Source: Deroplatys truncata
Lineage: Eukaryota > Arthropoda > Insecta > Mantodea > Mantidae
Length of the DNA stretch: 64,000 nt
Assembly (NCBI GenBank): GCA_030765065.1
Contig: CM060977.1
Location: 157,800,052 to 157,864,051 of the forward strand
Direction of reading: 5' to 3'
The position numbers and the translations under genes were made by a program. The notes under the pieces were generated by a model, which saw only the letters and a program-made list of their open reading frames with translations, was not told where the DNA came from and did no database searches. Of this stretch, positions 1-64,000 are shown piece after piece. Positions within the stretch are counted from its first letter, which is position 1, and each line of letters opens with the position of its first letter.

Positions 1-340
1 CTACAATTCTTCAGAATGCTCCGGTGCATCGCAAATGCATCTCCAAGACTTAAAATAGTTTTTCAATAGGAACGTGCTCCAGTACACAAATCGGGTATAT
101 ATAAATATAAATAAATATGAATATATGGACAAGGAATATGGATTGGAAAAACAGACTATGACATGTCCCGCACGTTCTTCAAATATTATACATTACAACT
201 ATTTTTTATGAGGACACAAAATCAGACTCTACGACGCATAGCCAGCAAATGTAGATCTACAAAACAAGATTTTTGAAGCATGCAGACTTACTGCCCACAA
301 GTACAGGGAACACAGTCTTATTCAGGTTCTAAAACAAAGA

Positions 341-345
341 CTAAA

Positions 346-381
<36 letters not shown>

Positions 382-388
382 TAAATAA
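341..388. repeat. (AAGT)n / (AAAT)n microsatellite
   Basis: A tandem run of AAGT units turns into AAAT units. Nothing else is recognised in the first 628 bases; the sequence is AT-rich with no coding pattern I know. Confidence 0.9.
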
Positions 389-628
389 AAGCCAATGACG
401 CATATTTGGGTGACCAACATTTTAACTTGAGTCGCTGTATATATGGCCAGAGAAATTGCCAGACAACCTATTTATAAAAGATATAAATTTGATTTTCTGT
501 TATTATAATGAATCATTGCCATATACTAGTATGTCATGTAATTATTATGTTAAAATTGTAAATATATAATCGCAACTGCTCCCTTGGTATATCTGTATAA
601 GTAAAAGAATTTGTCTGACACCAGATCA

Positions 629-1905
629 TTACTTTCTCTACTACGTATAGTAAGTAGGGGAAGTATTGCGTTCCACCCAAAAATTCGATACCGAGATTTC
701 ACCGTAAATACATGTTTTGAGACCTCCTGAATCCAAAAAAAGTATTTTTGGATACATGTCCGTGTCTGTGAACAGCATAACTCAGAAACGAACAGTCGGA
801 TAAACACCAAACTTGGTATTTAAGTTCCGCATCTTCCAGAGATGCAACATGAAGGTTTTCAAGAAAATTCCCCCACCCCATATTACCCTTTACATGTAAC
901 ATTTTTCGAAAATTTTTCTTTTCTCAAAAACGGCTCTAACGATTTTGATTAAAGTATCATATGTTTAAGATATCTTTGTGGCAAATAAAATGTATATCTT
1001 GAATTTTCTGGGAATGTCTCCAAAAGTATTCTTCAGTGAACGACTTTTGCATAACTGGTAAACCATAAGAGATAGACAAAATTTTACTACACAAAAAACG
1101 TAGATCGCGTTATTTTTTTGTTGTTTTTTTTTGTTTTTTTGTTTTGAGTGAACCATTTTCGAGATATTGCTTGTTATTCCCTTAAATTTTCCAATACTTC
1201 AATCTTTTTGTCAAATGGGAATTCGTTATTCAGTTTTTTGTCATGGATATGCAAAGAATCTGTGGCAAGGAGAATGGTGCTGCACATAGAAACCAGCTAT
1301 TAAGAGATATCTCTATGCTTAAAGGCTAATGTATTTCTATATTGCCCTTGCAAATACAAAACAAGGGGAACATAGTACGCCTTAAGCGATAGTCAAATAT
1401 TTTTAGAACTGGTCGCTATGTGTAAAATGTAATTCTCTTTGCATGTCAAGGACATTCTCAATTGAGAAAAAGTGCAAAAATTGGAAAATTCAAAGAAATA
1501 ACAAGGAATATCGTGAAAATGGTTCATTTTACAAAAAATGAATGTTTATGACCTATATTGTGTGTTTTAACGAGAAATACATTTTTATGTAGTAAAATTT
1601 TGTCTATCTCTCACGGTTCACCAGTTATGCAAAATAGTTCAGAATGAAGAGGACTTTTTGGGACATCCCCAGAAAATTCAAGATGTACATTTTATTTGCC
1701 ATAAAATGTCTTAAACATATGATACTTTAATCAAAATCGTTAGAGCCGTTTTTGAGAAAATAATTTTTTTCGAAAAAATTTCCATGTAAGGGGTGGGTTG
1801 GGTGGGGGATTTTTTTAAAAACTTTTATGTCGCATCCCTGGAACATTTTGAACCTAAATACCAAGTTTGGTGTTTATCCACTTTTCGTTTTTGAGTTATG
1901 CTGTT

Positions 1906-1936
<31 letters not shown>

Positions 1937-2177
1937 ACACAAGACATACACACGGACATGTTTATTTTTTTATATCCTGGACATGCAAAGAGAATGGAAT
2001 ACTCCACATAGCAACCAGCTCTTAAAATATTTGACTATCGCTTAAAGCCTAGCAATTCCCCTTGCATCTACAAGAAAATTAGCAATAAGATTAACATCTC
2101 GATTAACATGAAGCATTTGGAGAATAAGTGTTTGTAAAAATAGTTTGTACAAGTCATGGGAGTGTAACACATCAGAT
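629..2177. mobile_element. HINE-like repeat, fold-back composite (copy 1)
   Basis: This is not a simple copy. Bases 629 to about 1355 read in minus orientation, starting with the terminal ACTTTCTCTACTACG end. About 1355-1965 is a plus-orientation body segment, including a (CA)n tract at 1906-1932. About 1966-2177 returns to minus orientation and ends with the hairpin end (GTGTAACACATCAGA). The body segment is therefore present in both orientations, giving roughly 500-600-bp inverted arms. The right-hand minus part lacks the GTAGAGAAAG arm seen in other copies. Subfamily A type. Not coding; the short open frames here are chance. Confidence 0.8.
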
Positions 2178-2439
2178 TTTTCTTTCTAGAGCATATATTT
2201 AGGCGCATGTTTAAATTTTACGACTGCATCGATGTCAATTTACACCAGACAAATGTCCTTAGTTCTGTATCATCTGCTGAAAAGTGGCGAAGGCTATGTG
2301 TGCCACGTTTTATTGCCACTGATTTCATAGGAGTTTGTCGTGAAGTATCCGCTTCCATATTACTCGTCACTCGTCATCGTCTCTTAATGCTCCCCATATA
2401 TGGCCTCTTTCCACCAAGCGATGACTGGATCCATTTCTG

Positions 2440-2690
2440 AGGTAGAGGCACCCAAAGGGGCGGAGTCCGTTACTTCCGATGGTAGGGTGATGAGAATGGC
2501 GGTGGAATGAAAGGAACTACAGCTTTTACCGTGGACTCCGACCACGTTGGACCTTAGGGATACTCCATATGAATGTGTCAGAGGGGTGGCTGTGGATAGG
2601 TCCTACTTAAAATCGCCACTTCAGCGTCGGAATTCGAACCCCGGACCCTCAGAACGAAACCTCTGCGGTACCCCGCACCCACTTCCATAT
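2440..2690 (-). repeat. SINE-like sequence with RNA polymerase III B box
   Basis: A GC-richer segment than its surroundings. Near its right end, on the minus strand, is a B-box match (GGTTCGAATTCC). The A box is not convincing, so this is a degenerate tRNA-derived repeat at best. The left boundary is estimated from the change in base composition. Bases 2178-2439 hold nothing recognised. Confidence 0.4.
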
Positions 2691-2715
2691 TACTTAAAAC
2701 CATAAAAAGGTACTA

Positions 2716-2813
2716 ACCAGATCGGCCAGTGTAAGAGATTTGAACCCAAGACCTTCCGCTACCTTCCGAAGGAACTAGGGCAAGGGGGTATTGCTCTATC
2801 ACGTACAGCCATT
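2716..2813 (-). repeat. tRNA-like SINE head fragment
   Basis: The minus strand shows an A-box-like GTGATAGAGCA and, about 55 bases on, a B-box-like GGGTTCAAATC. This spacing fits a tRNA-derived promoter. There is no complete tRNA cloverleaf that I can support, so a SINE head or decayed tRNA pseudogene is more likely than a gene. Confidence 0.45.
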
Positions 2814-3251
2814 TCTTTGAATTTACAAATTTATTTACCTCCAATAAGTTAAGCACTCAGTTAAAAGTAAATACATACAACATACTTAAATTCTAGCCCA
2901 ACGTTTATTGTACTGTAAACTATCTGGAAAATTGAGATGAATTATAGTGACTATATTAGGTTAAATATGGGAGAGCCAAATTTTAGTGTCTAAATGGTCG
3001 GCGTGCAAAGTTTCAACTCCTGCGACTCTATAAAAAAGAGCGCCAACCTAACAAATACAATATAACCAGCCTTCGCAGTACATATAACAGATGACTATTT
3101 GAAGAAAAGTTGCCGGTTATGAATGGGACCTAAAAACTCAAATAATACCAGATTCTAGTGACATCCCATAATGTATTTTAGTAACCTTGGGTAAAATATA
3201 ACCAGTACACTGTGTAATGTCACAAGACTAAACACATATGTAACAGTAATT

Positions 3252-3370
3252 TACGATACGAATATCGTAACGTATTATATTACAATACGAGATTGGAAGA
3301 TTGACAAACGAGGCCCGAGTTTGATAACCAATCGGGTGTTGTAATATGTAGTTACGATATGTGTATCGTA
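3252..3370. repeat. 119-bp near-perfect palindrome
   Basis: The left arm begins TACGATACGAATATCGTAAC and the right arm ends GTTACGATATGTGTATCGTA; the two are inverse copies with scattered mismatches. The centre lies near GAGGCCCGAG at about 3311. The arms are around 58 bases each with almost no spacer. It could be a fold-back element or the remnant of a hairpin-type MITE. Bases 2814-3251 hold nothing recognised. Confidence 0.75.
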
Positions 3371-3374
3371 CAAT

Positions 3375-3860
3375 GTTTTATCTACTTTAGTTAAGTAATA
3401 TTGATTTGTTTTATTTACTTTGGTAAATTACATTTTTATTTCAAATCTGTATTAGGAATCACTGAAACAATACACTACTTTGATACATAATTGATACTGT
3501 GTGTATTGGGCCATGCATGGTTTGATAGATGATTTGTTTGTTAGGTTTTTGTTAAAAACAGAAGAACATGAGTACTAGGTGAATTAAACTTTGAAATATG
3601 AGTTCTGACGAAACACATCTAATTCTGTTAGAGATGGTTTAGTTTCTAGTAAATCCCGATTTTATTATTATTATTAATAATAAATAATAGTTTGTTATTT
3701 ATGTGTGGTTCACAATACGCAACCAGTTTCGTGATAACAGTTACATTACGAAAATCTTTGCGTAATAGAAGATTATGAAACTAGTTAAGTAGTGAATAGG
3801 TTTACAATGTTTTTTTTTAAATATTGTAAAATCCATATTACGTAACCAAAGTAGATAAAA
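3375..3860. mobile_element. candidate MITE with about 25-bp inverted ends
   Basis: TTTTATCTACTTTAGTTAAG at the left is matched by an inverse copy at the right (reverse complement TTTTATCTACTTTGGTTACG), with a few mismatches over about 25 bases. The 435 bases between are AT-rich and non-coding, with a short (ATT)n run near 3662. No target-site duplication was confirmed, so the class is unknown. Confidence 0.4.
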
Positions 3861-4129
3861 TAATTTTCAAATACGTATTGCAGCAGAAGGAAATCAGTTA
3901 GAATATTTGTATTAACATTTCCCTTTTAACACGCTTTTTCATGAACCAGATAAAAATGACTGTGCTTTGAATTTAATGTTTTGTATCATTTGAATCAGCA
4001 TAAATATAAAGTTTGTTATAAAATTTGGACTGTTCCATTAAAAAAACACAACTTTGTTTTACTATAATTTTTGGAACACTTGTATTATTGGAAATATGTA
4101 TGTGTTTTGAAGCTCTCCGAGTTCTTCTT

Positions 4130-4447
4130 CTTAAACGAGTACCCTCCCCTTTGTAGAGCTTTCATCCCCATGCACTTACAAGGCAATGCCTTGGTTCTAT
4201 AGCCTGTCGAGGAGCAAGCAAAGTCCAGGATGGGTGATCAGTCCAATGCCTGCTATAGGGGTGAAGGAGTAAATGAAATGTGCTGATGAAAGGGATGGGC
4301 GAAAATCCGCGGATCAAACTATCCAATCCAGCATTTATCTAATGACCGGGAATACCTCGAGAAAGCCTTCGGTCAGATTGGTCGGCTCCGGGGGTTTGAA
4401 CCGAATGCGGACCACAGACGTTACCACCTGAGCCATCCTGCTCGGCT
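4130..4447 (-). repeat. tRNA-derived SINE
   Basis: The minus-strand head carries an A-box-like TGGCTCAGGTGGTAACG and a B-box-like GGTTCAAACC, followed by a GC-richer body running left. The tail lies near 4130. Bases 3861-4129 and 4448-4920 hold nothing recognised. Confidence 0.6.
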
Positions 4448-4920
4448 CTATTATTGCCATTTGCTTCAAATTGTGTGTTTTTATCAACAGCATAATTTAA
4501 ATGCAAAGCAATAGTATATGCTAGTTATGGGAGGGTCCCAAAGATTATAGAACACTCTGTGTACAATAATCTTGAAGAATGAGAAATTGGGGATAATTTG
4601 TTTATGACATCTGAAGAAAAGTTACAACTTGAAAGCGCATTCTGGAGCACGAGAATCAGCTGTCACAAATTCAAGGAATACCCTTATACAAGTTTCTTTG
4701 ATGAACTTGCTAGGACTTCCTATTAATGGAGTCTAATTTTCTAATTAAGTTCATTTGTTTGATGTATTGATAATTGGGTATGCTGACGAGCTTCCTTGTA
4801 TTGTAGACTAGTGACCTTCATGGAACTCGAGTTTAGTTATATGGCGCTATGGCCACTTGGACCTTTGCTTGTTAGGTAACTCAGAGAAAATCAATAGCAA
4901 GTGTGCTGTATGTACGCTTT

Positions 4921-5595
4921 TTACTTTCCCTATTACGTATACTAAGTAGGAGTGGTATTATATTCCGTCCAAAAATTCGATATCGAGATTTCACAGGAAA
5001 TACATGATTTGAGGTTCCCTGAATCAAAACATAAATTAGAAAAAGTCCATGGATCTGTGTTGTGTGTCTGTGAACAGCATAACTCAAAAACGAAAAGTCG
5101 GATCAACACCAAACTTGATATTTAAATTCAGTACCTTCCAAAGATGTAACACGAAGATTTTCAAGAAAATCCTCCACCCCAGACTGCTTTTCATTAAACA
5201 TTTTTCGAAAACTTTGATTTTTTAAAAAATAGCTGTAACGATTTTTATTAAAATACCATATATTAAACATATTTATAGGACAAATAAAATGTATATCTTG
5301 AACTTTCTGGGAATAGCCTGTGAAGAACTTCATTTGAAAGAAATTTTGTATCATCTTGTATAACTGGTAAACGTTAAACGACAAATGAAAACGTAATTCA
5401 CTAAACATGTAGATCTCTTTAAAAACACAATTTATTTCAAATAAGTTTTTTGTGGTATAAGCCGTTTCTGTGATATCGTTATTAAAGTTTGAATTGTTAA
5501 TTTCTTGGTCGTTCTCTTTAAAGTCCTTTTAACATTCAGTTGTTAATAAAAATAGAGGGTAGAGAAAGACATGTGAATGTATCACATTAGATTTT
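4921..5595 (-). mobile_element. HINE-like repeat copy 2 (A/B chimera)
   Basis: The terminal end at 4921 is the A type (CTACTTAGTATACGTA on the opposite strand). The hairpin end at 5550-5595 is the B type (GGGTAGAGAAAGACATGTGAATG). At 675 bases it is shorter than most copies, with a deletion near 5500. The (CA)n site is reduced to GTGTTGTGTGTCTG. Bases 5596-6020 hold nothing recognised; the 81- and 112-codon open frames there lack family features. Confidence 0.8.
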
Positions 5596-6023
5596 TGTTT
5601 AATTGTCTCTTTGTTATGTTGGGGAAGACATTGAATATGTCAGAAATCTTGAGATGGGCAGTGCCTTTCCGTTCAGTAGATACTCAAATAGTGGATATCT
5701 GTATCGTTGGGTACTGACATGTGAATGTGGTACTCTTTTAAGTGTTACTAAATCCGCTATGGTTTTGCAGACAGATATTACACGTGTACCGTTTGCAATG
5801 ATAAAAGTGTTGTCTTCTGCCTTAAGGGGAGATAGGCAACTGAAATAAGCAAAAATGTAGCCTTTTACTAAAACACACAATTCTCTTAAGCTATTGCAGA
5901 TAAGGTCAGAAAATTTTATATGTATGTGTGCTAATGTTTTCTTCATACACAATATAAATTCTGTACATATCTGATAAGCGTCTTTTATAAATCATCTGTT
6001 TCTATCGCGAGATTGTGCATTTT

Positions 6024-6880
6024 TACTTTCTCTACTACGTATAGTAAGTAGGGGAAATATTGCATTCCACCCAAAAATTCGATACCGAGATTTCACCGGA
6101 AATATATGTTTTGAGGCCCCCTGAATCCCCCCCAAAAAGAATTTTCGTAAACATGTCCTGTGTGTGTCTGTCTGTGTGTTTGTGAACAGCATAACTCAGA
6201 AACGAACAGTCGGATAAGCACCAAACTTGGTATTTAGGTTCAGTATCTTCCAGAGATGCAACACGAAGGTTTTCGAAAATCCCCTCACCCCAGATTACCC
6301 TTCACATGGAACATTTTTCGAAAATTTTAATTTTCTCAAAAATGGCTCTAACGATTTTGATTAAAATATCATATGTTTAAGATACTTTCATGACAAATAA
6401 GATATATATCTCGCATTTTCTGGGAATGTCTCCAAAAGTGTTCTTCATTGTGAACGACTTTTGCATAACTGGTAAACCATAAGAGATAGACAAAATGATA
6501 CTACACAAAAAATGTAAATCGCATTAAAATACATAATTTATGTCATATACATTTTTTTTTGTTGAGTGAACCATTTTCGAGATATTGCTTGTTATTCCCT
6601 TAAATTTTCCAATACTTATACTTTTTCTCAAATGGGAATTCGTTATTCATTTTTTTTGTCTTGGTAATGCAAAGAGAATGGAATGCTCCACATAGCAACC
6701 AGCTCTTAAAATATTTGACTCGCTTAAAGCCTACCAATTCCCCTTACCTCTACAAGAAAATTAGCAATAAGATTAACATCTCGATATCTCGATTAATAAG
6801 AAGCATGTGGAGAATAGGCGTTTGTAAAAATAGTTTGTTCAAGAGTAGAGAAAGTCATGTGAGTGTAACACATCAGATTT
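6024..6880 (-). mobile_element. HINE-like repeat copy 3 (subfamily A)
   Basis: Full length, with the terminal ACTTTCTCTACTACG at 6024 and the hairpin end (GTCATGTGAGTGTAACACATC) at 6853-6880. The microsatellite site holds GTGTGTGTCTGTCTGTGTG. Bases 6881-7768 hold nothing recognised beyond homopolymer A/T runs around 7290-7330. Confidence 0.9.
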
Positions 6881-7768
6881 TTTAAAATGGAACTCCATGT
6901 ATCCTTTTTCATGATCTATAAATATACAGCTTTGAAATTTAGTACAGACACTCTCAGCATCATTTTCTTTAATTTGAATAGAATTAGTCAAAAAGCTTCA
7001 TTACAGCTTTCACAAAACATTACTTTTTTACTAATAATATTCATTAATGTCCATATTATTCAAGATACACAGATGATTGTATTTTCAAATAAGCAGGCAT
7101 TATTTTTACATATTCCTCCTAAGTCTCACCATGATTGGCCCACTACTTTCAGAGAAAAGGATACATAAAGCAAAGAAAATGTAGTTTTCAGAAGTGGAGG
7201 CATGAAAGGGCTCACTACCCTATAAAACAGTTATCCGGGGCGTAAATAATGTCGCAACCATGTAAACCCATAAATCATTCTGTTCAACAAAAAAAGCTTT
7301 TTTTTCAAAAAAAAATTGATTTTTTTAAACTTTCTTTGACTCTCTTCCCTTAAAAACGTAATCAATTTTAAAGATGCTGTTTTCCAAAACAGCATTAGTT
7401 TTGGAAAGCAATAAGGGTATACGTAATGTCCCACTCTCATATTTTAAAACCATGTGTAATATAAATACATTTTCTATGGGTCCACTAAATCTACACACAT
7501 GATTTTTATAGAAGTGATATGGGCAATTTGTGTTCATGCTGACACTATCAGTTTGTTTTTAGGTATTTATTTAACGAGATATAAACGTTCTTATTTAGTT
7601 CAATTTTGTCCTAATTTATCAAAAATTGTTACTTAATGCCAGTCTTTAATCCTAATAAAAGCTAGAAATAATAGCATCAGCATTTTCAAAATATATAACA
7701 TAAATAAACATTTCTATGTTTCTATGTTAACTTGAACCAGAGAAAATGTTCCTTAAGTGGGGAAATAA

Positions 7769-8594
7769 TCTGATGTGTTATAATCACATGACTTTCTCTA
7801 CTCTTATACAAACTATTTTTACAAACGCTTATTCTCCATATGCTTCATGTTAATCGAGATGTTAATTTTATTGCTAATTTTCTTGTAGATGCAAGGGGAA
7901 TTGGTAGGCTTTAAGCGATAGTCAAATATTTTAAGAGCTGGTTGCTATGTGGAGCATTCCATTCTCTTTGCATTACCAGGACAAAAAAAATGAATAACGA
8001 ATTCCCATTTGAGAAAAAGTATAAGTATTGGAATATTTAAGGGAATAACAAGCAATATCTCGAAAATGGTTCACTCAACAAAAAAAATGCATATGACATA
8101 AATTGTGTATTTTAACGCGATCTACATTTTTTGTGTAGTAAAATTTTGTCTATCTCTTATGGTTTACCAGTTATGCAAAAACACAATGAAGAATACTTTT
8201 GGAGACATTACCAGAAAATTCAAGATATACATTTCATTTGTCATGAAAATATCTTTAATCAATATCGTTACAGCCATTTTTGAGAAAATTAAAATTTTCG
8301 AAAAATGTTCCATGTAAAGGGTAATCTGGGTTGGGGGGATTTTCTTGAAAACCTTCGTGTCGCAACTCTGGAAAATACTGAACATAAATACCAAGTTTGT
8401 TGTTTATCCGACTGTTCGTTTCTGACTTATGCTGTTCACAGACACACAGACACACACATGGACATGTTTCCAAAAATTCTTTTTTTGGATTCAGGGGGTC
8501 TCAAAACATATATTTCCGGCGAAATCTCGGTATCGAATTTGTGGGTGGAATACAATACTTCCCCTACTTACTATACGTAGTACAGAAAGTAAAA
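7769..8594 (+). mobile_element. HINE-like repeat copy 4 (subfamily A)
   Basis: Full length. It starts CTGATGTGTTATAATCACATG and ends ACGTAGTACAGAAAGT. A substitution (TAC for TAG) affects the right 11-mer. A 91-codon open frame (8305-8580) occupies the right third. Bases 8595-9652 hold nothing recognised. Confidence 0.9.
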
Positions 8595-9653
8595 AGGTAA
8601 ATTTCCAGAAATTGGTCTTCAAAGCTCTGCATCTCGGTGCATCCTTGCTTCTCCATAACAGTTGAATCACGACAGTTTGAAGCAGAAAAATCATGTGCAG
8701 CATTTTATTCAAAAATTAAAAATAATGCATATACAGTTATAATATACTTACTATTGATACGCCATTTTGAAGAGGAGATTTCAAAGCACTAGAAAATATA
8801 GTTTTCTAAAAATGCCTTGTGTTTTTTTGGGGGGATTAATAACAATAAAGCGACAGTTGTGTGTGTAAGTCATTCGAGTCTATGTAAATTGAGTACGAAC
8901 CAATCTGCTCTATTCTAATTTAATTTACTTTGATTTTTACTTTCCGTTCCTCTGCATGACTTCAGAAATTAAAACCATGTTCTCTGGGTCGATCATCTTT
9001 TATAAGGATGCTATTCAAGCGTATACTCATACTTAGAACGCTGAAAGTATGTTTAATTGCGACGCCAAAAGCATAACCTAAAAATTTATAATTACAACGG
9101 TAATTACTGAAAATAATTAACATGCAAATAAGTAATTGATATTTTTTTTGCTTTAATAGTAAGAAGTGTTCAGGAGAAATAAAAAGTCAACCTTGTAGAT
9201 GTAAAAATAAGACAATGCAATGCTTCGATTTTATCTTAGCAGATGTTCAATGTAATCTGTGTTGTCACTTTCAAACTGAAGTATGCAAAGAGTGGAAGAC
9301 CTTTGCCAGTTAATCAGGAGACTCGAGTCATAGCTTTGGAGTATTGTTAGATGTGGGTCGATAGAATGATTTTATTCTTTACGAAAAGTGGAAAGGGAAG
9401 GACGTTTAAATTGTTTGTGTGTGAAAACTGGTAAAGTGGGAGTAAATATGCAAAAGAAACTTTAAGAGTTCGTCTAAATTTATCAAATGTGCTGATAAAT
9501 GAGTTAATACTAATTCCAAATGAATACGTGTGCTGTGATCATTTTTATTTTCTAGGACACCAGTTGGCAAATCTTCAATGGTGTATCCTGTCCTCCAGAA
9601 CTAATTAAACCGGCTAAGTTACTCAAATTGTACAGGTTTTGCCGTAATAAAAA

Positions 9654-10493
9654 TCTGATGTGTTACACTGACATGACTTTCTCTACTCTTGTACAAACTA
9701 TTTTTACAAACGCTTATTCTCCATATGCTTAATGTTAATTAAGATGTTAATCTTATTGCTAATTTTCTTGTAGATGCAACGGGAATATGGTAGGTTTTAA
9801 GCGACAGTCAAATATTTTAGGAGCTGGTTGCTATGCGGCGCATTCCATTCTCTCTGTATGTCCAGGACATAAAAAAAAAATGAACAACGAATTCCCATTT
9901 GAGAAAAAGTATTGGAAAATTTAAGGGAATAACAAGCAATATCTCGAAAATGGTTCACTCAACAAAAAAATGTAGATGGCATAAATTGTGAATTCTAACA
10001 CGATCTATATGTTTTGTGTAGTAAAATTTTGTCTATTTCTTATGGTTTACCAGTTATGTAAAAGTCGTTCACAATGAAGAATACTTTTGGAGAAATTTCC
10101 AGAAAATTCGAGATATACATTTCATTTGTCATAAAAATATCTTAAACATATGATATTTTAATCAAAATCGTTAGAGCCATTTTTGAGAAAATTAAAATTT
10201 TCCAAAAATGTTCCATATAAAGGGTACTCTGGGGTGGGGGGATTTTCTTGAAAACCTTTGTGTCGCATCTCTGGAAGATACTGAACCTAAATACCAAGTT
10301 TGGTGTTTATCCGACTGTTCGTTTCTGAGTTATGCTGTTCAGACACACACACACACACGGACATGTTTCCAAAAATGCCTTTTTTTGATTCAGGGGGTCT
10401 CAAAACATATATTTCCGGTGAAATCTCGGTATCGAATTTTTGGGTGGAATACAATACTTCCCCTACTTACTATATGTAGTAGAGAAAGTAAAA
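9654..10493 (+). mobile_element. HINE-like repeat copy 5 (subfamily A, reference copy)
   Basis: A well-preserved copy, useful as the reference. In order: left hairpin GATGTG/CACATG analogue at 9657-9677 (this copy has GACATG), left 11-mer ACTTTCTCTAC at about 9678, body, (CA)n at 10341-10358, right hairpin CTACT/GTAGTAG region at about 10464-10483, and right 11-mer GTAGAGAAAGT ending at 10489. Then come A-rich bases. No long coding region covers the element. Bases 10494-11046 hold nothing recognised. Confidence 0.92.
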
Positions 10494-11046
10494 CATTATT
10501 AGAGGCTACCGCAGAATACATAAACATCTTCTGACGCCCACGAATAGTTTGCAGGCTGCCTGTAGTGAACATGCACTCAGTTTGTAAAACATAATTCGGT
10601 TCATCATCTCCTAATCAATATTCCAACTGGGGGTTTCCCGAGTTATTACATTCCTTTTCTGAATACACCTCTTGAATTCACCGGAATAATGGATATGCTA
10701 TTTAATAATTCAGCAAAACTCATGGAGGTTATTGTTCCTTTACCATTGAATTCTGTGTCTGCACAGTACATCATTGTAATTTAATATTCCGTCTTCTACC
10801 AAAACACTGAAATGCTACACAATGACAGATGAAAAACATTTTAAAGATAAATGTACGTATATGTTTTCCTTAACGTTTTCTGGGAGCTAAACATGTCCAT
10901 AACTTCGTTCAGTTCAATAGGAAAAAATATAATATATATAATAATTTAATATTTTAAATGGGAACCTACAATTAAGGTAAAATCAAATTGACCCTAAAAT
11001 GACTATTACAAGTCCTCAAAATAAAACACGACTAATAACATTTAGT

Positions 11047-11157
11047 TTCCCCCATAATATCAAGCAACTTTTAATCAAAACATTTCTTTCTACAACGCTT
11101 AGGTTTTGGGATGTTGTGCAGTCTCAACTTAAACGGTCCATCCTGTTTGTATATATA
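11047..11157. repeat. short dispersed repeat shared with 47163-47268
   Basis: This roughly 105-bp stretch (for example TTTCTTTCTACAACGC and GTCTCAACTTAAACGGTCCA) recurs in inverse orientation at 47163-47268. Class unknown. At 47 kb it adjoins LINE reverse-transcriptase sequence, so it may be a LINE fragment. Confidence 0.5.
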
Positions 11158-12055
11158 CACTGCTGTTTGTGAAAATTGCAACACCAAGAGAGAATTTTCC
11201 GAATAACTCCAAACTTGGTGGAAGTGTAAAAGAGTGTGCAAGTAATAAGTGATTAGGTTTGCAGAGAGATGGGGTACACGTAGGTCGAGCAGAGCCCTCT
11301 CGTGTCGGTCCGACAAGGTCAGTGTTGCGCCCAGTGTAGTCAGTGCAGAGCTGTCAAACAAGTGGAAACAATAGAGTGTAAGTATGCTTCGTCGACGTCA
11401 AAGGGAGCCATATCAGCATGCGAAGGAGTTCGAACGGGGCTGAATGATCGGTCTCCGGGAAGCGCGTTTGTCATACCGTGCCATTTCGGCTCGTACAGGG
11501 CATGCTGCTATGACAGTGATGCTTGTGTGGAAGCAGTGGATAGATGAAGTCGTACGCAGCGAAGACCGGGTACTGGAGCACGGAACATGATCACAGCACG
11601 GGATGACCGTCATCTTGTCCGCATGGGCATAACGGTCCGTACAATTTCATCCACAGTGTTGGCTCGACGCTGGAGCACTGCAACAGGTGTAAACTTGTCT
11701 GCATCAACGGTTCGTCGCCGTCTGCTGCAGGTTGAACTGGTTGTATGCATGCCATTACGTCAGCTTCCATTGTCCAGAAGCCACAAGCTCCTCCGAGTGC
11801 AATGGGCACGTGAACACCGTCACTGGCGTGCTGAGTGGCAAAATGCAGTCTTTTCGGGCGAGTTTCACTTCAATGTGTCCTAATTGCAGCGCATGGAGAC
11901 CACACCAAATACTGAACATTGGGGCTCAAATGTCATGTATAGAAGTGAAAAGTTTATCATTTGTTACTTGTCATGTACCTAATCTGTGGTATTAAATTCA
12001 TTGAATTCATGCGTTTCCTTCTTGGTGTTGCAATTTTCATAAACGGCAGTGTGTG
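11158..12055 (+). mobile_element. Tc1-like element, truncated inside, with TIRs
   Basis: The terminal inverted repeats match over about 28 bases: CACTGCTGTTTGTGAAAATT at the left, and at the right its inverse with CACTGCCGTTTATGAAAATT. A TA dinucleotide lies at the left edge; the right edge runs into GTGTGTA, which blurs the exact end. At about 0.9 kb the element is shorter than a complete Tc1 (about 1.2-1.7 kb) because the C-terminal half of the transposase region is missing. Confidence 0.8.
11384..11976 (+). pseudogene. Tc1-type transposase pseudogene, N-terminal half
   Basis: This is the DNA-binding half of a Tc1-family transposase, an enzyme that cuts the element at its TIRs and pastes it at TA. 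It begins with ATG at 11384 (MLRRRQREPYQHAKEFERG) and meets a stop shortly after. It continues with a helix-turn-helix-like segment (LSYRAISARTGHAAMTV) and, in another frame at 11620-11883, LSASTVRRRLLQ and LRVQWAREHRHW. The usual first catalytic motif FSDESRF reads FSGEFHF, so the first aspartate is now glycine. The second and third catalytic residues are absent. Several frame breaks make it plainly dead. Identification rests on motif order known for the family. Confidence 0.75.
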
Positions 12056-12575
12056 TATATAATAAAGAGCATATTTTATATGAATTAGAGATTTCAGTTT
12101 CAATTCTGTGAGGTAACAAAGAAAAGACTTTGGCTCGAAAAGAAAATGTAAACTCACAATTTGTACCTGGGAACACACAGCTGTGCTAATAAACACAAAA
12201 AACATTCCAGAGTATAATAAATAATTTGGTAAATATAGTCAATCTGCTGTCTTCACAACAGTAAATGCGATCAAAGTAGAGATACATCAGAACAGTCCTC
12301 ATATATGTACACTTTTGATTTTTCCCGCTGATCCTCTTCTCACTACTGTCCACGTTACTGATTATGTCACTGTTCTGAGTATGGTGACCTGCACTTCTAT
12401 GGCTGCTTAGATGCTAATGACATTGTTTACCTGTGATGTAAACTACTTGACATTTACAACTGTCAAGTTCAGACAAAAGTTCGCTCATCATCCGGTTTTT
12501 ATGGGAGGGATAGAGATACCCACAGTATATTGATCTGTTACGAGGGGACTCTGCACTGATCCAGGGTATATACTG

Positions 12576-13040
12576 TACCTACGCCCCACGAGGGGGCGTC
12601 CCCCGGGGGATAAGTAAAGAGGAGACATCAGGCGGTCGGATCCAGTGACGGTACAGCAATGACAGGGTCCCTAATTTTCGAAATATAGACTCCCCGGCAG
12701 ACGAACAGACAGATCGGGGACCCCACCCCACACAGGGGGTCCAACGCCCCTCAAGGGGGTTTGAATACTCCAGCAGCCAGCCGAAAGCCAAGGAACGGAG
12801 AGAATGACAAAGAGCATCCTTTTCTCTGCCACGCTGCACACCATCGCCGACAGTTTCGACCCTGAAAGAGACCGAGGGGATGAAATACATTAAGAATAGA
12901 ACGAAATAGGACAGGAAATTCGGGCCTGAAAGAAACCACTCTAGTATGTGTCAGAGTAGGCGGACGCCAGGGATCGGTCCCGGACTTCCCGAATGCGGGA
13001 CACAGCGTTGCCGCTTGAGCAATCCCGCTCGGTCTGTCCC
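12576..13040 (-). repeat. GC-rich tRNA-like SINE
   Basis: The block is much richer in GC than its flanks. It ends on the right with a tRNA-like head on the minus strand (GGATTGCTCAAGCGGCAACG as the A-box region). The open frames of about 100 codons inside it are composition artefacts. Bases 12056-12575 and 13041-13455 hold nothing recognised. Confidence 0.5.
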
Positions 13041-13455
13041 TGTCCTATGAGCGGCTAATTTGCAAATTCCTTCATTCCACTCACACGGTAGTACAGTTTC
13101 TGTATCGGGGGTCTGTCTCAGCTTCTCAGACCAACCGAATTCAGAGAATCCAAAAAAGAATATTTCTGCCTGGCTAATAGAACACCTGGTGCATTGGCAA
13201 CATCGACCTGGCTGCCGATCTAGGACTTCCAGAGTTTCTCCCAATCCTACGCACAACTACAATAAGTAGCACAGGTTTTGTATCCAACGTCATTATCCAC
13301 TACTCCGTCTTTTTACATCCCTCTTACCCCCTACCACGAACACTCAAAAGATGTTTGCACAGTGACCTCCTCTTGAATAAACTAAAATATGTGCACCCAA
13401 CCTTGGACATATACATATTCCATGGATTTTGTAATAAAGTTTATACATGAAAGAA

Positions 13456-14151
13456 ATCTGATGTGATCCATTCACATGACTTTCTCTACCATCTATCCCT
13501 TATTAGTGGGTATACAAACTATTCTTACTAAGCTTGTTTTTCTATCTGCTACGTTTTAATCCAAATAAACCTTTGCATAAATAGCTACATTACACATTTC
13601 GTTATAAATACATAGGACAGTGATATTCAAATGTTAAGGAACTGGACGCTATATGCTGGTCTTAAAATTCCATACTGCAGTCGTGAAACGTTTAGCAGTT
13701 ATACAAGATTATACAAAATTCCTTCCGAATGAAGAGGACTTTATAGGCTGTTCCCAGAAAATTAAAAATATACGTTTTATTTGTCATGTAAATATCTTTA
13801 GTATATAGAGTTTAATCAAAATTGTTTTTAGAAAATCAAAATTTTCGAAAAATGTTTTCTTTAATGGGTAGTTCGGGGTGGTGGGATTTTCTTGAAAATC
13901 TTCGTGTCTTCCATTTTTGGAAGATACTGAACTTAAATATCAAGCTTGGTGTTGATCCGACTATTCGTTTTTGAGTTCCGCATTTCACAGACACACACAC
14001 ACATACATGAAACCTTTTTCTAAAAATGCTTTTTTTGGATTCAGAGGGCCTCAAAACATGTGTTTTCAGTGAAATCTCGGTATCGAATTTTTGGATGAAA
14101 TGCAATATTTTCTCTACCTACTATATACATACACGGCAGAGAAAGTAAAAA
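13456..14151 (+). mobile_element. HINE-like repeat copy 6 (subfamily B)
   Basis: It starts CTGATGTGATCCATTCACATG and carries the B-type left region (CTTATTAGTGGGTATACAAAC). It is shortened to about 0.7 kb by a deletion near 13680. The right hairpin is weakened (CTACC against GGCAG). Bases 14152-14496 hold nothing recognised. Confidence 0.88.
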
Positions 14152-14496
14152 TACAATCTTCAAAAATGCATTTCATAGGCGAAATTCAACCGTCGCTTGG
14201 AGTGTATAACATGTTTGGGAACTGCATATCCTTACAATGTTACAGATTATATAGTAACTCCAGTCACTTAACCAAAATGTAAACAATTATGTGAGTATAC
14301 AGTGTCCTTAAATGTTGTAATTTTCACTAATGTGCTTGAAATGAGAATCGAAATATGTTGAAACAACAGAACAAGCTTTTGAAGGTTGTTCGGTGTTTCT
14401 TTTGCCTAAATGGATAATACGACACTTCACTTTCCTTTATAGTCACTCGTTCGCATACCTAAATCAGAATTTGACCTGTATTGGATATAGGTTATA

Positions 14497-15743
14497 CACT
14501 AAGTGATCAAAAGTATCCGGACATCCCAAAAGCGTACGTTTTTCATCTTATGTGCATTGTGCTGCCACCTACAGCCTGGTACTCATTATCCGCGACCTGA
14601 GTAGTCATTAGACATCGTGAAACAGCAGAATGGGATGCTCCGTGGAACTCACGGACTTCGAACGTGGTCAGGTGATAGGGTGTCGCTTGCGTCTGAAGTC
14701 TGTACGCGAGATTTCCACACTCCTAAACATCCCTAGGTCCACTGTTTCTGATGTGATAGTGAAGTGGAAACTAGAAGGGACATGTACAGCATAAAAGCGT
14801 ACAGGCCGACCTCGTCTGTTGACTGACAGAGACCTTCAACATTTGAAGAGGGTCGTAAAGGAGTAATAGGCAGACATCTATCCAGACCATCACACAGGAA
14901 TTCCAAACTGCAACAGGATCCACTCCACGTACTATGACAGTTAGGCGTGAGGTGAGAAACCTTGGGTTCCATGGTTGAACGGCTGCTCATAAACCACATA
15001 TCACGCAGGAAAATGCCAAACGACGCCTCGCTTGGTGTAAGGAGCGTCAACATTACACGGTTGAACAGCGGCAAAACGTTGTATGGAGTGACGAATCACG
15101 GTACACAACGGACGATCCGATGACAGGGTGCGGGTATGGAGAATGCCCGATGAACGTCATCTGCCAGCGTGTGTAGTGCCAACAGTGAAATTCGGAGATG
15201 GTGGTGTTATGGTATGGTCGTGTTTTCCTGGAGGGGGCTTGCACCCCTTGTTTTTTTTGTGTGGCACGTTCACAGCGCAGACCTACATTGATATTTTAAG
15301 CACCTTCTTGCTTCCCACTCTTGAAGAGCAATTCGGGGATGGCGATTGCATCTTTCAACACGATCGAGCACCTGTTCATACTGCACGGGCTGTGGTAGAG
15401 TGGTTACACGTCAATAACATCCCTGTAATGGACTGGCCTGCACAGAGTCCTGACTTGAATCCTATAGAGCACCTTTGAAATGTTTTGGAATGCCGACTTC
15501 GTGCCAGGCCTCACCGACCTACATCGATACCTCTCCTCAGTTCCGCACTCCGTGAAGAATGGGCTGCCATTCCCCAAGAAACCTTCCAGCACCTGATTGA
15601 AAGTATGTCTGCGAGAGTGAACGCTGTCATCAAGGTTAAGGGTGGGCCAACACCATATTGACTTTCAGCATTACCGATGGAGGGCGCCACGAACTTGTAC
15701 GTCATTTTCAGCCAGGTGTCCGGATACTTTTGATCACGTAGTG
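14497..15743 (+). mobile_element. Tc1-like DD34E element A, full length
   Basis: 1,247 bp between TA dinucleotides (14495-14496 and 15744-15745). The TIRs are clear: CACTAAGTGATCAAAAGTAT at the left, with its near-exact inverse (ATACTTTTGATCACGTAGTG) at the right. The same family recurs at 24366-25346 and 41472-42703. Its length is typical for a complete Tc1-like element, but the transposase is broken. Confidence 0.92.
14630..15661 (+). pseudogene. Tc1-type transposase pseudogene (element A)
   Basis: The decayed coding region spans 1,032 bp, close to the usual 340 or so codons. ATG is at 14630 (MGCSVELTDFERGQVIGC). An N-terminal helix-turn-helix segment follows (KSVREISTLLNIPRSTVSDV). Codon 55 is TAA (14792), and more stops and frame slips come before the catalytic part. 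In 15128-15478 the catalytic core is open: GGVMVWSCF, then FQHDRAPVHTA with the second aspartate, then DLNPIEHL with the glutamate. There are 34 residues between them, the DD34E spacing of Tc1. A TGG-to-TGA change stops the frame at 15476. The frame otherwise continues to a stop at 15661. Not functional. Confidence 0.88.
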
Positions 15744-15751
15744 TAGGTTAC

Positions 15752-16192
15752 ACAATGGAGCGGGACACCTCGCGCACTGCTATCTACATAGCTCAATTGT
15801 GGGTACCACCATCCTCCCAGGAGGAAGGGATGAAATTGTGGAACCACAGGAGGCTACAGACCGCAGGCAGACATTCCAGAGAGACGCGCGGAAGTCCCTA
15901 ACAGTTCCACAGTTCCCGTCCCACTGCTAGAGCTGCCTAGAGGACGATGAATGACCCGTCTACCAACCAGCCCTCTAGTGTCTACGGAGAGTACTGTTTT
16001 CCTTGAAGCATCTGCGCCATCTGTACGGCAAACTATGGAAAGTAAATCGTGGTAGATGAGTAACCACCCCAACATTCATCTGTCGACCAGGGAGAACCAT
16101 GAAAAGCTCAAGGTCAGAGTGGGCGGTCAATGGTAATCGAATCCGCGACCTCCCGAACGTGAGCCTCACACGTTACCGCGGAGCCTGTAATC
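15752..16192 (-). repeat. tRNA-derived SINE, family 2
   Basis: The head at the right, on the minus strand, has GCGGTAACGTGTGAGGCTCA followed by GTTCGGGAGGTCGCGGATTCG, an A/B-box arrangement. The body (for example CAGGAGGCTACAG and CCCTCTAGTGTC) matches 61228-61622 closely. It sits only 8 bases from the end of Tc1 element A. Confidence 0.7.
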
Positions 16193-16220
16193 GATTAATT
16201 TACAGATAACATTAAACTGA

Positions 16221-16474
16221 GTTTTATTTATGGACGCTTTTTAGCTAGTATGCCTCTTAGCGTCCTATTCTATATCGGGCGTGAAAGACTCGTAATTTTA
16301 CTCTGAGGCCTCTTTATCAGTCTTGAGGTTCGTAAATCTAGGACACGGGATCACCGGCTCTACTTCGCTTCCGAAGGAAGCCGTGCTAAGGATTTTTGTG
16401 CCCAAAAATTCCATCACCCTCCGCCGGGTGTGAATCCGCGACCTCGCATGGTATCCCATGACCACAGAGGACAA
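16221..16474 (-). repeat. tRNA-Val-like SINE, family 1 (copy a)
   Basis: Read on the minus strand, a tRNA-like head is followed by a body with GGCTTCCTTCGGAAG and a tail ending near the 'GGACGCT' box at 16230. The head is damaged here (CCTCTGTGGTCATGGGATAC). Related copies lie at 19033, 42796, 50277 and 51839, with a fragment at 35235. Bases 16475-16976 hold nothing recognised. Confidence 0.75.
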
Positions 16475-16976
16475 CTAATTTTCAAATTGAAGCTTTTGTT
16501 ATTGGTTGAATTACTTTGCAGTCTTCGTTTGCATTGTAATATATGCCCATTAAAAATGTTTAATTTAAATTCTTGCTCGAAACGAACAGACCCCTTCTCT
16601 TGTAATTTACGTGCAGCCATTACCTTTCTCTTCCTTCCGAGAGTCTTCTTGCAATCCTAAACGAGATTGGTACCAGAAAAAACTATATGAAGTCCCTTCC
16701 TATGAACCTGGGTTGGTGTTAAGAATACTCTTCCTCGATTCACTTTCAGTTTTCGTTTCCGTCTTTTACGTCTGGTGCATGTGAATGCACTGATTGCTTT
16801 ACACTGTAAGTACCGTGAAAATCCATGAAATGTAAAGCTAACATTTTCCCTCGCTTTCTGACAATTCAGATGCATTTATGCTTCCTAGTAAGAAACATAT
16901 TAACCCAATACTAACTTCATCCACAGAAATGTTCCAATAAATTAATGCAGGACCTTAAAGTTGAAGTAGATAGTTT

Positions 16977-17870
16977 CTACTGTTGGGGAACCGAACTTGT
17001 AATAGTTTGCAACCGCAAGTATAGTAAACAGTTTCCAGTAGCCTTCGCCCCAAGTTTTAAAAAAAATAATTAACTTTGTAATTTGATTGTTTCTTTAAGT
17101 ATTTAATATATTATGTTTGCCTCGGCTGCGTCAGTATTATTGTTAGAGACATGTTATCTTGGCAGGGTGTGATGCGACAAGAATGTAGGCCTACACAGAT
17201 TTTTAGTTTTAATTCACTCCGTTTTATTAATCCTTGACACAATTTAAATAACACTTCACTGATATAGAGAGCTGTGAAATTCTTTTTATTAATTAATTAA
17301 TTAATTACAATTTTTAACACGTAAACTTATTTTTCGTCTCACACGAATACATATTAAATTTCTTGAGAACACTTTTTGCGTCTGGTTAGTAACGCTGTCT
17401 GCAGGCAACTGAGAAGATTTCTAGCGCCTAAACTTGTAAATTTTTGTATTTCAAGTCTCTGATTGGCTAATCCTACTCCAATAGAATACCTTCATTTAAC
17501 TAAAGCTTTTTCTGGTTGTTGATTGGCTATTTTTTTTAAACTGTCTCAAAAATTTAAATTATTGCCGCCCTAATAATGACTAGTAGCATTTAAGCTTCCT
17601 TACTCATTATTGCCTCAAGGTTACCTCATTGTTACCTCATTGTTAGCATGTTTAACTTATTATTCTCACAGTTCCTGCATTATTAAATTACTTAATATAT
17701 TCACATAACATTATTACACATGGATACAATAATATAAACATATACAATGACTAATATACACTTTTTATGTATTGTTACATACAAATATTGGTTTAAGGCG
17801 GGCTGTTATTGAATTTACATATTATATAATTTTACTGAAATTATTTAAGTATTAAAAATACTGCCTCAAA
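16977..17870 (+). repeat. AT-rich repeat K, copy 1
   Basis: About 0.89 kb, shared almost end to end with 59822-60694 and partly (inverse) with 44340-45120. Landmarks: GTTGGGGAACCGAACTTG at the start, TGCCTCGGCTGCGTCAGTA at 17120, paired CCAAT-type motifs (GATTGGCTAATCC, TCCAATAGAATACC), and a TTAAAAATACTGCCT end. No coding capacity was seen. It is probably part of a DNA transposon (see 44180-46059). Bases 17871-18250 hold nothing recognised. Confidence 0.7.
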
Positions 17871-18250
17871 GTCTTATGGCAGGTAGCCTATCTGCGCCAG
17901 CACTGTTGAAAGTTTCTCTGGAAGGGACAATGTCATACAAAATTCATCGTACTTTCTGCAGTTTGAATGTTGTCTATTTTTTTAGCCGTTGTAGAGAAGG
18001 GCGATCAGGTATAATGTGCAAAGTTTCCTTTTCGTTTTTTACTTATTTGGAAAAAATCCATATACTTTGCATTTTTATGAAATTATATTCTAGTTAAATT
18101 AAGTGTTTGAAAACAACCTAAACTAAGACCATTGATACGCTCCCGCTTATAAAACTACGCTGTTCCATGGGCTTTTGATATACAGTCCCTGTAGTTTCAT
18201 AATATAATCTTGCGAAATTTTACTCTACACTTTCATATAAATTGTGAAAA

Positions 18251-18276
18251 ATGTGTGTGTGTGTGTGTGTGTGTGT
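18251..18276. repeat. (GT)n microsatellite
   Basis: A pure GT run of about 13 units. Confidence 0.9.
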
Positions 18277-18349
18277 TTTTTAAGCATGGTGGTTATGGTT
18301 ATCATTAAGCGGAGAAGAACTAAGACACTCAAGCACATAGTCGCATATT

Positions 18350-18790
18350 ATGCCTCTGGAAACTTCCGAGAGGAAAGGGTAAATTGAAGAACACAGAGGG
18401 TGAACAGATCCGGGGCGGAAGGCTCGGACATGGGCAGGATTCCTAACGTCTCCAGATATTTCATCCTAACGCCGGCGTGACACTCCCCCCCAAACACGCC
18501 TACTCCTCCCCAAAGAAAGGTCTCTCGTAAGAAACGCCCCACACCAAACGCAAAGCAAACTCTACCGCCATAAGTCTCGCCCGCCGTCCACTCGCCTGAT
18601 CCTTCGCTCCTGATACGGAATGAAATGACAGGAAATTTCACGACATTATGCAATCCAACCCAGCATTGACCTACCATTCAGGGACAACCGGAAAAACCTC
18701 ATGGTCAGAGTGGCTGGCTCAAAAGAAATGGACCCTGCGAGCTCCGAAATGCGAGTCTTACACTTTACCGCGAAACTCCTCGCTCGCTAA
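18350..18790 (-). repeat. tRNA-derived SINE, family 2
   Basis: The minus-strand head is CGCGGTAAAGTGTAAGACTC, then CGCATTTCGGAGCTCGCAGG. The body matches the plus-oriented copy at 43111 (shared GGATCAGGCGAG and CCTGTCATTTCATT). The 109-codon open frame inside it is a composition artefact. Confidence 0.65.
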
Positions 18791-19032
18791 GTATGGTGCT
18801 GCACATATGCTAATTCTGTAACTGTTGCTCCAATTCGCAGATAATAAAGCCACAGATAATACTTCCCTTATTCTCAAAGCTAATAATAAAATAATAATAA
18901 TTCCTTTGTTTGCCTTATTATGTATTGGGCTGAATATGCATCATTTCACTCTTTTACGGTACGTAGCTAACGTTGAAAATGCAGGACTTACGTAGACACC
19001 TTGCTCCTCATTTTCAGATGTCACGTTTTTTT

Positions 19033-19226
19033 TTTATGGGCGCTCTTTGACTACTATGGTCCTTAGCGTCCCATTCAATATTGGGGTAAAAGACAGCTAA
19101 TTTTGCTCAGAGGCCTCTTTATCAGACTTGAGGTTCTTTTACGTGCCGCAAATCTACGACACGGGACCACCGGTTTTACTTCCCTTCCGAAGGAAGCCAT
19201 GCTAAGGATTTTTACGCCTTCAGATG
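19033..19226 (-). repeat. SINE family 1, headless copy (b)
   Basis: The body and tail are present (GGACGCT-type tail box at about 19040, TTCCGAAGGAAGCC at 19184-19197). The tRNA-like head is missing beyond 19226. Confidence 0.75.
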
Positions 19227-20094
19227 TCACGGCTTCAGGTTCTGACAGCAGTGTAGGGATAAAAACTAAAATAACATTTGCTTTCTTATATCTGATTTGT
19301 GAAGGCTACATCAGAACGGTGGAAACTCTTACATTGCTTTTCCAATGGGTTATGTAAACTTCACTCGGTGTACAGATGCAACATGCGTCCTTAAATTTGA
19401 TATTGTAAGACTTACCAACGTCCGAAAATGTTTTTCTGCATATTTTACACGCCGCTTTGTTATAATTTGTACCCAGTTCAAAATAATCTCACACGTCACT
19501 CATATTTCATTTAATATTCTTGCTGTATACCTACAATGTAGACCACTGAATAAAACAAGCAAACGTTGCAATCAAAGAAGTTGTACGACATATGCTATGG
19601 GCTACACTTACGCGGAGATTATGGCCTGAGTTTGATTGCATAGCTAACAGACTGAAGGAAAAACTAACATTTTGAAACACTGAACTATCTCATCCCTGAA
19701 GTTGCAATTAATGTATTTTTGATTCACGATTTTGTTCGCCAGAGTGAGTTTTGTGCAAAGATTGAGAGCGAGACACTTACCAAGCAAGGCGACTGCAGAA
19801 ACGATAAAGTATGTGCGTTGGCTCATTCAGCTTCATTCAGAAGCCAGATAAAGTTGCCAATTACAATGAGTACCTTCCGCTATTGTTTTGTATGTCTTCG
19901 TTTATATATAATAGCCGATAGAATGCTACATTGATTCGCCTAGAGAAACGCAATCATGGGCAGAGAACAAAAATAATGAAACCAACAATGCTTTTTTGGG
20001 ATAATAACGTGAAATATCATTGGTTCTTTATTCTTTTCGTCCATCTCTATGCCAATGATGGCGTCTGGAGTGGAAATTCGAAAAAAAAAATATA

Positions 20095-20200
20095 TACAAA
20101 TTTAGAGGTTTTAAAAAAGTACTGGAGAGTTATTTCAATTTTTAGACATACTTCACCACCAGCTAGTATCGAAAGGTTCGAGGCATCAGGTTCCATTCCG
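20095..20200 (+). pseudogene. possible hAT transposase C-terminal scrap
   Basis: Inside a 146-codon open frame (19931-20371) lies EVLKKYWRVISIFRHTSPP followed by ASIERFEASGSI. In hAT transposases the C-terminal dimerisation motif has the pattern W..., then LSIPATS, SER, F and SAAG. The order and spacing here are similar, but the match is short and no upstream catalytic residues are visible. The open frame then runs into HINE-like copy 7, so the ORF as a whole is not a gene. Bases 19227-20094 hold nothing recognised. Confidence 0.35.
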
Positions 20201-20217
20201 CAAACAAAAGAAAAAAA

Positions 20218-21004
20218 ACTGATGTGTTACACTCACATGACCTTCTCTACTCTTCTACAAATTATTTTTACAAACGCTTATTCTCCATATGATTCATGTG
20301 AATCGAGATATCGATATGTTAATCTTATTGCTAATTTTCTTGTACATGCAAGGGGAATTGGTAGGTTTTAAGGGATAGTCAAATATTTTACGAGCTGGTT
20401 GCTATGTGCTTTGCATTACCTGGACAAAAAAAATGGATAACGAATTCCCATTTGAGAAAAAGTATAAGTATTGGAAAATTTAAGGGAATAACAAGCAAAA
20501 ATGGTTCACTCAACAAAAAAATGTGTATGACATAAATTGTGTATTTTAACGCGATCTACATTTGTTGTGTAATAACATTTTGTCTCTCTCTTATGGCTTA
20601 CCAATTATGCAAAAGTCGTTCACGATGAAGAAGAATTTTGGAGACATTCCCAGAAAATTCGAGATATACATTTTATTTGTCATGAAAGTATCTTAAATAT
20701 ATGATATTCTAATCAAAATCGTTAGAGCCATTTTTGAGAAAATTAAAATGTTCTAAAAATGTTCAATGTAAAGGGTATTCTGGGGTAGGGGGATTTTCTT
20801 GAAAACCTTCGTGTCGCATCTCTGGAAGATACTGAACCTAAATACCAAGTTTGGTGTTTATCCGACTGTTCGTTTCTGAGTTATGCTGTTCCCAGACACA
20901 CACACACACACACACACACACGGACGTGTTTACAAAAATGCTTTTTTTAGATTCAGGGGATCTCAAAACATATATTTCCGGTGAAATCTCGCATCGAATT
21001 TTTG
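20218..21004 (+). mobile_element. HINE-like repeat copy 7 (subfamily A, right end missing)
   Basis: The left hairpin starts at 20218. (CA)n lies at 20896-20922. The homology stops at about 21004, just before the GTGGAATACAATACTT block, so the right hairpin and 11-mer are lost. Bases 21005-21461 hold nothing recognised. Confidence 0.85.
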
Positions 21005-21461
21005 AGTATGATAGTATACCCAAAACTAATATCGAAAGGAAAAATAATAAGGGAGGTCAAGAACTAGATGGGAGTCGGTAACAAGCACAGATGTCTACGA
21101 TAAATAATCTTAGTTGATCACAATATTACCCGAGACAAAGTAGCGCACAGGAAAATCTAAGGGCTATATAAGTTTCGTGAGGGAAGTGAACATCATGGTA
21201 AGAACTCATTTATTCTTACATATTGAGGAGTTAATTGTTAGTTCTGTTGGAGGGAAGGCTTTAAAACAAGACGTGCGACGATTGGAAAGCTGAATTACGT
21301 AAAAGAAATTAGTTTTTCAAAGCTTATAATCCTATGAGAGCCAAATATATCAGCTTAGTGCTGTATATTGATTAGTTCTCTAGGAGACTGATACAGCAGC
21401 AGCATTTTAAGTTGTTTCCTATTTTAAGGATGAAAAGTCAGTACAAGACATTTTGAAAAAG

Positions 21462-22314
21462 CTGATGTGATACATTCACATGAGTTTCTCTATCCTCTAT
21501 CTTTATTAGTGGGCATACAAACTATTCTTACTAAAGCTTATATTTCTATCTACTACAATTTATTCCAAATAAACCTTTGCAAAAATAGCCACATTACACA
21601 TTTCGTTATAGATACAAAGAGAACAGCGATAGACAAGTTAGAAATTGAACGCTATATGCTGGCCTTAAAATTCCACATGTTTCCATGCAATTGCAAGAAA
21701 CAACCGAAAATCAAAGGGACTTACGGAAGTATTGAACAATTCGAACTTTTAACAACGCATATCTCAGAAACGCCTTATGCCACGAAAAACTTATTTTAAG
21801 TAAATTGTGTATTTTATAGAGATCTACATTTTTGGTTTGGTACATTTTCGTCTATCACTTAACGTTTACCATGTATACAAGATTATACAAAATTCCTTCC
21901 GAATGAAGAGGACTTTATAAGCTACTTCCATAAAATTCAAGATATGCATTTTATTTGTAATGTAAATATGTTTAATATGTGGTATTTTAATTAAAAAATT
22001 TACAGCAATTTTTTAGAAAATTAAAATTATCGAAAAATGTTCCATGTAATGGGTAGTTGGGGATGAGGGAATTTTCTTGAAAATCTTCGTGTCGCATCCT
22101 TGGAAGATACTGAACTCAAATACCAAGTTTGGTATTTATCGGACCTTCTGTTTTTGGGTTATACTGCTCACAGACACAAACATGTTTCAAAATTGCTTTA
22201 TTTGGATTCAGCGAGTCTCAAGACCCGTATTTCAGGTGAAATCTCGGTATCAAATTTGTTGGTGGAATACAGTACTTGATCTGCCTACTATGTACTTGGT
22301 AGAGAAAGTAAAAA
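21462..22314 (+). mobile_element. HINE-like repeat copy 8 (subfamily B)
   Basis: Full length. It starts CTGATGTGATACATTCACATG and ends with right hairpin CTGCC...GGTAG, then AGAGAAAGTAAAAATA. The (CA)n tract is almost absent (CACAGACACAAACATG). Bases 22315-22794 hold nothing recognised. Confidence 0.9.
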
Positions 22315-22794
22315 TAAATTTTGCTATGTCAAACTAACACATCTTGCCAGCATTTTCGAGAAAACAACTCCAAATGCAACCATGCAACACAAGGATTGAA
22401 ACATTATTACAGCTACACGTAAAACTGAAGGAATTTGCAAGAATTGAGGTCTTGGCATTCTTCAAGTATGGTCGTCAAATTGCTATAGTTTATTTTGGAT
22501 AAAGGTTTCAAAAATAACTTTACTCAAAATTAAGAAATAAAATGAAACTTAAAGAATTGACCGAACACATATGCCTTACTAAGTTCAATAACAAAATATG
22601 GCCATACATTGTCATTTCCAGAGTGTGAATGTGTAAGCCTCGTCTTGGTACCTCTGTGGAGACAACTTAACGATAAATGAAGAAAATGAGAAGCTAGACC
22701 AATTATGTGATTCTACCATACTTGTGCGAATTGATTCAGCATAATGAAGATAGTGAAATCTACAGAGAAAGTGTCTGATCTATCTTGACTTTCC

Positions 22795-24000
22795 AGCCAT
22801 AACCACGTACTATGAACACGGACTCAGTCCACACCCTCGCAACCCGGGAGTCAAGCCCGGGACTTTTCCATTTTTTTATATTGCCCCCCTAAGGGGGCAA
22901 AGGACGGGCCCCACACCCGCCCGTCCCGGTGGCGATCGTCCGGCATGCGTTGCCGTGCAAACTACATCGCCTACCTTGTGCAGTTAGTGTCTAACATGCA
23001 GGGAGTTTTGGTTATGTGTTAGTGAGTAGGTTAGTCGGGTCCCGCATAAGCACCCCGGTTAATTACGTGATGTGTGTTGTTGGCATGCCTTGCTTGCGAG
23101 CGCGTCAAAGGATGAATTCCCAGGCTGCAGTCATGAACAAGTCCTGAGTACAGCCTGAGGGATTGATGGTGTAAGTGAGGGAAGGTTTGGTGGCTTTCTG
23201 GTAATGTGTGATGATTTGGTTAATAGTGCTTTGTACGTGCATTTTTAGTAATTACGTGAGGTTAGCATGCAGTTGCGTAATGGAATGGTGGGAGCGGTGA
23301 TGAGTTCTGTTCTGCGTGGTCTCCTTAATCGGAGACGTGTCAGTACTTCCGTGTACGGCCTGAGGGCGTCGTCAGTGATTTCCAATCCTGGGTCCGGTGT
23401 TCGTGTAGGGTCGTCTAGAGTGACACTCGGCTAGCTGGCTGCCTGCCTGACTGCCTGCCTGCTGATGGTGCAGGTGCGGACAGGTGCCACTCGCGGGGAG
23501 GCCCTCATCTGTCGGGTCCGCCTTTGCTGGGCTTTTCCATTAGGGACAGTGCCTATTTTATATACCGTCTACCCCCTACCGCCCGAGATTGGGTAAGGAC
23601 ACCATCCTCCCCTAATCCCCTGACGCACAGGGGCGGAAGTGGTTACCCTATCATGCAAGACTACCGAACAACCTCGGTGGGGTCGAATGTCTATCTAATT
23701 GCTGTCTACCAGCTCTCACTCATTGTTGGTGCCGGATAACATCTGGGTGTCTCACAACCCCGCCTGGGTGGAAAACCAGCCAGGCGTATCCAATCTCTCA
23801 TGGGTATCGGGAACCCTGCCCCGCCGAGTTCAACCCAATCCGAACAACTCCCCATCGGGAGAGACTCGAATTTTGGCCCGGCGTACTTCTGATAACGTCA
23901 GCAGTACCACTAGTGCTCAGGGTCCGCAGCGCCCGCACCACGGCAGCTGAAGGGGTCGGACCCACCCCCTTACGGGGAAGCCACGTACTGAAAAACTCTA
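22795..24000. other. GC-rich block of unknown origin
   Basis: This 1.2-kb block contrasts with AT-rich flanks. It contains CCCGGGAGTCAAGCCCGGGA (an inverted pair), CCCCCCTAAGGGGGC, a run of CTGCCTG units at 23441-23462, and several short open frames of 70-83 codons with no recognised domain. A LINE or LTR-element leader, or a host CpG-rich region, are possible. I cannot assign it. Confidence 0.5.
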
Positions 24001-24124
24001 TGGAATTCACCAACCGCACACTTCACATTTACTTTATGTGCGAGTGTACAAAAAGACTCATAAAAGTATGTTTGGCCAGTTCATAGTTAGGGTGAAATCT
24101 CAAACTAGAACTTGTATGAGATAT

Positions 24125-24365
24125 GTACCGGAAGGTGACACCTCGCCACTACGACCAATAGATCTATTGTGACTATACCCTTCGGGAGGTAGGGATGAAG
24201 TGAAGGATCCCGCAGGAGATCGCAGGACCGCATGCAACCAGGTCCACAGAGGTGCACAGAAGTCCCTAATATTCCCAAGTTGAAACACCCGTCGCCACCA
24301 GCAGAGGTGAAGGATCCCGCGAGAGAGCGACGAAGCGACCGTAGCAAGCCATCCAACGCACCCCG
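24125..24365. repeat. SINE-like body fragment
   Basis: It shares the style of family-2 SINE bodies (GAAGGATCCCGCAGGAG, AAACACCCGTC, CAGAAGTCCCTAA). It abuts the broken end of Tc1 element B at about 24366. There is no head. Confidence 0.4.
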
Positions 24366-25346
24366 TCGCCCATTCTTCACGGAGTGCGGAACTGAGGAGA
24401 GGTATCGATGTAGGTCGGCGAGGCCTGGCACGAAGTCGGCGTTCCAAAACATCCCAAAGGTGTTCTATAGGATTCAAGTCAGAACTCTGTGCAGGCCAGT
24501 CTATTACAGGGGTGTTATTGTTGTCTAACCACTCCGCCACAACCCGTGCAGTATGAACAGGTGCTCGGTCGTGATGAAAGAAGCAATCGCCATCCCCGAA
24601 TTACTCTTCAACAGTGGGAAGCAAGAAGGTGCTTAAAATATCAATGTAGGTCTGCGCTGTGATCGTGCTACGCAAAACAACAAGGGGTGCAAGCCCCTTG
24701 CAGGAAAAACACGACCAAACCATACCACCAACACCTCCGAATTTCACTGTTGGCACTACACACGCTGGCAGATGACATTCACCGGGCATTCGCCATACCC
24801 GCAACCTGTCATCGGATCGCCACATTGTGTACCGTGATTCGTCACTCCACACAACGTTTTTCCACTGTTCAATCGTGTAATGGTCACGCTCCTTACACCA
24901 AGCGAGGCGTCGTTTGGCATTTTCCTGCGTGATGTGTAGCTTATGAGCAGCCGCTCGACCATGGAATCTAAGGTATCACACCTCACGCCTAACTGCCATA
25001 GTACTTGGAGTGGATCCTGATGCAGTTTGGAATTCCTGTGTGATGGTCTGGATAGATGTCTACCTATTACTCTTTACGACACTCTTCAAATGTCTGTCAG
25101 TCAATAGACGAGGTCGGCCTGTATGCTTTTGTTCTGTACATGTCCCTTCACGTTTCCACTTCACTATCACACCAGAAACGTTGGACCTAGGGATGTTTAG
25201 GAGTGTGGAAATCTCGCGTACAGACTTCTGACACAAGTGACACCCAATCACCTGACCACGTTCGAAGTTTGTGAGTTCCACGGAGCGTCCCATTCTGCTG
25301 TTTCACGATGTCTAATGACTACTGAGGTCGCGGATAATGAGTACCA
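24366..25346 (-). mobile_element. Tc1-like DD34E element B, truncated at both ends
   Basis: Same family as elements A and C. Both TIRs are gone. The left edge joins SINE-like DNA at about 24366, and the right edge stops after GAGTACCAGG at about 25346, where HINE-like copy 9 begins. Confidence 0.85.
24367..25293 (-). pseudogene. Tc1-type transposase pseudogene (element B)
   Basis: The minus-strand ATG at 25293 opens MGRSVELTNFERGQVIGC and the HTH part (SVREISTLLNIPRSNVSG), ending in a stop at 25060. The catalytic part appears in pieces: VVWSDES-type motif reads MWSDESRYTMW at 24852-24820 (first aspartate kept), GGMVWSCF follows, then a stop at 24601. DWPAQSSDLNPIEHLWDVLE at about 24500-24440 keeps the glutamate. 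The last codons of the transposase are replaced by flanking sequence after REEWATG. Several stops and shifts, so it is dead. It has the best-preserved N-terminal domain of the three family members. Confidence 0.85.
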
Positions 25347-25351
25347 GGCTC

Positions 25352-26114
25352 TCGATTAATATGAAGTAGATGGAGAATAAGCATTTGTAAAAATAGTTTG
25401 TACAAGAGTAGACAAAGTGGTCTAAGTGTAATTCTTTTTCTTGTACGTGCAAAGGGAATATGTAGGCTTTAAGCGATAGTCAAATCTTTAAAGAGGTGGT
25501 TGCAATATGTAGCATCTCATTCTCTTTGCATGTACAGAACATTAAAACAATCAATCAAATAGCAAGAAATATCTCGGAAGGGTTCATTCGACAAAAACAA
25601 ATGTATATGATATAAATTGTGTATTTTAACGAGAACTACATTCTTTGTGGTAAACGTTTGTCTATCTCTTACGGTTTACTTATGCAAAAGTCATTTTGAA
25701 TGAAGAGGGCTTTTGGGTACATTCCCAGAAAATTCATCATATATTTCATTTGCCATGAACATACCTTAAATTTATGATATCTTAATCCAAATCATTAGAG
25801 CCATTTTTGAGAAAATCAAAATGTTCGAATAATTTTCCATGTAAAGAATAGTCTGGGGTGAGGGGATTTTCTTGAAAATGCTTATGTCGCATCTTTGAAA
25901 GATACTGAACCTAAATACCAATTTTGGTAATTATTCGACTTTCCTTTTTGAGTTATGGTACTCACAGAAACGCACAGGAACCTTTCTTTTTAAAAAAATT
26001 GTTTTTGGATCCAGGGCATCTCAAAACGTGTATTTCTGGTGAAATCTCGATATCGAATGTTTGGGTGGAATGCAATACTTCCCCTACTTACTATACGTAG
26101 TAAGGAAAGTAAAA
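25352..26114 (+). mobile_element. HINE-like repeat copy 9 (rearranged left end)
   Basis: The first roughly 80 bases (25352-25430) are the left-end region in inverse orientation (AGTTTGTACAAGAGTAGACA). The rest, from about 25435, is a plus-orientation body ending CTATACGTAGTAAGGAAAGT. The (CA)n site is reduced to CACAGAAACGCACAGG. The left hairpin is lost. Bases 26115-26660 hold nothing recognised. Confidence 0.8.
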
Positions 26115-26662
26115 AAACTGGAATTATTTCATTGCAAACACCACAGCCTGATTAACAATAATACATAACAGACCCAATAATAATACAAGCCATGTGGGAG
26201 TGTAAAACGTATTAAGAGAGAAATAAATTTTTAAAAACTGAAAATAGGTTTGCCATAAAAATACATAGTAACTGAAGAATGAAATTTAAAGAGATAATGC
26301 TTACGATTTATACACCATTAAGAGAATAGTGAAATTTAGTATATGCGATGTGGTTATTTCATATTTCTAAATTCTTCTACCATGTAAAATGTGCTTTTAA
26401 GTGGTAAATGAATAAATAGTTGTGCCTACTTCAGTGTTAATCATTACTGATAGTGCCTATATTAGTGCTCATTTTGAGCTTGTAGTGTCTATTTGTGGCT
26501 ATTGCATCGAGCTCTAATGATCATAAAATCTACAAAGTGTATATGTCCTCTTAACATCTGTTTTAAATTTCTCAAGCGATCGCGGTTTAAATTTGAATCG
26601 GAAAAAGTATCCACTGTACATTAGTTGATACGTCACAAAATCAGTGTTCAGAGCTGCATATA

Positions 26663-27879
26663 GGCTGATTTACGAAGAAATGACACATTTATTTCTTTAA
26701 TTGTTTCAAAATGAGTTACGCTAGCGACAACTTATTATACCTGAAATTCAGAAGAATTTGGGAGATTATTTACCTCTATAGCAAATGTTGAAAATGTCCT
26801 CCATCCTGCATAAGGCACAAGTCAACACGTCCTTCCATGTTACTGGCCATTCGTTGGAGGACTCTGTTGTCAATAGCTTGAATCCCCTGTGTAATGTTGT
26901 GCTTCAGATCGTCCAATGTCTGGGGACGTGTGGCATAAACCCTGTCCTTTAAGTAACCCCATAGAAAGAAGTCCGGCGATGTCAAATCCGGAGATCTGGT
27001 GGCCACAGGTTCTTGGAAATTATCCGGTCGTCAAAGAAACTTGCAATTAGTGCCATGTATTCATTTGATGTATGGCATGTAGCACCGTCCTGTTGAAAAT
27101 ATCCTTGACTCAGCTCTACATCGTCTAGTTGCTCAGCAAACTCCATGAAAATCTGTCGGTACTCTGCAGTGTTCACATTGTTTTAAAACAATTGATTGCA
27201 ATATTCTCTGTGCGGAATTGGGCACCGAACTCCGATTTTAACCGGGTGCATAGGTGTTTCATAATAACATGTGGATTTTCGCTGGCCCAATAGCGTGAGT
27301 TATTTGAGTTCACATAGCCGGATAAATGGAACGATGCTTCATCTATAAACCATGTGATGGAACAATATCGCAGGATTTTGCACAATGAACGCCTGAAACC
27401 AACGACAATAATTCAGTCTATCCTTATCTGTTCCTGTAACTGATGGACAACCGTAATCCTATACAGCTTTAGGCCTGCATTTTTCACAGCTCTCTGACAC
27501 ATTGAGTGGCTGTACCCTGTCTCCTGCGACAAACGACGCAATGATTTTTTGGATGACTGATCCAGTCGTGCTCTTACGTCAACAACAACCGTGGGAAGCC
27601 TAGATGAACGAGTTTTGCCTTTTTCACTGACCAGAGATACAGTTGTTTCCAATTTGTTTACCAGTCCATTTTCACGTTCAATAGAACAAAATCTCAAAAA
27701 CAGTTGCGACAATAAAACTAACAATTAGAAATAAAACATAAATATCTGTACATCTAGTGACAGACAATTGAAACCTCCAGAACATTCTGCTTAATTTGAT
27801 GCTAAAATTGGGGCTTTGAGTGAATTTCCAACAGAATAATTAAAGAACGAAATGTGTCAGTTCTTCATAAATCACCCTG
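26663..27879 (-). mobile_element. DD41D (rosa-type) element G with TIRs
   Basis: The inverted ends match over about 37 bases: TGATTTACGAAGAAATGACA at the left, and at the right the inverse of TGATTTATGAAGAACTGACA. TA dinucleotides border the ends. About 1.2 kb long. The exact outer two or three bases are uncertain. Confidence 0.85.
26776..27724 (-). pseudogene. DD41D-type transposase pseudogene (element G)
   Basis: The transposase reads right to left. It has an N-terminal HTH part (SKKSLRRLSQETGYSHSMCQ at about 27560), the first catalytic region (TWFIDEASFHLSGYVNSNN at 27350-27300, aspartate kept), the second (YFQQDGATCHTSNEYMA at about 27110-27060, aspartate kept), and the third (RSPDLTSPDFFLWGYLKDR at about 26990-26940). 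The QDGAT...DFFLWG pattern marks the DD41D group of the IS630-Tc1-mariner superfamily. Here the spacer is shortened around KNLWPP, where the frame also slips. At least three frame breaks separate the pieces (ORFs ending at 27413, 27173, 26982 and 26776). Not functional. Confidence 0.85.
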
Positions 27880-28350
27880 TAGTTTCAGCAGATTTCTCTG
27901 TGAATAAACTGAGGACATGTTCGATTGCAAACCTACAGCTGATAATGTAGTTTAATAACCAAGAACTTCGTTCAGGAGTATTAAAAATTGCCACGAGTGA
28001 ATGGCTGGTGCTGGGTGAAACAAGTAACAAACACATTATACGTGGATACCAGCATTTTCATAAAGCCACTATCTCTGAAATATAATTATCAGCATTAATA
28101 TTCAATGTGAAATTTATGAGGGTTGTTATCGTAAATGTGTTTTAAGCTCTCGATGAAGGTTTAGGAAATGTTGTCTCTAAGATATCTTGCAACCATCGCA
28201 TTTGTTAGCAATTTTAACACTTGACTCCCGTCTGCGATATCTCCAACAGCAGTTACACACATTATTGAAAAGAGTATGAGTAAGGGCACCCGAAACCAGG
28301 ACAGAGCACCGCACATATACCAGTGTGGCCCTTTGTTCTTATACGTAACC

Positions 28351-28376
28351 AAGAGAGAGAGAGAGAGAGGGGGGAT
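28351..28376. repeat. (GA)n and G-run low-complexity tract
   Basis: A GA run followed by a short run of Gs. Bases 27880-28350 hold nothing recognised. Confidence 0.8.
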
Positions 28377-28399
28377 CAGAGAGAGACCAGAAGGGGACG

Positions 28400-28690
28400 A
28401 GACTGAACCCATCCGAAGCCGGTCATCCTGTCACAAGCCATGAGCCCCCTGGGGGTCCCTAGAACCTAGGGATGCCGCTCCAGAAGGGGGGTCCATCTGC
28501 AGTCCAACCGATACTAGGGAGAAGCTTTTCCAAAGCGCACTTCCACCGCCCTGCCGTAACACACCGAACGCCATCGCCTAGTCCTTCAGCCCTGAAACAG
28601 ATGATAGGAAGTGATGGACAGGAAATCCGTGATAGATAAGGAACCACCCCAGCATTTGCCTACAGACATGGGGAATCCAAGAAAAAGAAG
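28400..28690 (-). repeat. SINE body, family 2 related
   Basis: Contains GACAGGAAATCCGTGATAG, AAGGAACCACCCCAGCATTT and CCTACAGACATGGGG, matching the inner part of family-2 SINEs elsewhere. The tRNA-like head is missing. Confidence 0.5.
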
Positions 28691-28775
28691 AACCAGCGTC
28701 TTGGCACGTCATTACAGTTCATAAGTTTCCATTTTCAGGTTAATAAATCCTTGATTTGTTATTGTTTCTGTAAAT
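28690..28775. repeat. direct repeat, unit 1
   Basis: ACCAGCGTCTTGGCACGT begins an 80-odd-base stretch that recurs at 29074-29158 in the same orientation with few changes. The bases between (28776-29073) and after (29159-29547) hold nothing recognised. Confidence 0.75.
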
Positions 28776-29073
28776 TAACTTATGGAAAATTAATGAACAT
28801 AATAGTGTTTTTAACACCAGCAAACATGTCTTTTTTTAGGGGACACCCAGTGTTTTTTTATGCCAATAGTCTAGTGACATGAGGCAGTCTTATAAAGTAG
28901 GTACCTTGAATGCTGTACCTAATTCTAGGCTAAAGTCGAACTCATAACATAGGCTAGAGAAAGGCAATAGTTTCTAAAATGTACTGTGGGATCTTTGGCA
29001 GTAAATATAAGTTAACTATCACACGTGGTGACTTTTGATACAATCAGCACTGTTAGAAGTTGCAGCTTCAGAG

Positions 29074-29158
29074 AACCAGCGTCTTGGCACGTGATTACAG
29101 TTGATAAGTTTCCGTTTTTAGGTTAATAAGTCACTTGATTTGTTTTGTTCTGTCTGGA
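29074..29158. repeat. direct repeat, unit 2
   Basis: Second unit of the pair starting at 28690; shared markers are CCAGCGTCTTGGCACGTG and GATAAGTTTCCGTTTT. Confidence 0.75.
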
Positions 29159-29547
29159 TATACAGTGCCAAAGCATATATCAGATAACTATACAAGCAAA
29201 TATCAAAATTGTATCATGTTTGATCCAAGGTTTTCCATTTCCAGCTCATGTTTTACAAAAGTTACTCTCGCCGATGTCTCGCTAGCTTATGTATACATAC
29301 AGGTATAACAATTGCATAGCTTGGAAGGACTGGTTAATGATAACATCGCCCGAAAAAAAAAACCTACTCAGAAATGACTTCATAGAGACGCTGCGTCAAG
29401 AGAGCCAACCATGCCAGCCTCGTATTCTTCTGGCCTTGTGGAATATTTCCTTGACGTGCTGTGCTAGGTGAGGTTTCTGCTCGTTGGACCAGCAATAAAT
29501 CAAACTCCATGCATATGAATTTAGTAATAAATTCTTACCGATATATA

Positions 29548-30248
29548 CGAGGGCGGATCGAAAAGTAACGCACAATAATTTTTTTACAAAAAAGTTTAAT
29601 AATTAAAATAAGAACAAAAATCACGAATGAACTTACACCTTTTACCTACTTTTCGACATAGTCACCAAGTTTCTCAACACATTTCTCCCATCGCGATACC
29701 AGTTTCAATATACCCTGTTGGTAGAAGTCCGTTTAGTTGGGGTATAGCCATCTGCGGACTGCTGATTTCACTTCCGCACCTGTCGCAAAGCGTTGGCCGG
29801 CCAGGAATTTCTTCATGGGACCAAACAGATGCAAGTCCGCGATGCAAGGTCCGGACCGTATGGTGGATGCTGGATCACCTCCCAACCAAATTTGGTGATT
29901 TCCTGAGGAACAGCAGCAGCAACATGGAGGCGAGCATTGTCATGAACAATTTTTACATCGTCAGCTTTCATGTTGTGGCGCCACGCATGTCCCTGTGAAT
30001 ATCATCCGGTTTATGCCCCTTGGCCCACAAATATCGAACCAAACCTCTCTGCTCTTCACACGTGGACGACAGTAACATACGCGTCATCTTTGTTGCGTAG
30101 TTCACACTTCTCTCGCTAGAGCTGCACATGAAAGAAAAAATAACCTCTGTAGTGAAAACTTCAAACTATAGTTGTGCGAAATTGCAACATTCCAGCTGCA
30201 ATACCAAGACAGAAAAAATTATTGTGGTTACTTTTCGATCCGCCCTCA
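29548..30248 (-). mobile_element. mariner element F, internally deleted, with TIRs
   Basis: About 0.7 kb between TA dinucleotides. The TIRs are near exact: CGAGGGCGGATCGAAAAGTA at the left, and its inverse (TACTTTTCGATCCGCCCTC) at the right. A complete mariner is about 1.3 kb, so roughly half is missing. Confidence 0.9.
29646..30090 (-). pseudogene. mariner transposase pseudogene, HTH joined to catalytic tail (element F)
   Basis: The minus strand starts MTRMLLSSTCEEQRGLV at about 30090, then RYLWAKGHKPDDIHRDM, the first helix-turn-helix region of mariner transposases. At about 29993 it jumps, with a frame change, to VHDNARLHVAAAVPQEI (second catalytic aspartate region) and HPPYGPDLA. The third-aspartate region is frameshifted. 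The tail ends at about 29646 with ...VTMSK. The second HTH and the first catalytic aspartate are deleted. Not functional. Confidence 0.8.
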
Positions 30249-30755
30249 TATGATAACTTAGAGAGAGCTGTATTATCAACAATGAACGAATGGAACAAGT
30301 AAATTTAATTACTTAGGTTATATAATAACGAATGGCTATACAAATGTATAGATGTATAGTGCTTCTTTTTATAATAAATTAGTCGTTAAATTACCCAAAT
30401 TCCAGCAGCTATTAAGCTCAATTAAAAGGATACTTATTGAAAGAGTCAAAAGAGATACTGTTTTAAAATTTTACAAAATCGTAGCCTGGATATCAAATGT
30501 TAGAACATACAGAAAATTCGGATATCCGTGAATGATTGTAAAGTTATGTATTATAGAAAAAAAATTTACAAAAAGTATTACGAGACGTGCTTTTAAAGTA
30601 AGTACCGTTTTAATATTTTGCCATTGCAACGTTGCAGTCGCGATTTTCAGCATGTGTGATCACTTTCTCCATTCATTAGGAAAGCAGACGCAGCTGAGAG
30701 CGATCGTCACTTTGTATTTTCCTGTTGTTAAAGTTTCGAAATACACAACACAATC

Positions 30756-31165
30756 GAAAGACCCGCCGACTGTGAAGTCACAACAGTGATTCGTTTTTTG
30801 AATGCGAGAAATGTTACGGCAGCAAACATTAATCGCCAACTGTGTGAGGTTTATGGGGAAACTATAATGAGTGACACTGCCCGCCACATACAGCCAAAAC
30901 GAACTCAAGATCTGATAGCATCATTTGGTTGGGAACAATTCGACCATCCTCCCTCAGTCCGGATTTGGTACCAAGCAATTTTCATGTGTTTCTTCGTCTG
31001 AAGTAATTCCTTGGTGGAAAATATGTCAACGAAGATGATAATGTGGAACAAGAAGTGCAGATTTGGTTTGCATCTCAGGCGGTATCGTTCTCTGTCGAAG
31101 GTATACAAAAACTACTTTCCCGTTAGGACAAGTGCCTGATTAACGGCGGTGACTATGTGGAGAAG
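30756..31165 (+). pseudogene. mariner transposase relic, HTH joined to catalytic tail
   Basis: The plus strand reads TVIRFLNARNVTAANINRQL then CEVYGETIMS, a mariner N-terminal HTH. It continues without a frame break into TARHIQPKRTQDLIASFGWE and QFDHPP. The last part shifts frame. It lacks the central domain, as in element F, and only the C-terminal side of the second catalytic block survives. I see no TIRs, so ends are approximate. Bases 30249-30755 hold nothing recognised. Confidence 0.7.
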
Positions 31166-31287
31166 TAGTATAATCTGTAAAGTAATGAATAATAATAAAG
31201 CATTTGGAAAATAAGCTTCTGTTATGTTGTAAAAAATTATCGGTACTTTAAAAACACGCCTCGCAGAATGTCATGACCATGTAATTA

Positions 31288-32808
31288 CACTGGTGTGCAA
31301 AACTTAAGGAAAAGATGGGTAAAGTAACATAACAAATGAACTACTTGGTGGAAGTAGATGAAGGTGCGGAAGCATGTTACCAGAGGTCTCTCACACGTAC
31401 ACAGAAAGCTCAACGTCACAAGGCGAGTGTGTAGCGCGCCTATAGTACCAAATGGATCTGGTCCCGCAACACGGGGGACTTGACGAAACAGGACAAGACG
31501 GTGTGTGGCAATTAGCGAGTTGTTACGGTGCACTGTAGTGGTGTTCTTCATTGCCACGTGGCCCGTAGATACCATTTGGAAGACTTCACACGGGGAAGAA
31601 TCATCAGGAAACTGGAAGAAGGGCGAAGTGTGACGAATGTTGCTCAGGAGTTTGGAATTGCTCACAGCATTGTTTCACGTGCAAGGGGAACCTTCCAAAC
31701 CACAGGCACTGCTATCCCAAGAGAGGTGATGATCGACCACGCTCAACTACAGCAGCAGATGACCGCTACATTGTGCAACAGGCAAGAAGGGATCCATGCC
31801 AAACAGCGGGTGCAATTGCAACAACATTTAACAGGACAGCTAGGCACGCAATCTCACGACACACAGTGGCACGGCGACTACACAGAGGTCGTGTCTTTGC
31901 CCGATGGGCAGTACGTTGTGTTCCACTGACATCCGCGACACCGTTTGCGTTGGTTCCAAGAGCATCAAAATTGGACCAACGAGGAATGGGGTCGCGTGCT
32001 CTTCTCAGATGTGAGCAGTTTCAGTCTAAGTAGTGATTCTCGACGTACCCTCATCTGGCGAGAGATTGGAACACGTAATGAACCCAGGAACATCCTTGAA
32101 CGTGATCGTTTTTGTGGTCCGGGTGTTATGGTTTGGGGAGGCATAATGTTGCATGGGCACACCGACCTCCAAATCTTTGAACACGGTGCGCTCACTGGTC
32201 AACGTCATTGTGATACTGTACTCCTTCCCCATGCGCGTCTTTTCATGGGTGCAGTCGGCCCTGACTTCATTTTTATGGATGACAATGCGCGACCGCATCG
32301 AATAGCGCACGTGGAGGATCTCTTGGAACGAGAAGATATTCGGCGAATGGACTGGCCTGCCCGTTCCTCCGATTTGAATCCCATCGAGCACGTGTGGGAT
32401 GCTTTGGGGAGACGCATTGCAGCACATCCACATGCACCAACGACCATCCAACAGTTGTCAACAGCACTGGTGGAGGAATGGAACGCCCTACCACAAGAAC
32501 TGCTTACCAACATTGTGGCCAGCATGGGAGCACGATGCAGAGCATGCATTTCTGCCCGTGGTGATCATACACCCTTTTAAGCATCATGTATCTGTTTCTG
32601 TAAATCTAGAGAGCCATCGTATTGACTTTAGTGTAGTTTATGGTCTATGAATAAAAGTGGCATTTCTGTTCGTGTCATTGCATGTTTTGTTTAGTTGCCT
32701 ACTGTAGCAATTCCCTCTATGTATGATTCAAGTTTCATCGAGCTATGTTACTTAAAAGTGTCACAGCATGCGAAGATTACTTTCGCCCTTAGGTTTTGCA
32801 CACCAGTG
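31288..32808 (+). mobile_element. Tc1-like DD34E element D, full length
   Basis: 1,521 bp between TA dinucleotides (31286-31287 and 32809-32810). TIRs: CACTGGTGTGCAAAACTTAA at the left, and the inverse of CACTGGTGTGCAAAACCTAA at the right. A different Tc1 family from elements A-C. It appears to sit inside a LINE 3' fragment (see 32811-32990). Confidence 0.93.
31552..32580 (+). pseudogene. Tc1-type transposase pseudogene (element D), nearly complete
   Basis: This is the best-preserved transposase in the window. The N-terminal part (31552-31780) has HLEDFTRGRIIRKLEEGRS and VAQEFGIAHSIVSR, a helix-turn-helix. From about 31780 to 31928 the reading shifts frame (ISRHTVARRLHRGRVFARWA), then returns to the first frame at about 31932. 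The catalytic half is one open stretch, 31945-32580: LFSDVSSFSL (first aspartate), GVMVWGGIM, FMDDNARPHRI (second aspartate), then WPARSSDLNPIEHVWDALGR with the glutamate. There are 34 residues between the last two, hence DD34E. Two compensating indels are the only clear breaks seen. The start codon is uncertain. Confidence 0.9.
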
Positions 32809-32810
32809 TA

Positions 32811-32990
32811 TAATGAATCCCAATCGCATCACCAAAATGGTAAATGACTATAAACATACAGGACGACGGGAAATCGGACGCCTCCGAAAGAGATGGAAAG
32901 ACCAATTTCAGTAAGAATTGTAGATTGTGTGGAGAAAGAACAGGCCGTATGGTCTACATCACAATTGTATATGATTTCATTAGTTCTACA
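32811..32990 (+). pseudogene. LINE reverse-transcriptase 3' fragment
   Basis: NPNRITKMVNDYKHTGRRE followed by IGRPRKRWKDQF, then a stop. This is the familiar C-terminal tail of insect non-LTR retrotransposons that ends in a GRPRKRW motif. The same tail appears at 48562-48935. The fragment begins right at the right-hand TA of element D. Bases 30 or so upstream of element D (HDHVI) fit the preceding part of the motif. Confidence 0.65.
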
Positions 32991-33036
32991 TCCTTAAATA
33001 AGCTATTAAATAAATTGCTCTAAACATTTTTGCATA

Positions 33037-34281
33037 CGAGGGTGGATTGATAAGTCCATGACTTTGACAAGAGATAGCGTTCTAACCATAGATTTGTTTG
33101 CACCTAATTCTTATATCTATTCTGGGTATAGTCGCAGAAATTCGTTGTCACTTGTTTCTTAGAACATTGTTGAGAGCGTCAAAATAAGCAGATGTGTGTT
33201 GCTTGGTAAAAAAAGAGAAAAGTGAATTTCGTGTTGTGATAAAGCACTACAGTTTGCTTGGTAAGACGGTGAAGGAAGCGTAAGAAAAGCTGAACAAATA
33301 ATATGGAGAGTCTGCTCCATCACATGGCATGGTTCACAGAATTTCGATGTGGCCGTTCGAGCACAAGAGATTCCATGCACACAGGAAGGCCAGTTGAGGT
33401 CACAACAGAAGAAACGGTGAACAAAGTTCACGATATTGTGTTGGAAGACCGCCGATTGAAAAGACCGTAAACATCTCGAGTGAACGGATGTATAACATTC
33501 TGCACGAATTTTTAGGTATAATAAAGCTGTCAGAAAGATGGGTGCCGCGACTACTCACAGTTGAGAACAGGTAGATTTGTGTGACCATTTCACAGGATAT
33601 TTGAACATGTTCCAGCGCAACCTAAATGAGTTTTTGTGGCATTATATCACGGTTGCTGAAACTTGAATCCATTACTATCAACCTGAAACCAAACAACAAT
33701 CAAATCAGTGAATTTCCTTCGGTGAACCTGCTCCAAAGAAAGCGAAAATCATTCCGTCGGCAGAAAAAGTCATGGCAGCTGTCTTTTGGGATTCACAAGG
33801 GGTGATAGATATCCACTACCCGGAAAAGGGTAAAACGATCACAGGTTCACATTATGCCGCAATGCTGAAATTGTTAAAGAAACGTCCCCATTTGGTGAAG
33901 AAAAAGGTTCTCTTTCACCATAGTAATGCACCCGCACACAAGTCAGCATTTGCCATCCCAAAATTTGTGGAATTGGGCTACAAACTGTTACCTCACCCAC
34001 CATATTCTCCAGATTTGGCTCCCAGCGATTTATTCCGCTTCGCAAACCTAAAAAGTTGACTCGCTAGGAAGAAATTCACGTCCAATGAACACATCATAGC
34101 AGAAACAACCTCTTATTTTTCAGACTTCGAAAAATCATATTTTTGGAAGGGTTAAAAGAATTGGGGAAACGTTGAACAACTGTATTGAATTGAAAGGAGG
34201 CTATGTTGAGAAATAAAATTGCTTTTTGGGGAAAAATTGTTATTTTCTTTAAAAAGTTACCGACTTATCAATCCGCCTTTG
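33037..34281 (+). mobile_element. mariner element E, full length
   Basis: 1,245 bp between TA dinucleotides. The ends CGAGGGTGGATTGATAAGTC and its inverse (right end reads back CAAAGGCGGATTGATAAGTC) match well. The length is typical for mariner. Confidence 0.9.
33180..34180 (+). pseudogene. mariner DD34D transposase pseudogene (element E)
   Basis: The N-terminal half is heavily decayed. EFRVVIKHYSLLGKTVKEA is visible at about 33225, with stops, then GRPVEVTTEETVNKVHDIV in another frame at about 33380. The catalytic tail is open at 33772-34059: KKKVLFHHSNAPAHKSAF, then PPYSPDLAPSDLFRF. In mariner the block is HQDNAPAH; here the aspartate codon reads AGT (serine), so the second catalytic residue is lost. 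The third aspartate (PSD) remains. Dead, and older-looking than the mariner at 57195. Confidence 0.85.
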
Positions 34282-35071
34282 TAAGTATGTATGCAATAGC
34301 TTACTTGGTACATTTGGTGGATTGGGAAGAGTAATTTTGATGTTTATGACTATGTATCTCGTTATTAAGTTTCCCAACCTTGCTCAGTTTGTCTTTCGTT
34401 TTGTCTTTTGTTTTATGTTGTCAGTATGTTGTGTCGCGATGGCTAGGAATTTGACTAAAGATCAAAGCATCTGGAGTGTTGTTAAAGGTAGGCATTTGCA
34501 AGAAGATCCCGTACTGTTGATGAAATGATTAGTTTATAAGACGGGCGTGTCAAGAAATTGATACAAATAAAAAACTGTGTATAAAAGTGTGCTTGAGTGC
34601 GACATGCAGACTACAAGACTGTAAATGCCGAAGGCCAACAATTTGAACATTTAAGCGGTAGTAGTCTTCTATGTTAGTGTCTCGTCATAACATTGTACTA
34701 CACTGAAATTAAAGTAGATTTGTATAACCTATCATTACTGTACGCCTACTTAATATCTTCACCTACGAAGCAGCTAATCGAGTCAGGACAAGAAGACAGA
34801 GGGAAGTAGAACAGGGAGAGAGGTACGACAGAGCTACCACCATCTCCCATTAGGTATGTTCCAACCTTAGGTTAAGAATATGCTCCAGAAGAAAAGGAGA
34901 GCGAGGGCGATAAATGAAGAATAAAATGAGTAAGATTTGCTGTTAATATGACACTACTTGCACCTACGAGGTCTATATAAGTAAAAAAATGCACAATTTT
35001 AGAAACTTGTATCTACCATACGAGGTGAAAAAGAGTAGCAATGACATAGACTTCAATAGAAAAAAAATATA

Positions 35072-35924
35072 TCTGATGTGTTACATTCACATGACCTTCT
35101 CTATCCTCTATCACTTATTATTGAGTAAACAAACTATTCTTACTAAAGCTTATTTTTCTGTCTACTATATTTTAATCCAAATAAACTTTTGCAGAAAGAG
35201 CTACAATACACATTTCGCTAAGAGAATAACGTAAATGCCGTAAATCTACGACACGGAACCACCGGCTTTACTTTCCTTCCGAAGGAAGCCATGTTAAGGA
35301 TTTTTACGCTCGAAATGAGTGACCAAGTAATGAATAATTCGAACAATTAATAACACATCTCTCAGAAATGGCTGCTGCAACAAAAAGTTATTTTAAATAA
35401 ATTGTGTGCTTTAAAGAGATCTACATTTCTTGTACAGTACGTTCTCTTCTATCGCTTAACGATTACTAGTTACACAAGGTTATACAAAATTCCTTTCGAA
35501 TGAAAAGGACTTTAAAGTCTATTCCCAGAAAATTCAAGATACACATTTTATTTTCCATATAAACATCATTAATATATGATATTTTAATCAAAATCGTTAG
35601 AGGCGTTTTTAGAAAATCAAAATTTTCGAAAAATGTTCCATGTAAAGGGTAGTTTGAGGCTGTTGGTTTTTTTTTAAACCTTTGTATCACATCTTCAAAA
35701 CGTATTGAACCTAAATACCAGGTTTGGTGCTTATCTGACTTTGTTTTTGAGTTATGCTGTTCATAGCCGCACACACGCGCACGCGCGTGGACCTTTTTCT
35801 AAAAATGCTTTCTTAGGGTTCAAGTGTCTCAAAACGTGTATTTACGGTGAAATCTGGGTGTCAAATTTTTGGGTGGAACGCAACACCTTCTCTACCTACT
35901 AGGTATGTAGTAGAGACAGTAACA
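35072..35924 (+). mobile_element. HINE-like repeat copy 10 (subfamily B, patched)
   Basis: It begins CTGATGTGTTACATTCACATG and ends GTAGTAGAGACAGT. (CA)n is replaced by CACACACGCGCACGCGCGTG. Between 35235 and about 35330 the expected B-type sequence is missing and SINE family-1 body occupies the place. Bases 34282-35071 hold nothing recognised. Confidence 0.85.
35235..35317 (-). repeat. SINE family 1 fragment inside HINE-like copy 10 (c)
   Basis: GCCGTAAATCTACGACACGG and TTCCGAAGGAAGCC identify the body of SINE family 1, without head or tail. Confidence 0.8.
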
Positions 35925-36104
35925 AATAAAACTAATGCGTGTACCTTTTAAGAAAGAGATTAGTGAAGTCTTTTGTTTCTAACGTGTTGCTGTATAGTGT
36001 AGATACTTGAATGTTGCGAGTAATTGAGAAAAAATGTCGAAATTCTTGATGTATAGGTAAGGAGAAGAGTAGAGCGTGTAAAATAAATATTAGTTTTTAG
36101 AAAC

Positions 36105-36315
36105 AATGGACGACGGAAGAACAATGCTGCAGCTACTCAGAAATTGGCTGGGACACTGGATGAACAGAAACCGCTTACAAAGAGACCAACTAAATATAAT
36201 GTTAAATGGAAACAAGGTCCAGGGCAGTATCAGTTTTCATGCGGAGACGAAGAGGAAATTTGAAAGGTAGAAAGGATGGAGAGAGATGCAACTGCAATGA
36301 ACGACATGTCCTTGA
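36105..36315 (+). pseudogene. LINE reverse-transcriptase C-terminal fragment
   Basis: RTMLQLLRNWLGHWMNRNRL followed by QRDQLNIMLNGNKVQGSISF, then ETKRKFER and a stop, then GWREMQLQ. The pattern W.GH...RN.L..D...G...G, ending in ETKRKAE and W, is the C-terminal region of insect LINE reverse transcriptases. No catalytic YADD box is present here. Bases 35925-36104 and 36316-37026 hold nothing firmly recognised. Confidence 0.6.
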
Positions 36316-37026
36316 GCAGAAAACTATTATTAGTTATGTAATGGGCAGATTTTCTGCTCAGTAGATATTTCTGACTACTGAATTCGCCCTTCTAGGATAA
36401 CTATCTTCCTCACCTGCATATTAAAATAATGTATTGACAAATCTCTGGAAAGAGAAAGGGAAACTTTACACGCCAGGGGCAAAGCGTTTACCAAACAAGC
36501 GATGCAAAGTTTAAAAGAGGAAGTACTTATATGTCTCCTGATAAACCGACTTGCAATGTTTTCAACAGAGTGAATGCTTTATAGTCACAAAGATGATGAT
36601 TAAAAGTGAATAGTAAGATAAGTTTTGAAATTTGTTCTTTCACATAGCCGTGCATAGGCTCAAGTTAGAAATCTAATCAGATGAAAATCTCACTGACGTG
36701 GATCTTCTGCTTTCTGTGCCGATGAGTTAGTCTGAGGTATCTGACAAGCATACTGGATCTTCAGTATAAAACCTGGCCGTTTTGTGTGTGTTGTGCGTCA
36801 GAGCCAATGCCGGCTGGCTTATCCCATTCCCCACGCACCGCACTCTCACGACAAGCTTTCTTTCCTTCAGTTACCACGTACTCATTGGCGCCAGCAGACC
36901 ACCTTCATTTGCGAAGACGTGAAGGTAAGTTGTCTTTATAAAAACGTATATTTGTATGTAAATGCTATGCTAAATATGAATCGGCTCGTCGCGTTCGTGA
37001 AGAATTCACTCTGACGTTTTCTGCAA

Positions 37027-37130
37027 ATTGACTCCTTCCAGAAAGTCATTTGACGATTTTGTGAATAAGTTTGAGACTACTGGTTCAGTGAAAAACAAGA
37101 AACATCAGACGAAATTGGCGAAAATCACTA
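37027..37130 (+). pseudogene. transposase HTH scrap
   Basis: TPSRKSFDDFVNKFETTGSV followed by KNKKHQTKLAKITIE resembles the second helix-turn-helix and linker of mariner-type transposases (pattern ...KFE.TGSV...GR). Too short to assign to a subfamily. Confidence 0.35.
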
Positions 37131-37241
37131 TCGAAGTTAGAATAAGTTGGGGTTTCAGCCATTTCTGCACATACAGCATTTGCTATGAGATGAGTTAATT
37201 TTGTTATATTTTATGTACAGGTTTACAGAAATACATATATA

Positions 37242-39184
37242 GGGTGAATCACCTAAACTTGCACCAAAAATATTTCGGAAATGGAAAGTGCTATTGATGT
37301 GCAGTTTTCACAGCATTGATTGGTAGTCAGGGGCTCGTACATTTAGCCTATAAAGAGTTTAATACTGAGAAAGTGTGTTTTAAGCAAACATACAATTTTT
37401 AAATAGAACAATGCCTAATTACATCAATAGAATAAAGGCAGGGTAAATTAGAATGTCAGTGGCATTTGTTACAAGATTCTAGTGCAAGTGGTTAATGAGA
37501 AAACTTATTTTGAAACTTTTACGCACCGGCACTTGTACAACCTGTGGTAGCACAAACTAAAGAAATATAAAAGGCAATTACAATACTTATGTGGATTCTT
37601 AAAGTAAAGAGAACATAGCCCTGCAAAGGTTGTGTTCAAAGTGACCATCGGCAGCTTCAACACACGCTTCCAGTCCGCTAAGCAAAGACTGCAATACACG
37701 TTCTAGCATTTCAGCGGAATTTCAGAGCAGGCAGCAATAATACGTCGTTTCATATCGTCTGGTGTAGTTGGTACATCCTTGTAGGCAGTGTCTTTCAGCC
37801 TTCCCCACAGAAAAAAGTCTAAAGGGGTCAGATCCGGTGAACGGGTCGGCCAAGGTACAAGTCCTCTTCGTCCAATCCAACGATTTGGAAACAATCCGTT
37901 AAGACAAGCTGTAGTACCTTGTGCACTATGGGCTGGATAGCCATCATGTTGGTGCCACAAGTTCCTCCTAGTCTACAAAGGAACGTCTTCTAGCATCTGT
38001 GGCAGATGATCTGTCAGGAGGCTGAATACATATAAGATATCAAAGGGTAATTTATGATAAAATATTCATTTTGGGAATTAATGGATACTTGTGCGAGTTT
38101 ATTGTTCCTTCTATGAACAAAGGGCCTATGAGCTGATGGTTCACTATCCCACACCACACGTTTAAACTCCATTGACGCTGACGTTCCACCTGAGGAAGCC
38201 AACGGGGATTGTCAATAGACCAATAGTGCATGTTTCTCCGGTTTACCTGGCTATGACTATTAAATGTTGCCTCATCCTAACCAAGATACATGATGAATCT
38301 GGAGTATCATATCTAAATGCCCATGTACAAAAGTTAATGATTCTCAAAATCGTTTCCATGCAGCTTTGATGGAGAGAGATGTGATAGGGATGGAACCTAT
38401 GTCGATGGAGAATGCGCAGTAACTTACCTGACTTATGCCACTTCCTCGTGCGATTGTGCGGGAACTAATTTGCGAATCTACTGCAACGGCAGCCAAAACA
38501 TTAATTTCTGCCTTTTCTCCAGTAATTTGTTTGCTTCTGTTACGTTTTCTAAGTGTTACAGACCACTTTCATGTAATTGGTTGAAGAGGTTGATACATAA
38601 TTGCCGAAATGGTTGATATCTATTGGGATACGTTTCCGCATATACCGTACAGAAACGAACTGCATTCTTCCTAAACTCTCCATACACCCTAAACTCTCCA
38701 TACACCAAGAGCATGTCGGCTTTTTCTGCATTAGTAAACCCCATCTTCCACTCACGACTTACTGCTTGAACTGTCACAAACTAACTGACCAGAAAGTCGC
38801 AATGTAATCAATGAACAGAAGACACAATGCAAACAAACATAACATCGTACCTAGCAACTAAGTAGGTTAATGGGACAAACGATTGTCGGGGTGAAAACTT
38901 TTCAAAATACGATTTCTCGTAAACCACTTGCACTAGAATCCTGCAACAAAGGCCATTGACATACTGATTTACCCTACCTTTATTCTGTTGATGTAACTAG
39001 GCATTGTTTCATTTAATAAATTGTATGTATGCTCAAAAAACACACTTTCTCAGTATTATTAAAATCTGTTTATAGGCTAAATGTACGAGCCCCTGACTAC
39101 CAATCAATGCTGTGAAAACTGTACATGAATAGCACTTTCTATTTCCGAAATATTTGCGGTGCAAGTTTTAGGTGATTCACCTTG
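37242..39184 (-). mobile_element. DD41D element H with about 265-bp terminal inverted repeats
   Basis: The left arm (37242 to about 37505) and right arm (about 38920-39184) are inverse copies with few differences. Shared landmarks are GTGAATCACCTAAA, TTGATTGGTAGTCAGGGGCT, CGTACATTTAGCCTATAAA and GATTCTAGTGCAAGTGGTT. TA dinucleotides lie at the edges. About 1.94 kb. Such long TIRs are unusual for this superfamily, where 20-50 bases is common. Confidence 0.88.
37703..38777 (-). pseudogene. DD41D-type transposase pseudogene (element H)
   Basis: The minus strand reads NAEKADMLLVYGEFRVYGEF and AVRFCTVYAETYPNRYQPFR at 38740-38600, the N-terminal domain typical of this transposase group. Fragments of the first catalytic domain fall near 38200-38140 (ASMEFKRVVWDSEPSAHRP). 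The C-terminal part is open at 37960-37703: MWHQHDGYPAHSAQG (second aspartate), then RSPDLTPLDFFLWGRLKD (third aspartate). There are 41 residues between them, the DD41D spacing. A tandem duplication in 38676-38705 (ACTCTCCATACACC twice) inserts VYGEF again in the N-terminal domain. Several frame breaks; dead. Confidence 0.82.
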
Positions 39185-39316
39185 TATAAGAAGCGAAGAT
39201 AGGAGGGTTGGGTTGGCTCGGCGGCCGGCTGTGCCATGTCGTGCTACCCGGGCGCAAAACCACGTGCGAGCGGTCAGGTTTCATACTGAAAACCCTGTAC
39301 CTGAATACGCACCAAG

Positions 39317-39349
39317 CTTTCTCATCTGAATTCACTTCAGATGAGAAAG
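39317..39349. repeat. perfect 14-bp inverted repeat (hairpin)
   Basis: CTTTCTCATCTGAA, five bases, then TTCAGATGAGAAAG. It could be a transcript hairpin or a chance element; nothing coding is recognised around it. Confidence 0.85.
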
Positions 39350-39689
39350 TGTCATTTCATCTTATTTACCACCTTAAAGTGACTTACAACGTTGCGGAAC
39401 ATCTGACCGGAAGAGACTTGGACATTTCCTGTTGAGGATCTCACAACTTTAAGTCTATTGGACAACGCACATATCGCAATGGCGACGAACCACTGGTTTG
39501 AATTGGACATCGCACTCTCTCACCCCTACAGACGAGCTGTAGAACATTATGTCGATATCAACTGCCCAAGGAGTTAGATTTGGTTTAATGGATCTATACT
39601 ATGGCCTGCTCGATGCTTCTGGATGCTTTTGTATTTCTCTCAATGGGTTACCTCAGACGAAGCCTTGATCTCCCAATTAACTTATGGGC

Positions 39690-39830
39690 CGCTTATCAAC
39701 CGTGTCTACATGAATGAAGTAGTACAAATCAAGATGTCCCGGGTTCGATTCCGGATAGATAGTTGGAGTTTTTCTTTAGCCAGGATTATTCCCCATCCTC
39801 CCTACAGTCTGAAAGTATCAACGAGAGTGT
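39690..39830 (+). repeat. tRNA-like SINE fragment
   Basis: A B-box match (GGGTTCGATTCC) at 39742-39753 is followed by a SINE-like tail (CCAGGATTATTCCCCATCCT). The A box upstream is weak. The rest of 39185-39931 holds nothing recognised. Confidence 0.4.
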
Positions 39831-39931
39831 GAATGTATACGTGAAATCATTGTAATTACCCAAAGTAATACCACTCAACTTTAAAACGAGAGAACATCAT
39901 TGATGATGAGCAATTGTTGCAAGGGTAAAAA

Positions 39932-40786
39932 TCTGATGTTACAGTCACATGACTTTCTCTACTCTTGTACAAACTATTTTTACAAACGCTTATTCTCCAT
40001 ATGCTTCATGTTAATCGAGATATCGAGATGTTAATCTTATTGCTAATTTTCTTGTAGATGCAAGGGGAATTGCTAGGCTTTAAGCGATAGTCAAATATTT
40101 TAAGAGTTGGTTGCTATGTGAAGTATTCCATTCAGTGTGCATTACCTAGGCAAAAAAATGAATAGCGAATTCCCATTTGAGAAAAAGTATAAGTATCGGA
40201 AAATTTAAGGGAATAACAAGCAATATCTCGAAAATGGTTCACTCAACAACAAAAATGTATATGACATAAATTTTGTATTTTAATGCGATACACTTTTTCT
40301 GTGTAGTAAAATTTTGTCCATCTCTTATGGTTTACCAGTTATGCAAAAGTCGTTCACAATGAAGAATACTTTTGGAGACTATCCCAGAAAATTCGAGCTA
40401 TACAATTCATTTGCCATAAAAATGTCTTAAACTTATGCTATCTTATTCAAAATCGTTAGCCATTTTGAGAAAATTAAAATTTTCGAAAAACGTTCCATGT
40501 AAACGGTAATCTGGGGTGGGGGAATTTTCTTGAAAACCTTCGTGTCGCATCTCTGGAAGATACTGAACCTAAATACCAAGTTTGGAGTTTATCCGACTGT
40601 TCGTTTCTGAGTTATGCTGTTCACAGACACAAACACAGATATACACACACGGACATGTTTCAAAAAATACTTTTTTTGGATTCAGGAGGTCTCAAAACAT
40701 ATATTTCCGGTGAAATCTCGGTATCGAATTTTTGAGTGGAATACAATACTTCCCCTACTTACTATACGTAGTGGAGAAAGTAAAAA
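39932..40786 (+). mobile_element. HINE-like repeat copy 11 (subfamily A)
   Basis: Full length. The left hairpin is shortened (CTGATGTTACAGTCACATG). The right end reads ACGTAGTGGAGAAAGTAAAAA. The microsatellite is interrupted (CACAAACACAGATATACACACAC). Confidence 0.9.
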
Positions 40787-41119
40787 GCGGGCGATATAAC
40801 CTGAGATCTTAAAGGCGGCATATATGGAACATATACAGAGTGTATCACAATTAATAGCGAAACCAAAACGCTTAAAATATACGATAACACAAGAAAAATA
40901 GACCAATAAACATGGGTCCGAAAACAAACCGTGTGCGAGATTTATTAGTGTGAAAGTATGGTGCTGAGCCGTCATTGACTCTATTATGAAACATCGTCCT
41001 AATAAGTACAAATGAATTTGAAAATGTATACTTTTCGTTCATTTGTCTGCCTCACAGTTCATTCATGGCTTAACTTAAGAAGAAATACAATTCTACTTTA
41101 GTATGTTACTGCACACTAT

Positions 41120-41330
41120 TCCTGTTAAAGGAAGTGTTCAAAGTATCGTCCTTGCACCTGGATGCAATACTTCACTCGTCTCTGCAGTAAGCTTGAAATT
41201 CTTTCAAACATTCCCGGATCATCTCTGAATTCTTGACAAGCACGTACTATTCTCTGCTTCAGTACATAACGGTATCAACGGGAGTGCTGTACATTACGCT
41301 TTTGAGGCGGCCCCAATACAGCAAAATCCA
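41120..41330 (-). pseudogene. transposase C-terminal fragment (element J)
   Basis: On the minus strand RIVRACQEFRDDPGMFERIS is followed by SLLQRRVKYCIQVQGRYFEH and a stop. This matches the C-terminal end of DD41D-group transposases, which close with a cysteine/glycine-rich motif and FEHL. The catalytic domain is deleted. Confidence 0.6.
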
Positions 41331-41471
41331 AAAGATTAGGATAAGGTGATCGAGGAAGCACAACTACGGGCGTCAGTGGCGGCTCATAACCACAAATTCT
41401 CAATAATAAACCTTGCGCATGGTTTGTTTGCGGACCAATGTTTACTGGAACAATTTTTTTCTGTTATCGTA

Positions 41472-42703
41472 CACTACATGATCAAAAGTATCCGGACACC
41501 AGGCTGAAAGTTCGAGGCGCCCTCCATCGGTAATGCTGGAAGTCAGCATGGTATTGGCCCACCCTTAGTCTTGATGGCTGCGTTCACTCTCGCAGCATAC
41601 TTTCAATCAGATGCTGGAAGGTTTCTTGGGGAATGGCAGCCCATTCTTCACGGAGTGCGAAACTGAGGAGAAGTATCGATGTAGGTCGGCGAGGCCTGGC
41701 ACGAAGACGGCGTTCCAAAACATCCCAAAGGTGTTCTATAGGATTCAAGTCAGGACCCTGTGCAGGCCAGTCCATTACAAGGGATGTTGTTGTCGTGTAA
41801 CCACTCCGCCACAGCCCGTGCAGAATGAACAGGTGCTCGATCGTGTTGAAAGATGCAATCGCCATCCCCGAATTGCTCTTCAACAGTGGGAAGCAAGAAG
41901 GAGCTAAAATATTAATGTAGGTCTGCGCTGTGATTGTGCCACGCAAAACCAAAAGGGGTGCAAGTCCCCTCCAGGAAAAACACGACCACACCATAACACC
42001 ACCACCTCCGAATTTCACTGTTGGCACTACACACGCTGCCGGATGACGTTCTCCGGGCATTCGCCATACCCACACCCTGCCATCGGATCGCCACATTGTG
42101 TACCGTGATTCATCACTCCACACAACGTTTTGCCACTGTTCAATCGTGTAATGTTGACGCTCCTTACTCCAAGCGATGCGTGGTTTGGCATTTTCCTGCG
42201 TGATGTGTGGCTTATGAGCAGCCGCTCGACCATGGAATCCAAGGTTTCTCACCTCACGCCTAACTGTCATAGTACTTGGAGTGGATCCTGATGCAGTTTG
42301 GAATTCCTGTGTGATCCTGTGTGATGGTCTGGATAGATGTCTGCCTATTACTCTTTACGACCCTCTTCAAATGTCGGCGGTCTCTGTCAGCCAACAAATG
42401 AGGTCGGCCTGTACGTTTTTGTGCTGTACATGTCCCTTCACTATCACATCAGAAACAATGGACCTAGGGATGTTTAGGAGTGTGAAAATCTCGCGTACAG
42501 ACTTCTGACACAAGTGACACCCAATCACCTGACCATGTTCGCAGTTCGTGAGTTCCACGGATCGTCCCATTCTGTTGTTTCACGATCTCTAATGACTACT
42601 GAGGTCGCGGATAATGAGTACCAGGCAGTAGGTGGCAGCACAATGCACCTAAGGTGAAGAAGTATGTTTGTGAAGGTGTCCGGATACTTTTGATCACTTA
42701 GTG
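41472..42703 (-). mobile_element. Tc1-like DD34E element C, full length, nested
   Basis: 1,232 bp between TA dinucleotides (41470-41471 and 42704-42705). The TIRs are the same as in element A (ends ACTTTTGATCACTTAGTG). It interrupts the right TIR of element J exactly at a TA, and the flanking J sequence joins up as GAAAACG-TA-CGATAACA, mirroring the left arm of J. Confidence 0.95.
41584..42570 (-). pseudogene. Tc1-type transposase pseudogene (element C)
   Basis: The minus strand ATG at 42570 opens MGRSVELTNCEHGQVIGC and the HTH; the frame breaks after DVIVK near 42437. It reopens as a 228-codon frame (42270-41584) with QNVVWSDESRYTMW (first aspartate) and GGVMVWSCF. It then slips frame between about 41910 and 41780, so the FQHDRAPVH block with the second aspartate is out of frame. 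It returns for VMDWPAQGPDLNPIEHLWD (glutamate) and the C-terminus. Two indels are enough to disable it. It is nested in another element and is probably among the younger insertions here. Confidence 0.9.
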
Positions 42704-42795
42704 TACGTTTTCAGCCGTTTCGGTTTGCGCTATTAATTATCATACACCCGGTATTACAGAAGTAGGTTTCCACCTGTGCCGTGGGTTAAAATTAA

Positions 42796-43024
42796 AGTTT
42801 ATTTACGGACGCTCTTTAACTGCTGCGGTTCTTAGCGTCCCATTCTATATTGGTCGTGAAAGACCGGCAATTTTGCTCAGAGGCCTCTTTATCAGACTTG
42901 TGGTTCTTTTACGTGCCGTAAATCTAACACGTGACCACCGGCTTTATTTCCCTTCCGCCGGGTTTGAACCCGCGACCTCGAGCACAGGAGGATAGCATGG
43001 TAACCACTACACCACGGAGACGAC
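42796..43024 (-). repeat. tRNA-Val-like SINE, family 1 (copy d)
   Basis: Complete copy. The minus-strand head is CCGTGGTGTAGTGGTTACC with GGGTTCAAACCC as B box. The sequence around the A box resembles tRNA-Val. The body ends with the GGACGCT box near 42805. A short deletion removes the TTCGGAAGG block. Confidence 0.85.
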
Positions 43025-43110
43025 AGTGTGTCGAGAGAGATAACCATGTTCTATAATAGCCTCGTTAACATTATATTTACCAATCTAACTGGAATCTTGA
43101 TCTGTCCCAT

Positions 43111-43428
43111 AATGACATGTCGTGGTAGTAGCGGTAGCGTCTGAGGCTCGCATTTTGGAGGTCCTAGGTTCGATTCCTGTTGGGCCGCCACTTCTGGCTT
43201 TTTTCGCAGCCTTTCGTTGGTTGGTAGGCAAATTCTAGGGTGGTTTGCATAATGCCGCGAATTTTCCGGTGCCCCATTTCCTGTCATTTCATTTCCTTAT
43301 GTTTCAGGATTGAAAGATCAGGCGAGAGGACGGCGTCAAAGCACATGGGGCGGTAGAGATTGCTGCAGAGAGAGAGATATATCTGTGGGAAGTCTCTCAC
43401 GTCAGGGTATAATACCTTGAGACGTACG
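43111..43428 (+). repeat. tRNA-derived SINE, family 2 (plus orientation)
   Basis: The head is TAGCGGTAGCGTCTGAGGCT with GGTTCGATTCCTG as B box. The body has GGCAAATTCTAGGGTGG, CCTGTCATTTCATTTCC and GATCAGGCGAGAGGACGGCG. It is the only family-2 copy on this strand. Bases 43429-43904 hold nothing recognised. Confidence 0.75.
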
Positions 43429-43906
43429 TTATTTCGAATAAAACCAACCAATAAAGTAATTTAGGAACTAAACTTAACTAGTGCATTAAGATATACTCAA
43501 GAACTATAAGTAACGCTGTCCCATTGCAACTGTAGCGAAGGTGTTTGACTAATAGAAACTTTAGAAAGCCAAAAGAAATTATTACACACTTCACTTAAGA
43601 TATTCAGAAGAAGGTTAAAACGAGCAACCTTCATGTGATGATGTCAGCGGACATTTTTCTACTCCTCATTCCGCCTGAGAAACCAAGCAAACAATGTTTC
43701 CTGCATTACGCGCCCGCTGTTGCCTACACAAAGGCGAACAGTTTGAGTCGGCCATCTGTACATCCATCTTTACAAAAATGTTAAGACTGCCACTCGACAT
43801 TTTATCATACTGTGGACATAGAAAATTACTTTGGGGCCGAAGATATCTAGCCTTTAAGCGCCAGCCGCGCGTGGTGAAGGAACAAAAACCTCAAAAGTTG
43901 TTTAAA

Positions 43907-43953
43907 GTATATATATATATACTTTAAACAACAATATATATATATATATATAT
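43907..43953. repeat. (AT)n with flanking inverted repeat
   Basis: GTTTAAAGTATATATATATA runs into ATACTTTAAAC, a perfect palindrome, followed by a second (TA)n run. Bases 43954-44179 hold nothing recognised. Confidence 0.85.
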
Positions 43954-44179
43954 AGCCCTTGGTTAACAGACAGTTATTTATGCAATTACATGTCATGCCT
44001 GTAGTACTTGCGTACAGATTCAGTGAGGAGTAATACAATTCCTATGTAACAGTTTTGGTGTTTGCTAAAACGTTTAAAGCGCATGCTGGCTAAATGTAAG
44101 GCCTGAATTGTGTAGGCGTTTTTTCTGGATTCTGTTTCCACATGAATACAATTTGGATTATGACATGAAATGTTCTATT

Positions 44180-46059
44180 TAGTGATGGGACGATACCACT
44201 ACTTCTCGATACCGATACTGATTTTAGCACCGATACTCGATACTCATTTTATAAAAAAAGTTGTAAAGATGATAACTTGTTCTCTGATTTATGTTCTTAT
44301 TAGTATTTTTCTGTGTATTGAGGCAATATTTTTAACACTTAAATGATATCAGTCCAATTATATAATATAAAATATAATAGCAGCCCGCCTTAAAGCAATA
44401 TTTGTATAGTATAATATATAAAATGTATCTAACAGTCATTGCATTATGCTTATATTATTATGTGCGTATAATAATGTTATGTGAATGTATTACGTAATTT
44501 AACAATGTAGGAGCTGTGAGAATAGAAGCTGGAAGTTGCTAACAAAGAGGTAACCTTGAGACAACATGAATTAGAAAATATAATAATGCTACTAATAATT
44601 CTTGGAACAATAATGTAATATTTGAAATCAACAACTAGGGAAGCTAAAAGTTAAATAAAAGTATTCTATTGGAGTAGGATTAGCCAATCAGAAATTGAAA
44701 TACTGAAAATAAAGGAATTTAGGCAGTAGACGCCATAGGCTAGAAGGCATCGTTCCCGAGCAGTTTGATTCTATACGTATTCAGTGAGAGACATAATAAA
44801 TTCATTATGGCGTGAATAATATAAAGTTTACGTGTTAAAAAAAGTAAAAATAACAATAATCTCACAGCTCTACAGTAGGATACATCAGTGAAGTGTTATT
44901 TATTCGTGTGAAGTATTAATAAACAAAGTTAAATACCATTATAATTTGTGTAAGCCTTCATTCTTTAGCCGTACTATCCCTGCTAAGAGATACGTGTTTC
45001 TGAAAATGTCTACTGACGCAGCTGAGGCATACATATATAATATTTAAATAAATATTAAAAATAAACACTTGATTCGTGAACGTGGGACGAAGGCCACCGG
45101 AAACGCTGTACCGTACGTGAGGCGAACACTCCAAGAAACATATCTCCCGCAATACGCTGTGCAAACAGCAATATTAAACAACTTCAAGTTTGTACCATAC
45201 GAGCAGCATCAACCTTCTTCAGTATCAATGCATGTTACCAATTTTATATTGTACGTTAATTCCGAAAATGTACCTGTTTGACATTCCCCAATTAGCGGTA
45301 ATTTTTTTATCTTCATAATGTCACAGATTATATATCCCTATTGTTAAGTAAAGTTAATTATAATAATATAGTAGAATAACAATTTCTTTGCTCCCTTTTT
45401 ATGTAACTATATTTTGTGCTGAAAACTTTCTTTTAAAGGATGTTTTATCCATACAAAATAAATATTAGCAATTACTCTTTATTCTGCTATCTTGAACTAT
45501 AAACTAATATATATTTTACATGAAACTCAAACAATCTGCGTGTTACATCATTCTAATATTTCCATGCACTGTATTATCTCACATCTTAAGTTGTGACTTG
45601 TTTCTGCTGGATTCACAGATTTTCTTAAGTAAAGTGTAATGGCTGAGAGTGAGTCACTAAGCCAAGCTATTGCACAAACGTGATTCAGTGCGCCAATTAA
45701 ATCAGCTTCATTCACAACAGTTAACGCTGCATGTTACATGACTACCTCCACAACTTCCCGCATTGTTTTGCATGTTTTTATTTAGACAAGAATCTATGGA
45801 ATGTTGCATTCATTCACCCACAGAAAATGCAGTCAATATCTATCAAGAACTATGGTCCAGCAATTCTTTGCGGACAGTTGCGACGCAATAACTAAGTCTC
45901 TACTCTTTCATTCCTTATCTAGCACAAAGTTAAACGCAACAACTTTCAATAATACAAAATTTAAAAACTTAAAGTATCGACGGTCTGTCACAAAGTATTA
46001 GACATACTTCGATACCACCGAGTATCGAGATATCGACGTTATCGAGGTCCCAATCCTGG
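44180..46059. mobile_element. hAT-like element containing repeat K (copy 3, inverse)
   Basis: The left end reads TAGTGATGGGACGATACC with more CGATAC motifs. The right end, inverse, reads CAGGATTGGGACCTCGATAA, also with CGATAC motifs. Ends of this style (CAG/TAG.GATGGGAC) occur in hAT transposons, but no 8-bp target duplication was found. Bases 44340-45120 match repeat K in inverse orientation. No transposase was recognised in the remaining 0.9 kb, so the element may be non-autonomous. Confidence 0.45.
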
Positions 46060-46154
46060 CCAAAAAAAAAATAATTCCATCATAGTTGAAACTGCTAGAG
46101 TGCTATCTCGCTTGCGGCTAAATCTTTGTTATACTTTATACATATATAAAACAA

Positions 46155-47005
46155 ATCTGATGTATTTTACACTCACATGACTTTCTCTACTCTTGTACAA
46201 ACTATTTTTACAAACGCTTATTCTCCGTATGCTTCATGTTAATCGAGATATCGAGATGTTAGTCTTATTGCTAATTTTCTTGTAGATGCAAGGGGAATTG
46301 GTAGGCTGTAAGCGATAGTCAAATATATAAAGAGCTGGTTGCTATGTAGAGTATTCCATTTTCTTTGCATTGCCAGGACAAACAAAATGAATAACGAATT
46401 CCCATTTGAGAAAAAGTATAAGTATTGGAAAATTTAAGGGAATAACAAGCAATATTTCGAAAATGGTTCACTCAACAAAAATAATGTATATGACATAAAT
46501 TGTGTATTTTAACACGATTTACCTTTTTTGTGTAGTAAAATTTTGTCTATCTCTTATGGTTTACCAGTTATGCAAAGGTCGTTCACAATGAAGAATACTT
46601 TTGGAGACATTCCCAGAAAATTCGAGATATACATTTTATTAGTCATGAAAGTATCTTAAATATACGATATTTTAATCAAAATCGTTAGAGCCATTTTTAA
46701 AAAAATTAAAATTTTCGAAAAATGTTCCATGTAAAGGGTAATCTGGGGTGGGGAGATTTTCTTGAAAACCTTCGTGTCGCATCTCTGGAGGATACTGAAC
46801 CTAAATACCAAGTTTAGTGTTTATCCGACTGTTCGTTTCTGAGTAATGTTGTTCACAGACACACACACAGACATGTTTCCAAAAATGCTTTTTTTTGGAC
46901 TCAGGAGGCCTCAAAACATGTATTTCCGGTGAAATCTCGGTATCGAATTTTTGGTTGGAATACAATATTTCCCCTACTTACTATACGTAGTAGAGAAAGT
47001 AAAAA
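46155..47005 (+). mobile_element. HINE-like repeat copy 12 (subfamily A)
   Basis: Full length. It starts CTGATGTATTTTACACTCACATG (a few extra bases in the hairpin loop) and ends TAGTAGAGAAAGTAAAAA. Confidence 0.9.
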
Positions 47006-47094
47006 TGGGTGTAATGGCTGAAAACGGATATCCTGAACATCTAATTTTAATTATGAAGTAAATGTAAGAAGGGGCTTTTATTAATAGAATAACA

Positions 47095-47375
47095 GTTTTA
47101 AAACAGGAACTATCAACCTAGGTGTAAGACAGGGCTGCCCAATGTCGCCAACACCCTTTGATGTATGCATGTACAGAATGGACCTTTAAGTTGAGACTGT
47201 ACAATATCTCTTAAACTAAACGTTGTAGAAAGAAATGTATTGAATAAAATTTGCTTGATATTATGGGGGGGAAGAGAAATGACGTTAAAAAAGCGAGATG
47301 TCAGATGTTCTGATGATTCGCTAGCAGTCATTTTCAGTGAAATTATTTTTAATATGTTTTGACTTACACCAGGCA
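47095..47375 (+). pseudogene. LINE reverse-transcriptase core fragment
   Basis: INLGVRQGCPMSPTPFDV carries the RT motif GVRQGCPLSPTLF of non-LTR retrotransposons. A degenerate catalytic box (RDVRCSDDSLAVIF in place of YADDLAVI) follows at about 47300. Stops separate the two. Bases 47163-47268 in between match the repeat at 11047. Bases 47376-48117 hold nothing recognised. Confidence 0.65.
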
Positions 47376-48117
47376 ATGAAGGGATTAAATGTTATATCAT
47401 ATTGCTTTCTGGATTTTTTCTTTATGCTGCTTCTGTAATTTCACCTGGCTCTTACATTTCAGTATCTTCTGAATTCATAATTTCTGGCATTGAAGCTCTA
47501 TGTAGGTTATCGTAGATAAAAGAATAGCGTTCTGTATCAAAGTAAGCAGAAGGCTGCCAATATAACATAAAGTTACCTCTACAACAAATTGCGATAAGTT
47601 GAAGTACGACGATTCATTTCATTCATTTTAATAACGCAAAATTACATAATGAAAAGTGTAAACTAATCAAACCAAGTCGATATATTAAACATATGCAAAT
47701 ACAAGGGGTAATTGCCATGTGATTGGACTTGAAACCAAAGTTGGTCACAATGAAGATATCGCACTAGTGCGATAGTCTAAAGCTTTTAGTCCGAGAAGGA
47801 AAAAATGGCGTAATATGAAGTTCTAACAATTTGGAAGAGGAAAACAGTTTGGATTAAATTTGTTGGTTTTTGAAATTTGCAAAATTAAATATAACTCAAG
47901 AAAGAAGAATAATTAAAAGATCGTTAAATCAATATTAAGGATGGAATGATAAAACTAGGAAAAATAAGTTTTCTTAAATTAAAAAATACAAGATGGTTTA
48001 ATTCAAGGAAAGTATTAAAGCTAATAGGATTTAAAAATAAATACTGATGTTCTTATCAGTACGAGTTAAAACCAAGAGTGAAAATATTGTGTTAATTAAT
48101 AAAAGCAATATCATTAT

Positions 48118-48125
48118 CTTTATTA

Positions 48126-48179
<54 letters not shown>

Positions 48180-48181
48180 GA
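48118..48181. repeat. (TTA)n microsatellite
   Basis: A pure ATT/TTA run of about 20 units. Confidence 0.95.
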
Positions 48182-48485
48182 AGGTTAAAGTGATGTTTTA
48201 AAGTGGAAATGTGAATTTTTTGAAGCAAAGAAAAGACGTTTTTAATAAAGTAAATAAAATATGCTTCCAAGATTTACTAGCAAATGAAAAAGTCTTAAAT
48301 GAGGAAAAATAAAATGAACAAAAAATATGGTCTCATTGAAATAAGATAATTGATGTAATTAATGTGAATAAAATGGGTTGATGAAAAATAAATAAAATAT
48401 AATAAGAATTTAATGTAATGAACTATTTAATATTGTTGGTATAAGACGTTAAGAGATCAAGGCTATCTCGGGATGTCGTTAAATA

Positions 48486-48534
48486 AGGAGGAGGAGGAGG
48501 AGGAGAAGTAGAAGGAGAAGAAGAAGAAGAAGCT
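48486..48534. repeat. purine-only (GGA/GAA)n tract
   Basis: GAG units give way to GAA units in a run of about 48 purines. Adjoins the LINE fragment that starts at 48562. Confidence 0.9.
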
Positions 48535-48561
48535 TTTAGCTCGTGTGCACTGTGTTAGAAG

Positions 48562-48935
48562 TTCTACTTTTAGACCTTGCTGTCTAAAATTGCAGTGCCT
48601 ATTATATCTTATGGAACTGAGACCTGCGCCATGAATAGGAGTAATAAAAGAATAACTGAAACGGCCGAAAAGAAATGTTTTAGATACGTAGCTAGCTGTA
48701 ACCTGAACACATTAAAAGTGAAGCAATAAGGGAACAAAACTAATTTAAATGACAAAATCGGGGAATATAAAATGAAATGGAAATGTATCTCTCGAATGCC
48801 AGAGGAAATACTGGTAAAACAGGCCTTGCAATACAGACCAGTCGATACTAGAGATGTTGGAAGACCACGTAGACGCTGGAAAGATCCCTTCTGAGCCGAA
48901 AGAGACCTTAGGCTCTCTTGAAGGACGATGATGAC
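48562..48935 (+). pseudogene. LINE reverse-transcriptase C-terminal fragment
   Basis: KIAVPIISYGTETCAMN, then AEKKCFRYVASC, then a stop, then NDKIGEYKMKWKCISRMPEE and RDVGRPRRRWKDPF. The pattern YGSETW...AE..FLR...W..H..RM...GRPRKRW is the C-terminal tail of many insect LINEs. It lies 1.2 kb downstream of the RT core at 47095 in the same orientation, so both may belong to one decayed LINE, with the microsatellites inserted or expanded between. Bases 48936-49456 hold nothing recognised. Confidence 0.7.
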
Positions 48936-49456
48936 TATATACATATTTACTAAAGCAAACACCAATTAACGTAACTAAAAATAACGATTCAGTGGCATTA
49001 ATTCTTTGTTAAATGCACGCAAAATATTATTTGTAAGCACATGGAAAAAAAGCTAATGAAATAATTTATATTATAGAGGGCAGTATGCATTAAAGATGGT
49101 AAGAGTGAGTAATGGAAAACTCTACTAATAAGATTCATTTTACGAACACAGGACTTTCTATCCTTTACTTATATTAGCGAAAAATTACATATTTCAATAA
49201 AAAGCACATGCTTCCAAAGCATTATGAGGATAATCTTTTGTAAAGTCGTATGTGTGAATATTACTTAACGTATATGTGAAGTAATTCTTTTCTAAAAGAC
49301 TAACCTAGTTATGTAGGCGGATGGTTAAAGGTTAATTTATTTCTCTTGTGTGAAAACTTTATTTTGTATCGTGGTATATTTTGAAACACCCAACATTAGT
49401 AACGCAATTAAATTAAATTGAGTTTTATTTTGACGCAGTATTTTATATCACAACAT

Positions 49457-50258
49457 TGTAAGTGCCAGAGTGATTGTAGTGTAAATAAGCATTATTGTAT
49501 GACATTGATTTGAGATGTTTGTTAATTATAAGCATTGTTAGGAAATAAGTTTACACGGCCTCACTGAAACTGACAATAGGAGCGGGCAACAATGAGCGAG
49601 GGGGTGAGCTGTTTATTAAATAGAAGAGACAAGTAAATGACGTCAGAGTAGCGCGCGTTTCTTTAGAAATGGAGGGAATTTCTTCCCTAGAGCATATGTG
49701 TTCGTAATTTTGATCGGATATAAATATAGACTATAGACGCTAATGTTGGCGCGTTTTATTAACCAATAGCAGCTCTGTTATAATGTTTAGGCATATCGGG
49801 GTGAGGGAGTATAAAAAGCTAAAGCCAGAGGCAAGTATTGTCCAGTTCAACAGGATCATTCACGCATTACACGTCGCTCAGTCCTACAAAATCTCTCGCG
49901 TCGTAAAGTTAGTTAAAAGATGTGAAATACGCAAATTAATAAGTGCGGCAAATAAGTGATTATAGTTACATTCTAAAATATAACAGTTTCAGTCTGGCGT
50001 GTATCGAGTCAATATGTGAAATTAATTAACGTGTGACGGCAATAAAAGTGTAAAAACAAATTCTTTTATAAGTGTTATCTTTCAGTAACAAATCCTTTCC
50101 GTTTACACACCCTGTTCAAGAGATATGCTCGACTGAGTAGTAATAATAGCTAGCCGGAGGACAAATAACCCAAAATTCAAACTATTAGTACAATAACAGG
50201 CGCCCAGCAATAGATAACACGAAGTGACCGCGACAAATTGGCTCCCATACGTGGGGCT
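49457..50258 (+). mobile_element. probable LTR and leader of an LTR retrotransposon
   Basis: A promoter-like region has TATAAAAAGC at 49810-49820 and downstream AATAAAAGTG at 50040-50049 as a poly(A) signal. At 50236-50258 is a primer-binding-site-like AATTGGCTCCCATACGTGGG. No partner LTR or coding region is in the window, so it could be a solo or 5'-end remnant. The left boundary (TGTAAGTGCC) is a guess. Confidence 0.4.
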
Positions 50259-50276
50259 AACAAATATTCTACTTCA

Positions 50277-50534
50277 ATTTATGGACGCGTTTTAATTGCT
50301 GTGGTCCTTAGCGTCCCATTCTATATTGGATATGAAAGACCGGTAATTTTTCTCAGAGGCCTCTTTATAGGCTTGAGGTTCTTTTACGTGCCGTAAATGC
50401 TTTACTTCCCTTCCGAATGAAGCCATGCTAAGGATATTAAGCCCGAAAAAATCCATCATCCTCCGCCGGGTTTGAACCCGCGACCTCGGGAACTAAAGGC
50501 TAGCACGGTAACCACTACACCACGGAAGACGACA
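50277..50534 (-). repeat. tRNA-Val-like SINE, family 1 (copy e)
   Basis: Nearly complete: tail box GGACGC at 50283, body, then the head with GGTTTGAACCCGCGACCTCG (B box, inverse) and GTAACCACTACACCACGG (A box, inverse). It is inserted just after the LTR-like region. Confidence 0.85.
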
Positions 50535-50535
50535 T

Positions 50536-50730
50536 TAGTAACGCAATGAAGGTGGTAGCGTCATCCAGGCGTTAAGGCGAGGTAGCGGGTTCAAATTCAG
50601 AGCTATGGCTGTGACTATATATATTTGCTTTCACTTTGATTTTCTTCAGTCGCCAGACGTGTTTGGTCAGTGTAATGACTGATAGAACTCAAACTCTAGT
50701 TGCCAGCAGATAGCTTCAATGAAAGTTGTC
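50536..50730 (+). repeat. tRNA-like SINE fragment
   Basis: GGTGGTAGCGTCATCCAGGC, then GGTAGCGGGTTCAAATTC as the B-box region, followed by an AT-rich tail. A weak match that differs from families 1 and 2. Confidence 0.35.
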
Positions 50731-50924
50731 TACAGCACAGCAAAGACTGGAGAGCAGTGTAGTTACAGCAACAGATGGAAAAAGGTTGAAAATATATTAG
50801 AATGTAAAAGACAACTTACAAAAACACGTAATTTCATACAGCGGCTTATTATCGATTTGTGTGTTAATGATTGAAATGTATATTTACAAAGTACGTATTC
50901 TTTCATATACCAACAAGGGTAGCC

Positions 50925-51180
50925 GAGGTCGCTGAGGCACGGACTTATGAACGAGAGATCTGGGGAACATTCTCCCCGACTGACTGAAGGTTTTTTTTTT
51001 CAAGTTTTCCTTAGTTCCCATGACTGACAAATGCCGGGAGGTACCCTAAACTTAGGCCTGGAACGTTTACTTCCCAAATTTCCTTCCCTAATTAACGTTT
51101 CATTTTATGTATCAACTCATCACCGCCTGTGGTGTTGTCTACAGTAAGAACGGGCGTTAAAACACCACCACAAAAATTAC
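50925..51180. repeat. degenerate SINE-like sequence
   Basis: It resembles other SINE heads and tails (GTCGCTGAGGCACGGA, TAAAACACCACCAC), but no clean A and B boxes are present. Confidence 0.3.
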
Positions 51181-51700
51181 CATATTGTGACTGTTTTAGC
51201 TGTCACTTCACTAAGTGAAGTTCTCACTGTCTGTGACCTAGTCCACTTTTCACTAAGGCTTCACTTTCTTCCTGACGTAGCAGCGTATTGAAATATGCAC
51301 ATATAAGCTCTTCTTTGGACGGTTCACTCGCTGAGGAGTCAAATACAAGATCTCTTCAATGTTTGGTGGAAGCAGCACTCGCTGAACGTCACGATAGCCG
51401 TCACAAACTCGCTAGAACAGCACTGCTCGTCGGACTAGAAACGCACTCGCGACAGCGCTCGCTTATATAACCGTTAGGCATTTCCACAGAGTTCTAGAAT
51501 GGCCGAGAAGGGAAAACACCCAGAAGATTCTGGTTATTCTGACGATAGCGCTTCCGGTGTTTACGCTGGCGACAGCGCTACTTATCTTTGTTTATCTCGA
51601 CTGCCCGGCGCCGAACTCCCGATAGCATTGGGTCATAGCCGCTGCGTGGAAGGGAGGGAGCTTATTACATTCCTTCTAATATGTCCTTCATAGAGGTACT
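51181..51700. other. GC-richer block, class unknown
   Basis: It contains CACTTCACTAAGTGAAGT (palindrome), GCGACAGCGCTCGCTTATAT (TATA-like) and TTCTAGAATGGCCGAGAAGG. The style (promoter-like, no domain-bearing ORF) would fit a solo LTR, but neither end is clear. The 60- and 64-codon open frames have no recognised domain. Confidence 0.3.
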
Positions 51701-51838
51701 ACAGACAAAAGTGTATAATAGCATTTTGTTCTGCATTAAGCCATTAAAAATAGTTATTTTTCAAATTAGATAGTTTATTCCAAGAGAATGTATGAAGATG
51801 GTTTCTTACTTTTAATATGGATAGAAAAATTGAGTTCA

Positions 51839-52098
51839 TTATGGACTCTCTTTAAGTGCTGTGGTCCTTAGCGTCCCATTCTAAATTGGGCGTGAAAGAT
51901 AGATAATTTTGCTCAAGCTTGAGGTTCACTTACGTGCCGTAAATTACCGACATGGGACCACCGGATTTACTTCCCTTCCGAAGGAAGCCATGCTAAGCAT
52001 TTTTACGCCCGAAAAAATCCATCGCCCTCCGCCAGGTTTGAACCCGCGACGTCGGGAACTAGAGGCTAGCATGGTAACTTCTACACCACGGAGGACGA
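51839..52098 (-). repeat. tRNA-Val-like SINE, family 1 (copy f)
   Basis: Complete with a small internal deletion near 51915. The B box is damaged (CCAGGTTTGAACCCGCGACG, inverse). Bases 52099-53123 hold nothing recognised; the 115-codon open frame at 52452-52799 has no known motif. Confidence 0.85.
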
Positions 52099-53123
52099 CT
52101 ATAATATGGGCAGAGTAACCTATTTCTACCTACTTTCTGTAGTAATTATGCGACAACATACAGGGCTTTGAAATAACATATAATTTTAGAACACCGTTTT
52201 GCAGTCGTAATGTGGTTGGAGATATAGGCAACGTTACTAAATCAAGGTAGGTCAGACTCCTGGTCGTAAACTAAACAGCATACTTGAACTGCGTGGTGGT
52301 GGGACTAGCAGTTGTTTTTCCAAACGACCCTTAATCCAAACAACATGGCGAAAAGGGGTGTAATTTTTCAGCGAAATGGCAAGTACAACTTGGTAGCTAT
52401 GAGCCTACGCTAATAGTATGGAAGTGATGCCTTCATTGTCCAATAAGCGTTTTGCTGTTGCTGACTGAAACGCGCAACATGTTTATGTCAGCTTCACTAG
52501 AAGTTGAGTCAGCATTAGAGTACATCGTACTACGCATTGAACTCAAAGGTTTGGTGATAAAACAACCCGAGGCGTACAGCACAAGGTTTACGAGATCCCA
52601 GCCTTTTCTGATCTTCAGTACCTTGATAAGTTGTTACTGTATGGCCTGCAAGATCGCCAGACCTAAATTCTTTGGACTTTTTCTTCTGGGGGATTATGCA
52701 GTATTTTATTTTTTATTTCGCATTGAAAAGAAAACAGTATTTAGTTTTCAGCCAAAATTTGTTTTTAAAACTTTTTTTAACCATATGTTAATTTCATAAT
52801 TGTCTCTTCTTTTCGCATGTTTGTTAAAACTCATGTCGCATAAAATGAATTTAGTTTAGTTCCCTTTCTCACGTCAGAGATGAGAGGAGGCATTGTTTCC
52901 AGTATAGGTGAACGGCCTGATATGCGACATAGCAATATAGACATTTCTCTCGAGAGATCAAAAATATCTGGAAAGATGCCAGATAACGTTTCGTGGTAAT
53001 AGCCGGAGCTTTCCGAATGTTTGGAATCCGTAAAAGTGGAGATATCAAAGCAGAAAAACTTCAGGCAAGAGTTAGCCGTAAACGCAGTCATTACGCTTGA
53101 CAACGTTGTTTAGTGTAAAAAAA

Positions 53124-53975
53124 TCTTATGTGATACATTCATATAACTTTCTCTGCCCTCTATGTTTATTAGTAGGTATACAAGTTATTCATACTAATGC
53201 TTATTTTTCTATGTACTACATTTGAATCCAAATAAACCTTTGTAAAAATAGCTACATTAAACATTTCGTTATAGATACAAAGAGAACAGAGATAGTCAAA
53301 TGTTTAAGAATTGGACGCTATATGTTGGCCTTAAAGCTCCATACTGTTTCCATGCAATCGCGATAAACTGAATGTTGAGAATGACAAATTAATGAACAAT
53401 TCGAACCATTAATGACGGATATCTCAGAAATGGCTTATGCTACAAAAAAACTTATTTGAAAAAAAATTTGTGTTTTAAATAGATCTACAGTTCTTGTCTA
53501 TTACGTTTTCGTCTATCGCTTAACGTTTACTAGTTATACAAGATTACAAAATTCCTTCCGAATGAAGACTTCATAGGCTATTTCCAAAAAATTCAAGATA
53601 TACATTTTACTTCCATGTAAATATCTTTTAATATGTGATATTTTAATCAAAATCGTTAGTCATTTTGTTATCAAATCAAAATTTTTGAAAAATGTTCCAT
53701 GTAAAGGTAGTTGGGTGGGGGATTTTCTTGAAAATCTTTGAATCGCATCCTTGGAAGGTATTGAACTTAAATAATAAGTTTGATATTCATCCGACTTTTC
53801 GTTTTCGAGTTATGTTGTTCACAGACACACCAACACACATGGACATGTTTCCAAAAATAATTTATTTGGATTCAGACGGCCGCAAAACATCTATCTCCGG
53901 TGAAATCTCGGTATCAAATTGTTGGGTGGAATGCAATACCTTCTCTACCTATGTGCGTGGTAGAGAAACTAAAAA
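53124..53975 (+). mobile_element. HINE-like repeat copy 13 (subfamily B)
   Basis: The left end is degraded (CTTATGTGATACATTCATAT). The right hairpin is the clear B form CTACC...GGTAG, followed by AGAAACTAAAAAGG. (CA)n is short. Confidence 0.88.
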
Positions 53976-54672
53976 GGTTAACCTAAGACTGGTTTAATTA
54001 TTTGTCACAATATTTATTCTTCATATACTTCACTACTAGTCTTCTTTATTAGTCCATATAAATATTAGCATTGAAATACCTTAAAGTAGCATTTTATACA
54101 CTCCTCGAATAAAAATTCAGTTGTAAAATGCTGATCATTATTGGTGAAAGCGATAATATCGCCATGGTTTAGGGTATTTTGCTACTTTATTGTTTCGTGA
54201 TTGAACTGAGCACACCTACTGAATCCAATGCCAACTGTGTGACTGAACATTCGTGGAGACGCCAGAGAGAAAAAAAATACACATGCTCTCTGTCTCTGTT
54301 ACCTATTATGGCTACTGTACGAGGCAAAATGAAGAGATACTTCTTTGGTTTGATCAAAGCACGAAACGGCCCAACTGTTTGATTGTGTGGGCATATAAGA
54401 GAACAAAGCTTTGTAACAGAAATAGTTATGGAGCAAAAACTAGAACTGTAGCATCTTACAGTGGACTGTTTTACGATGCCTAGACGTCAGCACCGTTATC
54501 CTGCGAGCGTGCAAGGAATTGACAATGTAACCTGCGAGGAACGCCTATATTAGTTTTCCCGCTCTTCTGAAAGCGGTGTAAGTTATTACGTGCTTTCTCC
54601 CAGTAGAAATAAATATATCAAGTTTCAGATTACACATTTCAATGTCGCAGTCTTTTATTCCACCCTTCTTTT
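53976..54672. other. unassigned 0.7-kb interval
   Basis: No repeat family or gene recognised. Short overlapping open frames (67 and 76 codons) in two frames at 54179-54483 have no known motif. Confidence 0.4.
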
Positions 54673-55505
54673 TTACTTCCTCTACTACGTATAGTAAGTA
54701 GGGGAAGTATTGTATTCCACCCAAAAATTCGATACCGAGATTTCACCGGAAATATGTTTTTGACGCCCCCTGTCACCACAAAAGCCATTTTTGGAAACAT
54801 GCCCGTGTGTGTGTCTGTCTGTTAACAGCATAACTCAGGAACGAACAGTCGGATAAACACCAAACTTGGTATTTACGTTCAGTATCTTCAAGAGATGCGA
54901 TACGAAGGTTTTAAAGAAAATTCTCCCACCCCAGATTACCCTTTACATGGAACATTTTTCGAAAATTTTAATTTTCTCAAAAATGGCTAACGATTTTGAT
55001 TAAAATATTATATATTTAAGATATTTTCATGACAAATGAAAAGTATATCTCGAATTTTCTGGGAAGTCTCCAAAAGTATTCTTCATTGTGAACGACTTTT
55101 GCATAACTGGTAAACCATAAGAGATAGACAAAATTTTACTACACAATATATGTAGATCGCGTTAAAAACACAATTTATGTCATACACATTTTTTTGTTGA
55201 GTGAACCATTTTCGAGATATTGCTTGTTATTCCCTTAAATTTTCCAATACTTATACTTTTTCTCAAATGGGAATTCGTTATTCATTTTTTTTTTGTCCTG
55301 GTAATGCAAAGAGAATGGAATACTCTACATATTCTACATACTACATACTACTTAAAATATTTGACTATCGCTTAAAGCCAACCATATTCCCGTTGCACCT
55401 ACAAGAAAATAAGCAATAAGATTAACATGAAGCATATGGAGAATAAGCGTTTGTAAAAATAGTTTGTACAAGAGTAGAGAAAGTCATGTGAGTAACACAT
55501 CAGAT
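54673..55505 (-). mobile_element. HINE-like repeat copy 14 (subfamily A)
   Basis: Full length: ACTTCCTCTACTACG at the terminal end (one change in the 11-mer) and GTCATGTGAGTAACACATCAG at the hairpin end. A local duplication of TACATACTACAT occurs near 55335. Confidence 0.9.
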
Positions 55506-56921
55506 GTTTTTCCACAAATTTATATTTAGCTTTTTAATATTTAAGTGATGCATAAATTCTTAACCTACAATCATTATCTAAGATTGTTTTTCTAAAAATA
55601 CCGGTTTCCTTAAAGTAGAACTACCTGTTTTATATGAAAAACGTTTATGTACCTTTAAGTTTAAGATGATCGTCTATATGAGAACTCGTAAAATAAGTAT
55701 TAAGTGAATTAGGGTACAGTTAAAGCTCCAAAAATCTAAGGAAATATTTCTAATAGAAATGCACATTACCTATAACACGAAACTCTGCTTGGCACTTTGC
55801 TATAGTACGAGGGATGTCTTTAAAATGTAGACTACAAAATAAGAACCACTCAGTATTTTGGTTAATAATTTGTTGTTCCATTCTATATAAGTACATAGGA
55901 GCTCCAGGACTTCATCCGCCACTATTTCTGTAAAAAGGCTCCACAACTGGTCCCGAAGACCAAAGTGCATCCCTCACCACACCTCCCAGCAGGGGTAAAC
56001 TGAATGTTGAAAATTGAACTCGAATCCCTTGGCACCACAGTGATACTGTAATTATTGACAAGAAGATATAAATAATTAAATAAAGAAATGATAATAAGAT
56101 GAAGTAATTGCAATAAATAATTTCGGTACACTAAATAATTGTATATTATAACAAGCCTGAGTTGATAAGATTTGTCCGAAAAAAAGGTCATGTTAAGGAA
56201 ATACATTAGTATAAAAGTTCCTGGAATGCAGTTGGGTTTGAGTTCAGTACGTTTGTAGCAATACTGTAAATTAGAAAGGGAATGAAATTCTGAGATTCGA
56301 GGAGGTACCGCATAGCAACAGCTTCAGATACGCATACGCAGAGTTTTAACATTCGTCCGCGTATTTAGGAACTTTGGTTGGGTATGTATATGTGGGCGGA
56401 GCTTAAGTTAAGAAAAGTTCGTGCATATTAAACCAGAGATACAATCGTGATGTATTCGTGACTCCCGAGATTCTTGACTCTCGTGTGGTTTACTGTCGTG
56501 TGTATTTTTTAAGTTGTGTTGCGCACATAAACGCACCGGCGTTAGACAAGATTTAGCAGCTACTGAGAGGGATCTTCCCGAGTAACATTTCTGCGGCTTA
56601 CTGCAACTTATAGGAATAATTAATTAGTAAGTTCAACAGTCGACGACTCCTCTCAAATGAAACATTTAGGTCAACATTAAAATTCATCAGGTAACTAAAC
56701 TGGTGCTATCCTTTCAAAATACACTCACGCATACCCTGAGATAAGGAACTCACAGCTATACCACTACAGCAGCTGGCGCACGAGAAAACGCAGAGCGAGC
56801 TACGAGATGATATCATTTATCAACAGAGCAGGTAACGTTAAATGTTATAAAAATCTGAAGCAGGAAGCCGTATCAAAGTATTTGCACTGAGAACGGCTTC
56901 AACAGGCAGCATCGTTTTGTG

Positions 56922-56969
<48 letters not shown>

Positions 56970-57194
56970 AGTCGTTCAATACCTGTGAAATAAGTTTCTT
57001 TAAAACAAATTTAGGCAATCGGCTCCGGGCCGAATGGTACAGCAGATATAACCTATTCTCGGACCGGCCTAAGAATTTCCGCCCGTGCAGATCCCTAATC
57101 CAGACTACGTCTAACCTGTGTTATGCAACTCAATGCGGCGAATTTTCAATGTTTTACGATTAAATATAGTATATAATATTTATATCCTTAAATA
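55506..57194. other. unassigned interval with (AAT)n microsatellite
   Basis: (AAT)n lies at 56924-56970. Bases 56200-56700 are somewhat GC-richer, with LTR- or promoter-like features only by impression. No domain-bearing ORF; the 94-codon minus frame at 55922-56206 is hydrophobic but unrecognised. Confidence 0.4.
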
Positions 57195-58473
57195 CGAGGA
57201 CAGTCCCAAAAGTAGTCGACCTGATGTATAGATGGTGGTTGTTCTTTCAAACAAATGACTATGGTAGTAAGTACCACCCTTATAAAGATTAAGTTTGAAG
57301 TTTGACGATGCTATATTGTTTAGTAATAGTTTGGCAGCCATCAATAGTGAACGCTCTCAGCAAATTTGTAAACATGGATAAAACTGGCCATCGTTGTGTG
57401 ATACAATACGTTCATTTGAAAGGTCCTAGTCCAACTAATATTAAAGCTGAGCTAGATTCTACTCTGGGGGAGTCTGTTCCTTCGTTTACAACAGTAAAAT
57501 ATTGGGTGGCAGAGTTTAAGCGAGACCGTACAAGCTGCCAAGACGAACATCGCAGTGGTCGACCAAATGAGGTGACCACATCAGAAACTGTGAAGAAAAT
57601 CCACAAAATGGTATTGGATGACCGTCGACTGAAAGTGCGCGACCTAGCAGACATCATAGGAATTTCAAAAAGTGCTGTACATCGTATACTAACTGAAAAT
57701 TTAGACATGAGAAAGTGTGCGCAAGATGGGTGCCGCATTTACTCACAATGGAACAAAAGGTGCGTCGTAAGGATGTTTCAGTCGAGTGTTTGGCAATGTT
57801 TTGTTGCAATAAAGCCGAGTTTTTGTGTCAATTCATAACCATGGATGAAACATGGGTCCATCACTTCACACCTGAGATAAAGGAACAGTCAAAACAGTGG
57901 ATTGAAAGGGGAGAATCGGCTCCAAAGAAGGTGAGACATTTCATTTGCAGGCAAGTTCACGGCGTCAGTTTTTTTGGAATGTATGTGGAATAATTTTCAT
58001 TGATTATCTTCAAAAAGGAAAAGCAATCAATGGCGAGTATTATGCAAACTCACTGCAGCATTTGAATGATGAAAATCAAGCAAAAACGGCCGCATTTATT
58101 GGAAAAGAAACTTTTGTTTCATCAAGACAATGCACCAGTTCACACATTCATTATCGCCATGGCCAGAATCAGTGAGTTAAAGTTCGAATTGCTTCCTCAT
58201 GCAGCCTATTCGCCAGATTTAGTCCCGTCTGATTATTTTCTATTTCCAAAGTTGAAGAAATAGTTGGTGGTAAAAGATTTGCCAATAATGAAGAGGTGGA
58301 GTTTGTAGTTGATGGCTCGATGGTTCTCAGTATAAACAGCATATCTAAGCTATTGAACATCGCTGGGAAAAGTGTATCGAGCTGAAAGGAGACTGTGCAG
58401 AGAAAAAAAGATGTTTTTTCCCAAAATGTTTGTGTTTTCTTTGTTCGGCCGGGTACTTCTGCGACAGCCCTCG
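57195..58473 (+). mobile_element. mariner element I, full length
   Basis: 1,279 bp between TA dinucleotides (57193-57194 and 58474-58475). The ends are CGAGGACAGTCCCAAAAGTA at the left, and the inverse of CGAGGGCTGTCGCAGAAGTA at the right. This length is normal for mariner. Confidence 0.93.
57374..58400 (+). pseudogene. mariner DD34D transposase pseudogene (element I)
   Basis: MDKTGHRCVIQYVHLKGPSP at 57374 is the likely start. The HTH domain (57374-57720) is intact: FTTVKYWVAEFKRDRTSCQD, GRPNEVTTSETVKKIHKMV, DLADIIGISKSAVHRILTEN. The frame slips near 57715. In the second frame is FITMDETWVHHFTPE (first aspartate, 57834-57870). It slips again near 57965 and near 58085, then LLFHQDNAPVHTF (second aspartate) and YSPDLVPSDYFLFPKLKK (third). 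There are 34 residues between the last two, so DD34D. A TAG follows at 58261. All three catalytic residues survive despite three or more frameshifts. Confidence 0.9.
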
Positions 58474-58576
58474 TATATAAGCATGCTCAAAGATTCCGGA
58501 AGGATTTCGGTGTTAATGGGTTTCTGTTTTCCTTTTAAGGGGAAAATTTTGCTTTAAGGTAATTTCTTTCTTTCTT

Positions 58577-59480
58577 TTTACTTTCTCTACTACGTAGAGT
58601 AAGTAGGGGAAGTATTCTATTCCACCCAAAAATTCGATACCGAGATTTCACCGGAAATACATGTTTTGAGATCCCCTGAATCCAAAAAAAGCATTTTTGG
58701 AAACATGTCCGTGTGTGTGTCTGTGTGTGTGTCTGTGAACAGCATAACTCAGAAACGAACAGTCGGATAAACACCAAACTTGGTATTTAGGTTCAGTATC
58801 TTCCAGGGATGCGACACAAAGGTTTTCAAGAAAATCCCCCCACCCCAGGATACCCTTTACATGTAAGATTTTTCGAAAATTTTAATTTTCTCAAAAACGG
58901 CTCTAACGTTTTTGATTAAAATATCATATGTTTAAGATATTTTCATGACAAATAAAACGTATATCTTGAATTTTCTGGCAATGTCTCCAAAAGTGTTCTT
59001 CGTTGTGAACGACTTTTGCATAACCGGTAAACCATAAGAGATAGACAAAATTTTACTACACAAAAAATGTAGATCGCGTTAAAATACACAATTTATGTCA
59101 TATACATTTGTGTTGTTGAGTGAACCATTTTCGAGATATTGCTTGTGATTCCCTTAAATGTTTCAATACTTATTTTCTCAAATGGGAATTCGTTATTCAT
59201 TTTTTTGTCTTTGATATGCAAAGAGTATTTATCTGTTGCAAAGGGAATGGTGCTGCACCTAGCAACCAGCTATTAAGAGATATGTATATGCTTAAAGGCT
59301 ACTGTATTTCTATATTGCCCTTGTAAATATATATTCCCCTTACATCTACAAGAAAATTAGCAATAAGATAGAGTCTGCAAATGTTTATCTCGATTAACAT
59401 GAAGTAGATGGAGAATAAGCGTTTGTAAAAATAGTTTGTACAAGAGTAGAGAAAGTCATGTGAGTGTAACACATCAGATT
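58577..59480 (-). mobile_element. HINE-like repeat copy 15 (subfamily A2)
   Basis: Full length. It has an extra 100-odd bases near 59215-59335 (TGGTGCTGCACCTAGCAACC, TTAAAGGCTACTGTATTTC) that also occur in copy 1 at 1255-1350, so a sub-branch of A. Bases 59481-59821 hold nothing recognised. Confidence 0.9.
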
Positions 59481-59821
59481 TTTTCATAAGCGCGATGGGT
59501 TCCCAAAGTGCGAAATTCCGGATTGTGAAACAAAAATTCTTCACTGAAGTCTGTTTTTGGAATATAATATTATGAAGTTAATAATAGACAGCATATGATG
59601 CTTTGTAAAGCTTTGTAAATATTATACCCCTAATCCGTTTAGACACATGTTGAGAACTGTGGTTCTTTTCAATTCTGGATCAAGAGGTTATCAAAGTAGG
59701 TTGATTTCTTAGATTACTCTGGAGAAACAGACTTCCAAAATTAAACAAACCAACAAAGGTATATACAATTGGATTATGGAATGTGTTCCTTGAAGAAGTT
59801 AGTTTGCTGTATCGTTTTTCG

Positions 59822-60694
59822 ACTGTTGGGGAGCCGAACTTGAAGTAGTTGGAACCATACGTATGGTAAAAAGTTTCTGATAGCCTTCGTCCCAAACGTT
59901 TATAAAAATATTAACTTTGTAATTTTGACTGTTTCTTTAAATATTATATATTTACGTTTGCCTCGGCTGCGTCAGTATTTATATTTTTTAGAGACATGAA
60001 TGTCTTAGCAGGGAGTGGTGCAAATGAAGAATGTAGGCTTACACTGATTATAATTTTACTTCACTCCTTTTATTAATGCTTGACACGATTTAAATAACAC
60101 TTCACTGATATAGAGAGAGCTGTGAGATTTTTTTATTAATTACTTGCACTTTTAACACGTAGGTAAACTACTTTTGTCTCACACTGAATATGTATTAACC
60201 TTCTCGAGGACGCATCTCGCGTCCGGTTAGGAACACTGTCTACAAGCAACTCAATTCTGAATTTGTAAATTTTGCTTCATTTTAGTTTCTGATTGGCTAA
60301 TCCTAGTCCAATAGAATACCTTCATTTAACTAAAGCTTTTTCTGGTTGTTGATAGGCTATTTTATAAACTGTCACAAAAATTACATTATTGTTTCCAAGA
60401 ATTACAAGTAGCATTGTTAAACTTTCAAATTCATTTTTGCCTCAAGATTACCTTATTGTTACCTCATTGTTAGCAACTTTTGACCTATTTCTCACAGCTC
60501 CTACATTATTAAATTACGCAACACATTCACATAACATTATTAAACATGCATACAATAATATAAACATATATAATGACTGTATTACACACTTTTTATATGT
60601 TGTTACATACACATATTGCTTTAAGGCGGCTGTTATTGAATTTATATATTATATAATTTGACTGAAATCATTTAAGTGTTAAAAATACTGCCTT
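59822..60694 (+). repeat. AT-rich repeat K, copy 2
   Basis: Matches 16977-17870 nearly end to end (GTTGGGGAGCCGAACTTG, TGCCTCGGCTGCGTCAGTA, CCAATAGAATACCTTC, TTAAAAATACTGCCTT). Copies 1 and 2 share both ends, which suggests a defined element. Bases 60695-61227 hold nothing recognised. Confidence 0.7.
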
Positions 60695-61227
60695 ATCCTT
60701 CAAATCCTATCATGCTTATGTTGTTAACTGTTTCTTACTTAAAACAGCATGCATTAATTTCACTGTAATCTGGCTCTGACAATGCTTTCTGGGACAGCTT
60801 GAGTTGAACTTTCAGAATGTGAATATGTCAAGTCCATCTACTGGTGAACACCTGTTGTTAGAGAGAGGTGAACTTTGCGTGCCAAATGGACACATCGTTC
60901 TACTTTCACTTTCTCTGCATGCATACTGCACATCCAGTGCGGAACAACCTTTATTATGATAATATGGAGGAAGTATAGGGGAACTCAAAGAGGTTACTTA
61001 AAGAATGAGGAAGGCAAATATCGAGAAAGCTTATATATGCCGCCTTATTTGATGCCACGTATTTGAAGTGTTCTGCACTTTTGACAAGTTTGCCAGAAAC
61101 TAAAATTAAACATTACCTGTAAATCTACATGAACTTATTAAGCTCAACAGTCCACGTTCGTTTTCCTCGGAGGACAGCTGACATTGTTCTTAGCTAGCTA
61201 TATATTACGTGTAGGAATTAGCATATA

Positions 61228-61622
61228 CAACGGAGTGGGACACCTTGCGGACTGCGACTTACATAGACGTAGAAAAGAAGGGTGAAGTGAAGGAATCACA
61301 GGAGGCTACAGGTCGCAAGAAGACAGGTCACAGAGACGCACGGAAGTTCCTAACAGTTTTAAGCTCGAACACCCGTCCCACTGCTGAAGCTCCCTAGAGA
61401 GAGCGTTGAACGACCCGTCGGCTAAACACCCTCTAGTGTCCAGAGGGTTTATTACTCTTTCCTTTGAGCATGCATCCGCGCCATCTGTCCGGCACCGCCA
61501 TACGCCACGAAACCTATAAGCATACCTAAAACATGAAAAGGAGACGGAATGAAAGGGAAATTATGGAAAGGAAATCGTGGTAGATGAGAAAACACCCCAG
61601 CATTCGCCTACCAACCAGAGAT
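61228..61622 (-). repeat. SINE family 2, head missing
   Basis: Matches 15752-16192 (GGAGTGGGACACC, CAGGAGGCTACAG, CACCCTCTAGTGTC, CATCTGTCCGGCA). The tRNA-like head is absent, and HINE-like copy 16 begins 14 bases away. Confidence 0.7.
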
Positions 61623-61635
61623 GCAACACAAAAAA

Positions 61636-62470
61636 TCTGATGTGTTACACTCAGATGACTTTCTCTACTCTTGTACAAACTATTTTTACAAACGCTTATT
61701 CTCCATATGCTTCATGTTAATCGATATATCGAGATGTTAATCTTATTGCTAATTTTCTTGTAGATGCAAGGGGAATATGGTAGTATTTAAGCGATAGTCA
61801 AATATTTTAAGAGCTGGTGGCTATGTGGCGCATTCCATTCTCTTTGTATGTCCAGGACATAAAAAAATAACGAATTCCCATTTGAGAAAAAGTATTGGAA
61901 AATTTAAGGGAATAACAAGCAATATCTCGAAAACGGTTCACTCAACAAAAAAAAATGTATATAACATAAATTATGTATTTTAAGCGATCTACAGTTTTGT
62001 GCAGTAAAATTTTGTCTATCTCTTATGGTTTACCAGTTATGCAAAAGTCGTTCACAATGAAGAACACTTTTGGAGACATTCCCAGAAAATTTGAGATATA
62101 CATTTCATTTGTCATGAAAATATCTTAAACATATATTTTAATCAAAATCGTTATAGCCATTTTGAGAAAATTAAAATTTTCGAAAAATGTTCCTTGTAAA
62201 GGATAATCTGGGGTGGGGGGATTTTCTTGAAAATCTTCGTGTCGCATTTCTGGAAGATACTGAACCTAAATACCAAGTTTGGTGTTTATCCCACTGTTCG
62301 TTTGAGTTATGCTGTTCACAGACACACGCACATACGGACTTGTTTCCAAAAATGCTTTTTTTGGATTCAGGGGGCCTCAAAACATGTATTTCCGGTGAAA
62401 TCTCGGTATCGAATTTTTGGGTGGAATACAATACTTTCCCTACTTACTATACGTAGTAGAGAAAGTAAAA
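61636..62470 (+). mobile_element. HINE-like repeat copy 16 (subfamily A)
   Basis: Full length. It starts CTGATGTGTTACACTCAGATG and ends ACGTAGTAGAGAAAGTAAAAA. A (CA)-type run at 62318-62335 is short. Bases 62471-62833 hold nothing recognised. Confidence 0.9.
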
Positions 62471-62833
62471 AATCGAAACCAGCTCGTTTATCCTTACAAA
62501 CGCACCTCCGATCGCTTATTATAGCGATAGCTGTGTAGGTTATTCTCTCCCTCCCGCCACTCTTATCACTGTAACACATCTACTCGTGTGATGTTTTCAA
62601 AGGCGTTAATAAAAGCAGATAGCTGTAGTTAAAACTTAATAATACTCGTGGTATTAATAGCACATGCTCATGCCTGCTGCTTACGCTTAATACGCTTCCC
62701 ATGCTTTTTTGCTTATGTTGTTCATGACAGCTAGAATTACTGCTTTAATCAACTGGTTTATAGACTCAAATTGCACCAATGAAACAAAACGTGTCAGAAT
62801 AGTCAAGTTTATTGCTGTTGTTAAGCAACATGT

Positions 62834-63697
62834 TTTACTTTCTCTACTACGTATAGTAAGTAGGGGAAGTATTGCATTCCACCCAAAAATTCCATACCGA
62901 GATTTCAACGAAAATACAGTTTTGAGGCCTCCTGAATAAAAGCTTAAAAAAAAAAAGGTCCGTGCATGTGTCTATGTGAACAGTATAACTCAAAAAAGAA
63001 ACGTCGGATGAATACCAAACTTGGTATTTAGGTTCAGTGTCTTCAAGATGCGATATGAAGATTTTCTAAAAAAAATTCCCACCCTATCTACCCTTTAGAT
63101 GAAAAAAGTTTCGAAAACTTTAATTTTCTAAAAAATGGCTCTAACGATTTTGATTAAAATACTATATATTAAAGATATTTACATGGAAAATAAAATGTAT
63201 ATATTGAATTTTCTGAGACTAGCCTCTGAAGTCCTCTTCATTTGGAAAGAATTTTGTATAATCTTGTTTAACTCTTAAATGTTAAGCGATAGACGAAAAC
63301 GTACCACACAAATAATGTAGATGTCTTTAAAACTCACTATTTATTTCAAATAAGTATTTTTGGTGGTATAAGCTATTTCTGAGATATCCGTTATTAATGG
63401 TTGAGCTATCGATTTCTTGGCCATGCCTTGAAGTCCTTTCAACATTCACCTATTTCTCGCGATTGCAAGGAAACAGTATGGAATTTTAAGACCAGCGTAT
63501 AGCGTCCAGTTCTTAAACAATTTGACTATCGCTGTTGCCTTTGTATCTATAACGAAATGTGTAATGTCGCAAAGGTTTGCAACTGTTTAATTTGATTAAA
63601 ATGTAGTAGACAGAAAAATAGGCTGTAATAAGAATAATATGTATAACCACTAATAAAATAGCGGGTAGAGAAATTATGTGAATGTATCTCATCAGAT
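62834..63697 (-). mobile_element. HINE-like repeat copy 17 (A/B chimera)
   Basis: The terminal end at 62834 is type A (CTACTTACTATACGTAGTAG on the other strand), while the body and hairpin end (63200-63697) are type B (ACCACTAATAAAATAGCGGG, GTAGAGAAATTATGTGAATG). Bases 63698-64000 hold nothing recognised. Confidence 0.85.
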
Positions 63698-64000
63698 TTT
63701 TTCAGTTTATGCCACATAACCTCACTCATGGGAAAGTAATTAAGGTGTCAAATAGCTTATTATTTAAATATATTATATACAAGTATCATTAATAGGCTCG
63801 GTAATTTTTTGAGTACATGCACATATAAAACCAAAAACGTTAAATGCTATTTTGGGTGAATTTTCTAGAAGTTACAGCAAAATCTCAATGCTTGTAGTGA
63901 TCCGTGACGTAAATGCATGTTGAAGTCTTCCTGATACATAAAAATTCCTGCCACTACTCTTATTTCTTCGTATTTTCTCAGTCATCCATATTGTTTATCG

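Follow-up and report, generated by a model that had tools for sequence, protein, structure and literature searches.

The window, meaning the whole 64,000-bp stretch of Deroplatys truncata DNA that was analysed, contains 17 loci of one interspersed repeat family, which together cover 14,743 bp, or 23% of its length. The loci come from an nhmmer search with a profile built from 15 copies, in which 22 segments were grouped into 17 loci; a blastn search with the copy at 9654–10493 also reveals the family. The first-pass annotation of this DNA had counted seventeen copies built on one plan, and both the number and the shared plan hold, so that the family is real. Its coordinates for the reference copy were right, and become 9649–10493 when the terminal A-run is included. 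Both ends are kept in order in 15 of the 17 loci, and 11 of the 17 lie on the plus strand when read in the orientation of that annotation.

Copies carry the 11-mer ACTTTCTCTAC as a subterminal inverted repeat (subTIR). With up to one mismatch allowed, the 11-mer occurs 34 times in the window, compared with 1.31 expected (sd 1.06), and none of 100 shuffles reached 34. Inside the 17 loci lie 33 of these matches, and individual copies often have one mismatch in the subTIR. The remaining match (60908–60918, one mismatch) stands alone outside any copy, a number no greater than chance.

In DINE-1 and Helentrons, the 5′ subTIR is terminal or nearly so and the 3′ subTIR is internal, according to the descriptions of element ends in two reports (PMC4067079, PMC2374699). 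By this convention, the 5′ end of the element is therefore the right end of the first-pass annotation, and the reading direction is reversed. From the 5′ end, the order is a T-run, the ACTTTCTCTAC subTIR, a conserved block of ~390 bp with a (GT)n microsatellite, a variable centre, the 3′ subTIR GTAGAGAAAGT, a short 3′ hairpin and a second T-run (Table 1). Subfamily A has a consensus of 859 bp, with the subTIRs at 5–15 and 822–832. Positions 5–15 and a partner ending 27 bp from the 3′ end are common to both the A and the B consensus, which bears out the earlier description of asymmetric 11-mers, one adjoining the terminal T-run and the other set back behind a hairpin. The microsatellite had been described as a central (CA)n; in the 859-bp A consensus its start is near position 136, 16% in from the 5′ end, which is off-centre.

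Table 1. Copies of the family, features of the reference copy and open reading frames within copies. Strand is the Helentron 5′ to 3′ orientation, opposite to that of the first-pass annotation.
Feature	Position	Strand	Basis or remark
Reference copy, subfamily A	9649..10493	-	blastn, alignment, profile search
5′ terminal T-run (AAAA on +)	10490..10493	-	reference copy
5′ subTIR ACTTTCTCTAC	10479..10489	-	11-mer search, consensus
5′ inverted repeat/hairpin, one arm within subTIR	10457..10488	-	folding, pairing analysis
5′ conserved block	10101..10489	-	82-97% A/B consensus identity per 40-column window
Microsatellite (GT)n, (AC)8 on +	10343..10358	-	reference copy
Variable centre	9690..10100	-	A/B consensus identity 31-82% in 40-column windows, gaps scored as differences
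3′ subTIR GTAGAGAAAGT (= ACTTTCTCTAC on +)	9676..9686	-	11-mer search, consensus
3′ hairpin ATGTG/CACAT, one mismatch in reference copy	9658..9674	-	sequence, folding
3′ terminal T-run (AAAAA on +)	9649..9653	-	reference copy
Copy, subfamily A	6021..6882	+	alignment, profile search
Copy, subfamily A	7764..8594	-	alignment, profile search
Copy, subfamily A, Helentron 5′ end lost	20213..21052	-	alignment, profile search
Copy, subfamily A	39926..40785	-	alignment, profile search
Copy, subfamily A	46147..47004	-	alignment, profile search
Copy, subfamily A	54671..55509	+	alignment, profile search
Copy, subfamily A, variant centre common to 629-2184	58576..59483	+	alignment, profile search
Copy, subfamily A	61631..62473	-	alignment, profile search
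Copy, subfamily B centre, A-like 5′ end, internal deletion	4919..5599	+	alignment, profile search
Copy, subfamily B, internal deletion	13454..14150	-	alignment, profile search
Copy, subfamily B	21456..22313	-	alignment, profile search
Copy, subfamily B	35071..35922	-	alignment, profile search
Copy, subfamily B	53120..53974	-	alignment, profile search
Copy, subfamily B centre, A-like 5′ end	62830..63702	+	alignment, profile search
Composite copy	629..2184	+	5′ part 629-1356, inverted internal piece 1347-1963, 3′ tail 1965-2178
Copy without subfamily assignment, 3′ end piece 25349-25432 inverted against body	25349..26114	-	profile search
ORF wholly or mostly in copies	5103-5528		Pfam: none
ORF wholly or mostly in copies	10196-10534		Pfam: none
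ORF wholly or mostly in copies	21434-21799		Pfam: none
ORF wholly or mostly in copies	35466-35798		Pfam: none
ORF wholly or mostly in copies	62200-62538		Pfam: none

An alignment of 15 copies, from which 629–2184 and 25349–26114 were excluded, was sorted by eye into two subfamilies. The nine copies of subfamily A differ from their consensus by 2.8–7.2%, and the six of subfamily B by 9–18%. Between the two consensus sequences the end blocks are common and the centre is different: per 40-column window, identity is 82–97% over the 5′ block, 92% at the 3′ end and 31–82% in the centre with gaps counted as differences, in a table that ends ~20 columns short of the 5′ end. The split is not clean, since two copies assigned to B, at 4919 and 62830, have A-like 5′ ends; in these two (4919–5599 and 62830–63702) end blocks may have been exchanged between subfamilies. 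The two excluded loci are rearranged. In the composite copy, the inverted piece spans the region from the centre to the microsatellite, the 3′ tail is back in the first orientation, and one joint falls in a T-run. In the other, the inverted 3′ end adjoins a Tc1 copy that is without its last ~80 bp.

The 5′ subTIR is one arm of a hairpin with up to 11 outer pairs. Across 16 copies (14 distinct rows), 93.9% of cells are paired over 11 pairs, compared with 51–68% when the arm is slid by 1–3 columns. At one pair both partners change (3 cells), and another two pairs are seen as U-G, U-A and C-G. Shuffles reached the observed pairing in 18 of 500 cases, the number of cells changed on both sides in 21 of 500 and the covariation score in 5 of 500; two further measures, the count of doubly changed pairs (370/500) and the number of pair types (230/500), are unremarkable. 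Given the relatedness of the copies and a structure drawn from their own consensus, the pairing data support a 5′ hairpin nested in the subTIR and fall short of proving it. Folded as a single DNA strand, the 5′ end gave z = −1.79 for the A consensus and z = −5.91 for the B copy at 53120. A right-hand hairpin at the end with the terminal 11-mer had been annotated before; it is there, and folding and pairing indicate that it includes the 11-mer itself.

The 3′ hairpin, located between the 3′ subTIR and the 3′ end, has a stem of 5 bp in A and 6 bp in B. It folds weakly, with z = −0.75 for the A consensus (41 of 200 shuffles as good) and z = −2.08 for the B consensus. No covariation was found for it among 16 related copies: 85.5% of cells pair, a level that 500 of 500 shuffles match, and in not one of the 12 pairs do both partners change. 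The left hairpin of the first-pass annotation is in the right place, as a short and weakly folding stem that carries a mismatch in the very copy quoted. The predicted fold further encloses the 3′ stem in a pairing between AAAGT of the 3′ subTIR and the terminal T-run. A separate DINE-1-like lineage, its two subTIRs each forming a hairpin arm and each end folding as a unit together with its subTIR, is conceivable but improbable. The 5′ half of this idea has some comparative support, and the 3′ half comes from predicted folds only. In such a lineage, if it existed, the structure that the subTIR forms would help to define the two cut sites.

The borders were examined in 15 copies, leaving out those at 20213 and 25355. 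TT precedes the 5′ subTIR in all 15 and TTTT in 13 of them, compared with a background of 0.0156 (1.6%) for TTTT. At the 3′ border, CAG (TAG or AAG in two copies) is followed by A or C and then by a T-run of 1–7, with TTTT within 8 bases in 11 of the 15 copies. T-runs are present on both sides, where A/T-rich flanks had been noted earlier, and their Ts may belong to the target or to the element.

A short A-run at the right end of the first-pass annotation might also suggest a SINE-like retroposon with this run as its tail. The run is 2–6 long and nearly fixed in length, a second A-run stands at the other end, neither a tRNA (bacterial-code scan) nor an Rfam match was found in the window, and no target duplication was detected, all of which leaves a retroposon barely credible.

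Target duplications were sought as words of 3–10 bp, at all small offsets, common to the left and right flanks of a copy, with flanks taken from other copies as control. The first-pass annotation had named such a duplication as evidence against its reading, and none was detected in the 15 copies: the best excess was 1.47, with 272 of 300 permutations as good or better and a 95% null value of 2.87. As a control for power, artificial duplications were inserted into 3 of the 15 copies at a single fixed offset, and out of 10 trials each the test recovered those of 4 bp in 9, of 6 bp in 10 and of 8 bp in 10; the test is weaker for offsets that vary between copies, and a 2-bp TT duplication is indistinguishable from the T-run. 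For DINE-1, Yang and Barbash point to the same ambiguity between a TT duplication and T-rich ends (PMC2374699).

No empty site was found within the 64-kb window when the joined flanks of 18 segments (the 17 loci and the inner piece of 629–2184) were compared with it (rows at E < 0.05). One flank resembles another place at several loci (among them 39926, 46147, 58576, 61631 and the Tc1 beside 25355), and none of the 17 matches across the junction. The inner piece of 629–2184 does match across its junction, solely because uninterrupted copies of the family exist. At 61631, three flank matches break off 9, 13 and 19 bp short of the junction without picking up again beyond it, and so reveal nothing about the target.

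The copies have no recognisable coding content. The longest stop-to-stop frame is 95 aa in the A consensus and 58 aa in the B consensus, and the five ORFs of at least 110 aa that lie wholly or mostly in copies (up to 141 aa) match no Pfam family. All 32 ORFs of at least 110 aa in the window were scanned against Pfam with E up to 0.01 or 0.05. None of the 32 matched a Helitron Rep, a PIF1 helicase or an endonuclease of the Helentron kind, in agreement with the absence of a helicase gene noted earlier. Ten of the 32 match domains of Tc1/mariner-type transposases or helix-turn-helix domains, in some cases with scores that fall short of the Pfam cut-off. Nothing in the window was recognised as a host gene.

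These findings bear on a second reading, in which the family is a cut-and-paste MITE with subterminal inverted repeats that a DDE transposase moves, duplicating TT (2 bp) at the target. Such an element would be compatible with the 11-mers inverted between the two ends, the lack of recognisable coding content and the high copy number, as well as with the DDE (Tc1/mariner) remnants close by and the published remark that a TT duplication is hidden by T-rich ends (PMC2374699). The repeats are, however, asymmetric rather than symmetric TIRs, and no duplication of 3–10 bp was detected. A DDE partner sharing the ends of the family, the other observation named beforehand as contrary to a Helentron, was not seen in the window: the Tc1 ends that were compared are unrelated to those of the family, and none of the 34 matches to the 11-mer falls inside a transposase-bearing stretch. 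We regard a MITE as improbable.

Other repeats share the window with the family. Tc1/mariner-type transposase remnants lie at 11548–11883, 14495–15745, 24100–25350, 31516–32580, 33712–34059, 41470–42705 and 57299–57838; those at 14495, 24100 and 41470 are copies of one element with ~90% identity. A second repeat of ~0.85 kb is present in three copies that are 69–81% identical (16974–17866, 44318–45122 and 59817–60693). An interspersed repeat of ~0.2 kb, possibly a SINE, occurs at five places (16222–16446, 19028–19218, 42788–43025, 50277–50534 and 51826–52099).

Hairpins close to the ends are also expected of a canonical (Helitron1-type) non-autonomous Helitron, which would run in the direction of the first-pass annotation with its body starting at A|TC. 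At that annotation's left end, 14 of 15 copies indeed have ATC, which on the opposite strand is the GAT that follows the 3′ hairpin. Canonical Helitrons are, however, characterized in the passages on their termini by TC and CTRR ends and by the lack of inverted repeats (PMC4344730, PMC3630058). In the Helentron direction, the sequence starts with AC after the T-run, and neither consensus has CTRR in its last 40 bp; in the opposite direction, CTRR is lacking in A, and B has one CTAG that is internal and not terminal. A canonical Helitron is accordingly very improbable.

The structural features of the family closely follow those of DINE-1/INE-1 of Drosophila as Yang and Barbash describe them (PMC2374699). 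In both, the 5′ subTIR is terminal or nearly so, and an inverted repeat is partly complementary to it. A block A with a microsatellite, a variable centre and a conserved 3′ block B with a stem-loop, a weak one in the family, recur in the same order, as do the insertion preference for TT and the lack of a significant ORF. DINE-1 differs from the family in the sequence of its subTIR, which is 13 bp rather than 11 bp long, in its GTCY instead of (GT)n microsatellite, and in a 3′ stem of 7–11 instead of 5–6 bp. An approximate DINE-1 stretch did not align with the consensus above shuffles (269/500 and 242/500 as high). A body module in common with a lepidopteran repeat, likewise compared as an approximate stretch, was dropped as a candidate: the values were 4/500 for A and 43/500 for B, and the alignment fell at an unexpected place.

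Similar parallels extend to other insects and to mites. HINE-Mo and HINE-Cq share with the family asymmetric subTIRs, a 3′ palindrome and, in some copies, microsatellites, according to the structural descriptions of Thomas et al. 2014 (PMC4067079). Their target is given there as T-rich, with a variable number of Ts and no target modification, comparable to the T-rich borders and undetected duplication of the family. The subTIRs of HINE-Mo are themselves palindromic, whereas in the family the subTIR is a hairpin arm; the 3′ stem of HINE-Mo is 5–10 bp, compared with 5 (A) and 6 (B), and the 3′ subTIR of the mite families described in the same report lies 38–60 bp from the end, compared with 27 bp (PMC4067079).

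Helitron2_Cv of Calliphora vicina, as its published description has it (PMC3630058), resembles the family in its 11-bp subTIRs, in a 5′ subTIR with which an inverted repeat is partly associated, and in having both a microsatellite and a 3′ hairpin, the latter weak in the family. Its 750-bp consensus is represented by 41 copies in about 600 kb, so that it too is present in many copies; it differs in its GTCY microsatellite, its 9-bp 3′ stem and its share of the region, 3% versus 23% of the window (PMC3630058). Lepidopteran Hel-2 (Coates 2015, PMC4344730) likewise has a microsatellite downstream of a 5′ subterminal inverted repeat and a 3′ stem-loop; the 5′-TC and 3′-CTAG termini with A/T flanks reported for it are canonical Helitron ends, which are absent in the family. 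The differences between the family and the published DINE-1 and HINE elements, in microsatellite, distance at the 3′ end and 3′ stem, are of degree.

We conclude, with a probability of roughly 0.88, that the family is a non-autonomous Helentron (HINE, DINE-1-type) of ~0.86 kb with no recognisable gene. The reading rests on the asymmetric 11-bp subTIRs, the nested 5′ inverted repeat and the microsatellite in the 5′ block; on T-runs at both ends, no detectable target duplication, no recognisable coding and no CTRR end; and on end blocks that are conserved between subfamilies around a divergent centre, as in DINE-1. Most of the structural features that could be tested thus fit the Helentron-like (HINE) assignment proposed in the first-pass annotation. 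Counted against it are the lack of an empty site and of an autonomous partner in the window, the short and weak 3′ stem, the distance of 27 bp at the 3′ end, (GT)n in place of GTCY, and a 5′ hairpin with z of only −1.79 in A and two of five shuffle measures unremarkable.

By analogy with the mechanism set out for Helentrons (PMC4067079), from which the enzyme, nick sites and strand transfer are carried over, mobilization of the family may proceed as follows. A Rep/helicase(-endonuclease) protein, encoded by an autonomous Helentron elsewhere in the genome, would recognise the 5′ subTIR or hairpin and nick at the T/A border. One strand would then be peeled off by rolling-circle replication, with the 3′ subTIR and hairpin serving as the presumed terminator. 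The single strand would finally be joined between two Ts of a T-rich target, a step predicted to leave no duplication.

Searches for relatives were made in collections of viruses, plasmids, bacteria and archaea, where a negative outcome says little. The exact family pattern and the degenerate core and end patterns all gave 0 matches in viral_contigs and genome_contigs, and blastn against phages and plasmids gave no match to the family. The 5′-end pattern run on the window itself gave 5 matches and added nothing. Literature matches to words of the end and core sequences were unrelated by title, and in a broad literature search on hemipteran and polyneopteran insects the term 'Helentron' was absent among the matches listed.

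The family looks new in comparison with the published elements considered here, as distinct from a curated repeat library, and its kind, DINE-1/HINE, is already known. No question that is new in principle arises from it. The DINE-1 plan is densely represented here, its pair of conserved end blocks, 5′-block microsatellite and variable centre recurring over nearly a quarter of the window. Repeat annotation can make use of the family, and its ends should serve well as probes with which to find this genome's presumed autonomous Helentron.
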